From the IMG/VR virus record IMGVR_UViG_3300036790_000516, positions 1-54,787 of that record: DNA of 54,787 nt, one strand, 5' to 3'. Source of the stretch: a virus. Under the pieces are notes generated by a model. That model saw only the letters and a program-made list of their open reading frames with translations. It made no database searches and had not been told where the DNA came from. This document shows positions 1-54,787 of the stretch, piece after piece. How positions within the stretch are numbered: position 1 is the first letter of the stretch; each line of letters opens with the position of its first letter. The position numbers and the translations under genes were made by a program.

Positions 1-2490
1 GTCGTCACCGCCCTCGACGGCGCTGGCGGCGAGACTCCGGCGTCGAACGAGGTCTTCGCCGCCGTCGACGCCAACTCCTCGATCACCATCTGCTGGAACG
101 TGGTCCCGAACGCCTGGGCCTATAACGTTTACCGCGGGCTGACCTCGGGCTCGGAGATGGTTCTGTCGGGCGTCGGGCTTCCCGTCCCGCAGCCAGCGCC
201 GCTGACCGCCCGCGTCTGTTTCACCGACGGCGGCGCGACCCCGTTCCCGCCCGGCGGCCTGCCCGTCGCCTCGGTCACCAACGAACCCTACGTGTTGATC
301 TCGCCGCCCGCGCTCGCCGGGTTCAATCCGACCGGCCGGGCGCTGGTGACCCTCGCCGGGGCGACCTCCGGCTCCTTCTACGTCGGCAAGTCGGTCGTCC
401 TCGAAGGCACCGGCAGCGCCTATTACAACGGGGTCGCGGCGTCGGTCGTCTCCATCGTCTCTTCGACGCAACTGGTCATTCAATCGGCGACGTGGTCGCC
501 GCCGTCGCGCCCCGGCTTCCAGGACACCGTCGGCGGCGACCTCCAGGACCCCGGCCCGGTCACCGATACCACCCAGCAGGTCGTCCTCTACAAGATGCCG
601 AACTCGCTGACGCTGCCGATCCCCTACACCGACGCGAACGTGGTAGCGCTGTTCCCGATGTGCCCGCCATCCCTCGGCGTCCCTCCATCGGGCGGCACCG
701 GCGGCCCGACCTCCCTCCCCGGCGCAACCGCCTCGGGCGGCATCGTTGGCATGACCTCGCGCATCCCTCAAATGGCCCAGTTCACCAACCGCGTCGCGAT
801 GGCCCTCGGCAACGGATTCGTGCCGCAGGTCTACTGGGACTCGACTGGATCGCCCGTTAATCCCGCCCCGACCGGCCCGATCACCGGCGTTTCGGTCGAC
901 GCCTACGGCGTGGTCACCGTTACCACCTCGACGTCCCTATCGGTCACCGACCCGACGTCCAAAGGCTTCCTGCCCGTCGGCACGAGCGTCGTCCTCGCGG
1001 GGATCGCCGATCCTCTCTACAACGGCGTTTTCGTGGTCATCTCGGTCGCCATCACGACCATGACCTCCTCGTTTACCGTGCGCAATCTGGCGGCAATCGG
1101 CGAGGCCCCGTCGAGCGGAGGCACCTGGACCGACGCCGCCACTCCCATCATCAACGTCTTCCTGCCCGCCTACCCGGCGTGGGCGGCATCGACGATCTAC
1201 GCCGTCAACGCGGTCGTGCAGCCGGACACGCCGAACGGCTTCTACTACACCTGCGTGTTCCCCGGCGAGTCGGGCCTTACCCAGCCGGCGTTCCCCACCA
1301 TCGTCGGCAATCAGATCGAGGACGGCACCGCCGTATGGCAGAACTCCGGCTCGACCGCCGGCCCCGCCCCGCCCGGCGCCGGCCACCTCTCCATCTACTC
1401 CGGCTCGCTGTGGCTCTGGAACACCTGGCCGACCGACTCGACCAACGGCATCGCCGGGCCGACCTCGATCCAGATGTCCGACGTCGACAATCCGTTTTCG
1501 TGGAACCCGGTCAACCAGGCGTTCATCGACAAGGACGACGGATCGGACGGCATGGGCCTGGCGACGTTCACGATCAGCGCCGAGGGCATCCCGCCCGAGG
1601 GCTCCCTGGTGGCGTTCAAAAACTTCGCCGGGTACCAGATCGTCGGCGTCTTTGGCTCCTCCAATTTCGCCATCCAGCGCATCCGCTCCGACATGGGCTG
1701 CTCGGCCCCCCGTACGATCCATTTCGTCCCTGGCTTCGGGATCATGCGCTACGCCCATCTCGGCATCGCCAATTTCGACGGCGTTCGCGATACGTTGATC
1801 AGCGAGGAGGTCCGCCCGTTCCTGTTCGCGTCGAACTCGCGACTGACCGCCGACATCGTCCCCATCGACCCCTACTGGCTGGCGATGTCCTGTTCCGATC
1901 TGACCGCGTCGCCCGCGATGTACGTCACCGCCATCCCGGTCGGCTCGAACTCCCTCGGCGCCCTCACGCGATTGCTGTGCTATGACATCGTCCTCAAATC
2001 CTGGGCCATCATCGACCTCCCGTTCCCGATCTCGACGATCTACCAGGCGCGCTCCTCGGAGGTCACCTCCCCGATCACCTTATTCGGCGGATTCAGCGAC
2101 GGGGTGCTGCAGCGCTGGCAGGCCAACGACCTCTTATGGCTGACCGGCGGCGGGGCGTCGGAGCTTCCCCGGGTCGTCGCCTGGTCGGTCACGCTCGCCG
2201 ACACCGAAGGGCGCACGCCCGACCAAAAGATGCAGTTCCGCCGCGTCACCGTTCGTGGTATATCTAACGGCGCCTCCTCCCTTTCCGTTACTCCCATCAT
2301 CAACGGGAGTCCCTTTACATTGCAGACCTATCCGATCCCCGCGAGCGGAGATTACGAAGTGTTCAGCGGCGTGTTCAAAAACGGCTGGCGGTTCGGCGCG
2401 CGGCTCTCGGGCGCCGGGCCAATTGAGATCGACCGGGTGGGATACCAGCTCGTCGATAAGGCGCTTGGGACGCCGGGGGTGATCTCGTGA
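1..2490 (+). CDS. Tail nozzle/stabilisation-type structural protein (3' part; gene starts at 54316)
   Basis: This is the downstream 830 codons of a 944-residue protein whose GTG start lies at 54316 on the other side of the circular join; position 1 is the first base of a codon. The N-terminal part (LLYTVRGALTACDGT) resembles the opening of podovirus nozzle or packaged-DNA-stabilisation proteins. It is followed by an Ig/FN3-like module (DTYYYVVTALDG ... AYNVYRG) spanning the join. The long beta-rich body would form a tail nozzle ring. It follows a 415-residue adaptor-like protein and precedes putative ejection proteins, the usual order in short-tailed phages. The family is inferred from position and composition; no diagnostic catalytic motif exists. 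Confidence 0.6.
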   Translation, partial: VVTALDGAGGETPASNEVFAAVDANSSITICWNVVPNAWAYNVYRGLTSGSEMVLSGVGLPVPQPAPLTARVCFTDGGATPFPPGGLPVASVTNEPYVLISPPALAGFNPTGRALVTLAGATSGSFYVGKSVVLEGTGSAYYNGVAASVVSIVSSTQLVIQSATWSPPSRPGFQDTVGGDLQDPGPVTDTTQQVVLYKMPNSLTLPIPYTDANVVALFPMCPPSLGVPPSGGTGGPTSLPGATASGGIVGMTSRIPQMAQFTNRVAMALGNGFVPQVYWDSTGSPVNPAPTGPITGVSVDAYGVVTVTTSTSLSVTDPTSKGFLPVGTSVVLAGIADPLYNGVFVVISVAITTMTSSFTVRNLAAIGEAPSSGGTWTDAATPIINVFLPAYPAWAASTIYAVNAVVQPDTPNGFYYTCVFPGESGLTQPAFPTIVGNQIEDGTAVWQNSGSTAGPAPPGAGHLSIYSGSLWLWNTWPTDSTNGIAGPTSIQMSDVDNPFSWNPVNQAFIDKDDGSDGMGLATFTISAEGIPPEGSLVAFKNFAGYQIVGVFGSSNFAIQRIRSDMGCSAPRTIHFVPGFGIMRYAHLGIANFDGVRDTLISEEVRPFLFASNSRLTADIVPIDPYWLAMSCSDLTASPAMYVTAIPVGSNSLGALTRLLCYDIVLKSWAIIDLPFPISTIYQARSSEVTSPITLFGGFSDGVLQRWQANDLLWLTGGGASELPRVVAWSVTLADTEGRTPDQKMQFRRVTVRGISNGASSLSVTPIINGSPFTLQTYPIPASGDYEVFSGVFKNGWRFGARLSGAGPIEIDRVGYQLVDKALGTPGVIS

Positions 2491-2888
2491 CCATGCCCGC
2501 CATTCGCGTCCGCAACTACGTCCCCGGCGAGACTCTCCCTGCCGCGCTGGCGACTGGCTACGAGCAGCGCCGCTGCGACCCTCAGTGGATCTGGCTTGCG
2601 GTCGACAACGCCGACGCCCCGGTCGCCATCCTGGTCGCCGCGCCCGCGCATATCGCGGTGATCCTGATGCGCCTTGTGGCCGTCGATGGCGCGCCGGTCT
2701 CTACGATCCGCGGCCTCGTCCGCCACGTTCTCGCCGAGTGCGCCGCCCGCGGCTACCTCACCTACGTCACCTGGGTCAACCCGCAGCGTCCAGCGGAGGC
2801 GTCGCTGTTGCGCCTGATTTGTCAAACCGGCGGGAAGCAGCTCGTCGAGCCGCAGGTCTGCTGCATCGGTCTAACGGAGGCCGCCTGA
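2487..2888 (+). CDS. GNAT-fold acetyltransferase-like virion protein
   Basis: 133 residues. It starts with GTG in a GTGA overlap with the nozzle stop; ATG at 2493 is an alternative. The central LMRLVAVDGAP followed by a helix and LTYVTWVNPQ, with a final beta strand, has the layout of GNAT acetyltransferases. GNAT-fold proteins are frequent among internal or tail genes of short-tailed phages, where they are often thought to be structural. No clear acetyl-CoA loop (Q/RxxGxG/A) is visible, so catalysis is doubtful. Translational coupling to nozzle and ejection genes supports a virion role. Confidence 0.5.
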   Translation: MTMPAIRVRNYVPGETLPAALATGYEQRRCDPQWIWLAVDNADAPVAILVAAPAHIAVILMRLVAVDGAPVSTIRGLVRHVLAECAARGYLTYVTWVNPQRPAEASLLRLICQTGGKQLVEPQVCCIGLTEAA

Positions 2889-3178
2889 TGCCCGAGATAC
2901 TTGGGCTCATCCCAACGCTGCTCGGCCTCGGCAACTCCATCTCCGCCCAGCAGCATGCGAACATCCCGTCGCTGCTCCCGCCCGCAGCGTCGACGCCGGG
3001 CACGACGGCCACCGCGCCGCAGGTCACCGCCGCCGCCAATACCGACTACGCCACCAGCGGGTCGCAAGGCGGGGCGGCGCCGAATTTCCTGTCGTCGTTC
3101 TCGGCGCAGAATGGCGGCTCGCCGACGACGCCGTTGCCGTTCAACGCCGATACCTTGAAGGGGTACTTCAATGCCTGA
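2888..3178 (+). CDS. Small Ala/Ser/Thr-rich virion-associated protein
   Basis: 96 residues. ATG overlaps the upstream TGA (TGATG) and the stop overlaps the next start by 8 nt, so it is firmly embedded in the operon. A short hydrophobic N-terminal helix (ILGLIPTLLGLG) is followed by disordered Ala/Pro/Thr/Ser sequence and a C-terminal LPFNADTLKGYFNA. No family is recognised. Position between nozzle and ejection-type genes suggests a small internal virion or ejection component. This is inference only. Confidence 0.6.
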   Translation: MPEILGLIPTLLGLGNSISAQQHANIPSLLPPAASTPGTTATAPQVTAAANTDYATSGSQGGAAPNFLSSFSAQNGGSPTTPLPFNADTLKGYFNA

Positions 3179-3869
3179 TTCGCTGGGACAACTCGGGGGC
3201 CTGTTTGGCGGTGGCGGTTCGGGCGGCGGCGGCTCCGGCGGCGGCGGCTCGACCGCAGGCACCGCAGTGTCCGGCGGCCTCGCTGGCGCGGGCGCAATCG
3301 GCAACCTGCTAACCTCGCTGTTATCCGGCGGCGTCACCAGCGGCCTCAACAAGCAACTCAAGTCGATCGAAGGCATGTCCCCGGCGCAATTCTCGTCGAT
3401 GGTGACGAGCGCCGAAGGCCCGATCAACGCCGGTCTGGTCCAGTCCGTGGGCAACCGGGTCCAAGGCGACCTTGCCTCCCGTGGTCTCTCCCAAGCCCCC
3501 GGCATCTTCGCGTCGGAGGAGGCGCAGGCGCTCGGGCCGATCGAGCAGCAGAATTATCAGGTCGCGCTGGAGCAGACGCTGGCGAAACTGGGACTGCCAT
3601 TGTCCTACGCGTCGGTGATTCAGAAGATGCTGCCGGGACAGCAGTCGATGACGCCCGCGTTGCAGGCGTTATTGCGGTCGCTGGCGGCGGGAAACGCTAA
3701 CAAGGCTAGCGCGTCCAGCGGCGGACTGGTCCTCCCCGGCGGTCCCACCTCAGGCTCGATCCCCACGACCGACTCGCCGGTCGATGGCAGCCTCATCGAC
3801 CCTTCCCTGTGGACCGGTGGGACCGATAGTGGCGATCTGGACCTGTCCGCGCTAGGCGTTGGAGGCTAG
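3171..3869 (+). CDS. Putative internal virion/ejection protein with a natural (GGGGS)3 segment
   Basis: 232 residues. The start overlaps the previous gene. Residues about 13-27 are three perfect GGGGS units (3207-3251), followed by a Gly/Ala-rich hydrophobic stretch (residues 30-52) that could insert in a membrane. Then come helices (MSPAQFSSMVTSAEGPINAG; ASEEAQALGPIEQQNYQVAL) and a Ser/Gly/Asp-rich tail. Flexible Gly-rich and amphipathic sequence fits proteins ejected with phage DNA. It is followed by two larger proteins of similar character. Function is inferred from composition and order. Confidence 0.55.
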   Translation: MPDSLGQLGGLFGGGGSGGGGSGGGGSTAGTAVSGGLAGAGAIGNLLTSLLSGGVTSGLNKQLKSIEGMSPAQFSSMVTSAEGPINAGLVQSVGNRVQGDLASRGLSQAPGIFASEEAQALGPIEQQNYQVALEQTLAKLGLPLSYASVIQKMLPGQQSMTPALQALLRSLAAGNANKASASSGGLVLPGGPTSGSIPTTDSPVDGSLIDPSLWTGGTDSGDLDLSALGVGG

Positions 3870-3872
3870 CGC

Positions 3873-5108
3873 ATGGGAGCCTTCGCACAAGCCCTGCAAT
3901 CGCTCGGCGGCCTCGGCAACGACTTGGGGACCGCGCAGCAGAACGTCAAGACGCAGGCGTTTACCGACCAGTCGAACGCGATCAAGCTGCGGCTATTGCA
4001 ACTGGCGTTGTCACAGCAGGAGAAGCCGCCGGTCGATCCTCTCGCGCAGAAGATTGCGACGATCCAGGCCGGGCTGAAGCAGCTAGGATTGCCTCCCATG
4101 ACGCAGGATCAAGCGCTCCAGGTTCTAGGGCTTGCGCCGAAAGCGACTACGGATCGCCAGTTCCCTGTCGCTCCCGGAGGCGAGGTCTACGATACTGCTA
4201 CAAGGACGTTCTCGCAGCCAGTTCCCGAGCGGCCAATCAAGCCCACCGCCGCCACCGAGGCCAAGCCGGTATTTCCAACCGGCGGGGGGCCTGCTTACGG
4301 CGTCTCCCGCGTCAACAGCGCCGGACAACTCGCCATCATCAAGCCGGGCGACCCCGAGTTCACCGACGACGATAAAAAGCTGCTCGACTCGGTGAACGCG
4401 TCGCAGCAAAAGGGACAAGCGGACAAGGCTGCGGCTGCGGCGGCGGCGGCGGCTGCGCGGGAGAAAGCCTACGTAGACGCCTATGCAACGGCGCGAGGCA
4501 AGGTTCAGCAGTATTCGGTGATCGACAAGACCAACGGCCAGCCGGTGATGGTCAACGCCGAGACCATGAACGCGAATCCCGGCCGCTTCGCCGCTGGGAG
4601 CCTCGGCCAGCAGCTCAAGAATCGCGCGGGCGTGTTCGACGAGATCAATTACACGACGGGACAGTTCAATCGGGCGCTCAACGGCCTCACCGACGCGGAT
4701 TTCAAAACGCTGCCCCGCGCGCAAATCGCCATCGCGCTGCAAAGCCGCGATCCCAGTTCCGCAATGTCCGAGTTCATCGGCAGCGAGGCGGCATCGACGC
4801 TCTCGCCCGCGCAGATCGACTACGTCACCGGCCTCGTCTCGTTGCAGGAGTCGGCGATGTCGCTGCGGTCGATCGCTGGAATGGGTCAAGGGTCCGACAC
4901 GCTGCGGAACGCGATCACCGCGATGCTGCCGGGGCCGCAAACGCCGTCGAAGGACTATGCCAACCGGCAGATGAGACTGTTCCAGGGCGAGCTAGAAGCG
5001 CTGCGGCGGTCGGTCCCGGCGTCGTCGCAGCTCGGCATGAGCGGCCAAACAGGTAACGCCGCGGCACCGCCAGCCACCGGAGGCACGCGTACGATCGTGA
5101 TTCAATAA
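3873..5108 (+). CDS. Putative internal virion/ejection protein (411 aa)
   Basis: It starts 3 nt after the previous stop, with GGAGGCTAGCGC upstream as a ribosome site, and ends TAATG-overlapped with the next gene. Mostly helical: Gln-rich N-terminal helices (residues 1-60), a Pro-rich linker (about 100-135), an Ala-rich charged helix with nine alanines (residues 190-200) and a helical C-terminal half ending in low-complexity sequence. No family recognised. Three consecutive helical, Ala/Gln-rich proteins after the nozzle gene match the ejection-protein slot of podoviruses. Confidence 0.55.
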   Translation: MGAFAQALQSLGGLGNDLGTAQQNVKTQAFTDQSNAIKLRLLQLALSQQEKPPVDPLAQKIATIQAGLKQLGLPPMTQDQALQVLGLAPKATTDRQFPVAPGGEVYDTATRTFSQPVPERPIKPTAATEAKPVFPTGGGPAYGVSRVNSAGQLAIIKPGDPEFTDDDKKLLDSVNASQQKGQADKAAAAAAAAAAREKAYVDAYATARGKVQQYSVIDKTNGQPVMVNAETMNANPGRFAAGSLGQQLKNRAGVFDEINYTTGQFNRALNGLTDADFKTLPRAQIAIALQSRDPSSAMSEFIGSEAASTLSPAQIDYVTGLVSLQESAMSLRSIAGMGQGSDTLRNAITAMLPGPQTPSKDYANRQMRLFQGELEALRRSVPASSQLGMSGQTGNAAAPPATGGTRTIVIQ

Positions 5109-6271
5109 TGGCCAACGGAACCGATCGTGAGCAAGTGAATCTCAACGTAGGCGGCCAATCGTTCACGATTGATGCGCCGAAGGGACTGTCTGACGCCGAG
5201 GTGATCTCTAAGGCGATGGCGGCGGACCCTGGGTTTCGAGCGGCCTACGCCGACTTTCGTCGCGGCGCGCAGGCGCAGGCGGCCGCAAGGGCGGCAGGCG
5301 TATCGTCTCCCGGCGTCTCACAATCGCCGCTCAAGCCGCAGATGGAGCAGGCGGGCGCGAGGCATATCGCTAACGAGAAGGAGCTGGCTTACCGGCAATG
5401 GCGCGCGAGACAAAACCCTACGCCGATGACCGACGCGTCCAGCGTCTTACTCCCAGTAGCGGAACTCCCCGAGGCCGTCGCCGCTCTCTCCAGGATGAGC
5501 GCTGCCGATATAGCCCGAGGGGCAGGGCGGGGGCTGTTAAATTTCGCCAAGAAATCCGCTGGTGGCGCGGTCGTTGGCGGCGCGGCTGGAGGCGCGGTCG
5601 GGGGCAAGCGAGGTGCGGAACTCGGTGCCGCTGGAGGCGCTACTCTCGGGACCCTTATCCCCAATCGCGCCTACGCCAATCTCCCTCCTGCCATCGGCCA
5701 CTTTTTCCTCAGCGATGAGGATTACGCGATGGTCAAGGCGGCTCAGGAACTCGCCAAGATACAGGCCGAACTGAAGACGGACTTGCCGGCAGCGCAGGCG
5801 GCGAAAAAGCTGGCCAAGTTGCAGGCCGAGATCGCGGCGGGGCTCAAGGAATCTCCCGAGACCATAGCCGAGCCCGAGAAGGTCCCGTTTCGTCCTGGCA
5901 TGAAGGCGCAACTGAATCGCGGAACGGGAACTGCTTATGATCCCGTAGGGGGCTCGCGCGCCCCCGCATCGTCGTCGTCGAGGCCAATGATACGGCCGCC
6001 GCGAACAGGTGAGGCCTCTGAGTCCATGGCCGCAGGTTCCTCTGGCCTCCGTCCAACCGAGTCCGAGCAGCTCGCCACGTGGCTCAACAAGCAGACGGTA
6101 TGGACGCCGGAGATGGAGCGCGCCGCCGTTCGCGCTTGGGGCGACAAGGCTCGGATGCGCGCAGGCGAGGGCCTCGTCAACTATCGCGCGAGAATCCAAG
6201 GCTACGGCTACGCCGCCCGCGCCGCTCGCGGCATGAGCGACATCGAAAACAATCCGATCATTCGACCGTAA
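5108..6271 (+). CDS. Putative DNA-ejection protein with glycine-zipper membrane segment
   Basis: 387 residues, TAATG-coupled to the preceding gene. Residues 150-185 form a glycine zipper (AGGAVVGGAAGGAVGGKRG and continuation), a pattern found in proteins that insert into membranes. Flanking regions are helical (AELKTDLPAAQAAKKLAKLQ) and the C-terminus is basic. Such a segment suits a protein that helps form the conduit for DNA through the inner membrane. The N-terminus (VNLNVGGQSFTIDAP..) is a small beta-type domain like those seen at the start of some large phage internal proteins. No enzymatic motif (transglycosylase or protease) was seen. Confidence 0.55.
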   Translation: MANGTDREQVNLNVGGQSFTIDAPKGLSDAEVISKAMAADPGFRAAYADFRRGAQAQAAARAAGVSSPGVSQSPLKPQMEQAGARHIANEKELAYRQWRARQNPTPMTDASSVLLPVAELPEAVAALSRMSAADIARGAGRGLLNFAKKSAGGAVVGGAAGGAVGGKRGAELGAAGGATLGTLIPNRAYANLPPAIGHFFLSDEDYAMVKAAQELAKIQAELKTDLPAAQAAKKLAKLQAEIAAGLKESPETIAEPEKVPFRPGMKAQLNRGTGTAYDPVGGSRAPASSSSRPMIRPPRTGEASESMAAGSSGLRPTESEQLATWLNKQTVWTPEMERAAVRAWGDKARMRAGEGLVNYRARIQGYGYAARAARGMSDIENNPIIRP

Positions 6272-6283
6272 AGGAGACAACGA

Positions 6284-6451
6284 ATGGCATTCCACAAAGG
6301 CGATCAACCTTCCGGCGAGGCCCCCGCGACCGCCGTCGGCGACGAGATGTCGCTGCCCGGCCGCGCGCTGGTCCGCAAAAAGGGACGGCATTTCGGCGGC
6401 AAGATGGCCAAACGGCATCACGGGAAGCGCAAGATGGGCAAGCGGGGATAG
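6284..6451 (+). CDS. Small basic protein (55 aa), Lys/Arg/Gly-rich C-terminus
   Basis: A strong ribosome site (AAAGGAG) sits 6 nt upstream of the ATG. The C-terminal third is strongly cationic (GGKMAKRHHGKRKMGKRG). It belongs to a set of tiny basic proteins in this genome (also 6469, 49364, 49527 and 49705) and could bind DNA or a capsid surface. Not recognised as a known family. Confidence 0.65.
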   Translation: MAFHKGDQPSGEAPATAVGDEMSLPGRALVRKKGRHFGGKMAKRHHGKRKMGKRG

Positions 6452-6468
6452 CGGGACGGAGGACGGCG

Positions 6469-6663
6469 ATGCCGCTCGAACATTTTCGCAATAAAGAGGA
6501 CTATAGAAAGTGGACCGCTTATCGCCATATGCACGACATCCCCGCGCCGCATCTGAAACGGGTGAGCGTGGGCGGCAAGGTCCATACGGTCAAGCATTCC
6601 CGCGGACGCAGGACGTCGAAGCGGATGCCCCGTCCGGCGCGACGAAAGGGAGGACGCAAGTGA
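6469..6663 (+). CDS. Small basic protein (64 aa)
   Basis: ATG follows GGACGGAGGACGGCG. The N-terminal half is a short aromatic/charged segment (MPLEHFRNKEDYRKWTAYRH) and the C-terminal half is Arg/Lys/Gly-rich, ending RRKGGRK. The stop overlaps the next GTG (GTGA). Probably nucleic-acid or virion associated. No family recognised. Confidence 0.6.
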   Translation: MPLEHFRNKEDYRKWTAYRHMHDIPAPHLKRVSVGGKVHTVKHSRGRRTSKRMPRPARRKGGRK

Positions 6664-6866
6664 GCACACTCGACGACAATCTCGCGAAACGCATGAAGGC
6701 GGCGATGGGCAGCGAACTCGACCCCGAACTGGCGACGCCGCTGACCGCGGGCTGCGAGGAGACTCCCGACCGCGAGGAGTTGTTCCCGCAGTTCTGCGAC
6801 CCGTTCAGGCAGACGAACATGAAGGGCAAGTACAGCCGCAACACGCGGCGGGAGCGGGAGGACTAA
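6660..6866 (+). CDS. Small hypothetical protein (68 aa)
   Basis: GTG start in a GTGA overlap with the preceding stop, preceded by AAAGGGAGGACGCAA. The acidic N-terminal region (DDNLAKRMKAAMGSELDPEL) is followed by two cysteines and a basic end (KGKYSRNTRRERED). It is the last of three small cytosolic proteins before the block of exported proteins. No function assigned. Confidence 0.6.
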   Translation: MSTLDDNLAKRMKAAMGSELDPELATPLTAGCEETPDREELFPQFCDPFRQTNMKGKYSRNTRRERED

Positions 6867-6868
6867 CG

Positions 6869-8044
6869 ATGCGACGTTGGCTCATCGGCATCACCCTCGC
6901 CGTCATCGCCGTCGCCGCCTCGCCGCCCGCCCGCGCGCAGGTCCAGCAGGGCAGCCTGACGACCGCGGCGGCGGATTGCGGCAACCCTCCCGCGAACTCG
7001 ACCGGCGCCATCTTCGTCGCCGTCGGCAGCAGCGGCGGCGCGACGGTCACGGCATCGGGGACGTGGAGCGGCACCCTCTCGTTCTTCGGCACCGGCGACG
7101 GCGGCGTCACCTACACCGTCCTGACCAGTCTCAACAACTCCAACGTCTCGACGACGACCGGCAACGGGACGTGGCAGTTCAATCCCACCGCCTACTCGCA
7201 TATCTGCGTGGCGTTCACGACCGCGTCGTCGGGGACCGCTGTCGTCACGATCCGCCTGAGCACCAACTCAGCGGGTCATGGCGGCGGCGGGGGCGGCGGT
7301 GGAGGTGGCATCGGCGGCACCGTCTCCAGCCCGTTCCTGCCCTACGCGAGCGGCGCGGATGCGCTGAGCGATAGCGAGTTCAGCTATGACACCGCAAACG
7401 CGATGGCGTTTTGTTTCGCGGAGTACGACTCGAATGACCCGCCGTGCATCTGGGCGGAGGATATGGCTGTTGATTCCAGCGACAGTTCCATCGGGCTGTC
7501 TACAAATGGCGTTTCCGTTAACGACATCAACGATGGCGTCGAATCATGGTACGGCGGTGGAGTAGCCAGCGTTGGAAATGGGAGCATCACCCTATCGTAT
7601 GTTGGGGCCATCACGGCTGGCGTAAATGGCGGCTTCGGCGGCTCCCTCACCCTCAACGATGCCACCAGCGGCAGTCCGACCCTTACAGCGAACGCCGACT
7701 TCTTTGCGCTCACTCCAGATGATTCCGGCTCCTCCGGACTCGTCATGAACTCATCGACAGCATCGAGCATCGATATTATCGTCGAACCGGGAGGGGACTC
7801 CATCGCCCTGTCCAACTCGACGACCGACCCGGACGACAACATTGGGTTGCAGGCAGTCGCCGGAAGCGGGGCGACGCTGAATGTTACGGATTCGATGGGC
7901 GGATCGATCGCAATACAAAGCGCAGGAGGCATCGGAACCGTCGTCGCGCCGCAGCTGGCCGCCGCCTCTGGGCAAATCTTCGTATGCGTGGACACGACCG
8001 GCATGCTCGTGTCGTCGGCAACGGCTTGCGTTGGAACGAAATAA
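6869..8044 (+). CDS. Sec-exported beta-rich, Gly-rich protein (fibre-like)
   Basis: 391 residues. The first 24 residues are a textbook signal peptide: basic RR, hydrophobic LIGITLAVIAVAA, then a PARAQ cleavage box. The mature region is beta-rich, Ser/Thr/Gly-rich, with a Gly9 linker near residue 140 (GGGGGGGGG) and repeated short strands (SIALSNSTTDPDDNIGL..), as in fibre or adhesin stalks. It begins 2 nt after the previous stop and starts a run of exported proteins. It could be a secreted fibre, a periplasmic factor or a virion fibre with an unusual N-terminus. No homologous family recognised. Confidence 0.6.
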   Translation: MRRWLIGITLAVIAVAASPPARAQVQQGSLTTAAADCGNPPANSTGAIFVAVGSSGGATVTASGTWSGTLSFFGTGDGGVTYTVLTSLNNSNVSTTTGNGTWQFNPTAYSHICVAFTTASSGTAVVTIRLSTNSAGHGGGGGGGGGGIGGTVSSPFLPYASGADALSDSEFSYDTANAMAFCFAEYDSNDPPCIWAEDMAVDSSDSSIGLSTNGVSVNDINDGVESWYGGGVASVGNGSITLSYVGAITAGVNGGFGGSLTLNDATSGSPTLTANADFFALTPDDSGSSGLVMNSSTASSIDIIVEPGGDSIALSNSTTDPDDNIGLQAVAGSGATLNVTDSMGGSIAIQSAGGIGTVVAPQLAAASGQIFVCVDTTGMLVSSATACVGTK

Positions 8045-8057
8045 AAAGGAGACCTCG

Positions 8058-8462
8058 ATGAAACTTCGCATCTGGCTGCCCACGCTAATCCTCCCGCTGG
8101 CGCTCGCTGGACTTACGGCCGCGCAATCGCCGGCGCCAACGACCAAGCCGCCGATCGCTCCGCGTCCGCAAGCGGCTCCATTATCGGCCCCGACGCCAAA
8201 GCCGACGCCCGCGCCCGCCGTCGCCGCCGCCGTCCCCGTCCCGCCCGCGACGCTGGCGACGCTGACCCCTTTGCTAACCGCCCGCGCGAACTACCGCTCG
8301 CAGGTGCTGACCCTTCTCCAGAAGAACCGCGCCAACGAGATCGCCATCGGCAAGATCGAGACCAAAGCGCTGGCCGCCGCCGGCCTTGACTACCATAGCT
8401 CGATGCTGTCGGCGGACGGCAAGACGTTCGTCCCGCGGCAAGGACTGCCGCCGCGGCAATAG
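8058..8462 (+). CDS. Sec-exported Pro-rich small protein
   Basis: 134 residues, preceded by AAAAAGGAGACCTCG. The signal peptide MKLRIWLPTLILPLALAGL ends at TAAQS. The mature protein has a Pro/Ala-rich disordered segment (residues 25-75) and then a helical charged domain (ANYRSQVLTLLQKNRANEIA) resembling a short coiled coil. It lies between two larger exported fibre-like proteins. Possibly a periplasmic spacer or assembly factor for them. Unrecognised. Confidence 0.6.
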   Translation: MKLRIWLPTLILPLALAGLTAAQSPAPTTKPPIAPRPQAAPLSAPTPKPTPAPAVAAAVPVPPATLATLTPLLTARANYRSQVLTLLQKNRANEIAIGKIETKALAAAGLDYHSSMLSADGKTFVPRQGLPPRQ

Positions 8463-8465
8463 CCC

Positions 8466-11024
8466 ATGCGGACGCGGATCATCTTTGGGATCGTCGCTGT
8501 CTTGGCGGCACTGCTGCTGCCAGCGTCCGGTTTCTGCCAATTTACCAGCGTGCAGGCCCAGGTGAAAGACGCCAACGGTAAACTCTGGTCCAACTGCACC
8601 GTCAACGCGTCCTTCGTGCCATCGCCGTCGGCGACCACCCAGCCCCTGCTCAATGGGTCGACGTTCCAGACGACGGTCCCGGTCGTGCAATGCGACTCGA
8701 TGGCCAATCTCACCCTGACGCTGGCCGACAACAATCAGGTCCAGGACGGCCACACCGCCCCGCCCGCGTCCCAGTGGAATATCAACGTGGCCTCGGACTC
8801 GGTGTGCTTCGCGGGGCAGAAGTTCTACTTCAACGCGCGATTGACGATCACCGGCGGCTCACAGAACATCACCGCCGCGCTGACCGCCGACGCTCCGATC
8901 CTGCCGACCTGCGGCGGCGGCGGCGGCGGCGACTGTCCCGGCATGACCACCGCGAATCTCGCGCAGCTCTATAATCTCAGCGGCGCGTGCGCGGGCGAGA
9001 TCTGGCTTTACAACGCCCCCGACATCACGAACTTCATCGGCGCGTCCCCGGCCCCGTTCGGCCAGCCGGTAACGACGATGGACCCGGACTTTTACTCCAT
9101 CGACGACAACTGGACCGGGTGCGACGAGTGTTCGACGGGGACGCTGCGGTCAAACGACCTGCTGCTTCAGTACTATGGGACCGACAACGTGACGCTGGGC
9201 TCGTCGGTGGACGTGCAGGCCCTCGGGCAAATCGTAATGGCGGTCGGGTCCGGTTCCTTCGAGCAAGCGGCCTATAACACGAACTCGATCACCTTCACCG
9301 ACATTGCCGACGAGAACGCCGGTGCGCTCCTGGCTGCGAACTCCGTCGATACCATGCTGGGGACGCGGCTGCAAATGTACGCGGGGGATGGCAGCAACAA
9401 CTACGTCGAACTCCGCGGCCCCCCTACGCTCGCGGCGACCGGCGTCTACACCCTGCCCGACGCCCTCCCGGCGATGGATACCAGCTACTTTCTGACCAGC
9501 GACACCATGGGCATCATGTCGTGGGCGGTCGCAGGGGGCGGCGGCGGGGGAACCATCGGAGGCTCGATCGCCTCCGGCCAGCTCGCGTTCGGCGCCGCCA
9601 CCGCGAACGACATCGAAGGCACCGCCAACGCGACGCTGGACGCCTCCGGCGACATTGACCTCGCGGGCACCATCACCGGCGGCACGCTGGCGGGCGCGGG
9701 CACCGCCTGTCTGCACGTCAATAACGCAGGCGTGGTCAGTCCGGCCAGCGGCGACTGCGCGACCGGCGGTTCCGGCTCGGTGACAGAGGTCGATACGACG
9801 ACCCCGCTTGGCGGCGGCCCCATCACGACAACCGGGACGCTAACCTGCCCCACCTGCACGACCAACGCCGCCGCCCTCACCCTTCACGCCATCGTGCTGG
9901 GCGCGGGCGGGCAGGCAACGTCGGCGCTGGGCTCGCTTGGCACGTCTACGACGGTGCTGCACGGCGCGGCGGCCGGAGCCCCGTCCTTTAGCGCCGTCGG
10001 CCTGGCCACCGACGTAACCGGCCAACTCCCCATCGCCGCCGTCGGCAGCGCCGGACTGAGCGGGACCTCGCCGATCTCGATCGCATCGACCGGCGTGATC
10101 TCCTGCTCGACCTGTTCGGCGTCATCGGGAACGGTAACCAGCGTCGCCACGACCTCGCCGATCGCCGGCGGCACGATCACCTCGACCGGGACGCTTTCCT
10201 GCCCGACCTGCATCGTCGCCCCGGCGTCGCCATCGGCGGGCGTCGGCCATTTCGCAGGCTCGACCCAGACGATTACCTCCAGCGCCGTAACGCCGTCCGA
10301 CGCCGCCGGGAACACCTCCGGCTCGGGCAACTTCTGCCTGGTGACCTCCTGCGTGATGACCACGCCGAATCTGGGAACGCCGTCGGTGGTCACGCTTACC
10401 AACGGAACCAGCCTGTCGCTGGCGACCGGGGTCGCCGGCAACCTTGGCGTTACGCACCTGAACTCCGGCACCGGCGCAACCTCGTCGACGTTCTGGCGCG
10501 GCGACGGCTCCTGGGCCTCCCCGTCCGGCAGCGGCACGGTCAACTCCGGCACGCAGTTCGCGCTGGGCGTCTACGCCACCGGCGGGACGGCCATCTCCAG
10601 CGGGCCAACGCCGCCAGCGGCGAACGGGCAGTATTTCGTCGGCTACAACGTCACAGGCAGCGCGGCGGTTACGCCAGCGGCGATCCAGTCCGGTATGACG
10701 CCGACTTCGATCAATAGCGCCGCGACCGCCTACACCATCCTCTACAGCGACAACGAGCGAACCGTGCTGATCGACGTCGCCGCGAGCAACAGCGTCACCA
10801 TCACCCTGCCGACGCCGTCCTCCCTCGGCAACGCGACGTTCACCACGCGCATCGTGAATCACTCGGCGAACGCGGCGACCATCTCGGCGACGACGTTCGA
10901 CATTCAATCGGGCACGCACGGGGCGGGGTCGACGCTGACGCTGCCGTCGGGTCAGAGCTGCCAGTTGTACGTGGACTCGTTCAATTCGTCGACTTGGGAC
11001 GCCGATTGCGTGACGTTGCAATGA
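8466..11024 (+). CDS. Tail-fibre-like protein with Sec signal peptide (852 aa)
   Basis: A signal peptide ([20 protein letters not shown], cleavage after GFCQ or nearby) precedes a long beta-structured body. The middle carries the repeated tail-fibre phrase [21 protein letters not shown] and [21 protein letters not shown] followed by CPTC pairs (LTCPTC, ISCSTC, LSCPTC). The last 100 residues ([16 protein letters not shown] .. [16 protein letters not shown]) are a typical phage fibre-tip beta domain. CxxC pairs fit oxidising, extracytoplasmic folding. The next gene starts in an ATGA overlap. Receptor-binding fibre architecture is clear; the export signal is atypical for a virion fibre. Confidence 0.65.
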
Positions 11025-11635
11025 GAATCGCCGTCCTAGCCGCCCTCGTTATCGCCGTCGCGGCCTCGGCCGGAGCGCAGCCGCCGCCGGCCTTGGCGAC
11101 GCCGCTGGCGCTGACCGCCGTCCCCACCCCCGTCCCCACCCCGCACAGCACGATGTTGACGTGGACCGCCGGACCGCCCGTCGCTGGCGTCACCGTCGCC
11201 GGATTCAACGTCTACCGGTCGGCGACCGCAGGCGGCGAGTCCGGCACGACGCCGATCAATGGCGCGACCCCGATCCCTCCGTCGGCGACCGCCTTCACCG
11301 ACGCCACCGTCGTCGCCGGAGCAACCTCTTTCTACATCGTCGAGGCCCAATCGGCCACCGGCGCGCTTTCCCCGCCGTCGAACGAGATCCGCATCCTGAC
11401 GCCCGGCCTGACCATCACCACCGCGACCGCGACGCCCAAGGGCGCCAACACGATCTACCAGGCGTCCTGGACCGACACGCAGACGAACTCCACCTTCTAC
11501 GCGTTATTCGGCAGCGGGCGAATCGTCGCTTGGGGCGCCAATGTTTTCCATGTGTCGTGGACCGGGGCGACGCTGGCCAATCCGTACCTATCGGTGTGCG
11601 ATTCGGCGGGAAATTGCGAGACGGCCCAGCCGTGA
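11021..11635 (+). CDS. Sec-exported protein with fibronectin type III-like domain
   Basis: 204 residues, ATGA-coupled to the fibre-like gene. Signal peptide [20 protein letters not shown], a Pro-rich linker, then an FN3-like domain ([40 protein letters not shown]) and a second beta domain with a late Cys pair (CDSAGNC). FN3 modules in phages usually bind surface carbohydrate or act as spacers. Coupling to the 852-residue protein suggests both act at the same extracytoplasmic site. Confidence 0.65.
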
Positions 11636-11674
11636 AAGACGTTACAGGGGTTAACATCATCGCGGAGGGCAGTT

Positions 11675-11956
11675 TTGCGCGCATGGGTCGATACGATCAC
11701 GTTTGGCGACATCCTGATAATGGCGACGTTTATCGTTACGGCGATTCTCTCGTGGAGTAATCTCAACTGGCGGGTGACGATCATCGAAACCTGGAAGGAC
11801 GCCTACTATCACAGCGCCGAGAGGCAGGACACCAATATCAACCTGCTGCGGGAGAACGCCGCCAAGCTGACCGCGATCATCGAGGGCCAGGAGCGGCGGC
11901 TGATCCTGCTGGAAGACCGGCAACCCTATCCCGGCCAGCACCGGGCGGGCATCTGA
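11675..11956 (+). CDS. Membrane-anchored coiled-coil protein (possible lysis accessory)
   Basis: 93 residues from a TTG start with GGAGGG 7 nt upstream; ATG 11719 would give a shorter form starting inside the membrane segment. One membrane helix (ILIMATFIVTAILSW, residues 12-28) is followed by a charged helix (INLLRENAAKLTAIIEGQE). One transmembrane segment plus coiled coil, immediately upstream of two holin-like genes, resembles an i-spanin-type or anti-holin protein. This is by topology only. Confidence 0.55.
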   Translation: MRAWVDTITFGDILIMATFIVTAILSWSNLNWRVTIIETWKDAYYHSAERQDTNINLLRENAAKLTAIIEGQERRLILLEDRQPYPGQHRAGI

Positions 11957-11983
11957 GATCGAGGACGCAAAAGGAGCGATGGC

Positions 11984-12385
11984 ATGGATGTTTCCAACGT
12001 CGTTATGACCCAGTTCACGTCGAGCGCGGTCGTCGTCTACCTGATGCAGAAGGTTAAGACGGCGAAATGGTTCCCTCTGGTGCAGCAGGGACGTGCGACC
12101 GTGAATCGAATGGTCAGCATCGTCGCGGCGTTCCTGGTCGCGGTCGGCGTCTCGTGGACCTGGTCGCTCGACCAGAGCACCGGGACGCACACGCTGGTCA
12201 TCACCGGCCTGTCGGTCTACGCGCTGCTGCACGGCGCCTGGCACTGGCTCAACCAGTTCGCGCTGCAGGAGACCGTGTACCAGGCGACCGTCAACAAGGT
12301 GTCAGTGACCACCGACGCGACCGACTCGATTCCTGTTAGAGTAGCGCCCGGTGGGGCAGTCGTCGTGCCGGAGGCTAAAGCATGA
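11984..12385 (+). CDS. Holin-like membrane protein
   Basis: 133 residues with AAAAGGAGCGATGGC before the ATG. It has an N-terminal segment (FTSSAVVVYLMQKV) and two clear membrane helices (VSIVAAFLVAVGVSWTW; TLVITGLSVYALLHGAWHW), with a polar C-terminal tail. Small size, two to three membrane helices and a place next to another tiny membrane protein and muralytic candidates make a holin the best guess. The stop overlaps the next ATG (ATGA). Confidence 0.55.
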   Translation: MDVSNVVMTQFTSSAVVVYLMQKVKTAKWFPLVQQGRATVNRMVSIVAAFLVAVGVSWTWSLDQSTGTHTLVITGLSVYALLHGAWHWLNQFALQETVYQATVNKVSVTTDATDSIPVRVAPGGAVVVPEAKA

Positions 12386-12549
12386 TCTTCCAACGACCCG
12401 TACCGGGCACGCTGAACCTGATCCTCGTGGTCTTCGCCCTGGTAATGTTCGCCATCGCGGGTTTCGGCTGGCCCGCTCAGATCGAGCCGTATCGCGTAAA
12501 GTTTATCGGCGTGGGACTGTTCTTCCTGACGCTTGCAATGCTGTTCTAA
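12382..12549 (+). CDS. Two-helix membrane protein (55 aa), holin/antiholin-like
   Basis: ATGA-coupled to the holin-like gene. Two hydrophobic helices (LNLILVVFALVMFAIAGF and VKFIGVGLFFLTLAMLF) are separated by a short polar turn (WPAQIEPYR). Very small two-helix proteins beside holins are often antiholins or pinholins. It could instead be a general membrane peptide. Coding is supported by the coupling and by the following gene's ribosome site overlapping its end. Confidence 0.55.
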   Translation: MIFQRPVPGTLNLILVVFALVMFAIAGFGWPAQIEPYRVKFIGVGLFFLTLAMLF

Positions 12550-12559
12550 AGGGGACTCA

Positions 12560-13195
12560 ATGAACCGACGCACCTTTCTTAACCGTGCGGCCCGCCTAGT
12601 GGCCGCCATCGCTGTCCTTGGCGTCTCCCTGACGCTGACCGGCTGCTCGGCGCTCACCGACCTTCTCAACTGGATTCCGGTCGGCCTGCAGGCGATCTCC
12701 TCGATCCTGTCCCTGCTGTCCGGCGCGGGCGTGGTCGTCGGCCCGGCGATCTCGACGATCATCGGGCTGATCCAGGTCGGCCTGGCCGATCTGCGTCTGG
12801 CCATCGTCGAGTATCAATCGACCGTCCCGCCGCCCGCCGGAGCCCTCGCCAAGATCGACACGTTCCTCGCCGATCTGGTGTCGAACATTGGCAACGTCCT
12901 CCAGCAGCTCCCGACCGGCCCGGCGAGCATCATCACGCTGGTCGTCGGCCTGTTCGAGCTGGTGCTGTCGACGATTGAGGGCTTTTTGATGCAGATTCCG
13001 GCCGCCGCCGCTGGAGCCCTCCCTAAAACGGATGCGGTGTTCAAGCGCGGGATGACGGTCAACGGGGTCGCGGTCTCGATCGGGCCGCGCAAGAACCTGA
13101 CCCGGCGCGCCTTTATCCGCGACTACAATCGACTCGTTGACGCGGGCGGGCAGCCAGGGGCCGCGTTGCCTGAGTCGCTGGCGCAGCATCTATGA
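12560..13195 (+). CDS. Putative phage lipoprotein (211 aa)
   Basis: Start preceded by AAAGGGGACTCA. The N-terminus has a basic NRRTFLNRAAR region, a hydrophobic helix and a lipobox LTGC (Cys29-31), so lipidation by signal peptidase II is likely. The twin Arg is only partly Tat-like. The mature protein contains several long hydrophobic/amphipathic helices (IPVGLQAISSILSLLSGAGVV; SIITLVVGLFELVLSTIEGF) and a basic C-terminus. Position near holins would fit an outer-membrane lysis or superinfection-exclusion lipoprotein. Family unknown. Confidence 0.6.
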   Translation: MNRRTFLNRAARLVAAIAVLGVSLTLTGCSALTDLLNWIPVGLQAISSILSLLSGAGVVVGPAISTIIGLIQVGLADLRLAIVEYQSTVPPPAGALAKIDTFLADLVSNIGNVLQQLPTGPASIITLVVGLFELVLSTIEGFLMQIPAAAAGALPKTDAVFKRGMTVNGVAVSIGPRKNLTRRAFIRDYNRLVDAGGQPGAALPESLAQHL

Positions 13196-13890
13196 GCCGG
13201 CGGCGCGGAGCCCGGCCCTCCCCCCGGCACACTCTCGCAGCGGCATCGCCTCATCGCATTCTAGGCGCGACGCCAACGCGGTTCATCCGGCGGCCGGCGA
13301 ACCTGTCCATGTGGCTCAACGACGTGGACGGGGATTGCGTCACCGCCGAGGAGGCGTTCGCCAAGGGGATCGCGCCCGGCGTTTTCATCGGCGACGCCAC
13401 GGTTAGAGTCTGGGCGGCGGCCAACGACGTTCTGAATGGTACCGACCTCATCACCGTTCTCAAATTGATGCAGACGACGGGATTCGCGCAGAACGGGAGT
13501 GTCTACGACGACGGTTCGCCCGTGTCCGTCGATTGGACCAACGTTTCGGTTCTCCAAAACGCCATCGTTCAAGGCCCCGTCAAGATCGGGGTCGCTGGCG
13601 ATCAACTGGAGACCGCCGTACCGGACCCTCCAACGAACGGATGGCTGGCGACCGGTTTCACGCCCGACGCCAACCTCGATCATTGCGTGTCCCTGTGCGG
13701 ATACGGGCCGATCTGGTGGCTGCTGAACGTACTGGGGACGGGAGCGAACCCCGGACCCGTCCAGGAGGCCCCCGGCTACGCGCTGTTCACCTGGAACTCC
13801 ATCGGCGTGATCGACGCGCCCTCGCTCAACGCGATTTGCGGCGAGGCGTGGTTGCGCAGCCCGACAACGCTTTGGACCTCAAAGCGGTGA
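13192..13890 (+). CDS. Papain-like cysteine peptidase-fold protein
   Basis: 232 residues, ATGA-coupled to the lipoprotein. After a basic leader it has DGDCVTAEEA (Cys49), DHCVSLCGYG (His164) and FTWNSIG (Asn202). These are the Cys, His-x-GYG and W-N-S landmarks of papain-like (C1-type) folds, in order. Phages carry a family of such proteins with a GDC motif, usually of unknown substrate. No clear signal peptide. Possible roles are virion maturation, cleavage of host surface protein, or lysis. Fold assignment is fairly good; substrate unknown. Confidence 0.55.
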   Translation: MSRRRGARPSPRHTLAAASPHRILGATPTRFIRRPANLSMWLNDVDGDCVTAEEAFAKGIAPGVFIGDATVRVWAAANDVLNGTDLITVLKLMQTTGFAQNGSVYDDGSPVSVDWTNVSVLQNAIVQGPVKIGVAGDQLETAVPDPPTNGWLATGFTPDANLDHCVSLCGYGPIWWLLNVLGTGANPGPVQEAPGYALFTWNSIGVIDAPSLNAICGEAWLRSPTTLWTSKR

Positions 13891-13932
13891 CGGCGCGACG
13901 CCCGCGTAGTAGAATCCGCGCGAGGTACGGCG

Positions 13933-14487
13933 ATGGCTTTTCGCAAGGACCACGATCAGGGATTGCATCATCTCGAAGAAAAGGTCAACCGTCTTGAGGA
14001 GCGCGTCGATTCAGACGAGCGTCTCAATCATCGCAGGTTCGCGGAACTGGACGCGCGGGTCACAGCGCTAGAGGCCGCGGCCAGCGATGTCCGGTTCATC
14101 ACAATCGTTCAAAACGTCCCCAATGGAGGCTCCACCATGGCTAAGCAGCGCAGATTCGCGGCAGTCGCAACGGTAGGCGTCAACGCAGGCTCGATCGGCA
14201 ACTTTTCGGCAATCCCGTCCCCGGCGGCTTCGGCCTTTGCGACCCCGCCGGTCTTCTCATCCGACAATCCGCTCGCGGTCGTGAGCATCGATACGACCGA
14301 TCCCACCGGCGCGACGGTCAACGTCGCCGTCGATCCCACCGCTACCGGCAGCTTCAACCTGTCGGCAACCTATGCCAATCCCGACGGGGTCGTAGCGACC
14401 GCCGGAACGCTGAACGTCCCGATTCTCGCCGGTCCGCCGCCGCCTCCGGTCGACGTGACCTCCATCACGATTCAGCAGAACTCCTAA
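13933..14487 (+). CDS. Coiled-coil plus Ig-like domain protein, with possible nested second product
   Basis: 184 residues: an N-terminal coiled coil (HHLEEKVNRLEERVDSDERL, residues 10-55), then a beta domain (residues 75-175; SIDTTDPTGATVNVAVDPTA..) ending in a Pro6-type linker. A second in-frame ATG at 14137 is preceded by GGAGG at the right distance and would make a 116-residue beta-domain-only product. The coiled coil suggests a trimer, as in fibre or adaptor proteins. It sits directly before the glycosidase gene. Confidence 0.55.
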   Translation: MAFRKDHDQGLHHLEEKVNRLEERVDSDERLNHRRFAELDARVTALEAAASDVRFITIVQNVPNGGSTMAKQRRFAAVATVGVNAGSIGNFSAIPSPAASAFATPPVFSSDNPLAVVSIDTTDPTGATVNVAVDPTATGSFNLSATYANPDGVVATAGTLNVPILAGPPPPPVDVTSITIQQNS

Positions 14488-14522
14488 CCGTTTTAACCGT
14501 CTGGGCAGGGAGGGCAAGCGGC

Positions 14523-17327
14523 ATGGTTCGACGATTGCGCTGGATGATCCTATCGCTTGCCCTTTTCCTTCCCTCGCCCGCCCACGCCCAGACCGCCACC
14601 GTGACCTGGGGCACGACGTACCAAACGATCCAAGGCTTCGGCGCCGGAAACAACTATATCGGCGCGGCCATGAATCCCTACGACAGCCTTCTCATCGGGA
14701 CGCTGGGGTACTCCTCGCTGCGAATGAGCATCCCCCTGGGGACCAGCTGCAACTCGGTTTCCTCGGGCTGCGCGACCGGCCAAGACAGCGTAACCGATGC
14801 TCAGGCGATGGTGGCCTCGGGCGGCCAGGTCTGGGCCTATAACAACCAATGCACCATCGCCAATTACACGACCTACGCCACACAGGCGTCAAACTTCATC
14901 GCCAGCCTCGCCAATTTCGAAAGCGTTTCCCTGGCCTCGGTCAGCGTACTGAACGAGCCGGACATCGGCAGCTGCGTGCAGGGCGTCGTGGCGTCGGGTT
15001 CCGACGTTGACACCATCGTCCGAAACTTCGGCAGCGCCCTGTCGTCCGCCGGGCAAAGCACCCTGATCATGATGCCGGAGTCGTCCCTCTACAGTTCGCT
15101 GACCGGCGTGGCGGGAACCTGCGCGGGAGACTCCGGCTGCTTTAACCTGGTTGGAGTCGTCGCCTACCATGGGTACGACGCGCCCTCCTCGCCTGCCGAT
15201 CCTTATGGCAATCCGCCCGTGATGTGGGAGACGGAAGCTTCTGCGGGTCCCGGCTACGGTCCGAATGCCCCTGGCTGTTCCGGCGGCCAGTGGTGTCCGA
15301 CGATTGCCGATGCCCTCATGTGGGCAGGACTTGTGGACGACGCCATGGCCGCCGGCAACAGCGCCTACCATTACTTCTGGTTTGTGGACCCCGACAACGG
15401 TTTCGACGGCTGCAACACCTGCAATTTTGCGCTGATCAATCCCACGGAAAGCACGCCCATTTCGATTCGCGCCTATGCAATCGCGCAGTGGGCCAAGTTC
15501 GTGCGGCCGGGTTGGGTGCGCATCGACGTTACCCACAATCCACTGAGCGGAGTGACCTGCACGGCCTTCAAGGACCCCGGGGGCAGCGGAAAGTTCGCCA
15601 TCGTCTGCCCGAACCAAAACGGTTCGAGCCGGGGGATCGCGTACAATTTTTCCGGATTCACAGCCGCGTCCGTGACGCCCTACATAACCGACTCGACCAG
15701 GACGGTCACCGCGCAGACGCCGATCGCCGCCGGAAGTTCGTTCTCCGCAACGCTTGCGGCGGATAGCGTGACGACATTCTTTGGCACCAGCGGCGCTCCG
15801 CCTCCGCCGACGACCACTTTCTACGCATCGACGTCCAGCGGAAGCGACTCGAACGCCGGAACCAGGACGAGCCCCTGGTATCACATCCCAGGCATGACTG
15901 GCGTCACGGGCGTTCCGGCTGCGCACACCGTCGCGGCTGGTGACAGCTACATCCTCAAGGGTGGCGATACCTGGCCTGCCGCGGCCTTCCCGATGCAGCA
16001 GGTGTTTACGGGCAGCAGCTCCAGCACGTCGCCCGTCGGTTGCACCGGGTCGGGCTGCATTTACATCGGCGTGGACCAAACGTGGTTCACCGGAGGCTCG
16101 TGGACGAGGCCAATCTTTAACGGCGGCAACACGCAAGTCGGAACCTATCCGGGCGGAATTCAGAGCGTGGTCGACCTCTATGGCGGCTACTTCGTCCTCG
16201 ACAACATCGAGTTCACCGGCTGGTGGCAGACCGTCAACACGGCGACCACCTGGTCGATCATCAGCATTCGCGCGAGCCAAACCGAGGTAAGGAACAACTA
16301 CATTCACGGCTGGGGGCACGGCGGCACGGCCACGGAGGACAATGCGAGGTTCATCAGCAGCGGCGCGAGCTGCCCGCCTGACATGACCAGCGAGATTGAC
16401 AGCAACGCGATCGACGGTGCCGATACCACGATGGACATGGGCTTTGGCATGGGCGTCGCGGAAGGCTACGTCTATAACAACTATGTCGCGGACACCGTGA
16501 CGCTGATGTTCGGAACCGCTCGCTACTGGTTCGGCAACACGCTGATCGACTCCGGCCCCGACGCGTTCGACCCCGGCTCCCATGGAAATGTGATCGAATC
16601 CGCCGGCTGCCAGATGATCGCGTTCAATAACTACAGCAACGGGGCATACCTCGGGTCGAGCTTCTTCAACACGCCGGTGGACGGCAGCGTCGACTATGAC
16701 TTCAACAACGTGCTGGTCAACCAGGACGGCGTGCAGGCGATTCAGGTGGACGGAGATGGCCTCTCGACGGGCGCTGGATCGGGAATCTACATTTTCAACA
16801 ACATCCTGCAAGAAGGCGCGGCTCAGGGTGGCAATCCGATCAGCCTTCCCACGCGCGGCGGCACGCTGCCGTTCGCCACCATCTACAACAATTTCATGAT
16901 CGCGACAAACGCCACGGTCAACCCAGGCAGCCACACAACGACCATCACGCAATCGAACCAACTGGGCGTCACCAATGCAGCAGCGGCATCGGACGGGTAC
17001 ACGTTCAGCGGAGCCTATCCATTCCTCTCCCCACGTTCATCCTCGCCGACGGTTGCGACGGGCCAGACGGCATCCACCATGAACGCCATTTGTTCCGGGA
17101 TTCCTTCCACAGCGCTGGCTCCAGCAGCAACAGCCTGCCGGAGCGATTCGGCTGTCGGCGTGGGCTACAGAACCACAAACCACACGGTGATCGTCCCGAA
17201 CCGCACGGCGCTTCTGAGGCCCGGTAGCGGCCCGTGGGACATTGGCGCATATCAATTTTCGAGTACGCCGCCGCCGCCGCCGTCGGCGCCGCCGCCCCCG
17301 ACGGGGCTCAAGGGAGTGCCGTTCTGA
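14523..17327 (+). CDS. Secreted GH30-type glycoside hydrolase fused to a parallel beta-helix
   Basis: 934 residues. A signal peptide (MILSLALFLPSPAHAQ) leads to a GH30-like catalytic domain: TYQTIQGFGAGNNY near residues 28-41, acid/base Glu145 in LNEPD, and nucleophile Glu238 in WETEAS. A C-terminal beta-sandwich follows to about residue 425. From residue 433 (FYASTSSGSDSNAGT) a right-handed beta-helix with Asn-rich turns (IRASQTEVRNNYIHG..) runs to about 910, then a Pro-rich tail. Several close Cys pairs (CAGDSGC, CSGGQWC, CNTC) suit oxidised folding. GH30 enzymes cleave xylan or beta-linked glucans/glucosides; the helix probably binds or cuts polysaccharide. Likely an exopolysaccharide depolymerase, exported rather than, or as well as, virion-borne. 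Confidence 0.7.
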   Translation: MVRRLRWMILSLALFLPSPAHAQTATVTWGTTYQTIQGFGAGNNYIGAAMNPYDSLLIGTLGYSSLRMSIPLGTSCNSVSSGCATGQDSVTDAQAMVASGGQVWAYNNQCTIANYTTYATQASNFIASLANFESVSLASVSVLNEPDIGSCVQGVVASGSDVDTIVRNFGSALSSAGQSTLIMMPESSLYSSLTGVAGTCAGDSGCFNLVGVVAYHGYDAPSSPADPYGNPPVMWETEASAGPGYGPNAPGCSGGQWCPTIADALMWAGLVDDAMAAGNSAYHYFWFVDPDNGFDGCNTCNFALINPTESTPISIRAYAIAQWAKFVRPGWVRIDVTHNPLSGVTCTAFKDPGGSGKFAIVCPNQNGSSRGIAYNFSGFTAASVTPYITDSTRTVTAQTPIAAGSSFSATLAADSVTTFFGTSGAPPPPTTTFYASTSSGSDSNAGTRTSPWYHIPGMTGVTGVPAAHTVAAGDSYILKGGDTWPAAAFPMQQVFTGSSSSTSPVGCTGSGCIYIGVDQTWFTGGSWTRPIFNGGNTQVGTYPGGIQSVVDLYGGYFVLDNIEFTGWWQTVNTATTWSIISIRASQTEVRNNYIHGWGHGGTATEDNARFISSGASCPPDMTSEIDSNAIDGADTTMDMGFGMGVAEGYVYNNYVADTVTLMFGTARYWFGNTLIDSGPDAFDPGSHGNVIESAGCQMIAFNNYSNGAYLGSSFFNTPVDGSVDYDFNNVLVNQDGVQAIQVDGDGLSTGAGSGIYIFNNILQEGAAQGGNPISLPTRGGTLPFATIYNNFMIATNATVNPGSHTTTITQSNQLGVTNAAAASDGYTFSGAYPFLSPRSSSPTVATGQTASTMNAICSGIPSTALAPAATACRSDSAVGVGYRTTNHTVIVPNRTALLRPGSGPWDIGAYQFSSTPPPPPSAPPPPTGLKGVPF

Positions 17328-17351
17328 TCGCCGATACGCGACGCCGATCCG

Positions 17352-17777
17352 ATGCCCTGGACCTACCAAATCGTCAACGGAGGGATGCGCTGGCCCGCCG
17401 GGAATCTCCTCGCGCAAGGGTATAGCGGCGCGCCAGGGGCAGTGAACAATCCCGCGATGATCGCCGTCGCCGATTACGGGCCGATCCCGGTCGGCGCGTG
17501 GGAGATCGGCGCGCCCTATGACGACGCCGAGACCGGACCGTTTACGCTGCCGCTCACGCCGACCGCTACGACCGAGACGTTCGGGCGAACCGGATTCAAG
17601 ATCCACGGGGACGACATCGCGCTGGCGGGACTGGAGAGGGCGTCAAAAGGATGCATCGTGCTCGGGAGGTTCGCGCGGGAGGCGATCTGGGCGAACGAGG
17701 ACCGGCGGCTGAACGTCGTAGCGGCGTCGGCGCTGGAGACGACGATGCCCGCGCTACCGGTCGAGGAGATAACTTAG
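17352..17777 (+). CDS. L,D-transpeptidase-like (DUF2778/YkuD-type) peptidoglycan enzyme
   Basis: 141 residues without signal peptide. The catalytic signature FKIHGDD (His85) and SKGCIVL (Cys101) is that of the YkuD/DUF2778 cysteine enzymes, including L,D-transpeptidases and toxin-like carboxypeptidases that act on peptidoglycan stem peptides. The IPVGAWEIG turn before it is typical. As the last gene of the late operon and the only muralytic signature seen in the genome, it is the best endolysin candidate, working with the holin-like proteins at 12 kb. It converges on, and overlaps by 24 bp, the leftward 17754-17903 gene. Confidence 0.6.
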   Translation: MPWTYQIVNGGMRWPAGNLLAQGYSGAPGAVNNPAMIAVADYGPIPVGAWEIGAPYDDAETGPFTLPLTPTATTETFGRTGFKIHGDDIALAGLERASKGCIVLGRFAREAIWANEDRRLNVVAASALETTMPALPVEEIT

Positions 17778-17903
17778 CGCCCACGACACCACGAACGCGG
17801 CGCCGACACAGAGCGCCAGGTCGACCGTTACGACGACCGCCCAGAACGCCGCCTGCCGCCAGCCGTTCCACGGGAGATCGTCGTTGTCGGACATCGCAGT
17901 CAT
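17754..17903 (-). CDS. Single-pass membrane peptide (49 aa)
   Basis: The start overlaps the helicase stop in an ATGA junction. A short polar N-terminus (MTAMSDNDDLPWNGWRQ) is followed by about 30 hydrophobic residues (AAFWAVVVTVDLALCVGAAF and on) and ends LLDR. It overlaps the 3' end of the convergent L,D-transpeptidase-like gene. Could be a holin-like or regulatory membrane peptide. No family recognised. Confidence 0.5.
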   Translation of the reverse strand: MTAMSDNDDLPWNGWRQAAFWAVVVTVDLALCVGAAFVVSWALSYLLDR

Positions 17904-19132
17904 AGCACCCGGTACGTCCCCCGCGTCAGCCGCTCCACCGTCCCCAGCTCGCACTGATCCTCCAGCCACCGCTTCGCCGCCGTTTCGCTCGCGCCGATCC
18001 CCGCCGTCGCCGCCGTCTCCATCACCTGCGCGACGCTGACCGCCGTCCCCGCGGCGACTCCCTTGAGCCAGTCGTCGAGGCCCGGCTGATCCCGCGACTC
18101 GGTCGACGTGGGCACCAGCCCCCCGTCGGTAATCGTCATCCGCAGCACGCGAACCGGATAGTCCGGCGCCATGACGGTGACGACGCGCGCGGGGGACGAG
18201 ACGTCCTTAGGGAACTCTTGTACGATGTCCACCTTCGACGAGGTTAGCGACGACACGACCGCCGACCCCATGATGCGGTCCCGCGGCGACGCATAGACGT
18301 CGTTCACCCGAGGCTTAACCGACAGCCAGGTGCCGACGACCGTCAGCCGCTTCTGCTCGCAGGTCTTGGCGATCTCATAGAAGAAGTCGGCGGTGCAGGC
18401 GGACTCGGTCAACCGGCGGCACAATATCTCCAGGCCGTCGACGAACAGAACCTCCGGGAGATCGCCGTGCCCGTGGAACTTCGGTGAGTTCCACACGATC
18501 TGCACCATATGGGGAAAGGTGCGGTCGATGTCGTCCATCTGCCCAAGCAGCGAGAAACAAGGGATCGACGCGGGGGACAGGCCTAGCGACGCCAGGATCG
18601 AATGCAGGCCGTCGACGGTTTCGTTGAGGGAAATGAGGGCGACGCGGGCCGGGCGCGGGACGTAGACGGCGGTGTCGAGCAGCGGGACGCCGGCGGCGAA
18701 GTCTCCCGCCAGACCGACGATCAGATGGGATTTGTTCGCGCCGGAGGGGCCGGTCACCAGCGAGCAGCGGTAGCGCGGGAACAGCTCGTCGACGATGTAG
18801 TCGCGGCGGGGGCGAATCAGGCGGGCGTCGTCATCGGCGGATAGCGTCGCTGGCGTCGATGGCGTCGCGGGATCGACGTTAGAGGGCGGGTCGAGCCGCA
18901 GGTCGCGGTCGGTCATCGTGTACAACTCGATGGCATAAGAGCGCTCCTTCGACGATAACGTCTCGGGTTCGAAGGAGTTGGAGAGGGCGACGCCGATCAA
19001 ACGCCGCCCAACTCGGTCGAAAGAGACGCTATCGAGCAGGGGAACGAGATAATCAGGACGGCGGGCCGGTGTCAAGCGAATACCCGATGGCGGCGGTGTG
19101 AATTGCGGTGGAGATGTGGAAAACGATAACAT
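17900..19132 (-). CDS. RepA-type (RecA-fold) hexameric helicase/ATPase
   Basis: 410 residues. Central RecA-like ATPase: Walker A GPSGANKS (residues 128-135), segment VALISLNET, Walker B VLFVDGLEIL, and a Thr/Ser-rich sensor region. This is the layout of plasmid RSF1010 RepA-like replicative helicases. The C-terminal 60 residues form a winged-helix-like domain (AVSVAQVMETAATAGIGASE..RLTRGTYRVL). Asn replaces the usual Gly before Lys in the P-loop. Start uncertain: Met73 (ATG 18914-18916) is an alternative, since neither start has a ribosome site and the first 45 codons have weaker GC3. It lies opposite in direction to the other replication genes. No DnaB or primase was seen elsewhere. Confidence 0.65.
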   Translation of the reverse strand: MLSFSTSPPQFTPPPSGIRLTPARRPDYLVPLLDSVSFDRVGRRLIGVALSNSFEPETLSSKERSYAIELYTMTDRDLRLDPPSNVDPATPSTPATLSADDDARLIRPRRDYIVDELFPRYRCSLVTGPSGANKSHLIVGLAGDFAAGVPLLDTAVYVPRPARVALISLNETVDGLHSILASLGLSPASIPCFSLLGQMDDIDRTFPHMVQIVWNSPKFHGHGDLPEVLFVDGLEILCRRLTESACTADFFYEIAKTCEQKRLTVVGTWLSVKPRVNDVYASPRDRIMGSAVVSSLTSSKVDIVQEFPKDVSSPARVVTVMAPDYPVRVLRMTITDGGLVPTSTESRDQPGLDDWLKGVAAGTAVSVAQVMETAATAGIGASETAAKRWLEDQCELGTVERLTRGTYRVL

Positions 19133-19160
19133 GGAAGAGCGGATTCGCTAGAGATTTCCC

Positions 19161-19189
19161 TTGACATACGGTGGGGGCGGTGGCAGGAT
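19161..19189 (+). promoter_or_regulatory. Putative sigma70-type promoter for the replication operon
   Basis: TTGACA at 19161-19166, a 17-nt spacer and CAGGAT at 19184-19189. The start site would fall about 12 nt upstream of the ATG at 19209. The core TTGACATACG recurs near 21072. Confidence 0.4.
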
Positions 19190-19208
19190 GCGCGTCGAGG
19201 GAACGAAA

Positions 19209-20771
19209 ATGAAACGCATCGCCACCGACCGCTCGCGCATCGAGACCTATCAGCACTGCCGCCGTCAGCGGTGGTATGAATATCACCAGGACGGCGTCGG
19301 CATCGTGCCCGTCAAGAAGGCGCTGGCGCTGGCGGTCGGCGGGGCCGTGCATAAGGGACTGGAGACGCTGCTGCGCGGGTCGGCGGCAGTTAATTGGGCG
19401 GCACTAGAGGAAAACGCCGTCGCCGCTGCCCTCGCCGACTTCGCCTCGTTCAAAGGCGGCAATCTCGACATCGGCGGCGAGGTCATCGCCCGGCCGCCGT
19501 CCGATGGGAGCGGCGATGTCGACGAAGCACAGGTCGCCGCCGCCTCCGTCGTTCCCGCGCCCTACGACGACTACCTCTACCGCGAGCAATCGGCGCTGGT
19601 CGAGGCGTTGGTGCGGGCATACGCGCGGCGGCGGCTGCGCCCGCTGCTCGAGGAGTTCGAGGTGCTGGAGGTCGAGCGGGAGGGGGAGTGGAAGCTCGCC
19701 GATCTCGTTACGACGCATCGCCTCAGCGGCCGCGACGTAGAGATTGACGCGTGGGGCGAGGTTGTCTTCCTGTCCCGCCCCGACGCTCTCCTGCGTTCCC
19801 GCGCCGACAACTCCCTGGTCCTGCTGTCATTCAAGACGACCGGCCAGTGGGACGACCGCAAGCGCCGGGACGCCGAACACGATATGCAGGGGCTGAGCGA
19901 GGGGATTGAGATTGAGCGGCGGCTGGGAGAGTGGTACGAATACGTCACCCAGAATCCGCAGCATTGGCAGAGGAAGTGGGACCAGATCATCCCGCCCGCG
20001 ACGTTTTCGTATCTCAATGGATGTACTGCCCCGCCCCGCATTCTCGCCATCCGTTACGAATACCTCCTCAAAGGCGAACGCTGGAAGGACAAGGACCTCG
20101 CCGCGCGCTACTCGATCGACTGGGCGCGTTCCCAGCGGTCCCACCTGATCCGCCCGCACGTTTGCGTCTCGACCCCCTCCCGCGGCGCCAACGCCGGGGC
20201 GTTCCAAATCGGCGACCTCTGCTGGTCGTCGGAGTTCCACATGGAGGATGGCCGGGCGTCGAAACTGGCTTGGCAGAACTGGGACGGACGCCTGGTCACC
20301 GACCTCGACATGACCGTGCGCGAATGGATCGACAAGCTCGATACGGCGGTCGAGACCCTGTCGCCGGCCGACTCGACGCTGGGCACCGAACCGTCCCCGC
20401 TGGGATGGTCCTCGGACGCGCAGGCGGTCGGCTATACGCCCAAGCATCCGCTGGATGCGGTGTTCCTGCCGCCGATGACGGTCTACCGAAACGACGACGA
20501 CCTCCGCGACCTGATCGAGCAGATGGAGGCGCAGGAGACCACCGTCGCTGAACACGTTGCCGCCGTCGAGACCTCCACGAGCGAGGACGAGCGACGGTCG
20601 CTGCTCAATCGCCATTTCCCGCAGACCCGCCGGGCTTGCGAGTATCCCTCGACGTGCGCGTACGTTCGGGTGTGCTATGGCGGGGAGGACATTCGCCGGG
20701 AGCCGCTGGGGTCGGGCCTGTTCAGGCTGCGGGAGGCGAATCATCCCCGCGAAAAGGAGTTCCGCGAATGA
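19209..20771 (+). CDS. Cas4/RecB-like PD-(D/E)XK nuclease with Fe-S cysteines
   Basis: 520 residues; ATG chosen for the upstream GAGGGAACGAAA. It opens with SRIETYQHCRRQRWYEYH, the S..Y..C..(K/R)...Y motif of Cas4/AddB-type nucleases. VGGAVHKGLE carries the His motif, RPDALLR the metal Asp, and LLSFKTTG aligns with the (D/E)xK motif, but Ser replaces the acidic residue. Three C-terminal cysteines (CEYPSTCAYVRVC) plus the N-terminal Cys would hold a 4Fe-4S cluster. Likely a DNA end-processing exonuclease acting with the RecA-like ATPase downstream. ATGA-coupled to the next gene. Confidence 0.65.
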   Translation: MKRIATDRSRIETYQHCRRQRWYEYHQDGVGIVPVKKALALAVGGAVHKGLETLLRGSAAVNWAALEENAVAAALADFASFKGGNLDIGGEVIARPPSDGSGDVDEAQVAAASVVPAPYDDYLYREQSALVEALVRAYARRRLRPLLEEFEVLEVEREGEWKLADLVTTHRLSGRDVEIDAWGEVVFLSRPDALLRSRADNSLVLLSFKTTGQWDDRKRRDAEHDMQGLSEGIEIERRLGEWYEYVTQNPQHWQRKWDQIIPPATFSYLNGCTAPPRILAIRYEYLLKGERWKDKDLAARYSIDWARSQRSHLIRPHVCVSTPSRGANAGAFQIGDLCWSSEFHMEDGRASKLAWQNWDGRLVTDLDMTVREWIDKLDTAVETLSPADSTLGTEPSPLGWSSDAQAVGYTPKHPLDAVFLPPMTVYRNDDDLRDLIEQMEAQETTVAEHVAAVETSTSEDERRSLLNRHFPQTRRACEYPSTCAYVRVCYGGEDIRREPLGSGLFRLREANHPREKEFRE

Positions 20772-21055
20772 CCACGCACCCAGCGACGTTCTCCTGCGAC
20801 GTCTGCGGCAAGCGGCGGGACAACGACGTCAATAAGTGGATCGTGATTCATCTCGTCGACGACGAGGACTTCGGTATACGGGAGCCCCTAGGCGGATTTG
20901 GGCTAGGAAACGCGATCACCGTTGGCCATTGGACCGATAAAGCGGCTAAGGCAACTCTGGCCTTCCCAGCACACGCCTGCGGACAAGAACACGCGCTCAT
21001 TCTCGTCTCCCGCTGGCTAGCCCACGGCACTTTCGACGAGGAGCGGGGCAAATAA
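20768..21055 (+). CDS. Small putative zinc-binding protein (95 aa)
   Basis: ATGA overlap with the nuclease. It has a CDVCGK knuckle at residues 10-15 and a second ACGQEH group near residue 78, suggesting one zinc site. The rest is mixed alpha/beta. Coupling to the Cas4-like nuclease suggests an accessory role. No family recognised. Confidence 0.55.
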   Translation: MTTHPATFSCDVCGKRRDNDVNKWIVIHLVDDEDFGIREPLGGFGLGNAITVGHWTDKAAKATLAFPAHACGQEHALILVSRWLAHGTFDEERGK

Positions 21056-21058
21056 TGC

Positions 21059-21088
21059 TTGATAATCCACCTGACATACGACTATAAA
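21059..21088 (+). promoter_or_regulatory. Putative sigma70-type promoter
   Basis: TTGATA (21059-21064), 18-nt spacer, TATAAA (21083-21088), in a 62-bp AT-richer gap before the small gene at 21118. The spacer contains another copy of TGACATACG. Confidence 0.5.
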
Positions 21089-21117
21089 TCGCGCTCGCCA
21101 ACGAGGACAACACGACG

Positions 21118-21303
21118 ATGACCGGGAATCCTATAACGCCTGACGAGTTTTACGCAAGGATGACAGAGCTTCAGCGCGATAAAGGTGGGGATCTTGAGGC
21201 GTGGCACAGTCTCGCCGATAACCTCATGTGTGATCTGCTGCGACAGTTGGGATACGACAGGGGAGTAGACGTGTATATGGCGTCGGAACGGTGGTACGCA
21301 TGA
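21118..21303 (+). CDS. Small hypothetical protein (61 aa)
   Basis: Short acidic/amphipathic protein (ITPDEFYARMTELQRDKGGD..LLRQLGYDRGVDVY). The start follows AACGAGGACAACACG downstream of a promoter-like sequence. The stop overlaps the next ATG (ATGA). No domain recognised. Confidence 0.5.
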   Translation: MTGNPITPDEFYARMTELQRDKGGDLEAWHSLADNLMCDLLRQLGYDRGVDVYMASERWYA

Positions 21304-21530
21304 CCAGGCTTCGAGGCTTCAACGTAAAAGACAACGTGATCACCATTCGCATGACCCGGCGGGTCGCCGACCGCGTCCGCCGCGTGGCCACCAAGAACGA
21401 ACTCACGATGGCGGAGTGGCTCCGGCTGGCGGCGGTCGAGAAGCTCAATCGGGATGATCGGGGCGGCGCGGGCGGCGCGGTCGGGACGGGCGGGGCGGCG
21501 CTGTCGCAGGAGGCCTCTCATGGCGCGTAG
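21300..21530 (+). CDS. Ribbon-helix-helix-like regulator (76 aa)
   Basis: Residues 13-50 (NVITIRMTRRVADRVRRVAT..TMAEWLRLAAVEKL) fit the beta strand-helix-helix pattern of Arc/MetJ-type DNA-binding proteins. The C-terminal tail is Gly/Ala-rich. It is ATGA-coupled to the gene before it and overlaps the ATPase start by 11 nt. Probably a local transcription regulator or accessory to recombination proteins. Confidence 0.6.
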   Translation: MTRLRGFNVKDNVITIRMTRRVADRVRRVATKNELTMAEWLRLAAVEKLNRDDRGGAGGAVGTGGAALSQEASHGA

Positions 21531-22554
21531 CGGCGTGATCTACGGCGACACAAACACGTATAAGACGACCGCGGGCGCACATCTGGCTCGCTACATATTC
21601 GACCTCACTGGAAAGGCGACGGTTCTGCTCTCCGCCGATGGCGGCGGCTGGTCGCCCTGCCAGAAGGAAGTCGACGCCGGGATGATCCGCCCGTTTCGCG
21701 TAGACACCGCCACGATCCCGTTGCCGATGCTGCGTAAGGTCTCGCAGGGCTACTGGCCGGTCAATCCTACCGAGAAAGACGTGAGCAAAATCGACTTTCG
21801 CCCAATTAACTGGGACGAGGTGGGCGGGGCTATCGTCGAGGGCTTCACGTCGATCGGGACGATGCTGATGCGCCATGCCGCCGACCGCAACCTCAAGACC
21901 GGCGAGGAGGGCACAACGCCATTCAGCCAGCCAATCATGGTCAACGGCGAGATCAAGATGGAGACGTTTGCGGGATCGTCGCGTGGGCATTACAACTTCG
22001 TCCAGAATCAGGAATACGGTCTGACGATGAACTTTATCTCCTGGCCCGTCGAGTACGTGCTGTTCACGGGCCACGAGAAGAAGACTGAGGACGGCGACCG
22101 CAACACCGTCTACGGAATCGCCGCTCCCGGCAAGGCCATCACCGCGCTGATCCCCACTTGGGTCGGCGACTGCATCCACGCGCAGGATTACCAAGTCAAG
22201 CGGGTGATCAAGGCGCCAAAGATAGACGGCAAGCCGGGCGAGATGGTCGAGGAGGATTCGGTCGATACATTCTGTCGCTACTACTTCAAGAAGCATCCTG
22301 ATCCGTCGACCGGGATCATGTACCCGGCCAAGCCCCGCGTCGCGCATTCCGCCGTCGCCGCGCTCGACCGTGAGTTCCCCGGCGGTTTTTTCGTGCCTAC
22401 AACCGAGCACGGTTTTGACCTCTATCTCAAGGCGCTTGATCGGCTAGCGGCGAGCGAGGGCGAGGACGACGACACGCTTAAGCGGTGGCGAGCGAAGATG
22501 GACGCCAAGCTCGGCCGCACCGCCGCAACGACGTCAGCGGCGTCCGCGAAATAG
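21520..22554 (+). CDS. RecA-like P-loop ATPase (Sak4-type recombinase candidate)
   Basis: 344 residues; ATG preceded by GCAGGAGG. N-terminal IYGDTNTYKTTAG (about residues 7-19) is an atypical Walker A with the terminal KT retained. ATVLLSADGGGW follows as the next strand, and INWDEVGGAIVEG and VEYVLFTGHEKK look like further RecA-core strands. Small phage ATPases of this size next to a Cas4-like nuclease and a candidate ssDNA-binding protein are often Sak4-like annealing/recombination proteins. The Asp/Glu-rich C-terminus ends in a basic tail. Assigned from context and P-loop; a full homology search would decide. Confidence 0.55.
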   Translation: MARSGVIYGDTNTYKTTAGAHLARYIFDLTGKATVLLSADGGGWSPCQKEVDAGMIRPFRVDTATIPLPMLRKVSQGYWPVNPTEKDVSKIDFRPINWDEVGGAIVEGFTSIGTMLMRHAADRNLKTGEEGTTPFSQPIMVNGEIKMETFAGSSRGHYNFVQNQEYGLTMNFISWPVEYVLFTGHEKKTEDGDRNTVYGIAAPGKAITALIPTWVGDCIHAQDYQVKRVIKAPKIDGKPGEMVEEDSVDTFCRYYFKKHPDPSTGIMYPAKPRVAHSAVAALDREFPGGFFVPTTEHGFDLYLKALDRLAASEGEDDDTLKRWRAKMDAKLGRTAATTSAASAK

Positions 22555-22601
22555 TTTCCAGCGCAGTCAATCCAACTAAACGAGAGGAAGGACCAATCAC
22601 C

Positions 22602-23330
22602 ATGGCAACTCCAGCATTCGGCGATCCGCAGTACCAGGACCCAGCAGCGCACGAGGCCGACGCCACTCCGTCCGCGCCAGTCGACATCAACGATCCGCAG
22701 CTCACCTCCGAGGTCATGACCGAGGACGTGACCCAGGATGCTTACGCCATCCCGCCGCCGCCGCCCGACGGCAGGTGGCGCGCAAAGCTCAAGCTCGCCG
22801 AGATGAAAGGCGCGCCCGAGGGCAAGCATTACAAAGCGGTGAAATACGAGAAGATGAACGACGGGAAGTCGTTCTTCGTCGCAAACGTCGAGGCGAGTCT
22901 CATCGACGTTCACGGGAAGCAGGACGGAATCAAGGTCACGAACTATCACGTGAAGTCAGCCGTGGACAAGCGAAAGAACGTCAGCGAGATGTCCACGATC
23001 ACCAAGGCCGCAGGAGGGACGCCGGTCGAGCGTGGGACTCACGCGGATAAAATCGTCGCGCTTGAGAAGGCGCTCGCAGGCGAGCCCGAGGTCATCGTCG
23101 ACACCTTCTGGGAGGCCGCGTGTCAGACGTGCCAAGAGGCGGCCAAGAAGAAGGGCGAGCGGGTGCCGCGGGCGTTCCTGATGGGCATGAACCGCTTCCC
23201 GCAATCAAAGCCGGGACAGTTCGACCCCATGGTCACCTGCCCGGTGTGCAAGTCGATGGTGCGGGCGCAACTCCGCATCGGCCAGTTCTTGAGCGTGAAA
23301 GAGGCGAAGGCGACTCGGGGAATTGCATAG
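22602..23330 (+). CDS. Putative ssDNA-binding/zinc protein (SSB candidate)
   Basis: 242 residues. Disordered acidic N-terminus, then a beta-rich core (GRWRAKLKLAEMKG..SFFVANVEASLIDVHG..VTNYHVKS) and two Cys pairs (CQTCQ and CPVC) that could bind zinc. Position directly after the RecA-like ATPase is where phages often keep their ssDNA-binding protein. The beta-rich core could be an OB fold, but this cannot be shown by eye. No other SSB candidate was found. Confidence 0.4.
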   Translation: MATPAFGDPQYQDPAAHEADATPSAPVDINDPQLTSEVMTEDVTQDAYAIPPPPPDGRWRAKLKLAEMKGAPEGKHYKAVKYEKMNDGKSFFVANVEASLIDVHGKQDGIKVTNYHVKSAVDKRKNVSEMSTITKAAGGTPVERGTHADKIVALEKALAGEPEVIVDTFWEAACQTCQEAAKKKGERVPRAFLMGMNRFPQSKPGQFDPMVTCPVCKSMVRAQLRIGQFLSVKEAKATRGIA

Positions 23331-23399
23331 GACTCTGGCGCGACTGGGCCATCGTCAGCACCTACCAAGACGACGGCCCTTAACGATGAGAACGCGGGC

Positions 23400-23430
23400 G
23401 GGGCCAGCGCGTGCGCTAGAGACTGGCCCC
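23400..23430 (+). promoter_or_regulatory. Inverted repeat upstream of the tRNA
   Basis: Perfect 8-bp arms GGGGCCAG (23400-23407) and CTGGCCCC (23423-23430) with a 15-nt loop, 7 nt before the tRNA. No U-run follows. It may protect or guide processing of the tRNA 5' end, or act as a weak terminator. Confidence 0.4.
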
Positions 23431-23437
23431 AACGAGA

Positions 23438-23511
23438 GCGGGCGTGGCCGAATGGTTAGGCTCCAGTCTTCCAAACTGGTCATCCGAGTTCGATTCTCGG
23501 CGCTCGCTCCA
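23438..23511 (+). tRNA. tRNA-Gly (anticodon TCC), encoded CCA
   Basis: Full cloverleaf: acceptor GCGGGCG with CGCTCGC (one G-U), D-stem GCC/GGC, anticodon stem CCAGT/ACTGG with loop CTTCCAA (anticodon 23470-23472), T-stem CCGAG/CTCGG with TTCGATT, discriminator T and genomic CCA. It would read GGA and GGG, glycine codons that are rare in GC-rich DNA and commoner in the AT-richer islands here. Confidence 0.92.
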
Positions 23512-23532
23512 ATCTTACGAAGGAGGACGACA

Positions 23533-23769
23533 ATGGCATCACGCGGTTCAGCGCTCAGCAGGACGATTCGTTACTTCAAGGAAGCCGAGTACGAAGAGGC
23601 GATGGTCGCACAGGTCAGGGTCGTCGAGATCATGGCCCAGCGAACGAAGTTCCTGGCGGACGTAAAGAAGTCCGCCAAGCCGATCCAGCGAAGGAAACGC
23701 AAGCCCTCACCCGACGCCGGTTCCGTCAGTTCCGTCGCCGAGTTGGACGCGAAGTTGGCGTCGGCGTAG
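23533..23769 (+). CDS. Small basic hypothetical protein (78 aa)
   Basis: Start preceded by AGGAGGACGACA, an ideal ribosome site. A helical N-terminal half (TIRYFKEAEYEEAMVAQVRV) is followed by a basic linker (KPIQRRKRKPS). It lies between the tRNA and the HNH gene. Function unknown. Confidence 0.6.
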   Translation: MASRGSALSRTIRYFKEAEYEEAMVAQVRVVEIMAQRTKFLADVKKSAKPIQRRKRKPSPDAGSVSSVAELDAKLASA

Positions 23770-23776
23770 CGGCCAG

Positions 23777-23806
23777 TTGACATGCAGCTATCTTACATCG
23801 TAGCAT
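23777..23806 (+). promoter_or_regulatory. Putative promoter giving a leaderless HNH mRNA
   Basis: TTGACA (23777-23782), 18-nt spacer, TAGCAT (23801-23806). Only 6 nt separate the -10 from the ATG at 23813, so transcription would start on or beside the start codon. No Shine-Dalgarno sequence is present. Confidence 0.5.
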
Positions 23807-23812
23807 CGGCAA

Positions 23813-24391
23813 ATGAAGCCGTGCTCTCGATGCAAACGGTCGCTGCCGCTAAAGCAGTTCGTCGCGGCAGGGAACACGAGGTCAGGTCGAGGAGCCTTGT
23901 GTACTCAATGTAATCGCGACAGAAACAACAGGCGGAACAGGGCACTACGGGTTCGCGTTTTAAATCACTACTCTGGCGGACTCGCTCAGTGTTCCTGCTG
24001 CGGCGTGGGGATTCTCGAATTTCTCTCGTTGGATCACATTAACGGTGGGGGGAGACGGCATCGCAGGACGATTAAAATTCGCTGGTGGGAATGGCTTATA
24101 AAGAACGGACTTCCCTTGGGGTTTCGCGTTCTTTGCCACAACTGCAACCAGTCGATTGGTCTATACGGCTATTGTCCCCACCAAACGGGCGAGCATGCGC
24201 TGTTGGATGCTTTTGAGTCGTATGATCCCCACGCGCCAAGCAAAAGTCTGAAGCTAACATCGGAACAGGTTCAAGAGATAAGGAAGGCCATCGCCAATGG
24301 AGTACCCCAAATCGCCCTCGCCACCAAATACCGAGTCAGTAGAGCAACAATCTGTCTCATCAACGGAAGAAGGCGATGGGGAGACGCTTGA
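23813..24391 (+). CDS. Free-standing HNH homing endonuclease
   Basis: 192 residues. Zinc pairs CSRCKRSLP and CTQCN, then CSCCG, the catalytic SLDHINGGG (HNH His), and VLCHNCNQ. The C-terminal helix-turn-helix (SEQVQEIRKAI..IALATKYRVSRATICLIN) resembles the DNA-recognition tails of phage homing endonucleases. The gene is more AT-rich than its neighbours, has its own promoter, and its 3' end overlaps the helicase start by 95 bp, all fitting a recent mobile insertion. Confidence 0.8.
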   Translation: MKPCSRCKRSLPLKQFVAAGNTRSGRGALCTQCNRDRNNRRNRALRVRVLNHYSGGLAQCSCCGVGILEFLSLDHINGGGRRHRRTIKIRWWEWLIKNGLPLGFRVLCHNCNQSIGLYGYCPHQTGEHALLDAFESYDPHAPSKSLKLTSEQVQEIRKAIANGVPQIALATKYRVSRATICLINGRRRWGDA

Positions 24392-25667
24392 TCACGGCGT
24401 TCCAGTGGTATTTGAAACTGGAAAGGCGGGCACGGGGAAATCCTTTCGTCTGATGCGGGAGTCGCAAGCCAAAGACTCCATCCTCCAGTTATGCAGCACG
24501 ACAGGCATCAGTGCGGTCAATCTTGGCAGCGTCACCCTCAATAGCGTTCTGAAATATTTCGACACCGCGTCCCTGCGCGACTCTTTCCTCTCGGGCCAGC
24601 TCGACCGCACGCTTCACGACCTGGCCCTGCACCGCCGCTGGCTGGCGATCGACGAGGGCTCGATGCTCGAAGCCGACCAGCTCGACCTGATCCATCGCGG
24701 GGTCGAGAAGGCCAACCAGTTCCGCGATCTCGCCGGGCGGCCCTTGGGCATCCGTCTGGTCGGCGACTTCGCGCAGCTCCCGCCGGTGCAAGGGCGATGG
24801 GCGTTCGAGGCCGACTGCTGGCGGCGGTTCGCGGCGGCTACGACCCGCCTGGCGCGCGTATGGCGGCAGGACGGCGGACCCTTCCTCGACGCCTTAAACG
24901 CCGCTCGCGAGGGTCGCGGGGGCGACGCGGCCGACATACTAAGCGCCGCCGGGGCCGAATGGCGCACCGCCCGCGACGAGAACTTCGACGGCACGACGAT
25001 CCTCCCCAAGAACGCGCTGGTCAGCCGGCACAACGAACTCGTCCTGGCGAAGCATCGCGGCGAGGTCATTACCGTCACCTCCCGCCGCTGGGGCAGGCAA
25101 CGCAGCGAGTGGGGCGAGAACCAGCGGACGCGCGAGTGGGGAATACCGCCCAAGGCCGAGTTCAAGATCGGCGCCTACGTGATGATCCTCGCGAACTCCC
25201 CCGGCTTCGAGTGGGCCAACGGAGATTGCGGCCATGTTGAAAGCTACGACGCATCGCCGCTGACCGAGTCGTTCGCGATTCGCCTGGTGCGCACCGGCGC
25301 GCTGGTCGAGATCGCCAAAATCCGCCGCAGGGTCGAGGTCCGCGCCAAGCCCGACGACTGGCCCGACGCCAACCGGTTCGCGCAATGGGGACGGCCATAC
25401 CGCGACCCCGAGCGGCGATGCTACGTGCTCGGCGAGGTGGAGTTTTTCCCGCTGCGGCTGGCGTGGGCGAGCACCGTTCACAAATCGCAAGGACTGTCCC
25501 TCGACGCGGTGCAGGTCGACTACCGCGACCGGTTCTTCGCGTCGCCCGCGATGCTCTACGTCGCGCTGTCCCGGTGCCGCACGCTTGCCGGGCTGCGGCT
25601 GGTCGGCATGAAGGACGTGTTCGTGCGGGCGTGCAACATGGACGCGCGGGTGAGGGACTACGTATGA
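24297..25667 (+). CDS. PIF1/Dda-like superfamily 1 DNA helicase
   Basis: 456 residues. Walker A ETGKAGTGKS (residues 39-48), motif Ia CSTTGISAVNLG, Walker B LAIDEGSM, motif III VGDFAQLPPVQG, motif IV VWRQ, and motifs V/VI STVHKSQGLSLDAV and LYVALSRCR. These are the SF1B helicase motifs in order. It unwinds DNA 5'-3', probably at the phage fork. ATG 24297 follows AAGGAAGG but lies inside the HNH reading region; GTG 24405 is a later option that still keeps the Walker A. ATGA-coupled to the exonuclease gene. Confidence 0.8.
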   Translation: MEYPKSPSPPNTESVEQQSVSSTEEGDGETLDHGVPVVFETGKAGTGKSFRLMRESQAKDSILQLCSTTGISAVNLGSVTLNSVLKYFDTASLRDSFLSGQLDRTLHDLALHRRWLAIDEGSMLEADQLDLIHRGVEKANQFRDLAGRPLGIRLVGDFAQLPPVQGRWAFEADCWRRFAAATTRLARVWRQDGGPFLDALNAAREGRGGDAADILSAAGAEWRTARDENFDGTTILPKNALVSRHNELVLAKHRGEVITVTSRRWGRQRSEWGENQRTREWGIPPKAEFKIGAYVMILANSPGFEWANGDCGHVESYDASPLTESFAIRLVRTGALVEIAKIRRRVEVRAKPDDWPDANRFAQWGRPYRDPERRCYVLGEVEFFPLRLAWASTVHKSQGLSLDAVQVDYRDRFFASPAMLYVALSRCRTLAGLRLVGMKDVFVRACNMDARVRDYV

Positions 25668-26884
25668 GAAAGAAGCCGCAATCGTGTTCCGGTTGCGCGA
25701 TGGAGTTCCACGGCCACGATTTTAGCCAAATCGAGGGCACCGGCTCAAACGGCATCATGGTCATCGGCGAGGCCAGCGGCAAGGAGGAGGCCCGCGAGTG
25801 TCTGCCATTCCGCCCGTACGCGCCCTCCGGCGGGGTCCTCGAACGCGCGTTCCGGCGCATGTCCCTCAAGCGCAACCAGTTTTCCATCACCAACTGCGGA
25901 CGCTGCCGACCGCGCAAAGACTGGTTGTCCGATTCGCCGTGGGAGTATGCCGCGCTCCGCCATTGCCGCCCGAATCTGATCGCCGCGATCGCCGAGTTCC
26001 GCCCCCGCGTCATCTGGACGCTGGGCAACCTCGCCATGCGCGAAGTCACCGGCTATAGCGGCGTCGCACGGGAGATGCAGTCGATCTCGCATCTGACCGG
26101 ATACTGCCTGCCGACCGCGCCGGACCTGTCGCCGGTGCCGATCCCGGTCGTGCCCGCGTTTCACACGGCGTACCTGCGCCGCGGGAAAATGTCGCACTTC
26201 GGGCAGCTCACGCGGACGCTCAAGCGGGCGACCAACATCGCGGCGGGGACCGATCGCGATTGGCTGTGGGGCGTTGTGCCGGAGGACCCGGCGACGCATG
26301 GAGGATTACGATATGAAATCCATCCGTCGCTCGACGCTGCACAAGCGTTTGCTGCGCGAGTTAGAGACGGTATCAAGAGTATCGTCTCTTATGACATTGA
26401 GACTCAGGAATCAGCGTCCCTTGACGAGGATGCGCGCGAGGGATTCACAGACACTCGCATTCAGCTTGTCCAGTTCAGTATCGAAAGTGGAGAGGGCATT
26501 GCGATACCTTTCGATGGAGCCTATCGTGGGATTATCGGAGAAATACTGCGAGGACCCAACGTCAAGGTCGGCCACAACGTCTGGCTGTTCGACAACAAAG
26601 TCCTCCGCGCGGCGGGCGAGCGGGAAGGGCTCGACCTGATCCCGCGCGGCACCATCCACGACACCCTCGCCATGTTCCACCACTGGCAGCCGGACCTTCC
26701 CGCCCATCTCCAGTTCGCCGCCAGCTTCGTGTCGTTCCCGTTCCCCTGGAAGCATCTGGCGGCGACCGATCTGGCGTTCTACGGGTGCTGCGACGCGGAC
26801 GCGACGCTGCGGCTGTATACGTTTCTGGAGGCGGCGCTGCGGCGGGACGGGATTTGGGATGACGGCGAGTCGGCCGTCGCGTGA
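25664..26884 (+). CDS. Uracil-DNA glycosylase-like domain fused to a 3'-5' exonuclease
   Basis: 406 residues. Residues 1-200 match family 4-type UDGs: CSGC, VIGEASGKEE (Glu36), LPFRPYAPSGGVLERAF, ITNCGRCRP, IWTLGNLA, and the active-loop PAFHTAYLRRG (His167), with cysteines suited to an Fe-S cluster. Residues 235-395 are a DnaQ/PolA-type proofreading exonuclease: Exo I YDIET (Asp244, Glu246), Exo II GHNVWLFDN (Asp310), Exo III YGCCDAD (Tyr373-x3-Asp377). It stops where a polymerase domain would normally begin; that domain is encoded separately at 28558. In SPO1-like phages UDG, exonuclease and polymerase are one chain. Confidence 0.75.
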   Translation: MRKKPQSCSGCAMEFHGHDFSQIEGTGSNGIMVIGEASGKEEARECLPFRPYAPSGGVLERAFRRMSLKRNQFSITNCGRCRPRKDWLSDSPWEYAALRHCRPNLIAAIAEFRPRVIWTLGNLAMREVTGYSGVAREMQSISHLTGYCLPTAPDLSPVPIPVVPAFHTAYLRRGKMSHFGQLTRTLKRATNIAAGTDRDWLWGVVPEDPATHGGLRYEIHPSLDAAQAFAARVRDGIKSIVSYDIETQESASLDEDAREGFTDTRIQLVQFSIESGEGIAIPFDGAYRGIIGEILRGPNVKVGHNVWLFDNKVLRAAGEREGLDLIPRGTIHDTLAMFHHWQPDLPAHLQFAASFVSFPFPWKHLAATDLAFYGCCDADATLRLYTFLEAALRRDGIWDDGESAVA

Positions 26885-26897
26885 TGAAGGAGGGCAA

Positions 26898-27395
26898 GTG
26901 AGCGACGAACAAGATGGCGGCAAGATGTCCGAAGAGATGGCGGAAGAAGCATTACAACGCGAACGGGCCAAATACCTTGAGGAGTTTGGGAAAGTCGGTC
27001 CACACAAGATGCCTGACCAGGGAGGTAAAACTATGGCAATGACTGCTGCCAGTGACTGCTTTTATTGTGACGCTTTATGGGAAATAGATGCGGAACGAAA
27101 GCTGCATCGGCATCCCGATGGAACTGCTTTCGTATATCCCTGCTCGGACGGAAAGTTGCCAGATTATTCACGTATCGTTAGCCAAGATACAGAAACACTT
27201 CTCTCCATTGCTAGGAAGAACGTAGACGATTGGGCCAAGGTTGCCGGTGAGAGGGAACAACTACTGGCCGCCGAGCGCACGAAAACGAAGCGGCTGCGGG
27301 AACTAATGTTGAATGTACTAGATATGGATGGTGATTGGGAAGATAGAGAGCATGCGATGCGGGCCGTGCTTGCCGAGACGGGAGACCAAGCGTGA
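26898..27395 (+). CDS. Hypothetical protein (165 aa) with CxxC and coiled coil
   Basis: GTG start after GAAGGAGGGCAA. Acidic helical N-terminus, a CFYCDALWEID zinc-like knuckle with a later Cys, then a coiled coil (ARKNVDDWAKVAGEREQLLA). Markedly AT-richer codons than the flanking polymerase parts. First of four small genes separating the exonuclease from the polymerase. Unrecognised. Confidence 0.55.
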   Translation: MSDEQDGGKMSEEMAEEALQRERAKYLEEFGKVGPHKMPDQGGKTMAMTAASDCFYCDALWEIDAERKLHRHPDGTAFVYPCSDGKLPDYSRIVSQDTETLLSIARKNVDDWAKVAGEREQLLAAERTKTKRLRELMLNVLDMDGDWEDREHAMRAVLAETGDQA

Positions 27396-27577
27396 TCGAT
27401 AGACTGTACACGACGCGCTTCTATCCATGCGGCTGTAGCGCAAACGGTCCTGGGGACGTGCCGCCATATTGTCCGATTCACCGTTCCCTGATCGACATGG
27501 AGAATCTGCTTTCCGACCCAAATACCAGCAAGTATTTTATTAGCGAGCCTCCAGAGTTGGCCGAGACGGGAGAGTGA
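27392..27577 (+). CDS. Small Cys-rich protein (61 aa)
   Basis: GTG in a GTGA overlap with the previous stop. CGCSANGPGDVPPYCPIH gives a CxC..C..H cluster likely to bind zinc. AT-richer than the core genes. No family recognised. Confidence 0.5.
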   Translation: MIDRLYTTRFYPCGCSANGPGDVPPYCPIHRSLIDMENLLSDPNTSKYFISEPPELAETGE

Positions 27578-27579
27578 CC

Positions 27580-27750
27580 ATGGCGACCAAGAGGACGAAG
27601 GGGAAGCGGTGCCGAAAATGTCGTCATGCGAAGACATCGCACAGAAGCTATGGCTCAAAGTTGTGCAAGGCTAAGGGCGACATGTGCGGATGCCCCGGAT
27701 GGTCACCACAACGCGTTTCCGGCGCTCGTAACCTGAAAGGGGACGGCTGA
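27580..27750 (+). CDS. Small zinc-ribbon-like protein (56 aa)
   Basis: ATG 2 nt after the previous stop, with GGGAGAG upstream. A basic N-terminus is followed by CRKCRHAKTSH and CKAKGDMCGC, two Cys groups typical of a short zinc ribbon. The stop lies 1 nt before the next ATG. Coding supported by tight spacing and Cys pattern. Confidence 0.5.
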   Translation: MATKRTKGKRCRKCRHAKTSHRSYGSKLCKAKGDMCGCPGWSPQRVSGARNLKGDG

Positions 27751-27751
27751 G

Positions 27752-28561
27752 ATGACGAAGCTGACGGACGAAGAGCTGGCAGCACAACGTAGACTGTGCG
27801 GGCATCCGGCGCATGTCGGAAGTGTGTGCGCCCGTATGCTCGACAATATCGACGCCCTCCAGCGCGAGAACGCCGAGTTGCAGGCCAAGCTCGCGCCGGG
27901 TCCCTGCCCGCAGAAGCATCCGGCGATGTTCTGGCATGTCGTCACAGAGGACGTTCATTTCCCTCAAGACCCTCCAGGAACGATCCGCTTCAAGAGTAGC
28001 GGTCCCATCTGCGACCTCTGCCTCGCCCTGTCCCGCGTTGCGGATGACGCGACAGTGGCAGAGCACAGTAACCACGTTCAATTCGCGGCGGATATGTATT
28101 CCATTCTCGTTGACCCTTGCGCGGACGGCTCGATCAAAGAGGCTGAGATGTTCGAAACGCTAAAGCGTGCGGCGACGGAACAGCGAGAGACAATTTACCG
28201 TCACGCGGAGGAGTTGAAACGCGCTGCCGATACCGGGAGAGCGACGGGACTGAGTGATGCCGCAGAGCACATGTGTCTGTTTATTGACGAGGATTGGACC
28301 GTTAAATGTTCCTGCGGCTGGTCGAAAAAGTGTAACGAGCGTGAGTACACAAACCTTTTTGCTGGGCACATCCGTGCCCTCGACCCGTCCGCAGCCAAGG
28401 CCCTCGAGGAGACCCACCCCCGCGAGGACATCATCTCCGAGTCCACCGTCACAAACGGCATGGTCGAGATCGGCGGACGGCGCATCGCCGCGCCGGGCTT
28501 CCCCGAGGGCCAAAAGGTCGAGGTCGTGGCGCGGGAACGGCGGGAGCGGCAGGGGCGATGA
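27752..28561 (+). CDS. Hypothetical multi-Cys protein (269 aa) upstream of the polymerase
   Basis: The start follows GAAAGGGGACGGCTGAG. It contains a leucine-rich short coiled coil (NIDALQRENAELQAKL), several Cys/His groups (CPQKH, CDLCL, CLFIDEDWTVKCSCGWSKKC) and a positively charged C-terminus (VEVVARERRERQGR). The CSCGW segment resembles small zinc domains seen in actinophage and soil-phage proteins. ATGA-coupled to the polymerase. GC content rises towards its 3' end. Function unknown; possibly a polymerase accessory. Confidence 0.5.
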   Translation: MTKLTDEELAAQRRLCGHPAHVGSVCARMLDNIDALQRENAELQAKLAPGPCPQKHPAMFWHVVTEDVHFPQDPPGTIRFKSSGPICDLCLALSRVADDATVAEHSNHVQFAADMYSILVDPCADGSIKEAEMFETLKRAATEQRETIYRHAEELKRAADTGRATGLSDAAEHMCLFIDEDWTVKCSCGWSKKCNEREYTNLFAGHIRALDPSAAKALEETHPREDIISESTVTNGMVEIGGRRIAAPGFPEGQKVEVVARERRERQGR

Positions 28562-30195
28562 CCACGCGCGGCTATCTCGGCCAGGTATTCGAGGTGCGCC
28601 CGGTGCTCGCCGCGATGGAGGACCGCGGGATGCCAATTGACGACGCCGCGCGCATCGCCCTGGACGCCGAGTTCACCATCGCGCAACGGGCGCTGGGCGA
28701 GGAGCTGGCCGCCGCCGCGCCGGCCGCCTGCCGCCGCGTCCACCCGAAGGACGGCTACAAGGGGATGCCGCCGGAGGTCAAGGAGTGGCAAAAGCAGGTT
28801 GGTCTGCTCATCACGCCCAACGAACATCGCTTCCAAGAGAAGGGCGACGGCGAGCAATACATCTACGAGGTCCGTACTTTCAACGTCGCCATCATCGATC
28901 CCGAGACGGGAGAACCGACCACAGTAGCCACAACGCGTTGGGCACGCGTCTACGATTTCAACCCGAACAGCAGTCAGCAGCTCCTCGCCTACATGGACGC
29001 GCGGGGGCATAAGCGCCCCAAGTCGCGCAAGAACGAGGACGACGACGGCAACGCCAGGGACACCACGGCCAAGAAGGACCTGCAGCGCCTGGCCTACGAC
29101 CACGACGATCCCTTTTATCTCCGCGTCATCGAGTACCGGGAACTCTCCAAAGCGCGGGGCACCTACATCGACGGGTTCAAGCCGGGCGCCGATGGCTGCG
29201 TCCACACGGCGTTCGGCTTCGCGGGCACCGGGCAGCTCACCTCGCGCAATCCCAACGTGCAGAACTTCCCCAAGCACGGGAGGCTGGCCAAGGCCCTGCG
29301 GCGAATGATCGCGCCGCCGCCGTCCGAGGACCGCGTCGTCATCGAACTCGACTACCGCGCTTTCCACGTGCTGATGACCGGCTTTGCGGCGGAATCGGCG
29401 AACTGGATGCGTCTGGCGCGCCTCGACATGCATTCCTTCGTCGCCTGGCATTTTATGAAGCTGCCCAGCGCCGACGGCCTGTTCGTCCTCGCCGACGATG
29501 ATCTATCCGAACGCCTCGAATGGTTCAAGTCCGACCCCAAACGCGCGTGGGTGCGGGACAAGCAGGCCAAGCCGTCGGACCTCGGCATCGGCTTCGGCAT
29601 GGGGCCTCGCCGCCTGTTCCAGGAGAACATGGAGTATTTCGACGGCGAGCGCGAGGCCCGGAAGTTCCACGACATGCTGCACGGGATATTCCCCGACGTG
29701 ATTTGCGTCTGCCGGGTCGGCGAGCGATGCGACGCGTGGCAGCACCGGGTTCGCTTCGAGGCGCACGAGAAACAGCGGCTGACGACGCCATTCGGCCACC
29801 ACCGCCGGTTCTACGAGGTGTTTCGCTGGGACGCCAAGCGCATGGGATGGGCCAAGGGGGATCAGGCGGAGGAGGCGGTCGCGTTCGTGCCGGCCAATCT
29901 CGCCCACGGCCATCTGCGCGAGGTGATGAAGGACATGAGGCGCGCGGGGCACGACGACCGCTACCGGATGGGCGACCAGATCCACGACGCGCTGGTGTTC
30001 TTCCCGCGGCGCGAGGAGGCCGATGCCTGCCTGGCGGATGTCAGCGCCGCGATGACCGCGCCCAGCCGGGTGATCAGCCATCCAACGCTCGCGCCGGGAG
30101 GCCTGTGGTGCGGGGTGGATGCCAAGATCGGGCCGAACTGGGCTGGGATGGAGAAGGTTAAGATTCGGGCGACGACGACAAAAGGAGTCCGCTAA
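28558..30195 (+). CDS. Family A DNA polymerase, polymerase domain only
   Basis: 545 residues. Fingers/palm motifs are present: TGQLTSRNPNVQNFP, motif A ELDYRAFH (Asp265), motif B RDKQAKPSDLGIGFG (Lys338), motif C QIHDALVFF (His476, Asp477). There is no 3'-5' exonuclease domain; that is encoded with UDG at 25664. Against E. coli Pol I, the steric-gate Glu710 is replaced by His270, Phe762 by Leu342 and Tyr766 by Phe346, and the motif B Arg is five rather than four residues before Lys. Leu at position 762 has been linked in virus surveys to temperate or slow replication. Both catalytic Asp are retained, so it should be active. Confidence 0.85.
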   Translation: MTTRGYLGQVFEVRPVLAAMEDRGMPIDDAARIALDAEFTIAQRALGEELAAAAPAACRRVHPKDGYKGMPPEVKEWQKQVGLLITPNEHRFQEKGDGEQYIYEVRTFNVAIIDPETGEPTTVATTRWARVYDFNPNSSQQLLAYMDARGHKRPKSRKNEDDDGNARDTTAKKDLQRLAYDHDDPFYLRVIEYRELSKARGTYIDGFKPGADGCVHTAFGFAGTGQLTSRNPNVQNFPKHGRLAKALRRMIAPPPSEDRVVIELDYRAFHVLMTGFAAESANWMRLARLDMHSFVAWHFMKLPSADGLFVLADDDLSERLEWFKSDPKRAWVRDKQAKPSDLGIGFGMGPRRLFQENMEYFDGEREARKFHDMLHGIFPDVICVCRVGERCDAWQHRVRFEAHEKQRLTTPFGHHRRFYEVFRWDAKRMGWAKGDQAEEAVAFVPANLAHGHLREVMKDMRRAGHDDRYRMGDQIHDALVFFPRREEADACLADVSAAMTAPSRVISHPTLAPGGLWCGVDAKIGPNWAGMEKVKIRATTTKGVR

Positions 30196-30482
30196 TGCCG
30201 CTGCGACTGCTTGCGCACGAGATCAAGGACGTACGAGACGCTGTTCTGGACTCGATTCGGGGCCGCTACGACACTTACACCTGTCCCGACTGCGACGCCA
30301 ACGTGGAAGTGGATAGCGCCTCGGCCGTGACCATCTTGGACCATTCGATCCCGCCGCTGGTCGACCGCATCCTGGCTATCGTTCACAACGCGGTGCATCG
30401 GGGGATGGCCGAGGCGCAGGCGTCGCCCCCGCCCGCAACCGCTCGATCAGCGCCAGACGATACGCCGCCGCCGCGTCCCTAG
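30195..30482 (+). CDS. Small hypothetical protein (95 aa) with CxxC
   Basis: TAATG-coupled to the polymerase. Helical N-terminus, one zinc-like knuckle (YTCPDCDANVEV), another helix, and a Pro-rich disordered tail. The last 107 bp overlap the convergent glycosyltransferase gene, so the Pro-rich tail may be an accident of that overlap. Unrecognised. Confidence 0.5.
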   Translation: MPLRLLAHEIKDVRDAVLDSIRGRYDTYTCPDCDANVEVDSASAVTILDHSIPPLVDRILAIVHNAVHRGMAEAQASPPPATARSAPDDTPPPRP

Positions 30483-31095
30483 CGTCGTCCTTGTGCGTGC
30501 GGGCGAGGTAGTGATACATCACCGGCGCGGCGGCGATGGCGACCGTTGTCAAGGGCCATCGCGCCGTCCCGATCGCGCCAACGTCCCCGACGAATCGCTC
30601 GCTGCGCACCAGCCCGGTTGCCCGCAGCCGATCCGCCCAGCGGTGGTCCTCGCCGTAGCCGCCTTCCATGGGGACCGCCAGCGCCAGCCCCCGGCGGATC
30701 GGGTTCAGATGGGAGATGTCGCGCCAGTAGAGACGGCCGTCGTCGTGCCATCCCTTCGCGGCGAGGGAGTGGATGGTCGTGCCGAAGGGGGTCCCGTCGA
30801 TGTGGCATTGGAGGCGGAATCCGATCTGGTCGACGACGCCGTCGAGGAGCGGGAGGATGCGGGCGACATAGTCCGGGGGAAGAACATCATCGTCATCGAC
30901 GAAACACAGGTAGTCCGCCCTGGACGCCTGCCGCATCTCCTCGCGATTCCCGCCGAGCGGCAACCTGTCGTCGAAGCGATGGATACGAACGTTCACGCGA
31001 GGCTCGACCTGTGGCTCCAGGATGGCGAGCAGTTGGGCAAGGAACGGCCAGCGGGATGGTTGCGTAAGGATCAGGATGTCCCAGGTGGCGTTCAT
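30376..31095 (-). CDS. Glycosyltransferase family 2-like protein (GT-A)
   Basis: 239 residues, start chosen at MNATWDILILTQPSRW (ATGA overlap with the preceding tiny ORF). ILILTQPSR is the first GT-A strand, and YLCFVDDDDVLPPDYV holds the metal-binding DxD. GGYGEDHRWADRL matches the acceptor-side ED of GT2 enzymes. It would transfer a sugar from a nucleotide-sugar. Last gene of a leftward operon with two other GT-like genes and a methyltransferase. Targets could be host glycan, virion protein or modified DNA. Confidence 0.65.
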   Translation of the reverse strand: MNATWDILILTQPSRWPFLAQLLAILEPQVEPRVNVRIHRFDDRLPLGGNREEMRQASRADYLCFVDDDDVLPPDYVARILPLLDGVVDQIGFRLQCHIDGTPFGTTIHSLAAKGWHDDGRLYWRDISHLNPIRRGLALAVPMEGGYGEDHRWADRLRATGLVRSERFVGDVGAIGTARWPLTTVAIAAAPVMYHYLARTHKDDARDAAAAYRLALIERLRAGATPAPRPSPDAPRCER

Positions 31096-31178
31096 GGCTG
31101 CTCGCACCGGGACACGAGGATGATCAGCGCCACCACCGACAGCACAGCCATCACCGCGTCGAACCAATGTCCGCTCAT
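31092..31178 (-). CDS. 28-residue membrane peptide between methyltransferase and glycosyltransferase
   Basis: Start and stop are both in ATGA overlaps, with the methyltransferase upstream and the glycosyltransferase downstream. The product is one hydrophobic helix (FDAVMAVLSVVALIILV) with a polar N-terminus and a final RCEQP. Double coupling argues it is translated. It might anchor or regulate membrane glycosylation, or act as a small toxin or inhibitor. Confidence 0.45.
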   Translation of the reverse strand: MSGHWFDAVMAVLSVVALIILVSRCEQP

Positions 31179-31780
31179 GGCCGCTCGCCCCCATCGACCA
31201 GCACGACGTTCTCCGCGCTTGTGTACGATATGGTATACCCAAGGCCCTCCGCCAGCGCCGTCACGCGGTCCAGGCGGTCGTCGTACTCCAGCACGATCAC
31301 CAGCGGCTTGACCCGGTCCCAAGGCCAGCGCTCGAAAATCTCGACCGACGTGCCCTCGGTGTCGATCGAGACGGCCAGAAGCTTGCCGCCGTCGAGGATC
31401 GCCGGGAACTCGTCCACCAGCTCGACGACGGTCGCCTGCGGGACGTAGAAAGGTTCGCTGAACTCCACCTGCCCGCGCCAGTTCATGTAGTTGCGCGCCT
31501 CGGAGGTCGACAGCAGGCCAGCCTCCCAGAACGGCGCGAGACGATGGGAGACGCCGACCGCCGCGTGGACCAGGCGGAGGCGTTGGTTGCGGCCGTGGCG
31601 CGCCAGGAGATTGTCGAAGGCGCGCGAGGGCTCGACCAGCACGCCGGGCCAGCCCTTTTCGACCAGCGCCAGGGTGTTCGAGGCGAAATGGCCGTCGTTG
31701 GCGCCGATGTCGAGGAACGAGCCGCTGCGCCCGCTAACGGCGTCCAGGATCCACTTTTCCTCCTGCGACTGGGAGTACAT
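31175..31780 (-). CDS. FkbM-family methyltransferase
   Basis: 201 residues from the ATG at 31780; an adjacent in-frame TTG is also possible. SAM motif I FLDIGANDGHFASNT, motif II GVLVEPSRAFDNL, then HAAVGV, and a C-terminal LLAVSIDTEGTSVEIFE as in FkbM proteins. These often O-methylate sugars. The order with glycosyltransferases suggests methyl-capped glycans. The start overlaps the stop of the preceding 58-residue ORF. Confidence 0.75.
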   Translation of the reverse strand: MYSQSQEEKWILDAVSGRSGSFLDIGANDGHFASNTLALVEKGWPGVLVEPSRAFDNLLARHGRNQRLRLVHAAVGVSHRLAPFWEAGLLSTSEARNYMNWRGQVEFSEPFYVPQATVVELVDEFPAILDGGKLLAVSIDTEGTSVEIFERWPWDRVKPLVIVLEYDDRLDRVTALAEGLGYTISYTSAENVVLVDGGERP

Positions 31781-31956
31781 CAACGGTCCTTGGATTCCAG
31801 TCCGTCTTCAACGGCACGCAGAGACTTCCATGCGAGATCGGCTAGGCGCAAGGCCCTCCCAACAGGCCAGTTCTTGCGTGACACATAGTTGCGCTGTAGG
31901 GAGATTTGGGCCAGCCAGGTCGCAACGAAAATGCGCTTGAAGGAATCTTCAGTCAT
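31780..31956 (-). CDS. Small hypothetical protein (58 aa)
   Basis: ATG lies within an ATGA overlap with the preceding GT-like gene, and its stop overlaps the methyltransferase ATG. Basic amphipathic helix content (DSFKRIFVATWLAQISLQRN; LRLADLAWKSLRAVEDG). No domain recognised; coding inferred from coupling on both sides. Confidence 0.5.
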   Translation of the reverse strand: MTEDSFKRIFVATWLAQISLQRNYVSRKNWPVGRALRLADLAWKSLRAVEDGLESKDR

Positions 31957-32642
31957 TTCGAGCCCTCGATAACGCCGCGCAACTTCTCCACGTCCCCAGC
32001 CCGCTCCGCCGCCAGCGACCTATAAAGCGCCGTAGGGTCCTGCGCCGCGTGGCGGGCCAACCGCTCCCGCGTGTTCCCGTCCATGGCCGCCTTCCCGTAG
32101 ATATAATGACAATGTTCGATCAGCAGGTCCGGGAGATAGACGCGGCGCCCCAACGCTTTCGCAACGTCCTCGTTCCAGGTGTCGCCGCCGTAGTCGGATT
32201 CGAAGTAAGGCGCGGCCATGTAGCCCAGCGTCTGGACCCAGCGGCGGCTTAGGAACGGATGTGGGATCGCGGTGCCATGGACGACGCCGTCGTCACCGCC
32301 GACGAGGACGATCCTGTCGGGGACGCGGGCGAACGCCTCCTCGACCATTGCGTTCCAGCCGGGCGTTCGAAAGACAATGTCGTCGTTCGCCAGCATGAGA
32401 ATCCCGCCCAGCGCCTGGGGGACCAGCTCGTTCCAGTAGCGGGTCATCACCCGGTCGCGCGCGCCGACGACGACCTTCGCGCCGGTTTGGCCCGCCGACC
32501 TCGCGCTTACCGGATCGTCATCGTCGAACCGGGCGAGGATTTCGATGGCGGACTCGTCGCCGTCCAGCGCCGCATAGGCGGAGTCGGCCATCCGCGCGAA
32601 CTCCATCGGGCGTTTACGGGAGGGTAGCAAGATGCTGATCAT
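31953..32642 (-). CDS. Glycosyltransferase-like protein (GT-A fold)
   Basis: 229 residues. MISILLPSRKRPMEFARM is a GT2-like N-terminus, IEILARFDDDDP and GGILMLANDDIVFRTPGW supply the acidic metal/nucleotide sites, and GDTWNEDVAKALGR resembles the catalytic ED region. Similar phage and bacterial proteins are annotated as GT2. Part of the same leftward operon as two other GT-like proteins, an FkbM methyltransferase and an RNA-ligase-like protein. Confidence 0.6.
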   Translation of the reverse strand: MISILLPSRKRPMEFARMADSAYAALDGDESAIEILARFDDDDPVSARSAGQTGAKVVVGARDRVMTRYWNELVPQALGGILMLANDDIVFRTPGWNAMVEEAFARVPDRIVLVGGDDGVVHGTAIPHPFLSRRWVQTLGYMAAPYFESDYGGDTWNEDVAKALGRRVYLPDLLIEHCHYIYGKAAMDGNTRERLARHAAQDPTALYRSLAAERAGDVEKLRGVIEGSK

Positions 32643-32681
32643 CGCTCACGCCGCCCAGTAGACGCCCGACGCCGCACTTCC

Positions 32682-33338
32682 TTATCGCCTTCCCGCAACA
32701 AAGTCCCTCGTCTTGAGTTTTATGATGACGCGTTCACCACGCCCGTCGAATAAGGTTCCAATGGGCCGCGCCACCACGCCCTCCGCCAGTCCCATCCCAA
32801 TGTTTGAAGCAAACGGTAACCGCACCAACGCGACGATTTCAGATAACGACATGCGCCCCAGATAGGGCACAGTGTCTATTCCCAGCTTTGCGGCGACTTC
32901 GTTCACGGCATCGCGCTCCAGCCACCATTTTCCATCCACGAGAGCGTCGAACAAGATGAAGCTTTTGTCGGGACGATAGGCACCTCCTTTCCGGATACCA
33001 GCACCATACCCCTCGCCGTACAGGACAATCTGCGTAGGCTCTACCCACAATTCTCGCATCTTATTGGATGGGAACATGGCGATAAGCGTCTGAATGAACT
33101 CAGCGGGAAGCATCGCCCTTTGTGACCGGCCCCCAAACGAAACGTCGCCATTCGCAGAGAGCATCACTCGTACGTTGGTCCCATCGATCTTCTCGGTCAC
33201 ATCCCATTCAGCAATCGTCGCCAGAACGGGAGATTTGATCTTCGTTGGGTCTACAACGAATGTGGCATCATCTCGTTTAAACAACGTGTCGATCTTGGGG
33301 TATTCAGGTCCCTCGATAACAGTCTGTACCATAGCCAT
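32682..33338 (-). CDS. RNA ligase-like nucleotidyltransferase
   Basis: 218 residues; ATG preceded by GGAGGCGTGAA. Motif I EKIDGTNVRV (Lys50 would take AMP), GEGYGAGI motif III, FILFDALVDGKWW motif IIIa, AEGVVARP motif IV and VIIKLKTRDF motif V. All covalent nucleotidyltransferase motifs are present. Size and motif spacing fit small Rnl2-like RNA ligases of phages, used to repair cleaved tRNA or for other nick sealing. No accompanying polynucleotide kinase was found. Embedded between two glycosyltransferase-like genes. Confidence 0.7.
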   Translation of the reverse strand: MAMVQTVIEGPEYPKIDTLFKRDDATFVVDPTKIKSPVLATIAEWDVTEKIDGTNVRVMLSANGDVSFGGRSQRAMLPAEFIQTLIAMFPSNKMRELWVEPTQIVLYGEGYGAGIRKGGAYRPDKSFILFDALVDGKWWLERDAVNEVAAKLGIDTVPYLGRMSLSEIVALVRLPFASNIGMGLAEGVVARPIGTLFDGRGERVIIKLKTRDFVAGRR

Positions 33339-33339
33339 T

Positions 33340-33999
33340 TCACGCCTCCCAGTACGGCCCGCTTGCCCCATACCTGAATCCAAGATGATTCATGCGCACG
33401 CCCGGCATCACGCCGACCCTGAATCCGGCCGCCTCGATCTCCCGGCAGATGGTCTCGTCGGTGTGCCGGGGCTCGCAGGCGGCGAATGTCTTGAGGATGC
33501 CGCGGCGGACGAAGGCGACGCCGCCGACGCTATGGCGGTCGATGATCTCAGATGGCCAGGCGGCAGCGGTTGACCTGTCGGATGACCAAGTGTCCCACTC
33601 AGCGATAAGATTGGCGTTCTCGATCACGCTCACCGCCGTCAGCAGGCCGTACGCGGGATTGGCCCGCAGGATGCGCACGCCGTCGGCGACGAACGTCCTG
33701 CCGAGGATCAAACAGTCGTCGTCGGCGACGATGTAAACGTCCCCCGCCGCGTGCTCCTCGGCGAAACGCTTGGCTTCCATGTGAAACTGGCTCCCGTTCG
33801 AGTCCGTCGAGTGAGCCCGCTGCAAATAGACCTTGGCGTCCTTTTGCATCCACCAACGCCCATGAACCAAGACGGCCATACTATGCCGTAAATCGCGACG
33901 TTCTCCCGACGGAATCCAAGACCGCACGAACACGTCGATCCTCTCCGCCTCCGCCACCTCCGCCGCCCCGCCCGCCTCACCCGGCATCGCCAGATCCAT
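33340..33999 (-). CDS. Glycosyltransferase-like protein (GT-A fold)
   Basis: 219 residues. IDVFVRSWIPSGERRDLRHS begins the fold, then DVYIVADDDCLILGRTF holds the DxD-type site, and a late ETICREIEAAGFRVGVMPG resembles the ED/catalytic loop. The first 19 residues are weak and overlap the previous gene, so the true start may be later, near Ile21. Third GT-like protein in this operon. Confidence 0.6.
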   Translation of the reverse strand: MDLAMPGEAGGAAEVAEAERIDVFVRSWIPSGERRDLRHSMAVLVHGRWWMQKDAKVYLQRAHSTDSNGSQFHMEAKRFAEEHAAGDVYIVADDDCLILGRTFVADGVRILRANPAYGLLTAVSVIENANLIAEWDTWSSDRSTAAAWPSEIIDRHSVGGVAFVRRGILKTFAACEPRHTDETICREIEAAGFRVGVMPGVRMNHLGFRYGASGPYWEA

Positions 34000-34393
34000 C
34001 GCCGCCCTTTAGCCACGCTCCCTGCGCCGCCGCATCGTTCGCCCCCGTCCACGCCTCCACCTTCACCTTGCGCTTGGCTTGGCGCCGGGCGAACCGCTCC
34101 TGCGCATTCGGCAGCGGCGGATACTTGAGCGCCAACGCTACAGCCTCGCCGGCCAGCCTGGCCACCTCTTTCGCCGTTGGCGGCGTCGGGCTCCGGTGGT
34201 ACTGGAGGTCCAGCAGCCCAGTGATCTTGTCGATCACCGTGTTCAGCCGCGGCTGGTCCCAGCGCGGCTTACGCGCCGACAGCACCTCCCCGAACCACGC
34301 CCGCACCTCCGGCACGTCAAATGGCATGCCGCGCTCCCGCACCGGTTCAAACCTCGCGCTAAACTCCGTCAGATCCAAGTCCAGAATCGCCAT
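33977..34393 (-). CDS. Hypothetical protein (138 aa)
   Basis: Start preceded by GGGGGGAGGAGCGGCG. Helical, basic protein (EVRAWFGEVLSARKPRWDQP; AKEVARLAGEAVALALKYPP; FARRQAKRKVKVEAW). It overlaps its neighbours on both sides by tens of bases. No family recognised; possibly a DNA-binding or assembly factor. Confidence 0.5.
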   Translation of the reverse strand: MAILDLDLTEFSARFEPVRERGMPFDVPEVRAWFGEVLSARKPRWDQPRLNTVIDKITGLLDLQYHRSPTPPTAKEVARLAGEAVALALKYPPLPNAQERFARRQAKRKVKVEAWTGANDAAAQGAWLKGGDGSGDAG

Positions 34394-34619
34394 CGCCGCT
34401 CCTCCCCCCTCGCCGCTTGTTGAACACCTCGGCCAGTAATCGTTTCACGGCCATCCCTGGGTCCTGATACCACGACCGCCGAGGCCGGGGAAACCGCACG
34501 TTCGCCGCCCCCTCAAGCAACTCCAGCGTCGCTGGATCGTAGTACCGGAGCCAGTTGAAGCATAAATAGCGTAGATACTGACCACGTTGTAGGTCAAATT
34601 TTTGTTGGGGCGTATACAT
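34359..34619 (-). CDS. First gene of the leftward glycosylation operon (86 aa)
   Basis: Short protein with Tyr/Arg-rich N-terminal half (KFDLQRGQYLRYLCFNWLRY) and basic middle (RFPRPRRSWYQDP). The final Gly/Ser/Asp-rich stretch overlaps the next gene. The ATG has no ribosome site and lies 8 nt from a good -10 element, implying a leaderless mRNA. Unrecognised. Confidence 0.5.
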   Translation of the reverse strand: MYTPQQKFDLQRGQYLRYLCFNWLRYYDPATLELLEGAANVRFPRPRRSWYQDPGMAVKRLLAEVFNKRRGGRSGDGDSGLGSDGV

Positions 34620-34627
34620 GAGGCAAG

Positions 34628-34657
34628 ATTATTGGCGCATGTGAGATACCATGTCAA
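34628..34657 (-). promoter_or_regulatory. Leftward promoter, leaderless
   Basis: On the minus strand, TTGACA (34652-34657), 18-nt spacer, AATAAT (34628-34633), then 8 nt to the ATG at 34619. Near-consensus at both boxes. Confidence 0.6.
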
Positions 34658-34740
34658 GGACTCTTTTAGGCCCGCGATGGATGGAAGACCGCACAAAATT
34701 GACGAAATATATGTATACGAGGGATGTGTTACAGAATTGA

Positions 34741-34951
34741 ATTCCATATTGCGTGGGCGCTATAACGTTGTTACGTCGTAGGTTGCCAGAACCCGCTATG
34801 GTAGACAAGCATCGATGTTTTATTCCATTATGGAGTGCAAAATGCCATTATGTAGTATCGAAAATCGGCGTTGTGGACTCCATATTGCAAAACTAAGTCG
34901 TTGAGTCTATAGGTACTTACATAGCCGATTCGGTTCGTTGCAATATGGAGT
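34741..34951. repeat. Repeated CCATATTGC motif with a 14-bp inverted repeat
   Basis: ATTCCATATTGC at 34741-34752; ACTCCATATTGCAA at 34877-34890; its exact complement TTGCAATATGGAGT at 34938-34951 (47-bp spacing); and TCCATTATGGA at 34824-34834 followed by another CCATTATG at 34845. Several related, oppositely oriented sites suggest repressor operators or origin iterons. Confidence 0.6.
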
Positions 34952-35021
34952 TCCTATACCTACCTACCTACCGTATGCTGTAGCTACGTCCACGCGTTTA
35001 CCCCGCGTGTACTCCGCTTTT

Positions 35022-35049
35022 AAAAAAAAAATAACGTGCGCCGACGGCG
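35022..35049 (-). terminator. Putative leftward intrinsic terminator
   Basis: On the minus strand a short GC hairpin (CGCC-GTC-GGCG, 35039-35049) is followed after 7 nt by ten T residues (35022-35031). It lies 91 bp past the last gene of the 37643-35140 operon. The stem is short, so strength is uncertain. Confidence 0.4.
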
Positions 35050-35139
35050 TCGTATCTCAAAACCGCTTTCTCCCCCTTTCGCCTTAACTATTGTCGGCGG
35101 GAAATGTCGGCGGATGGGGTAGTTTCGTTACATTGTTGG

Positions 35140-35490
35140 TCACGGCGTCACCGCCGTCCTCGTCATCACCATCGGCTTCAGGAATCCCGTCAAGGCGCGG
35201 GCGTCGTAGCGGATCGTCACCGACTTCATCGCGGCGTCCGTCGTGACCTCCATCGCCGACGGGTCCAGCAGCAGCCCAGCCGCCACCGTCTTCGCCCATG
35301 CGGACGGATTGCAGGCGGGCACGGCTTGCGCCTGGCAGACCGCTGCTTGCGTGGCCACGTAGGACAGCGTGACCGCCTGCTGCTCGAACCACAACAGGTC
35401 GGCGCCGGCCAGCAGCAGGAACAGCAGGACGGGGAGGGTGAGGGCGAACTCGAGCAGGACCGCGCCGCGCTGGCGGCGTTGGCGTCTCAT
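35140..35490 (-). CDS. TadE-like pseudopilin
   Basis: 116 residues. The N-terminus MRRQRRQRGAVLLEFALTLP has a basic leader, a Gly9/Ala10 prepilin-peptidase-type cleavage point and Glu at +5 (Glu14). A hydrophobic helix (VLLFLLLAGADLLW) follows, exactly the TadE/TadG signature. The C-terminal domain (residues 50-116) is small with one Cys pair. TadE-type pseudopilins are minor components of the Tad (Flp) pilus system of bacteria. In a phage it could interfere with or modify host pili. ATGA overlap with the upstream gene. Confidence 0.7.
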   Translation of the reverse strand: MRRQRRQRGAVLLEFALTLPVLLFLLLAGADLLWFEQQAVTLSYVATQAAVCQAQAVPACNPSAWAKTVAAGLLLDPSAMEVTTDAAMKSVTIRYDARALTGFLKPMVMTRTAVTP

Positions 35491-35975
35491 ACGCCCCTCC
35501 CCTCGGCACGAGTGATGGCCGCTTCAGCTTCCTTGATAGTTTTAACGAAGGCCACCATCCGTTGTAGATAGTCCAGCTGGCTGTCCCCCATTGTGTTGCT
35601 TATCAGCTCGTAACGCCCGATTAGGCCGTAGAGCCCCTTGAGCGCCGTTAGCAGCTCCGTTGTCACGTCGTCTCGGTCGCCCCATAGATCCCCCCTCCGC
35701 TGCGGTGGTTTATCGTCGTCCACCTCCGGCCCCGCGATGTCAGGGACCTCCCCGACGGGTTCCGCTGTCTCGGCCGTTACCGGCTGTTCCGGGGGCGCGG
35801 AAAGTATCTCGGGATAGCCGGGGACCGTCACCGCGCGAATGACGATTTCGCTTCCCTGGCGCCAGTCCCGCACGTATTTGGTCCCGTGCAGCGACCGCGC
35901 GACTTGCTGCTCCACTTGGGAGCGCGGGCCGACGAATTCGTAGATCCGCAGCACGCGAACGATATCCTCGCTCAT
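35487..35975 (-). CDS. Hypothetical protein (162 aa)
   Basis: Start MSEDIVRVLRIYEFVGP with GGGGGGATCT upstream, ATGA-coupled on both sides. The beta-rich first 60 residues (VRVLRIYEFVGPRSQVEQQV..EIVIRAVTVPGY) are followed by an acidic Pro-rich linker and a C-terminal helical domain. No family recognised. Its coupling to the TadE-like gene suggests joint function or simple operon economy. Confidence 0.55.
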   Translation of the reverse strand: MSEDIVRVLRIYEFVGPRSQVEQQVARSLHGTKYVRDWRQGSEIVIRAVTVPGYPEILSAPPEQPVTAETAEPVGEVPDIAGPEVDDDKPPQRRGDLWGDRDDVTTELLTALKGLYGLIGRYELISNTMGDSQLDYLQRMVAFVKTIKEAEAAITRAEGRGV

Positions 35976-36076
35976 AGATCCCCCCTCCGCTTGCGCCCCA
36001 CGATCCACATGCACAGGGCGGTCACCAGGCCGCCGATCCACAGGTACGTCGCGGGCGTCATCGTCATGACGTTCAT
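35972..36076 (-). CDS. 34-residue membrane peptide
   Basis: ATGA overlaps at both ends. One hydrophobic helix (YLWIGGLVTALCMWIVG) followed by a basic end (RKRRGDL), a positive-inside single-pass topology. Translation supported by the coupling. Could be an inhibitor peptide acting at the membrane. Confidence 0.45.
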   Translation of the reverse strand: MNVMTMTPATYLWIGGLVTALCMWIVGRKRRGDL

Positions 36077-36321
36077 AAGTCCACCCCCTCAAATAGCGCG
36101 TCGAAACAGTTGCCGCAGGTCCCGGAGATCAACAGTTCCCGTTCGTCGGCGGACAGCGACGGGATGGCCCTTTGGATGGTCTGACCACTCGTCCACGCAA
36201 GCCATTGCTTCTCGGGGATGGAGAATCGGAAGGGAGCCTTGCAGCTATCGCAAGTAGCGTCCACAATGACCACCGGCTCCCCGTTGCGCATCGTATCGGC
36301 CACGGCGCGATACATCACCAT
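36073..36321 (-). CDS. Small zinc-ribbon-like protein (82 aa)
   Basis: CDSCKAPFRF and CGNCFDALFE form two Cys pairs, 41 residues apart, likely binding one zinc. Start and stop are within overlaps with neighbours. No other features; role unknown, possibly a transcription-associated small protein. Confidence 0.5.
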   Translation of the reverse strand: MVMYRAVADTMRNGEPVVIVDATCDSCKAPFRFSIPEKQWLAWTSGQTIQRAIPSLSADERELLISGTCGNCFDALFEGVDL

Positions 36322-36650
36322 TTCTCTTCGTCGTTGACCTTCGCCACGGCCTTATCGACACGCGTTTTGAGGTCGCTGAACGCCCGACTCGGCGCCTCCT
36401 CTTGAGCCTGGCGCGAATGGTAGGCGTCGAGTTGCGCCTGCATCACTCGCGCTGCGCCAGTCGTCGTAAACTCGACGTTGAGCACGTCCCCCAGCGCGAT
36501 GCCGACGATGGACATCTCGTCCTCGTCGATCCGCACCGTTTGCATCATGGCCACCTTGAAGGCGTCCCGCTCGTCGGGCGGGCCGAATCGCAGCGTCACC
36601 GACCGCTTGCCGTCCGGCGCGAGGGCCAGTCCTACCACTTTGGCTTGCAT
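36315..36650 (-). CDS. Hypothetical protein (111 aa)
   Basis: ATG with GGAGGGACGC upstream, one-base TAATG overlap with the preceding gene. Beta-rich first half (AKVVGLALAPDGKRSVTLRF..IVGIALGDVLNVEF), helical second half with a basic end. Possibly a small binding protein. No family recognised. Confidence 0.5.
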   Translation of the reverse strand: MQAKVVGLALAPDGKRSVTLRFGPPDERDAFKVAMMQTVRIDEDEMSIVGIALGDVLNVEFTTTGAARVMQAQLDAYHSRQAQEEAPSRAFSDLKTRVDKAVAKVNDEEKW

Positions 36651-36922
36651 TAGCGTCCCTCCGCGCGGACGATGGCCGCCCCTTGAATGAGTTTCGGAAA
36701 GCTTTCCCATGAGATTGTGCGGAAGTCTTTCAGCGTCATAGGCCCGTCGCTACCATAAAACTTCCCGTTCCATTCGACAAAGGCGTCGTATCTTGGCCGT
36801 CCAGTTTCCGGGCAATGGTCGCAGGCCTCGCCAACCATCCAACCAATCGGCGCATAGATTGGAGGCAATACGTCCAACATTTCGTAAAAGCGCTCCTCTG
36901 TCACTTCGATAAAGGTTGTCAT
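36650..36922 (-). CDS. Hypothetical protein (90 aa), DUF1419-like
   Basis: FIEVTEERFYEMLDVLPP followed by GWMVGEACDH..GRPRYDAFVEWNGKFY and an acidic end resembles the DUF1419 proteins found on rhizobial plasmids and phages. Function of that family is unknown. The resemblance is by memory of the pattern and needs checking. Part of the TadE-like operon. Confidence 0.5.
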   Translation of the reverse strand: MTTFIEVTEERFYEMLDVLPPIYAPIGWMVGEACDHCPETGRPRYDAFVEWNGKFYGSDGPMTLKDFRTISWESFPKLIQGAAIVRAEGR

Positions 36923-37098
36923 TTCGTCGATCCTCCCGTCGCGTCTTCGATTGGCTCCCCCACCGTCCCAATACCCCCCGGAACGCGTTGAGAGCCTGTT
37001 TGCCGCGTTCCAGCCGTCCAGTTGGACCATCCCCACCTTGAAAGCCGTCCAGCGGCGTCCGGGCGTCCTGCGCCCGAAAACGCCGCCGTCGGCCCCAT
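36919..37098 (-). CDS. Doubtful small ORF (59 aa)
   Basis: Fills the only real gap in this operon and ends in an ATGA overlap with the DUF1419-like start. The protein is Gly/Arg/Thr-rich low complexity (AGRPDAAGRLSRWGWSNW) and a competing reading frame looks about as plausible. Only the coupling supports it. Confidence 0.25.
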   Translation of the reverse strand: MGPTAAFSGAGRPDAAGRLSRWGWSNWTAGTRQTGSQRVPGGIGTVGEPIEDATGGSTK

Positions 37099-37150
37099 CG
37101 CCCGCCCCCGGCAACTGGAGGGTAAACGCGGGGGCGGGGAGCTTGTCGTG

Positions 37151-37384
37151 TTAATCGGCCGCGTCCACCACCCCCACCGACAATTCGGCCAGCAATCCCG
37201 CCCTAGCCTGTCCGGTCAACGGCCGGCCGTTGTCGCGGTACAGCTTGCCTCCGCGATGATGACGGTCAAGGTGTTCCGCGTACGCTCGCCACCGGACCGA
37301 GGCACCGCAGAAGGAGCAGCACGTTGTCTTGCCATCGGGATGCGTACTCCCACAGGCATTGCAAAAGTAATCTCGCGGCGCCAT
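37151..37384 (-). CDS. Small zinc-finger protein (77 aa)
   Basis: Strong ribosome site GGGAGGGAATGGGAG before ATG. FCNACGSTHPDGKTTCCSFCG provides two CxxC pairs and AEHLDRHH a His cluster, so one or two zincs are likely. Resembles small HNH-less zinc proteins in phage early operons. Function unknown. Confidence 0.55.
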   Translation of the reverse strand: MAPRDYFCNACGSTHPDGKTTCCSFCGASVRWRAYAEHLDRHHRGGKLYRDNGRPLTGQARAGLLAELSVGVVDAAD

Positions 37385-37445
37385 CTCCCATTCCCTCCCG
37401 TTGCGGCGGTTGGGCGCCCGCCGTTGCGCCCCTTCCCATCGCCGG

Positions 37446-37643
37446 CTACCTCCCGCAGCTGATAATCAGCGCGTCCAGCCCGTTCAGCTTGGGATAGGTC
37501 GTCGGGTCGGCGCCGTTCTCGCAGCTGACCGCCACCTCGCTGATGCTCAGCCGCGACACCTTGTACAAGGCCTTCGCCGTCGTTGCCTTCGCCAGCATCG
37601 CCACGACCAGTACGGTTAACGCCACCGCCGCCAGAATACGCAT
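37446..37643 (-). CDS. Small exported protein (65 aa)
   Basis: GGAGGGCGGCGAAC precedes ATG. N-terminal signal or anchor (MRILAAVALTVLVVAMLAKA, cleavage perhaps after TTAKA), then about 42 residues with two cysteines (CENGADPTTY..LIISCG) that could form a disulfide. First gene of the leftward operon ending in the TadE-like gene; it would work outside the cytoplasm. Confidence 0.55.
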   Translation of the reverse strand: MRILAAVALTVLVVAMLAKATTAKALYKVSRLSISEVAVSCENGADPTTYPKLNGLDALIISCGR

Positions 37644-37697
37644 GTTCGCCGCCCTCCAGTTGGAACGCTCGATACGCTCCGTTGTCCTACGCTCGCC

Positions 37698-37726
37698 ACC
37701 TTAATCGTATTCGCTACGGATGTCAA
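37698..37726 (-). promoter_or_regulatory. Leftward promoter with a normal leader
   Basis: Minus-strand TTGACA (37721-37726), 17-nt spacer, TAAGGT (37698-37703), about 48 nt ahead of the exported-protein ATG, which has a good ribosome site. Confidence 0.45.
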
Positions 37727-37892
37727 GCGGAATCGTCAACGCCAACGAAAATCGGTACTCGTAGTACGACGCTCGCAGCACGACGGCGACGACGCTGGGA
37801 CGCTGGCCGGAGCGCCCGCGAACCTTTCGCCACGCCATCGCCGACCGGGACGCCACGGCGCATCCTTATCGCCATCGCACGCGAATCGCCGA

Positions 37893-37922
37893 TTGACGCG
37901 CTGAATGCGGCCATAGTAGCGT
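37893..37922 (+). promoter_or_regulatory. Putative promoter giving a leaderless regulator mRNA
   Basis: TTGACG (37893-37898), 18-nt spacer, TAGCGT (37917-37922), then 7 nt to the GTG at 37930. No ribosome site. Confidence 0.45.
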
Positions 37923-37929
37923 TTGGCCC

Positions 37930-38250
37930 GTGAACGATCAGGTCACGCCCGTTGAACGTGAAGACTCGAATCGACGCAGGAGGATTCGCTGGCGCAAACG
38001 AACGCGACGCGGACCTGCGTCTCCTGCGGCGCTAGAACGATTGAAAAGCGGCGCGTCTCTTGCCGAAGTCGCGCGTCACGCGCACGCTACGCATCGCGCC
38101 GTGAGTAATTTGTTGACCGGGAAGACGCCGAAGCGCGAGCCGCTCGTCGTCACCGTCGCGCGCGTCCTGCGGGTGAGCGTACCGCGATTGCAGCGAACGA
38201 TAGCGCTGTTCGCGCGGCCGTCGGCGACATCGTCAACGCCTGAACGATAA
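37930..38250 (+). CDS. XRE-type helix-turn-helix regulator (106 aa)
   Basis: GTG start. A very basic N-terminal arm (NRRRRIRWRKRTRRG) is followed by a Cro/CI-like HTH (KSGASLAEVARHAHATHRAVSNLLTG and on, residues 40-95). A single rightward gene between two leftward operons, apparently from a leaderless mRNA. It is the best candidate for a repressor binding the palindromes at 38255, 40167 or 34877. Confidence 0.6.
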   Translation: MNDQVTPVEREDSNRRRRIRWRKRTRRGPASPAALERLKSGASLAEVARHAHATHRAVSNLLTGKTPKREPLVVTVARVLRVSVPRLQRTIALFARPSATSSTPER

Positions 38251-38560
38251 CGTTGGCGATGGCGCCAATCGCCGTCAATCGCCGTCCCTGGGAGTAATCA
38301 CCGTAGTCATCATCGCAACGTCGTTAACGTGTTGCTGACGCCGTTGTCGCCGCCGTGGGCGCTGCCGTCGTCGCGGGCGCCCACGCCCACGCCTGCCAGC
38401 GCGTCGTCGTCGCCATCGTCAACGCCATCGCCATCGTCCCGCGCGCCGGCGCCGTCCAGGGGCCCCAATCGCGCGATCGCCAAGCCCCCGCCGCGCGGAG
38501 GGTAGAGGGGACGCGCGGGCGAAAACACCCCTCCGTCGATACCATCTCCCATGCCTCCAC
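38251..38560. other. 310-bp intergenic region between convergent genes
   Basis: No credible gene; the overlapping ORFs are low-complexity Gly/Asp or Ala/Val chains from CGTCGTCGCCATCGTC-like repeats. Contains GGCGAT-GGCGCCA-ATCGCC (38255-38273), GGGGCCCC and ATCGCGCGAT palindromes, and many CATCGTCAACGCC-like direct words. Confidence 0.5.
38255..38273. repeat. Inverted repeat just past the XRE regulator
   Basis: GGCGAT and ATCGCC arms around GGCGCCA; possible operator, or start of the repetitive intergenic block. Confidence 0.35.
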
Positions 38561-38941
38561 CTAAGCCGCTTCGGTTGGCGGGTCCTGCGTCGTGGGAGGC
38601 GGCGTGGGAGGCGGCGGTTCGGGCGGCGGCGATTGCGCTTCGTCCTCGGCGATCATCCCGCCGAGCAGCATGAGATAGGTGATGGCGTCCACGATCCGCC
38701 CGAAAACAGGCTCGCTTGAGTAGGTCTGGCCGTTCTGAACGTAGGACTCTATCGCGTCGAGATGTTTGGTGAGATAGACGAGCAGGACCTTGTTGCGCGG
38801 GAGGTTCAGGCGCGCGGCAAGTCGATTGAAGTTGTCGAAGCGGTTGGCGGTCTGCGAATATTCCTTCCCCTTGGTCTCGCTCATGCGCCGGACCTGCGTC
38901 ACGATTCGCTCGGCGATCCTGTCGAACTCGTCGAAGGTCAT
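38561..38941 (-). CDS. Conserved-type phage protein (126 aa), Nmad1-like pattern
   Basis: The core RMSETKGKEYSQTANRFDNFNR .. VYLTKHLDAIESYV .. RIVDAITYLMLLGGMIAEDE is an all-helical pattern seen in small phage proteins related to nucleotide-modification-associated domains (K-x-EY..NRFxNF). The last 30 residues are Pro-rich low complexity. ATGA-coupled upstream. Possible role in nucleotide metabolism or regulation; similarity judged by eye. Confidence 0.5.
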   Translation of the reverse strand: MTFDEFDRIAERIVTQVRRMSETKGKEYSQTANRFDNFNRLAARLNLPRNKVLLVYLTKHLDAIESYVQNGQTYSSEPVFGRIVDAITYLMLLGGMIAEDEAQSPPPEPPPPTPPPTTQDPPTEAA

Positions 38942-39147
38942 TGAACGATCGACGACTTCGGCTTCGCGAGGTGGGCGTTGATCTCGGCGAGCTGGGCGGC
39001 GATCTCCCAGTTGGCCTGGAGGGTGTGCATGGCGATCGTCACCATGAGCTGGTTGGGGTCGGCGTCCTTGGGGTCGGCGCTGCCCGACTGCTTTGCCAGC
39101 CCGGTGATCATGGCGTTGAATACGTTGCGGCATTCCTTGGCGGTCAT
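38938..39147 (-). CDS. Small helical protein (69 aa)
   Basis: ATGA overlaps at both ends. Two helices (ECRNVFNAMITGLAKQS; QLMVTIAMHTLQANWEIAAQ). No family recognised. Confidence 0.5.
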   Translation of the reverse strand: MTAKECRNVFNAMITGLAKQSGSADPKDADPNQLMVTIAMHTLQANWEIAAQLAEINAHLAKPKSSIVQ

Positions 39148-39560
39148 CGACTCGTCCTCTGCGATCGCAAGGACAGCTCGACGGCCTGCGTCAACGCAGT
39201 CATCGCGGCGTCCAAGGTCACATTCTTGCCCAGCTTGCAGTCGGTAACCTTGTCGGTCGTCCAGTCCCAGTCGGAGCCCTTGACTTTGCTGGCATGGTCG
39301 ACGCAAGACAGCAGCAGCGTTCCCGCATCGTCTTCGATCTTTAGGTCCCCGGTGCCATCGTTGTAGGTGACAGTTAGCAAGGGCGAGGCGGGGGTGGAGA
39401 ACTGTAATGGCCCGTCGATGGTCGCCGTCGTGCAATCGGAGCCAACGCAGGAGGCCTTTTGTATCGGCGAAGTGGGCGGCGTCTTGTCCTGTGACAGCTC
39501 TTGTCGCGCCCACACCGCCAGCGCCGCGAACATCATCGCCGCAATTATCGTTGTCTTCAT
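39144..39560 (-). CDS. Exported protein (138 aa)
   Basis: Signal peptide MKTTIIAAMMFAALAVWA, then a beta-rich domain with several Cys (SCVGSDC, LSCVDH, DCKLG) suited to disulfides. ATG preceded by GGAGACCGACG. An early-type operon gene directed to the periplasm. No family recognised. Confidence 0.55.
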   Translation of the reverse strand: MKTTIIAAMMFAALAVWARQELSQDKTPPTSPIQKASCVGSDCTTATIDGPLQFSTPASPLLTVTYNDGTGDLKIEDDAGTLLLSCVDHASKVKGSDWDWTTDKVTDCKLGKNVTLDAAMTALTQAVELSLRSQRTSR

Positions 39561-39570
39561 CGTCGGTCTC

Positions 39571-39750
39571 CTAGCAGGCCCATAGCGAGCATACGGCGTT
39601 GTAGATCAACTGGCGCATGCGCTTGGCCCTCTTGTGAATTCCACAATGCCCCCAAGTGGACGGCTTGTACCGGTCAAGTTCCGCCCCGCAGGTGCAATGC
39701 TCTCGTTCGATTTCGTCAACCAGGGCCTCCATCTCCTCGCGAACGGTCAT
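39571..39750 (-). CDS. Small Cys/His protein (59 aa)
   Basis: HCTCGAEL and HCGIHKRAK with a late CSLWAC suggest metal binding. ATGA-coupled upstream, GGGAGGGCAGGAACG ribosome site. Helical N-terminus (REEMEALVDEIERE). Confidence 0.5.
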   Translation of the reverse strand: MTVREEMEALVDEIEREHCTCGAELDRYKPSTWGHCGIHKRAKRMRQLIYNAVCSLWAC

Positions 39751-39926
39751 CGTTCCTGCCCTCCCGTCGTCTGTCGTCGTCCCAGCCGCCCGAGCGGTGC
39801 CCCGCATCTCCCGCAGATCGCCACCGGCTTCCCGTCGTATCTCCCCAGGCGAAAGCGGTGCGCGAGGCCGGCGGGGGTGCCGTCAACGCAACAATCGCCG
39901 CGGGGGGCGTGCTTGGGGGCGCTCAC
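39747..39926 (-). CDS. Small zinc-finger-like protein (59 aa)
   Basis: GTG in a GTGA overlap with the upstream stop. CC near residue 12 and CGRCG near residue 38 may bind zinc, and the chain ends TTGGQER. Coupled at both ends. Confidence 0.45.
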   Translation of the reverse strand: MSAPKHAPRGDCCVDGTPAGLAHRFRLGRYDGKPVAICGRCGAPLGRLGRRQTTGGQER

Positions 39927-40144
39927 TTGCGCCGCCCTTTCGCGATGCGCCCGGCGAATCGCTTCCCCCACCTCGCCTCGTTGGCCTTCTCGACGTTGAC
40001 CAGCGCGGCGTCCATCTTGGCCTTGGACTTGGACCGGCCGCCCTTGCGCCCCAGCTCCTTGAGGTAGAGGCGCAGGCGCTCGTCGATCCCGGCGCCGGTC
40101 GGCGGCTTGGTCGCTTTCGTCGTTTTCGCCGCCGCGTCGGCCAT
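39923..40144 (-). CDS. Small basic protein, first gene of leftward early operon (73 aa)
   Basis: Lys/Arg-rich with a GRKGGRSKSKAKMDAALVNV core; likely DNA binding. The ATG lies 10 nt after a minus-strand -10, with no ribosome site, so the message is nearly leaderless. It could be a regulator acting at the adjacent operator. Confidence 0.5.
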   Translation of the reverse strand: MADAAAKTTKATKPPTGAGIDERLRLYLKELGRKGGRSKSKAKMDAALVNVEKANEARWGKRFAGRIAKGRRK

Positions 40145-40154
40145 CGCGCCCGCG

Positions 40155-40184
40155 ACCCTACCACGCCGAAGCCGCTTCCGTCAA
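40155..40184 (-). promoter_or_regulatory. Leftward promoter of the divergent pair
   Basis: Minus-strand TTGACG (40179-40184), 18-nt spacer, TAGGGT (40155-40160); ATG at 40144. Confidence 0.45.
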
Positions 40185-40203
40185 CGGTTGACAAGCGGCT
40201 TCG
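40167..40203. promoter_or_regulatory. Nested palindromic operator over both -35 boxes
   Basis: Outer arms CGAAGCCGCTT (40167-40177) and AAGCGGCTTCG (40193-40203); inner palindrome GTCAAC-G-GTTGAC (40180-40192). The inner arms contain the two divergent -35 hexamers, so one bound dimer could control both directions. Confidence 0.6.
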
Positions 40204-40216
40204 CTGGCGTTATCGT
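40188..40216 (+). promoter_or_regulatory. Rightward late-operon promoter, leaderless
   Basis: TTGACA (40188-40193), 17-nt spacer, TATCGT (40211-40216), 7 nt to GTG at 40224. Confidence 0.5.
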
Positions 40217-40223
40217 CGCCGCC

Positions 40224-40598
40224 GTGATCGCCCCCTCCGCCATCGCCGCGCTGCCGACGCTGGACGACTGGACCTTGCTCCCGTTGCCTCTTACCGCCGC
40301 CGACCTGCGCCGGCGCGAACTCTCCGGCATCAAGTTCCGGCGCGCCCATGTGCGCTACCTGTTGTTCGACCACGGCGCCGGGCGCCTCGGCAACCTCTCC
40401 CGCCCCGACGCCTCCCTGGTCCGCGCCGCCCAGCGCGCCGATTACGCCCGCTACCGCTCCCGCTGCGCGGTCGAAGCGCGCCCGCCGCTCGGCTACCTCC
40501 CCTACCTGTTCCGCTGGCGGGCGTGGCAGAAGCGCGTCTGGCTGACGCACGATCTGAAGACGCGGGCGCGATCCCGGCTGGGGATGGAGGCGGCCTAG
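40224..40598 (+). CDS. First gene of the late operon (124 aa), unknown
   Basis: GTG start without ribosome site, 7 nt after the -10. Residues TLDDWTLLPLPLTAADLRRR and YLLFDHGAGRLGNLSRPD, then a basic helical C-terminus (RARSRLGMEAA). No domain recognised; regulator of late expression or terminase accessory are possibilities. Confidence 0.5.
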   Translation: MIAPSAIAALPTLDDWTLLPLPLTAADLRRRELSGIKFRRAHVRYLLFDHGAGRLGNLSRPDASLVRAAQRADYARYRSRCAVEARPPLGYLPYLFRWRAWQKRVWLTHDLKTRARSRLGMEAA

Positions 40599-40600
40599 CG

Positions 40601-40840
40601 ATGGAATTCCCCCCGTGCGCGAACTTCAAGGCCAAACGTGAATGCGGCCGCTCCGCCCTGGTCCTCAGGAACGAGGGGCCGGACCACTGGACGTTCTATT
40701 GCGAGACCTGCCGGTTGATCCAGGTGGTGTCGAAGCCGACGGCCATCGTACGATCGCGCCTGCGGTCGCAGGAGGAAGCGGTGCGCAAGCGGGTGGAGGA
40801 ACGGCGGCGGCGCGAGAGGCGTCCCGTCTATTTCACATGA
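40601..40840 (+). CDS. Small zinc-ribbon-like protein (79 aa)
   Basis: CANFKAKREC and YCETCRL make a four-Cys site, followed by a highly basic helix (RKRVEERRRRERR). The stop overlaps the next ATG. Likely nucleic-acid binding. Confidence 0.5.
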   Translation: MEFPPCANFKAKRECGRSALVLRNEGPDHWTFYCETCRLIQVVSKPTAIVRSRLRSQEEAVRKRVEERRRRERRPVYFT

Positions 40841-41235
40841 GCGATCCGCGACAGCCATCGTCGCCCGCGCCGCCGCCGCAACGCGCCCGCCGTCCCGCGC
40901 TCAAGTACAACCACGATCTGGCCGCCCGCTTCGGCATCGACCCCGAGGCCCCGACCGAGCGCGAAACCGTCGGCGGCGACCTGGCCTCCCTCCCCGACCC
41001 TCCCGGCATGGGCCTCCCGGCGTCGACCCAAGCGGCTTCGGCGGGGCCTGCGACCCCCGTCCGCGTGACCGAGGACGCCATCGTCCACGTGATCATCGAG
41101 GAGATGGACGAACTCGCCGCCCGCCTCTCCGTCTACGGCATCGACTTCCCGACCGCCGCACGCCAGCAGATGGTCGACACGGCGATGGCCCTGCTGGCGG
41201 GCGTGCGGCCCGGCGGCGCGCTCAGCGGACGATGA
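40837..41235 (+). CDS. Hypothetical protein (132 aa) near terminase
   Basis: ATGA-coupled. Pro-rich basic N-terminus (SPAPPPQRARRPALKYNHDL), then a helical region with VTEDAIVHVIIEEMDELAAR and a C-terminal helix. Size and place leave it as one of two candidates for a small terminase, but no HTH is evident. Confidence 0.45.
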   Translation: MSDPRQPSSPAPPPQRARRPALKYNHDLAARFGIDPEAPTERETVGGDLASLPDPPGMGLPASTQAASAGPATPVRVTEDAIVHVIIEEMDELAARLSVYGIDFPTAARQQMVDTAMALLAGVRPGGALSGR

Positions 41236-41237
41236 CG

Positions 41238-41251
41238 TTATAACGTTATAA
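41238..41251. promoter_or_regulatory. Perfect 14-bp palindrome abutting a start codon
   Basis: TTATAACGTTATAA; its last base is the A of the ATG at 41251. It contains a -10-like TATAA on each strand. Probably an operator or promoter element for the membrane-protein gene. Confidence 0.45.
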
Positions 41252-41439
41252 TGGATAAAGAATTCAAGGATGCGGTCGACCGTGGCGACTTCGGTGCGGC
41301 TCTTAAGCGCAACGACGAGATCAACCGGCAGGTGGATCGAACCGTGCTTAAGAGGTACATCCCGATTATCCTGATCTATGTGGGCGTTTGGGCGGTCGTT
41401 CTCTGGACCGTTGTCCACTTCGTGCGAAAGTATTGGTGA
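41251..41439 (+). CDS. Single-pass membrane protein (62 aa)
   Basis: Charged N-terminal half (DKEFKDAVDRGDFGAALKRN) and a membrane helix (YIPIILIYVGVWAVVLWTVV) ending FVRKYW. No ribosome site; a palindrome lies on the start. Cytoplasmic domain inside by charge. Function unknown, unusual placement just before terminase genes. Confidence 0.5.
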   Translation: MDKEFKDAVDRGDFGAALKRNDEINRQVDRTVLKRYIPIILIYVGVWAVVLWTVVHFVRKYW

Positions 41440-41458
41440 TTGCCAAAGGGAGACTCCC

Positions 41459-41941
41459 ATGACCACGACCAAAGCCGCTTCGGACGCGATTGATCCAGAC
41501 GTCCCGCCCGCCGCCGCCGAATCCATCATCGCCGACAACAAAGAGAAACGCTCCCGCAGCGACTCGGCCCGCGCCGCCGTCGAAGCCCGCTGGACCGCAG
41601 TGCGCGAGGCCCGCGAGCAATGGATCGCCCCGTTCACCTCCCTCGACATCGAGCGCTCCCTCCAGTACCTCGAAGACCTCCGCCGCATCGCCGAGGACGG
41701 CGCGCGCATCATCGAAACGCGCATGAACGGCGACAAGCACATCCGCTGCGAATGGCGCAAGTGCAGGAAGCCGGTCGCCGGACTGCGTCCCAACGGGACT
41801 CCCTTGTGGGTCTCCTCGTTCCCGGTGCGCGACGTCAAGGACACGAACATCCAGCGGCGGATCTACTTTTGCTCGGAATTGTGCTACCAGACATGGGTCC
41901 GGGAGGGGAGCGGGGCGCGAGGGAGCGAGCCGAAAAAGTGA
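41459..41941 (+). CDS. Zinc-finger protein (160 aa) upstream of terminase
   Basis: AAAGGGAGACTCCC precedes ATG. A helical region (ARAAVEARWTAVREAREQWI) precedes CEWRKCRKPV and YFCSELCYQTW, a two-pair zinc knuckle like FCS/MYM-type fingers. A nucleic-acid-binding protein next to the terminase could be the small terminase, but the fold is not the usual HTH. GTGA-coupled downstream. Confidence 0.5.
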   Translation: MTTTKAASDAIDPDVPPAAAESIIADNKEKRSRSDSARAAVEARWTAVREAREQWIAPFTSLDIERSLQYLEDLRRIAEDGARIIETRMNGDKHIRCEWRKCRKPVAGLRPNGTPLWVSSFPVRDVKDTNIQRRIYFCSELCYQTWVREGSGARGSEPKK

Positions 41942-42027
41942 GCGGCCGATACTCCTCGCACGACGATCCGCGCCACCTGCGCCTGCTGGAATCTTCGCGT
42001 GCGCGGCTGCGCCGGAGTCCTCAATGA
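41938..42027 (+). CDS. 29-residue basic coupling peptide
   Basis: GTG in a GTGA overlap with the gene before; stop in an ATGA overlap with the terminase. Product is Arg/Ser/His-rich (HLRLLESSRARLRRSPQ). It may serve mainly to couple translation to the terminase. Confidence 0.4.
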   Translation: MSGRYSSHDDPRHLRLLESSRARLRRSPQ

Positions 42028-44843
42028 ATTACGCGGCCGTGGAGCGATTCCTCTCAAAACTCCCAATCAGGGATCGCGACAGTTCCAAGGTAGTACCCTT
42101 CCGCTTTTTCCATAACCAGCGGAAGCTGCACCGCGCCGCCGCCGAAATGGCCGACGCGGGCAAGCCCGTCCGCCTGATCGTCTGCAAGGCGCGCCGGGTG
42201 ACTTGTTCCTCCTGGGCCGAAGGCCTCCTGTTCTGCCACTGCCTGGCCTATCCCTCGTCCCACGACCTGATCGTCGCCGACGCCTTCAAAACGTCCAAAG
42301 TGCTGATGCGCGTGCCCAAGGATTTCACTCCGGCGATCCCCTTTCTCAACATCGAGGCCATCGAGCGCGAGGTGCGCTTCCCGCACCCCTCCGGCGAGTC
42401 GCTGATGCAGATCGTCACCGCCGGCAAGGACACCAGCGGCCGCGGCTTTACCGTCTCCGCCCTGCACGCCTCCGAGTGCGCGCATTACGGCTCGCCGGAA
42501 GTCTTCCCGTCGCTGCTGCCCGCGCTGCAGACCCACCGCGACACCATCGGCATCATCGAGACGACGCCGAACGGCCGCGAGGGCGAGGGCGAAGTCTTCT
42601 ACGACATGTACTGGGACGCGGCGGGAGGCAAGTCCGAGTGGAAAGCGATCTTCCTGACCTGGGTTGACGACCCCGCCTGCGTCGCCGACGAGGCCTTCGC
42701 CGCCGACGCGCCCGCCGACGACGAGGAACGCGACCTGCTCAAGCGCGGCCTGACCCTCGGCCAACTCGCCTGGCGCCGCCTCAAGATCGCCTCGCCCGAG
42801 TGCGGCGGCTCGGTCTCCACCTTCCACCAGGAATACGCGACGACGGCGGAGGAGTCCTTCATCGCCTCCGGCTATCCCGCCTTCGAGATGGAGGAAATCA
42901 ACTGGGCGCGCAAGAACGTCCGCGAACCGAAATGGCGCGGCTTCATCGAACGCTCGACCGACGGCGAACTCATCCTGCGCAAGCACGCCGAGGGGACGCT
43001 CAAGTTCTACGAGGACCCCGTCCCCGGCCATTACTACTACCTCGGCTGCGACGCCGCGCGCGGGGACGAGGGGCGCGACTTCTCCGCCATCGTCGGCTTC
43101 GACGGCACGACCGGACATCAGGTCTTCACCTATGCCGACTACTGCCAGCCGGAGATCCTGGGCTGCCACGCCAACTCCCTGGGCCGCCACTACAACCGCG
43201 CGATGATCAACGGCGACCTCACCGGCGGCTACGGCTCCGGCGCGCTCTACACGTTGCGCGAGCTGATGCGCTACCCGAACATCTACCGCTGGAAGGGCAA
43301 GGACGACAAGCTCACCGGCGCGCAGCTGTCGAAGTCGCTGTGGATCGACATCACCTCGTGGATTCGCTCGCAGATGTTCGAGTACATGCGGCTGGCGCTG
43401 CGCGAGGGCGCGGGCAGTTCCGGAGACTACGGGATCGTCCTCTACGACGCCGACCTGGTGTCCCAGATCGAACTCTGCACGCGCAAGGACGTTCGTATCG
43501 ACGTGCGCAAGGGGCACGACGATATTTTATTTGCTTGCTGTTTGGAGGGAACGCTGGTCACAACGAATGAGGGAGTCCGGGCGATAGAGTGCGTCGAAAA
43601 GGCCGAGACGGTCATGTGCCACGATGGCTCAACGGACTTTGTCGTCAGAACCGCCACAAACTTCTATCGCGGCGATCTCATCTCTATCCAGGCGTTAGGC
43701 AGCCACCGCAGATTGCAGCTCACTCGGAATCATCGCGTCTACTACTCCCGCTACGAATGGCGAAAGCGCGGAACGAAAACGCGCAAGAAGATTCGCGTTA
43801 ACGTCGGATGGAAGCCTGCCGGTGAGCTTGCCGTCGGCGATTCGCTTCTCGTGCCGAAACGCAAGGGACTTCACCCCGCGCCATTCACCGACGACCAACT
43901 CTATGTAATGGGCTGGTATCTGGCAGAAGGCTGTATCTGTCGCGGTAACAACATTAGCTTCGCTCTGCACCGTAACGAGAGCGACGTAGCAGAGCAGCTC
44001 GCGCGAATCATGGTTCAGCTTGACCCGCCAACGCCCAAATTTGCCCGAGGTCGGCTCTACGAACGCAACGCGCCACGCTTCAGACAAAGCAAGGGCAACG
44101 GGTTCGTCCTGAGCTACACGTCCGATTATTGGAGCGCGTTGCTGGGCGGAAACTGCGGACGGCTATCGGAGTCAAAGTTCCTCTCGCAAAACCTGTTCGG
44201 CTCAATGGGACTGCTCCCGCTGCTACGCGCCTGGATCGATGGCGATGGCTGCCGCTCGTCCTCGAACCAACGTGAGCATCTATTTTGCAGTACGAAGTCG
44301 GAGCAACTCGTTTGGCAGATTCGTCAAATTCTTATCGACGAGGGTATTTGGTGTACGGTTGCGCGACCGTCGAGCCAAGACATCAACGTCATCCACATGA
44401 CGCCGGAATACTTTACCAAGTTCGCTGCTCCCGGCAAGATGCGAAAGCAACGCGGCGTTGTTCGGCGATTCGAGAAGCGCCACGTCGTCGAAACCGATGA
44501 GGGCTTCTGGACACCAATTAAGATTATCCGGCACGTGCCTCATCGGGGGAATGTATACGACCTCCAGGTGCGCGGTCCCGAGACTTTCGTCGCAGAAGGC
44601 TATGCCGTCCACAACTCGATGCTCGCGAACCTGGCCCGTCTCCATTGGGCGCCGCCGCGGTCCCCGAATCGCATCCGCAGCCGCGACGACGAGATCGAGG
44701 CCGAGGCGCTGAACAAGATGAAGCTGCGCGGGGATCGGGTGGTGGACGACGCGCGCGGGATGCTGGCCCGGCATCACGCCAGGGTGCAGCGGTCGATCGA
44801 CCGGGGCGTGCGGGACGAGGACAACGTCATGGAGGACGCGTGA
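42024..44843 (+). CDS. terL: Terminase large subunit, interrupted by an in-frame intein
   Basis: 939 codons; removal of the 359-residue intein leaves 580 residues, a normal TerL length. ATPase: VCKARRVTCSSWAEG (Walker-A-like, degenerate), LHASECAHYG (Walker B), IIETTPNG (coupling motif). Nuclease: LGCDAARGDEGRDFSAI (first acidic site), MINGDLTGGYG and KGHDDILFAC (last acidic site), where the intein is inserted. TerL cuts and pumps phage DNA into the prohead. ATGA-coupled to the 29-residue ORF and GTGA-coupled to the next gene. Confidence 0.9.
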   Translation: MNYAAVERFLSKLPIRDRDSSKVVPFRFFHNQRKLHRAAAEMADAGKPVRLIVCKARRVTCSSWAEGLLFCHCLAYPSSHDLIVADAFKTSKVLMRVPKDFTPAIPFLNIEAIEREVRFPHPSGESLMQIVTAGKDTSGRGFTVSALHASECAHYGSPEVFPSLLPALQTHRDTIGIIETTPNGREGEGEVFYDMYWDAAGGKSEWKAIFLTWVDDPACVADEAFAADAPADDEERDLLKRGLTLGQLAWRRLKIASPECGGSVSTFHQEYATTAEESFIASGYPAFEMEEINWARKNVREPKWRGFIERSTDGELILRKHAEGTLKFYEDPVPGHYYYLGCDAARGDEGRDFSAIVGFDGTTGHQVFTYADYCQPEILGCHANSLGRHYNRAMINGDLTGGYGSGALYTLRELMRYPNIYRWKGKDDKLTGAQLSKSLWIDITSWIRSQMFEYMRLALREGAGSSGDYGIVLYDADLVSQIELCTRKDVRIDVRKGHDDILFACCLEGTLVTTNEGVRAIECVEKAETVMCHDGSTDFVVRTATNFYRGDLISIQALGSHRRLQLTRNHRVYYSRYEWRKRGTKTRKKIRVNVGWKPAGELAVGDSLLVPKRKGLHPAPFTDDQLYVMGWYLAEGCICRGNNISFALHRNESDVAEQLARIMVQLDPPTPKFARGRLYERNAPRFRQSKGNGFVLSYTSDYWSALLGGNCGRLSESKFLSQNLFGSMGLLPLLRAWIDGDGCRSSSNQREHLFCSTKSEQLVWQIRQILIDEGIWCTVARPSSQDINVIHMTPEYFTKFAAPGKMRKQRGVVRRFEKRHVVETDEGFWTPIKIIRHVPHRGNVYDLQVRGPETFVAEGYAVHNSMLANLARLHWAPPRSPNRIRSRDDEIEAEALNKMKLRGDRVVDDARGMLARHHARVQRSIDRGVRDEDNVMEDA
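43539..44615 (+). mobile_element. TerL intein with LAGLIDADG endonuclease
   Basis: Starts at Cys506 (CLEGTLVTTNEGV), block B LTRNHRVYY, two endonuclease motifs (MGWYLAEGCI and LRAWIDGDGCR), block F NVYDLQVRGPETFVAEGY, and ends VHN before Ser865 (the +1 nucleophile). Codons are AT-richer than the host gene, and the shift begins about 20 bp before the junction (GATATTTTATTTGCT), as expected from co-conversion on homing. Splicing should rebuild DDILFAC-SMLANLA. Confidence 0.9.
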
Positions 44844-45079
44844 GGCGACGTAAGCATTCAGTGCTGACCATCGGCGAGATACTGCTGGAAACGCGTAGCC
44901 GCGTGGACCTCGCGATGGAATCCCACAACGAAATGCTGTTACAGGCGCTAGACCGTATTCATCGAGCGGTCCTGCGTCTTGGATCCGCGGAGTTTGTTAA
45001 GCGAACGGAAAGATTGGTAAGGGCTCGGCAGCGTGCCGCGAAAGCCCTGGAGACCAAGCGCCACAAGGAACGGAGATAG
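44840..45079 (+). CDS. Small helical basic protein (79 aa)
   Basis: GTG after GGAGGACGC, GTGA overlap with terL. Nearly all helix (EILLETRSRVDLAMESHNEM; RTERLVRARQRAAKALETKR). Unrecognised. Confidence 0.55.
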   Translation: MRRRKHSVLTIGEILLETRSRVDLAMESHNEMLLQALDRIHRAVLRLGSAEFVKRTERLVRARQRAAKALETKRHKERR

Positions 45080-45081
45080 CG

Positions 45082-45552
45082 ATGCCGTCGCACCAGCTGG
45101 ACCCTAACGACCCCAACAACGTCGCCCGCATCCTCACCTGCGTGGTGATGGAGCACGGCGGCGAGCTGCGTCTCAAGGCCGCCACCTACGACTCCTACGA
45201 AAACGCTCGATTCCTGATTTACGATTATGATAGGCTCACCAACGAAATTGTCCTTCGCGTGACCTCGAACTTCGGTCGCGCCATCGCCGTAAAAGCGGAG
45301 AACGCCAATTGGCTGAGAGCCCCCGAGGACCGGGACGCCCCGACGATCCAGGCCCAACGAAACGTCCAGCGGCGCGTGATCCGCTCCGACGAGGAACTCG
45401 CCGCGTTCGAGGAGGCCAGGACCCGCGAGGCCCAACTGGCGCGGGAGGCCAGCGAGGGCCATGTGCGCACGCGCTTTCGCACCGAACAGACCCCGACGGC
45501 GGCGCAGCCCCGGACGACGACGACGGCGACGACCGACGACCCGGCGGAATAG
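45082..45552 (+). CDS. Hypothetical protein (156 aa)
   Basis: ATG 2 nt after the previous stop with GGAGATAGCG upstream. Beta-rich N-terminal domain (GELRLKAATYDSYENARFLI..IVLRVTSNFGRAIAV), basic helix (NVQRRVIRSDEELAAFEEAR), then a Thr/Ala-rich end. Its last codons overlap another frame that continues into the following gene. Confidence 0.5.
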   Translation: MPSHQLDPNDPNNVARILTCVVMEHGGELRLKAATYDSYENARFLIYDYDRLTNEIVLRVTSNFGRAIAVKAENANWLRAPEDRDAPTIQAQRNVQRRVIRSDEELAAFEEARTREAQLAREASEGHVRTRFRTEQTPTAAQPRTTTTATTDDPAE

Positions 45553-45872
45553 GCGACGCCATCGACGTTCCCGCCGAGAATCCGCGCCTGCTGTGGGGAA
45601 AGGTCTGGTCGGAGTTCAGTGCGGCGAGGGAAAAGGATCGCACAGGGGCATACCTCTCTTTGCTTCGTGATCTCGCAAGCCATGGTGACATTTTCGTGCC
45701 TGCTCTGATTCAGCCAAAGGACTACGCGGATCTAATTATCCACGTCGAGACGTTCGTCAAAGCCGACACCGGCGCGAAGCAAGGTTCGGCCATCGAGAAG
45801 GTGCAGGAGTTCCTTACCACCGGCGAACTCGAAGCGGTGATCGTGACGGCGGCCGACGGGACGATCAACTGA
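45549..45872 (+). CDS. Hypothetical protein without a normal start codon (about 107 aa)
   Basis: Good coding sequence (LLWGKVWSEFSAAREKDRTG..IQPKDYADLIIHVETFVKAD) ends TGATG-coupled to the homing endonuclease. No ATG, GTG or TTG lies in frame after the previous stop; the boundary shown uses an ATA overlapping that stop. Alternatives are CTG at 45588/45591 or a -1 frameshift from the preceding gene in its ACGACGACG tract. Confidence 0.4.
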   Translation: MGDAIDVPAENPRLLWGKVWSEFSAAREKDRTGAYLSLLRDLASHGDIFVPALIQPKDYADLIIHVETFVKADTGAKQGSAIEKVQEFLTTGELEAVIVTAADGTIN

Positions 45873-46420
45873 TGCTGCACCATCTCTCCAACGAGAACTT
45901 TTGGGCGTATCTTGCGGGCTTTGTGGATGGCGAGGGGTGTATCTCTCACGGCACAGGGAAAAGCGGGCTTAGCCTTCGCATCTCCCAAAGCCGGGAACGC
46001 GGTCGAAGTTTGCTCACTCAAATTGCAACCGCGTTGGTGGGGAAGGCCGGATTGCGACCGGACTTTAGGATTCTTTGCTTGTCAAATTCCGAGAAATCTC
46101 GATCCCGTCGGCACAGTCATAAACAAGATCACTATCTCTTGGTGATTGGCGGTCCCCCCGCCCTTGTCGTGCTAGAGGGCCTGCTACCTTATTTGCAAAT
46201 CAAAAAGGTGGCGGCGTTGGATGCGATACGCTTCGCAAAATTATACCCCTGTCGGTCGGCGGGCCGTGGATACCGAAAGACCCTATGTAGATACGGTCAT
46301 CCAATGGAAGGCGATAACCTAAAGGTATATCTCGTCAGGCGCCAAGGAGTCGTTGTTCGGAAGGATCATTACTGCATCGCCTGCCAACGCCGACGTGGGC
46401 AAAAACGGAAGGCTGTGTAA
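45872..46420 (+). CDS. LAGLIDADG homing endonuclease with C-terminal zinc tail
   Basis: 182 residues. FWAYLAGFVDGEGCI is a LAGLIDADG motif at residues 10-24, and only one is seen, so a dimer is likely. The end has CRYGHPMEGDNL and CIACQRRRGQKR, a zinc-type DNA-binding tail common in phage homing enzymes. AT-richer than the flanking genes and inserted directly before portal. Confidence 0.75.
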   Translation: MLHHLSNENFWAYLAGFVDGEGCISHGTGKSGLSLRISQSRERGRSLLTQIATALVGKAGLRPDFRILCLSNSEKSRSRRHSHKQDHYLLVIGGPPALVVLEGLLPYLQIKKVAALDAIRFAKLYPCRSAGRGYRKTLCRYGHPMEGDNLKVYLVRRQGVVVRKDHYCIACQRRRGQKRKAV

Positions 46421-47932
46421 GTGGCCGCCTATACAATTTTCCGCACCTCGGAAGGCGCGTCCCCCCGTAACACTCCCGACTCGGCCACCGACAAGGACAT
46501 CCGTTCGCGCCAGATCGACGAGCTGTGCCGCCTTAGCGAAGACGCCCGCCGCGAGGTCTACGGCACCGGGGCCGACAACGACACCCGCGACTTTTACAAT
46601 CTCCGGACGCGCTCGCGCAAGGCCCCGACCTACAAGCCGTACATCGCCGCGCCCCAGCTCCAGATGCTTCTGCTCTCGGACGCCGCCGACCTCACCGACG
46701 GCCAGGTGCGCGTGTCCATCGTCAACAAACGCTCCGGCCGCGACGCCCAGCGCGAGAAGGCCTTCCAGGCGCACTGGAAGCAGGAGAAATGGTCCCTGCA
46801 GCTCCTCCAGGCGCAGGTCTATTCCCAGTTCGCCGGGACCGCCTGGCTGCACGGCTACTACGACCCTCTCGCCGACGACGGCGAAGGTTCCGCCCGCCTG
46901 GTCGCCCGCGAGCAGCGCTCGGTCTACTGCGATCCCATCTCCCCCTGGCCCGAACAGTGGTCCTTCCAGATCATCGAGGACAACCTCTACCTCGACGAGA
47001 TCAAGCGCCGCTGGCCGGACAAGGCGGGCCTCATTCGCGCCCGCACCGCCCGCGCCGAAACCCTCGCCGGCCCGCCCGCCGGCGGGATCGAGATGCCCCC
47101 CGGCCCGATGTCGGTTACCGTGCGCGGCCTGCCCGGCGGCGAGCAATACTCCAGCGATGGCATCCTGCGCGTCCGCCATCTGTTCGCCCGCGACTCAACC
47201 CTGATCGAGCCGACCGAGATGCAGCGCGCGACGTTCACCGCCCGCCATCTCCCTATCCCCCGCTACCTCCCCAAGTACCCCTTTGGCCGGTATATCGTCG
47301 ACGCCGAAGGAACGATCCTGGTCGACGGCGACGCCTGGCTGCCGCTCGACCGCTACTGGCCCGCGATTCCCGTCTGGTCGCTGCCGCCGTGGGACTCGGC
47401 GTGGTGCCCGTCGCCGGTCAAAATCTCCCGCCTGCTCCAGGAAGCCGCCGAGCGCCTGATGACGCAAACCTACGAGAACGCCTATCGCCAGAACAACGGG
47501 ATGCTCCTGCTCCCCGAGGAGTCCGGGCTGACGGCGGACTCGGTCGGCGGCCTCCCCGGCGAGATCCTGACCCTCGCGCCGAACTCCCAACGCGAGCCCA
47601 AGGTCCTCTACCCGCCGCAGATGCCCTCGCAGATGATCCAGCTCCCGATGCAGTATCTCCAGCTCCAGCGCGACCTCCAAGGATTCAGCCAGTCGCGGCA
47701 GGGCAACCCCGGCGCGGGGAACGTCGGCGCGGATTTGTTCGACGCGTCGGTGACGCAGTCGCAGTCGATCACCCGGCTAAAGGCGCGGCTGTTCGCCTAT
47801 AGCGTCGAGAAGGCGGCGCAACTTTTGTTCTACTGTATGACCCGCTTCTACAATAAGGAGCGCCTCTTCTGGCTCGCGGGGCCGAACAAGCAGCCGGACG
47901 CGGGCGGCTCGGGAGGCGACGATGGCGTCTAA
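46421..47932 (+). CDS. Portal protein
   Basis: 503 residues from GTG. Features fitting portals: helical N-terminus (REVYGTGADNDTRDFYNLRT), PYIAAPQLQMLLLSD, central RYIVDAEGTILVDGDAW, PVKISRLLQEAAERLMTQTY (long clip/stem helix), QNNGMLLLPEESGL and a C-terminal helical crown. Placement after terL and before scaffold and capsid genes, and the length, support it. It forms the 12-mer vertex ring for DNA entry. Confidence 0.75.
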   Translation: MAAYTIFRTSEGASPRNTPDSATDKDIRSRQIDELCRLSEDARREVYGTGADNDTRDFYNLRTRSRKAPTYKPYIAAPQLQMLLLSDAADLTDGQVRVSIVNKRSGRDAQREKAFQAHWKQEKWSLQLLQAQVYSQFAGTAWLHGYYDPLADDGEGSARLVAREQRSVYCDPISPWPEQWSFQIIEDNLYLDEIKRRWPDKAGLIRARTARAETLAGPPAGGIEMPPGPMSVTVRGLPGGEQYSSDGILRVRHLFARDSTLIEPTEMQRATFTARHLPIPRYLPKYPFGRYIVDAEGTILVDGDAWLPLDRYWPAIPVWSLPPWDSAWCPSPVKISRLLQEAAERLMTQTYENAYRQNNGMLLLPEESGLTADSVGGLPGEILTLAPNSQREPKVLYPPQMPSQMIQLPMQYLQLQRDLQGFSQSRQGNPGAGNVGADLFDASVTQSQSITRLKARLFAYSVEKAAQLLFYCMTRFYNKERLFWLAGPNKQPDAGGSGGDDGV

Positions 47933-48233
47933 TCCGAACGCGACTCTCCCAACGCCGACGCCCAAGTCCGCCGACGACTCCGCCGTCTCAAAGTCGGTCA
48001 AGTGGACGCCCGCCGCCGCCGACGATCACTTCGAGGTCCGTCTCGCCGAGGGCTCGATCACGCCGATGTCCAAGGACGCCTACCACAAGCTGGCCCTCGA
48101 ACTCAAAAAAGCCGGTGCGATCGACGTTCTCCACCTGCTCCTCGCGCTCGACTGGCCGGACGCCGAAGAGACCGCCGCCGCCGTCGAAAACGAGATGAAG
48201 CTCGCCGCGCTGGCCAAGGTGACGCGCAAATGA
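47922..48233 (+). CDS. Hypothetical head-associated protein (103 aa)
   Basis: Overlaps portal by 11 bp and couples to the next gene (ATGA). Disordered Thr/Pro N-terminus, then a helical region (DAYHKLALELKKAGAIDVLH). Probably a small head protein. Unrecognised. Confidence 0.5.
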   Translation: MASNPNATLPTPTPKSADDSAVSKSVKWTPAAADDHFEVRLAEGSITPMSKDAYHKLALELKKAGAIDVLHLLLALDWPDAEETAAAVENEMKLAALAKVTRK

Positions 48234-48769
48234 ACTCGCCGGGCGTGATTCAGCGGCTTCTCCAGCTTTTGCAATCGCAGCCGGCACCGAAGCCGCCTGC
48301 ATCGCTTGCGCCGCCCGCTCCGCCTCCGCCCCCTCTTCCGCCGGGAATGCTCAAGACCGGCAACATCGACGTGAACCACCGTCCAGTGATCTGGAACGAC
48401 GATGGCTCTCCTAGCACGATCTATTCCGCTACAGTTCCGGTAGGCAACGGCCAGTGGGCGCTGGTTCCCACGATCGCAGGGGGCAAGTTTCTAACGCCCG
48501 ACGGCAGGATCCCCAAGGAGTCGGACCGAAGGGCGATGCAGGCGCTTGAGGACGCTGCGCTAGCGCAGTATCGGGCCAGCGGTGAACATCTTGGTCTGTT
48601 CGCGTCGCAGCAGGCGGCGGATGACTACGCTAATCGCACTCACGCTTGGATGCCCAACGGCGGGCAGGAGCAGGTCTTCCTGCCGAACTATAGCGGCGAT
48701 AGCAACATGCCTTTACCCAGGGCCGAGTATGAAAGGGCGTTGAAGCAGAAAACGCAGACGGCCAAATGA
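48230..48769 (+). CDS. Phage structural-type protein (179 aa)
   Basis: Pro-rich N-terminal 40 residues, then GNIDVNHRPVIWNDDGSPST .. VPTIAGGKFLTPDGR .. YRASGEHLGLFASQQAADDY and WMPNGG. This conserved phrase occurs in internal/structural phage proteins, often large ones with lysozyme or ejection domains; function unknown. Coupled at both ends. Confidence 0.5.
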   Translation: MNSPGVIQRLLQLLQSQPAPKPPASLAPPAPPPPPLPPGMLKTGNIDVNHRPVIWNDDGSPSTIYSATVPVGNGQWALVPTIAGGKFLTPDGRIPKESDRRAMQALEDAALAQYRASGEHLGLFASQQAADDYANRTHAWMPNGGQEQVFLPNYSGDSNMPLPRAEYERALKQKTQTAK

Positions 48770-49014
48770 ACTCGCCCCCAGCGCCGCCGACGGCTCGCCC
48801 GCTCTCGTCGGCGCTCCCCCCTCCCCGCCCCCTCCCCCGTCCCCATTGCCAATGGCGCTCGGTCCCGTGGCTGGCGCGGTTCTTCGGCCGCTCCGAGCGC
48901 CTGATCCGCATGTGGTGCCGGGACGGAACCTTCGCGCATCTCTCCGTCTACCGCGATTCGCGCGGGCGTTTTTGGGTCGCCATGCCCGACGAGGGCGCAA
49001 TTACCATCCAGTAG
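48766..49014 (+). CDS. Small HTH-like protein (82 aa)
   Basis: ATGA-coupled. Pro-rich start, then VPWLARFFGRSERLIRMWCRDGTFAHLSV, an HTH-like helix pair with wing (excisionase/MerR-like shape). Could bind DNA or be a structural adaptor. Confidence 0.45.
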   Translation: MNSPPAPPTARPLSSALPPPRPLPRPHCQWRSVPWLARFFGRSERLIRMWCRDGTFAHLSVYRDSRGRFWVAMPDEGAITIQ

Positions 49015-49076
49015 TCCCCGTATCCCGGAAGCCTCACCCTTGTAACCGCCCTCCCCGGTCCCGCACTCTCGCCGTC

Positions 49077-49364
49077 GTGAAGATCTCAGACGGCCGCTCG
49101 CTGGTCGACTTCGAACTGATCGACATCGATCCGTTCTTCGACGCCAACGGCTGGCGCGGCGTCCGCGTCGCCGTCAACGGCGTCCCGGCGGCCCCGTTCA
49201 CCTTTCACAAATCCGTCCACGAGCAGTTCCTCACCGATGCCGCCTGGCTGGCCTACCTCGCCCGCCAAGGCGCGATGATGATCTCTCGCGGCCTGATCTA
49301 CGGAGCCGAGCGGCCGCAGTCACCGGCCGACGGCCTGACCTCGTACGACATGGGAGCGAACTGA
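49077..49364 (+). CDS. Hypothetical protein (95 aa)
   Basis: GTG start; mixed alpha/beta (SLVDFELIDIDPFFDANGWRG..VAVNGVPAAPFTFHKSVH). Stop coupled to the 23-residue ORF (TGATG). Unrecognised. Confidence 0.5.
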   Translation: MKISDGRSLVDFELIDIDPFFDANGWRGVRVAVNGVPAAPFTFHKSVHEQFLTDAAWLAYLARQGAMMISRGLIYGAERPQSPADGLTSYDMGAN

Positions 49365-49435
49365 TGGCCAAAGGCGCGTTCAAGGGACGGCGCATGGGCA
49401 AGACGTCCACCCGGCGCGGCGGCAAGCGCTACTAG
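49364..49435 (+). CDS. 23-residue basic peptide
   Basis: TGATG-coupled. MAKGAFKGRRMGKTSTRRGG plus KRY: ten Lys/Arg residues. Same GGKR-ending style as the peptide at 49527. Possible DNA condenser or capsid-lining peptide. Confidence 0.4.
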   Translation: MAKGAFKGRRMGKTSTRRGGKRY

Positions 49436-49526
49436 CGCCGACGCCGACGCCAACGATTTTCCAATCGAGACTCGCCATCGGTCTCTCCGGCCTTGCGCCG
49501 GATCGTGGCGATGAAAGGAGGCCAAA

Positions 49527-49592
49527 ATGTTTGAAGATCAGCCCGTGCAGAACAAAAGGCGGGGACATCGTCGTGGCGGGAAGCGCAAGTAA
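49527..49592 (+). CDS. 21-residue basic peptide with ideal ribosome site
   Basis: AAAGGAGGCCAAA before ATG is the strongest ribosome site nearby. Product starts MFEDQPV and ends HRRGGKRK. Its strong initiation signal argues that it is made in quantity. Confidence 0.5.
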   Translation: MFEDQPVQNKRRGHRRGGKRK

Positions 49593-49643
49593 GCGCTGAC
49601 CGGCTCGGCACAAGGAACGTGAAGGGAAGGGGCGCTCGACGGG

Positions 49644-49670
49644 GGACGACTGAAGGGATGGGAGTCGTCC
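49644..49670 (+). promoter_or_regulatory. Hairpin ahead of the head genes
   Basis: GGACGACT (49644-49651) and AGTCGTCC (49663-49670) with an 11-nt purine loop, in the 112-bp gap before 49705. No U-run; attenuator, RNA-stability element or protein-binding hairpin. Confidence 0.4.
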
Positions 49671-49704
49671 TCCCGTCAGCAATCGCAGCGAGGGAGGACT
49701 CACA

Positions 49705-49902
49705 ATGCCGGACAAGTTCAGCAGCGACAAGTACGACCTGATGCTCACGCCGATCGACGAAAAAGGGAACATGACCAAGAACGATCCCTCGGTGGCCAAT
49801 CCGCCGACCGAGATCGACCCGCCCGACCCGACCGGCCTGATGCACGGGCTCGACAAGGGCGGCTCGACGGCCAAGGACGGCAAGGTAAGACGGCGAGGGT
49901 AA
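49705..49902 (+). CDS. Small acidic protein with basic tail (65 aa)
   Basis: GAGGGAGGACTCACA before ATG. DKFSSDKYDLMLTPIDEKGN and repeated PP motifs, ends DGKVRRRG. Unknown, in the head-gene cluster. Confidence 0.5.
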   Translation: MPDKFSSDKYDLMLTPIDEKGNMTKNDPSVANPPTEIDPPDPTGLMHGLDKGGSTAKDGKVRRRG

Positions 49903-49908
49903 CTGGCG

Positions 49909-50367
49909 ATGGCGAGCGGCGGTTTCGATCCACGTATGCTTCTCTCGATGCTGTCGTCCCGCGCAGGCGGTGACGCTGGCAACGCTGGCTCCGGCGCGAC
50001 CGGTACCGGCACCGCCGATGCCGCCGTGGGCTCGGCCGCGACCCAGCTCCAAGGCGCCGACCCCGCCTACGGCCTCAAGCAGCTCATGCAGATCAAGAAG
50101 GACCTGGCGGCGATGATCACCCAGTACGCCTTTCGCGTTCCCGGCGCGTCCCGCGCGCTCTCGTCCTGCCTCAAGGGCCTGGACTCCGGGATCAAGGAAA
50201 TGCAGACGGCGCAATCGACGATGCAGGCGGTGAACGGTCCCGGCGGCGGCGGCGGCGCTCCAGGCGGGGCGTCCGGCGGCCCCATAGCGCTCTCGGCCAT
50301 CCCGCAGCCATCGCCTCCCGGCGCCCTCGGCGCGTCGCCGCCGCAAGGCTCCGGTTCCGGGATGTAG
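49909..50367 (+). CDS. Hypothetical head protein (152 aa)
   Basis: Gly/Ala-rich N-terminus, a helical core (YGLKQLMQIKKDLAAMITQY..LKGLDSGIKEMQTAQ), then Gly/Pro-rich tail. Immediately before scaffold. Possibly internal core or a head-assembly factor. Confidence 0.5.
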   Translation: MASGGFDPRMLLSMLSSRAGGDAGNAGSGATGTGTADAAVGSAATQLQGADPAYGLKQLMQIKKDLAAMITQYAFRVPGASRALSSCLKGLDSGIKEMQTAQSTMQAVNGPGGGGGAPGGASGGPIALSAIPQPSPPGALGASPPQGSGSGM

Positions 50368-50402
50368 CGACGTTGTAGCGACGACGAAAAGGGAGAACGA
50401 CG

Positions 50403-51167
50403 ATGACGTTACAAGAACTGCTGGCGCAAGCCGACCTCGGCGACGACTTCGACATCGAGGTCAAGGGGAACAAGTTTAAGGTGGGCGACCTGCGCGGCAT
50501 GTCTCGCGCCGTCGACGCTGAAAAGCGCGTCATGGAACTAAAGCGCAGGGAGGCCGAGAAGCTGGCCGACGACGCCTCTCAGCTCCTCGCCGGTCTCAAC
50601 GAAGCCGCCGCGAAGAACAAGACGGTTCAGCAGAAGACCGACGCCAACGCGGGCTACGACTGGAGGACCGATCCCCTCTACGCCCCCGTGGTCTCCGAAA
50701 TCGCCGCCGTCATGGCCGAGGCCAAGCGCGCGGTCGACCTCGCCGAGACCCAGCGCAAGCAACTGGAACAGGTCTCCTCCATCTACGCCTTCGAGCGCAT
50801 GCGCACCGAGTACGAGCGCTCCGGCTACAAGGACAAATCCTTCGAGGAGCTGGCGCAGGAAGCCATCGCGGCCAAACAGTACGACCGCTTCGGCCTGCCC
50901 ACGCTTGGCCCCTCGATCACCCGCCTGACCGAGCCGACCCGCATCAAGGCCGCACAGGACGAGGCGGTCAAAGCCGCCCGCGCGACCTGGGACGCCGAGC
51001 AGAACGCCGCCGCCGCTGCACCTGGGCGTGGCGGGGCCGCTCGCATCACCACGCAGAAGGCCGCGACGGCCGCGCCGCCCAACAAGCGCATCGAGGACCT
51101 CACCGCCGAGATGGTCGCCGCCGATCCCGACGTGCAAGCGGCGATGCGCGGGGAGAGCGTCTCGTGA
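50403..51167 (+). CDS. Scaffolding protein candidate
   Basis: 254 residues, AAAAGGGAGAACGACG start site. Acidic helical N-terminus, strong coiled-coil region (KRVMELKRREAEKLADDASQ; VMAEAKRAVDLAETQRKQLE), basic/helical C-terminus. Helical, charged protein directly upstream of the capsid gene is the standard scaffold position and profile. Confidence 0.6.
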   Translation: MTLQELLAQADLGDDFDIEVKGNKFKVGDLRGMSRAVDAEKRVMELKRREAEKLADDASQLLAGLNEAAAKNKTVQQKTDANAGYDWRTDPLYAPVVSEIAAVMAEAKRAVDLAETQRKQLEQVSSIYAFERMRTEYERSGYKDKSFEELAQEAIAAKQYDRFGLPTLGPSITRLTEPTRIKAAQDEAVKAARATWDAEQNAAAAAPGRGGAARITTQKAATAAPPNKRIEDLTAEMVAADPDVQAAMRGESVS

Positions 51168-51454
51168 GCGCTCCTCTGGCGGAACGATTCCCCGGTCTCT
51201 ACGCGGGCAAGCCGTCCGGCTATCGCCCCTCGCTCGCCGAGGTCGTCTCGATCGTGCTGACCTCGCGCGGGGTCAACGATGTCGGCGTCGCCAGGGACCT
51301 GGTCGACACGATCACCGATTGGCAATCGCAGGCCGCGCGGCCGTCGGGCCAGCCGTACCAGCAGTATCGGCAGACCGTGCAGGCGCAGCCGCAGCCAGAG
51401 CGGGTAACGCCGCCGAGCGTGCCACCGTTACCGCTGCAATCGATTAAGAAGTAG
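51164..51454 (+). CDS. Small protein between scaffold and capsid (96 aa)
   Basis: GTGA overlap with scaffold. Short helical domain (LAEVVSIVLTSRGVNDVGVA) and Gln/Pro-rich tail. May assist head assembly. Unrecognised. Confidence 0.5.
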   Translation: MSAPLAERFPGLYAGKPSGYRPSLAEVVSIVLTSRGVNDVGVARDLVDTITDWQSQAARPSGQPYQQYRQTVQAQPQPERVTPPSVPPLPLQSIKK

Positions 51455-51494
51455 TCCCACGTTCGACGTTCGTTTCGTCCAAGGAGAGGCCCAC

Positions 51495-52478
51495 ATGGCG
51501 TCAGTCATCGGAACTGGAATAGCGAGCCCACCGGCCGCGCTGGTCAACACCGTTCAAGCGATCGTGCAGAAGTTCATCAGCCCGGTCCTGGGCGATCAAG
51601 TGCTTCTCCCATCGCCGACCCTCTGGGCGCTGGTCCGCCGCGGCAAGAAAATGGCCGGCGGCGCCCTGGTCTACCCCGAGTTCTTCTCCGAGGAGACCAC
51701 CGGCGGGGCCTACTACGGCGCCCAACTCCTCAACACCGCGCTGCAAGATGTCGTGCAGCCGGCCGAGCAGCAATGGCGGTTCTACTACGAGGCCGTCGTG
51801 CTGCCTTACACCGACATCATCCTCGGGCGGGGCGGCTACGCGGGCGTCGACATCGTCCGCCAGAAGTTCCAGACCGCCGCGGGCTCGTTCATGCAGAAGC
51901 TGGCGCGCGCCTTGTGGGGGACTGCGCCGCAGAACACCTCCCTTGACATCGACAACATCCCCGCGTGGCTGGGCTCGACGACCAACACCATCGCGGGCAT
52001 CAACCGTTCAACCGCCGCGAACGCCTTCTGGCTGCCGCAGGCCCCTATTAGCGGCGGCGCGGCCCCTCTAACCGCCGCCGTCGCCGATTCCCAGTACTGG
52101 CAGACGGTGTTCGGCTACGACGAGCCGGACATCATGGTGATGAACAACACCTCCTACGCGTCGTTCAAGCAGCAGTTCCAGCAGAACATCCGCTACATGG
52201 ACAACATGCAGGACAAGGAAGCGCTGCAGGCCGGGTTCCGCTACCACTTCCTGTTCAACAACTGCATCGTGCTGGCGGATCGCAACGCCCCCGCGACGAC
52301 CGCGTGGATCATGAACTCGAAATATATGTTCCCGGTGTTCCACGAGGCCGACTATTTCACCATCGACCCTTGGGTAAAGCCTTCGAATCAGCGCATCCTC
52401 GTGAGCAATATCTATCTCACCTGGCAGCTCGCCGACCTCTCGCCGCGCATGGGCGGGGAAATCTACAGCATCACCTAA
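51495..52478 (+). CDS. Major capsid protein (HK97-like)
   Basis: 327 residues with CAAGGAGAGGCCCAC before ATG. N-terminal helix region, ALVYPEFFSEETTGGAYYGA (E-loop-like), spine helix (VDIVRQKFQTAAGSFMQKLA), DIMVMNNTSYASFKQQFQ and a C-terminal ILVSNIYLTWQLADLSPRM, a familiar capsid ending. Position after scaffold is decisive. Confidence 0.75.
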   Translation: MASVIGTGIASPPAALVNTVQAIVQKFISPVLGDQVLLPSPTLWALVRRGKKMAGGALVYPEFFSEETTGGAYYGAQLLNTALQDVVQPAEQQWRFYYEAVVLPYTDIILGRGGYAGVDIVRQKFQTAAGSFMQKLARALWGTAPQNTSLDIDNIPAWLGSTTNTIAGINRSTAANAFWLPQAPISGGAAPLTAAVADSQYWQTVFGYDEPDIMVMNNTSYASFKQQFQQNIRYMDNMQDKEALQAGFRYHFLFNNCIVLADRNAPATTAWIMNSKYMFPVFHEADYFTIDPWVKPSNQRILVSNIYLTWQLADLSPRMGGEIYSIT

Positions 52479-52509
52479 GCGCCGACGCGCGAGGAAAGGA
52501 CCAACGCAA

Positions 52510-52965
52510 ATGGCAATCGTCAATTCGGTAGGCACCGCAACCGCCGGCTATGGCTCCGGGTATCTGGTTCAAAAGGTCGCGCAACCGCTCGTCGATGGCG
52601 CGAACACGATCACCCTCTCAACCTCGGTGGTCCCTCTCGCCAGGGGCAAGATCCGCGCCAAGGTGTATGGCGCGGCGGGCACTTCCCCGGCCCTCACCGA
52701 CATCTACGCGACCGCGACCGACGGGACCAACACGGTCCGGCTCGGCGCGCTCTCGCTCCATCCAGCGGCGGCGGTCGCGCTGTCGGCGACCTCGTGGGTC
52801 GAGATGATCGGCGAGTTCCTGATGGACACCGGCTTGGCGTCGGGCAACGGCGGCGCATCCGGCGATCTGATCGGCACCGGCGCGACCTCCTTCTCGGTCG
52901 TTATCACCCTCTCGGGCACCGGCGAGACGGCCACCGCCGACGTCGAACTCTGCGGAGAGCCGTAG
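52510..52965 (+). CDS. Capsid decoration/head protein
   Basis: 151 residues, GAGGAAAGGACCAACGCAA upstream. All-beta pattern (ANTITLSTSVVPLARGKIRA; FSVVITLSGTGETATADVEL), right after the capsid gene and followed by a terminator. Decoration or head-stabilising protein is the simplest reading. Confidence 0.5.
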   Translation: MAIVNSVGTATAGYGSGYLVQKVAQPLVDGANTITLSTSVVPLARGKIRAKVYGAAGTSPALTDIYATATDGTNTVRLGALSLHPAAAVALSATSWVEMIGEFLMDTGLASGNGGASGDLIGTGATSFSVVITLSGTGETATADVELCGEP

Positions 52966-52996
52966 AACGCGGGCGTCGATCCAAAGTTCCTCCCAG

Positions 52997-53035
52997 GGGG
53001 CGGCGGGCGGCAACGCCTCCCGCCCCTTTCGTTTT
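52997..53035 (+). terminator. Intrinsic terminator after head genes
   Basis: GGGGCGG (52997-53003) pairs with CCGCCCC (53020-53026), with further inner pairs, followed by TTTCGTTTT. Would reduce transcription into tail genes relative to capsid genes. Confidence 0.6.
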
Positions 53036-53051
53036 GTAGAGCGGAGACGCG

Positions 53052-54299
53052 ATGCTCGTCGGCGATATCGTCCAGAAAATCCGAACCGCGATCACCGACC
53101 AGCCGCAAACGCTGGGCGTCCCGACCGCGACCGCAGTCGCAGGCGGCGCTGGCGCCCTGCTCCCGAACGGCAACTACTGGCTCATCGTCACCCAGCGCAA
53201 TCCCTGGGGCGAGACGCTGGGCGCCGCTGAAATCGGCCCCATCGCGGTCGGCGTCGGCCAGCTCATTACCGTATCGACGATCACCCTGCCCGGCGCAACC
53301 TACGCCCGCGCCTACCTCACGTTCGCCTCGGGCCAGGGCGGCGCTCCGGGCGGCGAGAACTCCTTTGTCGAGGTGCCGACTTCCTTCCAGGTCACCTCGT
53401 TCAACATCGCCGCGCAGCCGACCGGCGCTGGCCAGCCGCCCACCCGCAACTCGGCCTACAACCCGGACACCGACGGCGACTCCTTTTCCTGCGCGACCCT
53501 CTACGACTGGACCAACGACGCGCTCAAGCTGGCTTCCCAAATCTGCGGCGGCCTGATCGACTACGCCGGCGTCGCGACCATCGTCGGCAATCCCACCTAC
53601 ATCGTCCCCGGCCAATGGCGGGACATCGGCGATGTCTGGTACGACGGCTATCCCCTGGCGTCCGATAAAGTCGGCAATTTCTTCCGGCGCAACGCCATCA
53701 CCGCGTCGGTGCTGTCCCAGGTCGCCATGTCGGTCTTCGACAACCGCCTGGCGATCGAGGTCTGGCCGCAGCCCGCGCGGACGGCGGGACAAACGACGCT
53801 GGCCGCGCCGCTGACCTCCTTCGGCAACTCCCTCACCGCCGTATCGCTGGCCCAGTTCCTGCTTACCAACGGCATGGTCCAGGTCGAGAACGAGATCATG
53901 GCCTACGCGCCGATGACCGGGAACACGCTCGGCAATCTGATCCGGGGCTTGGGGGGGTCGACCGCCGCCGCCCATCCCACCGGCTCCCTGGTCACCGAAC
54001 TCAACCTGTTCTTCCACGGCTGGCGGATGTACAACCCGACGTTCCAGCCGGGGCAGTCGATGACCGCGATCCCGGTCCCGGTCGGCTGGGAGACGCTGTT
54101 CCATCTCTACGGCCTGGCCCGCGCGCGCCTCGCCGAGCAGGACACCGACCAGTACGCCAAGCTCTACGCCCAGTACGAGAACGGGCTGAAGTCCTGGTAT
54201 AAGACCAATCGAGTGGTCGTTGGACCGCGTCAGGTCGGCGACTCCAGCGCCTCGCTTGAGGTTCTTCCCAATTTGGGCGGCGGTTGGATAATTCCATGA
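53052..54299 (+). CDS. Head-tail adaptor/tail-tube A-like protein
   Basis: 415 residues. Helical N-terminal start (LVGDIVQKIRTAIT), an inserted Ig/FN3-like domain (residues 28-125; GNYWLIVTQRNPWGETLG..TYARAYLTF), then adaptor core (ATLYDWTNDALKLASQICGG) and a C-terminal helical end (ETLFHLYGLARARLAEQDTD). Placed between capsid and nozzle genes as podovirus gp11-like adaptors are. Confidence 0.55.
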   Translation: MLVGDIVQKIRTAITDQPQTLGVPTATAVAGGAGALLPNGNYWLIVTQRNPWGETLGAAEIGPIAVGVGQLITVSTITLPGATYARAYLTFASGQGGAPGGENSFVEVPTSFQVTSFNIAAQPTGAGQPPTRNSAYNPDTDGDSFSCATLYDWTNDALKLASQICGGLIDYAGVATIVGNPTYIVPGQWRDIGDVWYDGYPLASDKVGNFFRRNAITASVLSQVAMSVFDNRLAIEVWPQPARTAGQTTLAAPLTSFGNSLTAVSLAQFLLTNGMVQVENEIMAYAPMTGNTLGNLIRGLGGSTAAAHPTGSLVTELNLFFHGWRMYNPTFQPGQSMTAIPVPVGWETLFHLYGLARARLAEQDTDQYAKLYAQYENGLKSWYKTNRVVVGPRQVGDSSASLEVLPNLGGGWIIP

Positions 54300-54315
54300 T
54301 AACAAAGGACTTAGC

Positions 54316-54787
54316 GTGCTACGACCAGTAGTGCAAGGGCCGTTCACGAAGGGAATAATTTCGAGTTCCGACCCGATCACCCAGCCGAAGGGATCGGTCT
54401 CGCGGATCTCGAACCTTCTCTATACCGTCCGCGGCGCGCTGACCGCCTGCGACGGGACCGCCGTCGTCAACGCCTTCGACGGCCTTGCCGCGCCCGGCCT
54501 GCGCGGACGGTTCGAGTCGACGACCCTGTTCGAGCCGATTGGCGTCGCTCCCTACTACCTCGTCCTCGCGCCCGACGCGTCCTTCCCGCTCGGCCCTCCT
54601 CAGGACCTCGCCGTCTCGACGACCGGCTCCGGCACGCTCCCCGCCGACACCTATTACTACGTCGTCACCGCCCTCGACGGCGCTGGCGGCGAGACTCCGG
54701 CGTCGAACGAGGTCTTCGCCGCCGTCGACGCCAACTCCTCGATCACCATCTGCTGGAACGTGGTCCCGAACGCCTGGGCCTATAACG
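54316..54787 (+). CDS. Tail nozzle-type protein, 5' part (continues at 1-2490)
   Basis: GTG start with AAAGGACTTAGC upstream. N-terminal MLRPVVQGPFTKGIISS and ISNLLYTVRGALTACDG begin the 944-residue protein described at 1-2490. Bases 54661-54787 duplicate 1-127, so the unique part here is 115 codons. Confidence 0.6.
   Translation, partial: MLRPVVQGPFTKGIISSSDPITQPKGSVSRISNLLYTVRGALTACDGTAVVNAFDGLAAPGLRGRFESTTLFEPIGVAPYYLVLAPDASFPLGPPQDLAVSTTGSGTLPADTYYYVVTALDGAGGETPASNEVFAAVDANSSITICWNVVPNAWAYN
54661..54787 (+). repeat. Terminal duplication of bases 1-127
   Basis: Exact 127-base identity with the window start, interrupting an open frame that continues cleanly. Typical assembly overlap of a circular (or circularly permuted) genome. 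Confidence 0.95.

Follow-up and report, generated by a model that had tools for sequence, protein, structure and literature searches.

Tailed phages are taught to finish their virions, fibres included, in the cytoplasm. Podophage fibre genes usually sit after the tail and internal-protein genes, and in P22, tailspikes can join finished podophage particles in vitro. Our literature search, partial in coverage, turned up no account of Sec signals on the fibres of tailed phages. The closest described systems each share some properties with the soil-phage proteins described here. The phages Tunturi_1, Tunturi_2, and Tunturi_4, isolated on Tunturiibacter (Acidobacteriota), carry signals on gene products labelled "tail spike", "tail fiber", and "virion structural", one of which is homologous to our clade, although their head genes are only distantly related to it (PMC11924767). 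The paper on these phages uses "signal" in two unrelated places only and does not mention mass spectrometry (PMC11924767). The mosaic adhesive trimer (MAT) fibres of Bdellovibrio are similar by description, with a signal peptide, a conserved ~130-aa beta-rich domain, and variable tips, but they are bacterial and surface-displayed (PMC10769870). Phage genes of Porphyromonas gingivalis carry Sec signals with Gln at +1, as in the Bacteroidetes Q-rule, yet they are of no described function, are not called fibres, and come from another host phylum (PMC10367356). The Agrobacterium phage Milano has virion proteins with many disulfides, but these are in the contractile tail, and signal peptides go unmentioned in the paper (PMC10811340). 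Lastly, the fibres and tailspikes of Caudoviricetes (podophage slot; N4-like LIT1, Littlefix, and 98PfluR60PP) resemble the soil-phage proteins in gene position, repeats, tip modules (60–70% identical), N-domain fold, and a conserved N-terminus with a variable C-terminus. Unlike them, the soil-phage proteins have a Sec signal before the N-domain and dense paired cysteines.

We analysed an IMG/VR virus record of 54,787 nt (the window), in which the block under study comprises 11 genes at 6869–17327 (Table 1; genes are named by their first position). Terminase, portal, capsid protein, nozzle-like tail protein, and family A DNA polymerase are all encoded in the window, and its terminase is only ~30% identical to that of the nearest annotated phage. 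The block genes are positioned after the tail and internal-protein genes. The initial annotation had read Sec or lipoprotein N-termini on six of them (6869, 8058, 8466, 11021, 12560, and 14523), and all six are present at those starts and clustered, with 6 of 11 genes signal-positive in the block vs. 2 of ~47 elsewhere in the window (Fisher p = 3e-4). An n-region, an h-region, and an AxA-type cleavage site, as expected for Sec and signal peptidase I, were found in block proteins by the one heuristic predictor used throughout, which finds 8 of 9 classic E. coli signals as positive controls; signals, starts, and gene calls are all heuristic, and IMG/VR records are possibly incomplete. The 8466 signal is less canonical, with Cys at −1 (20 Cys if cut after C24), and the 12560 protein is possibly a Tat rather than a Sec substrate because of its twin-arginine motif. 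Synthesis free of an export signal, a usual though not strict property of tail fibres, is not seen in these proteins.

Table 1. Genes and domains of the signal-bearing block and its flanks in the window; a slash marks the predicted cut.
Feature	Position	Strand	Details
Tail nozzle/tubular-like protein	100..2490	+	No signal peptide; upstream of block; reference gene
Signal-peptide fibre-like protein, 391 aa	6869..8044	+	MRRWLIGITLAVIAVAASPPARA/QVQ; predicted cut ARA/Q; 6 Cys in mature part
Signal-peptide small Pro-rich protein, 134 aa	8058..8462	+	MKLRIWLPTLILPLALAGLTAA/QSP; cut TAA/Q; no Cys
Signal-peptide tail-fibre protein, 852 aa	8466..11024	+	Signal peptide 1–24; N-domain ~25–150; then fibre repeats and tip modules
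Conserved N-terminal beta-rich domain of 8466 protein	8538..8915	+	AlphaFold pLDDT 93.4; 4 Cys, two being a perfectly covarying pair
Signal-peptide Ig/FN3-like protein (by look), 204 aa	11021..11635	+	Cut AGA/Q; 2 Cys
One-TM and coiled-coil protein, 93 aa	11675..11956	+	Spanin/holin-like by sequence look
Multi-TM holin-like protein, 133 aa	11984..12385	+	By sequence look
Lipoprotein, 211 aa	12560..13195	+	MNRRTFLNRAARLVAAIAVLGVSLTLTG/CSA; twin-arginine RRTFL and lipobox TLTGC
Papain-like protein	13309		Label by sequence look
Signal-peptide enzyme, 934 aa	14523..17327	+	MVRRLRWMILSLALFLPSPAHA/QTA; cut AHA/Q; GH30 xylanase ~23–423; probable beta-helix ~430–910; 18 Cys
Tlde1-domain peptidoglycan-active protein	17352..17777	+	PF10908 domain match; no signal peptide

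Searches of Pfam, PHROGs, and PDB sequences with the block proteins gave almost nothing besides GH30. In phmmer, the 14523 protein matches the GH30 enzyme AcXbh30A (E = 3.5e-33); its residues 23–422 align end to end with 4fmv, spanning the whole catalytic domain, and NEPD and WETE motifs, which may hold the two catalytic Glu, were spotted by eye. Of the initial reading as GH30 plus beta-helix, the enzyme half is thus borne out. The second half is probably a beta-helix, judging from its look and from its own relatives (34–39% identity), and has no Pfam match; peptide patterns of the protein found no relatives in IMG/VR. One related genome (G002) encodes a GH18 protein, and a CBM5/12 domain was found as well. 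The C-terminal modules of 8466 reach 60–70% identity to ordinary phage fibres, in agreement with its original label as a tail fibre, while the FN3 modules proposed for 11021 were not confirmed by Pfam; this protein is 28% identical to a signal-bearing protein of G009. The N-terminal domain of 6869 is common to signal-bearing proteins of G002 and G006, and a profile built on it did not extend beyond 6869 itself. Homologues of the 12560 lipoprotein occur in G006 and G009, and G022 also has an RR-lipobox protein. As for the holin, protease, and peptidoglycan genes said to be interleaved with the block, the peptidoglycan-active 17352 product has its domain match and is likely a lysis gene, and the labels of 11984, 11675, and 13309 come from the look of their sequences. 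The 11675 protein had no match in Pfam or PHROG, and the 11984 holin-like protein is conserved and adjoins the signal-bearing blocks of G002 and G008.

Neither the N-domain nor the nozzle of the window had a match in INPHARED, and related viral contigs were found through the capsid protein (22, then 80). Our comparison covered the window, 29 IMG/VR records (28 found via the capsid protein and G062 via a fibre search), and the isolate Tunturi_1, 31 genomes in all; large parts of the genomes were compared, with genes called by self-trained codon statistics. Signal-bearing long, low-charge, fibre- or spike-like proteins are present in 30 of the 31, and the search of related genomes suggested at the outset thus recovered the same signal-peptide cluster. 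Among fibre-like ORFs (at least 300 aa, low charge, rich in S/T/N/G), 71 of 90 are signal-positive. The other 19 consist of eight tail-nozzle homologues (seven scored W_1 and one, W_54331, its upstream part), seven that become positive with a corrected start codon or a relaxation of the strict hydrophobicity rule, three signal-less ORFs in G022, and one in G057 with a garbled N-terminus. The signal-bearing fibre set extends well beyond this window.

The mature proteins bear the paired cysteines that are a sign of extracytoplasmic folding. Among 81 non-redundant proteins with a signal, 74 have an even number of Cys in the mature part (p = 1.6e-15), vs. 95 of 196 proteins without one, which is chance level. 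This pattern was first noticed in 11 genomes, and in the genomes added later, our held-out set, it recurs in 47 of 50 proteins (p = 1.9e-11); p-values take proteins <40% identical as independent. CxxC repeats do not account for the parity, since they make up only 112 of 1455 Cys. At the cut site, Gln follows in 73 of 87 signal-bearing proteins vs. 21 expected from shuffles. The signal-bearing proteins of Acidobacteriota themselves likewise favour A/Q (39 of 88 vs. 14 expected), and their exported proteins are five times poorer in Cys than those of the phages.

In most genomes, a ~120-aa domain lies right after the cleavage site (32 proteins). Two or more Cys occur in each of the 28 aligned copies with a signal, vs. 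no Cys at all in the three signal-less copies (G024, G045, and G047), all of which begin directly at Met; G045 and G047 are close relatives of each other. Outside the alignment, two signal-bearing copies in Acidobacteriota proviruses have two Cys each, and a signal-less provirus copy has one. Cys columns 28 and 69 co-occur in 14 of 14 cases (p = 4e-9) and columns 126 and 153 in 3 of 3, and column 106 is always accompanied by 122 or 123, as disulfide partners would be. Together, Cys parity, A/Q enrichment, and an N-domain that bears Cys pairs only behind a signal suggest that the signals are functional. Of the 852-residue protein, whose structure prediction had been proposed, the N-domain was modelled well, and it resembles a tail-fibre N-terminus. 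By AlphaFold and Foldseek, its best viral fold matches reach only E 5e-5 and TM about 0.5–0.6, which is modest, and among them are N-termini of tail fibres from several podo- and siphophages (LIT1, Littlefix, 98PfluR60PP, and Seurat); a fold search of the PDB gave no match below E = 0.001. The domain is conserved and its C-terminal partners are variable, as in receptor-binding proteins. In the siphovirus-like provirus G310 of Acidobacteriota, a copy lacking the signal lies directly after a probable tape-measure gene. Judged by sequence and model, the domain is of fibre type and occurs both behind an export signal and free of one; its fold and its conservation against variable C-termini are of the virion-attachment type, and attachment would be its role.

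The host of this phage group is probably Acidobacteriota, which for the window, with no direct host link, we infer from homologues limited to Tunturi phages and from signal-bearing sets in Acidobacteriota proviruses. A block protein of G006 matches only Tunturi_1, Tunturi_2, and Tunturi_4 among 50,697 phage records (38–42% identity over at least 90%). Tunturi_1 and Tunturi_2 have five signal-bearing proteins in one operon, with signals at the deposited starts and annotations as tail spike, tail fiber, pectin lyase, and virion structural, two being hypothetical. The Acidobacteriota proviruses G302 and G318 have signal-bearing N-domain proteins near lysis genes. A capsid-protein scan of GTDB genome contigs gave no match, and a capsid HMM run against 396 Acidobacteriota genomes gave two distant ones, of which the one examined (G447) is without a signal-bearing block. 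Tunturi_3, which shares its host strain, Tunturiibacter psychrotolerans X5P2, with Tunturi_1, shows no signal-bearing fibres in the 50 kb examined; the host therefore does not impose the trait, and a host-wide need for export was rejected. Tunturi_4 and G022 have ordinary signal-less fibres or spikes alongside the signal-bearing set, and the signal-bearing proteins could thus be accessories.

Given their export signals and paired cysteines, the fibre and spike proteins of a large uncultured soil-phage group appear to fold outside the host cytoplasm. Our leading explanation, to which we give about an even chance, is that these are genuine fibres, spikes, and depolymerases, exported for disulfide folding, freed at lysis, and docked via the N-domain. 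The block would supply a short-tailed Acidobacteriota phage with its fibres, spikes, and depolymerases, made as pre-proteins that are exported via Sec and cut by signal peptidase I before Gln. Folding would take place in the periplasm with intramolecular disulfides, until holin and endolysin break the envelope and the released, folded fibres meet particles assembled in the cytoplasm, docking on their tails through the N-domain at or after lysis. The GH30 protein is among the enzymes that may remain free and clear host polysaccharide. Signals, conservation, Cys pairing, and a fibre-type N-domain are well supported by sequence, and from them we infer export itself, disulfides, timing, and post-lysis docking on virions. 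Periplasmic export makes disulfide formation possible, and since release at lysis needs no signal peptide, oxidation would be the simplest reason for the signals. Several observations count against docking: fibres as long as ~2,500 aa would have to pass through Sec and trimerise in the periplasm, some relatives retain signal-less fibres or spikes (Tunturi_4 and G022) or lack signal-bearing ones (Tunturi_3), the viral fold matches are modest with none in the PDB at the threshold used, and phage virions can hold disulfides, as in Milano, in a paper without mention of signal peptides (PMC10811340). It is possible, at somewhat short of an even chance, that the whole clade builds its virions in two compartments, with cytoplasmic particles and periplasmic disulfide-bonded fibres and spikes joined only at lysis. 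Should fibres or spikes indeed undergo export and oxidation beforehand, the virion would be completed after lysis, receptor-binding proteins could gain stability in soil through disulfides, and some "auxiliary" glycoside hydrolases of soil viromes may serve adsorption or escape. Tunturi_1 is a plaque-forming isolate, which makes the idea directly testable.

The main rival of the docking explanation, which we consider unlikely, is that the proteins are free enzymes and binders that leave before or at lysis, break down extracellular matrix or cover surfaces, and at no point belong to the virion. GH30, GH18, and CBM5/12 are typical secreted domains, GH30 and GH18 would work as free depolymerases, and Tunturi_4 and G022 keep signal-less fibres besides the signal-bearing set. 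The Bdellovibrio MAT fibres are surface proteins that resemble phage fibres and have a ~130-aa domain behind a signal peptide (PMC10769870). However, the N-domain has a fibre fold in a receptor-binding-type architecture, and with the signal-bearing genes set aside, the window and Tunturi_1 retain no other large fibre; pre-lysis crossing of the outer membrane would also require a further secretion step. The N-domain fold, the varying C-terminal partners, and the gene position together are explained no worse by virion fibres that mature outside the cytoplasm than by a secreted set. The initial annotation had suggested an exported polysaccharide-degrading and surface-binding set; probable export, the fibre and depolymerase look, and recurrence uphold it, and its pre-lysis secretion, decoys, and host-cell coating did not gain support.

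Improbable, in our estimate, is receptor masking or superinfection exclusion, in which exported fibres, acting at the surface or in the periplasm, would bind the producer's receptors and protect progeny or a lysogen, T5 Llp-like in effect. The block does combine receptor-binding-like proteins with a conserved lipoprotein, and signal-bearing sets occur in proviruses too, but the late position beside lysis genes, the enzymes in the set, and the several large proteins per genome speak against it, as exclusion proteins known so far are small. We place still less belief in uncleaved N-terminal membrane anchors that would tether fibres to a membrane: heuristic predictors cannot surely tell anchors from signals, but A/Q is enriched at the cleavage site and the N-domain begins a few residues later. 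An artefact, whether from hydrophobic starts arising by chance, miscalled start codons, or faulty assembly, is barely credible even with gene calls and signal predictions made within this analysis and the garbled fibre ORF of G057, being already contradicted by the comparative data, in which the signals recur in all but one of the 31 genomes and are present at the starts deposited for Tunturi_1 and Tunturi_2, and Cys parity holds in the held-out genomes.

In two IMG/VR virus genomes, G045 and G047, the N-domain, a beta-rich, tail-fibre-type domain, occurs alone as a separate protein of 210-226 aa that carries neither a signal nor Cys, and is directly followed by a spike with a predicted Sec signal peptide and no N-domain. 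Such a pair may represent a cytoplasmic adaptor and an exported spike.

Signal-bearing proteins also occur in Acidobacteriota genomes. Within a 6.4 Mb chromosome (G302, L376-L377), a podophage-like provirus encodes three in succession, with 8, 2 and 24 Cys, and a duplicated gene with homologues in the phage clade. On contig 10 of G318 (L374-L375), a possible provirus rich in small genes has a lysozyme-like gene adjoining two signal-bearing fibre-like proteins.

Phage lipoproteins encoded close to lysis genes carry a twin-arginine motif at three loci (RRTFL in the window, RRDFF and RRGFI at the others), and are possibly Tat-exported outer-membrane lysis factors.

Within the reading frame of the window's large terminase, residues ~505-866 make up an intein-like insert, which matched Pfam Intein_splicing at E=2.5e-8, just below the family cut-off, with traces of Hint and LAGLIDADG. 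A TadE-like pseudopilin, matching PF07811 above cut-off, has a hydrophobic N-terminus of its own, and the minus strand encodes a glycosyltransferase and a methyltransferase that may serve to modify surfaces or DNA.

Coordinates of the features discussed and of a tRNA gene
Feature	Location	Strand
Stand-alone N-domain protein and spike	G045 46497-49759 (L245)	
Stand-alone N-domain protein and spike	G047 52435-55838 (L218)	
Twin-arginine lipoprotein	window 12560-13195	+
Twin-arginine lipoprotein	L109:931-1491	
Twin-arginine lipoprotein	G022 29755-30306 (L124)	
Large terminase with insert	window 42024-44843	
TadE-like pseudopilin	window 35140-35490	-
Glycosyltransferase family 2	window 30376-31095	-
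FkbM methyltransferase	window 31175-31780	-
tRNA-Gly (TCC)	window 23438-23511	+

Follow-up and report, generated by a model that had tools for sequence, protein, structure and literature searches.

Our analysis of the window, i.e., the whole 54,787-nucleotide stretch of IMG/VR virus record IMGVR_UViG_3300036790_000516, points to a genuine TadE-family minor pilin gene carried as cargo by a tailed phage. By analogy with known pilus systems, the product would be matured by the host and would jam the initiation complex of the host's Tad pili, with the loss of a phage receptor as the outcome; we assign this reading a probability of about 0.45. The gene and its leader are the following:

35140–35490, minus strand: TadE-family minor pilin gene, 116 amino acids (PF07811 above cut-off, codon usage, pilin-like architecture predicted by AlphaFold)
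35464–35490, minus strand: predicted basic prepilin leader MRRQRRQRG, 9 residues (sequence and alignment with 19 TadE proteins)

An earlier note on this DNA had taken the frame for a phage-encoded TadE-like pseudopilin of the TadE/TadG family, and the profile search, the whole-length alignment, the fold prediction and the phage context support the pseudopilin claim. The HMM comparison that it proposed gave a match of the protein to PF07811 (TadE) over residues 9–50 with 26.9 bits (E = 5e-6), above the curated cut-off of 22.9 bits, and a six-frame search of the whole record with this profile found the same single place at 28.2 bits. PF13400 (Tad/TadG) did not match the protein at E 0.1, and a vWA part would not fit in a protein of only 116 amino acids. 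Judged from these profiles, the protein is a TadE, and the TadG part of the earlier assignment is excluded. A match to an NCBIfam MFS transporter family (E = 0.003, far under its cut-off) was dismissed as due to the hydrophobic helix that the two have in common.

The features named in the note, a basic leader, a G/A cleavage point, Glu at +5 and a hydrophobic helix, are indeed present in the sequence, the cleavage itself being a prediction. The product starts with MRRQRRQRG followed by AVLLEFALTLPVLLFLLLAGADLLWF; the predicted prepilin cleavage falls between G9 and A10 (MRRQRRQRG/AVLLE), which makes Glu14 the +5 residue, and a long hydrophobic helix comes after it. A scan over all open frames for the prepilin motif (K/R, G-x4-E, hydrophobic helix) gave a single occurrence in the window and none in 30 shuffled windows or in 578 kb from 12 related phages. 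The frame has an ATG start preceded by a Shine-Dalgarno-like stretch, GAGGGG, overlaps the gene upstream through ATGA, and is the only one with phage codon usage, at 0.40 bits per codon versus −0.05 or less in the other five frames; its GC3 is 0.91.

The 19 TadE proteins, viral and bacterial, align with it over the full length, beyond the helix and into the C-terminal beta part: Glu14-Phe-Ala-Leu and Pro20 do not vary, Gly9 hardly does, and the C-terminal LTGF region is also aligned. With the TadE alignment as input, AlphaFold gave a confident model (pLDDT of 92.5) with a first helix of ~50 residues (3–54), a shorter one at 62–73 and three strands, an alpha-beta architecture like that of a small pilin. 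Comparison with solved structures listed the pilins 8v7p, 8pfb and 8uhf amid unrelated rows, and Foldseek found no significant match of the predicted structure in the PDB or a viral library. Single-protein scans with the window TadE found no relative among IMG/VR, INPHARED and PDB sequences, a plasmid scan gave one insignificant match, and the best identity to the bacterial TadE proteins found was about 35%.

The gene lies at the end of a tight leftward run of small genes, 35140–37643. The operon had been described as also encoding an exported 65-residue protein and a 34-residue membrane peptide, and both frames are there, with TadE last; the former has an export-signal-like start. Upstream of the TadE gene the run contains:

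35487–35975, minus strand: 162-aa protein, gene directly upstream with the ATGA overlap (uncharacterised phrog_16463, E = 3e-4)
35972–36076, minus strand: 34-residue membrane peptide (open reading frame with a hydrophobic stretch; no family match)
36073–36321, minus strand: 82-aa protein with four cysteines as two CxxC pairs (uncharacterised phrog_20898)
36315–36650, minus strand: 111-aa uncharacterised protein (open reading frame, profile search)
36650–36925, minus strand: 91-aa uncharacterised protein (open reading frame, profile search)
37151–37384, minus strand: 77-aa zinc-ribbon-like protein (weak match, under cut-off)
37446–37643, minus strand: 65-aa protein with the export-signal-like start (open reading frame with a hydrophobic N terminus; no family match)

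Genes common with the phage's relatives stand on both sides of the operon, at 31953–32642 and 33340–33999 on the left and at 39923–40144, 40828–41850 and the terminase on the right, so that the TadE gene cannot be explained as a false join at the edge of a contig.

The record is that of a soil tailed phage, with phage-family matches for the major capsid, portal, terminase, DNA polymerase and helicase. Among 71 related viral contigs collected via the capsid protein (26 of them at least 50 kb), none has a TadE profile match, so that the gene can be regarded as private cargo in a variable operon, as would fit an accessory host-interaction gene. Two upstream operon genes and one gene farther to the right, 38561–38932, have no credible match in 34 long relatives, and by these comparisons the TadE-bearing operon looks private to this phage; since the neighbours of TadE are absent from the relatives too, these offer no clean insertion junction (empty site). 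The window has no match to the T2SSE ATPase (PF00437), the A24 prepilin peptidase (PF01478) or the Flp pilin (PF04964), and thus the phage TadE could work only with, or upon, pilus components of the host.

Several other features of the window and its relatives should be recorded. The AT-rich spacer after the TadE gene (34650–35100, GC about 0.43 vs. 0.64) holds direct and inverted copies of ACTCCATATTGCAA and is perhaps an origin or operator region. An RNA ligase gene (PF09414; 32682–33341, minus strand) adjoins two glycosyltransferase-like genes and has no match among the 12 relatives compared. A tRNA-Gly(TCC) at 23438–23511 (plus strand) matches part of a Tsukamurella plasmid at only 77% identity; as a host marker it was set aside, and no host is called from it. 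The terminase large-subunit gene (42024–44843, plus strand) carries an intein at residues about 507–864, a segment of ~360 residues that is absent from the relatives' terminases, starts with Cys, ends with His-Asn-Ser, and has Intein_splicing, Hint and LAGLIDADG matches each just under the Pfam cut-off. In three relatives (L010, L011 and L014) the capsid match to the window is longer by about 200–240 nt than in the others, and their capsid gene perhaps holds an insertion or intron.

In the mechanism we favour, the host prepilin peptidase (TadV/CpaA) would cut the 9-residue leader during infection, and the mature phage TadE, held in the inner membrane by its first helix, would compete with the host TadE (CpaJ) for a place in the TadE/TadF/TadG complex that initiates the pilus at its platform. 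The mismatched complex would neither start nor extend the Flp pilus, and piliation would fall; the likely benefit would be superinfection exclusion through the loss of a phage receptor, or the avoidance of wasted progeny adsorption. We take CpaJ to be the Caulobacter TadE and CpaK to be TadF. Recurrence in unrelated phages counts for this pilus-tampering reading, as does an operon common with two other small frames that are envelope-directed.

Published data on TadE-type pilins make pilus jamming, a superinfection block or an altered pilus length, all put forward in the earlier note, a consistent hypothesis. In Caulobacter, piliation requires both the TadE-type CpaJ and its partner CpaK, and deletion mutants are resistant to phiCbK (PMC12607857); CpaJ/K/L have been modelled at the base or platform of the machine as the primer of the pilus (PMC13170226). 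It is well established that phages make proteins which exclude superinfection by disabling type IV pili, with PilB, PilZ and others as targets (PMC11436027, PMC11656802).

A search with the TadE consensus led to three isolated Burkholderia cenocepacia phages, Momento, Milagro and Musica (Peduoviridae), in which an unannotated TadE gene is followed by a TadG-like gene (Tad and Tad_C domains) at the accessory right end, a location that we also count in favour of pilus tampering. A transposase pair interrupts the TadG-like gene of Momento, a phage that has another Tad and Tad_C gene nearby on the opposite strand. A DNA pattern for the TadE core retrieved further IMG/VR contigs, 14 of them with TadE above the Pfam cut-off and some of these near-duplicates. 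About a dozen IMG/VR contigs have an orphan TadE, several being jumbo-phage-like, and the phage genes present on several TadE contigs include those for ribonucleotide reductase, DnaB or UvsX, chaperonin, PolIII alpha and virion or tape-measure proteins. None of the TadE contigs has a T2SSE match above the cut-off or a prepilin peptidase; contig G034 is an ambiguous case: it has three TadE-like genes plus a T2SSE match below the threshold, and part of it may be host DNA.

One jumbo-like contig bears a TadE and Tad pair. The Flp major pilin family was matched on five TadE contigs, above the cut-off on one; three further Flp-matching TadE contigs have the prepilin signature SGAT/EGAT-x-IEYG, and the match on G024 is confined to a part close to the end of a 195-residue frame. 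The captured sets thus comprise TadE alone, TadE with a TadG-like gene, and TadE with a Flp major pilin. Flp-type major pilins with the prepilin signature lie on the following TadE-bearing viral contigs, some jumbo-like, which have no assembly ATPase or prepilin peptidase:

L146, 1783–1941, minus strand: Flp-type major pilin
L231, 2122–2304, minus strand: Flp-type major pilin
L232, 2150–2329, minus strand: Flp-type major pilin
L233, 2238–2411, minus strand: Flp-type major pilin

A tree of 33 TadE proteins requires 4 label changes for the phage sequences, of which well-supported branches force 3; the window TadE has a long branch and groups with no other protein with support. On this sequence evidence, capture of TadE by unrelated phages is recurrent and independent, which suggests that phages may interfere with host pili by means of pilin mimics. 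A literature search for phage TadE or Tad-targeting superinfection exclusion, with most subscription journals outside its coverage, found no description of either, and pilins go unmentioned in a survey of 224 jumbo phages (PMC7824862).

The same recurrence bears on the alternatives. Companion TadG-like or Flp genes in other phages fit the supply of pilus parts as well as poisoning, and the pairing of TadE with a Flp-type major pilin on jumbo-like contigs and with a TadG-like gene in the Burkholderia phages leans towards a boosting or re-tuning role, in which the phage TadE would join the host initiation complex productively and yield more, longer or re-specified Tad pili, for example with changed attachment or aggregation of infected cells. 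This role is a serious rival, since the activity of type IVa pili is set by the minor-to-major pilin ratio and excess minor pilins in V. cholerae raise pilus dynamics with no block (PMC13249403). We nevertheless judge it unlikely for the window phage, where TadE stands alone and where additional pili would leave infected cells open to additional pilus phages; whether the ratio effect extends to Tad (T4c) pili is, according to the V. cholerae study itself, unclear. Less probable again is a protein that has kept the TadE form for some other envelope role, such as work with the exported and membrane peptides or in lysis timing: the operon common with the 34- and 65-residue products and the long branch in the tree would fit, whereas the retained prepilin site and Glu +5 and the aligned C-terminal TadE region argue otherwise. 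To our knowledge, these three features have no use outside pilin assembly.

We consider it just as improbable that the gene is a recently captured host gene of no benefit to the phage. Its absence from all 71 relatives and its place at the end of an operon whose tested members are also private would suit such a passenger, but the frame is intact, with a ribosome-binding stretch, ATGA coupling and phage codon usage, the best bacterial identity of 35% means that the capture is not a fresh one, and TadE recurs in unrelated phages. Finally, for a metagenomic record with a gene found in no relative, one could imagine an artefact, either a helix that arose by chance or a phage contig fused with bacterial DNA; we give this almost no weight against the PF07811 score above cut-off, the absence of the motif from the shuffled windows, the codon signal in the frame, the relatives' genes on both sides of the operon and a record without any other Tad gene.

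Three known systems stand closest to the window TadE. Like the bacterial TadE/CpaJ proteins of Tad (Flp, type IVc) pili (PF07811), the window protein has a G/x4-E leader, a long first helix, a predicted alpha-beta pilin architecture and an LTG-type C-terminal strand region, whereas its gene is a phage orphan without a tad locus and its identity to them is at most about 35%. With Momento, Musica and Milagro it has in common a phage-borne TadE in an accessory region without T2SSE ATPase or prepilin peptidase; unlike the window, these phages pair TadE with a TadG-like gene and carry an integrase, and their TadE groups in the tree with bacterial (Binatota) TadE, apart from that of the window. Tip, Aqs1, Zip and the Pf4 proteins are small phage proteins that disable a receptor pilus, the outcome proposed for the window TadE, and they act on PilB, PilZ and other type IVa parts (PMC11436027, PMC11656802); these reviews describe no pilin mimic and no inhibitor directed at Tad pili.

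What our analysis adds to the earlier note is that phages have captured Tad pilins repeatedly. The phage inhibitors of type IV pili covered by the papers cited here bind motors or regulators (PMC11436027, PMC11656802), and a phage-made pilus subunit would be another route, that of subunit mimicry, directed at Tad pili, which phages of Caulobacter use as receptors. Since TadE, TadG-like and Flp genes recur without the machinery in unrelated phages, this idea can be put directly to the test in that organism. Taken together, we tentatively propose that unrelated tailed phages may use captured Tad subunits, without the machine itself, to block or re-programme host Tad pili as a general strategy of subunit mimicry, and that the window gene may be one independent instance of this.
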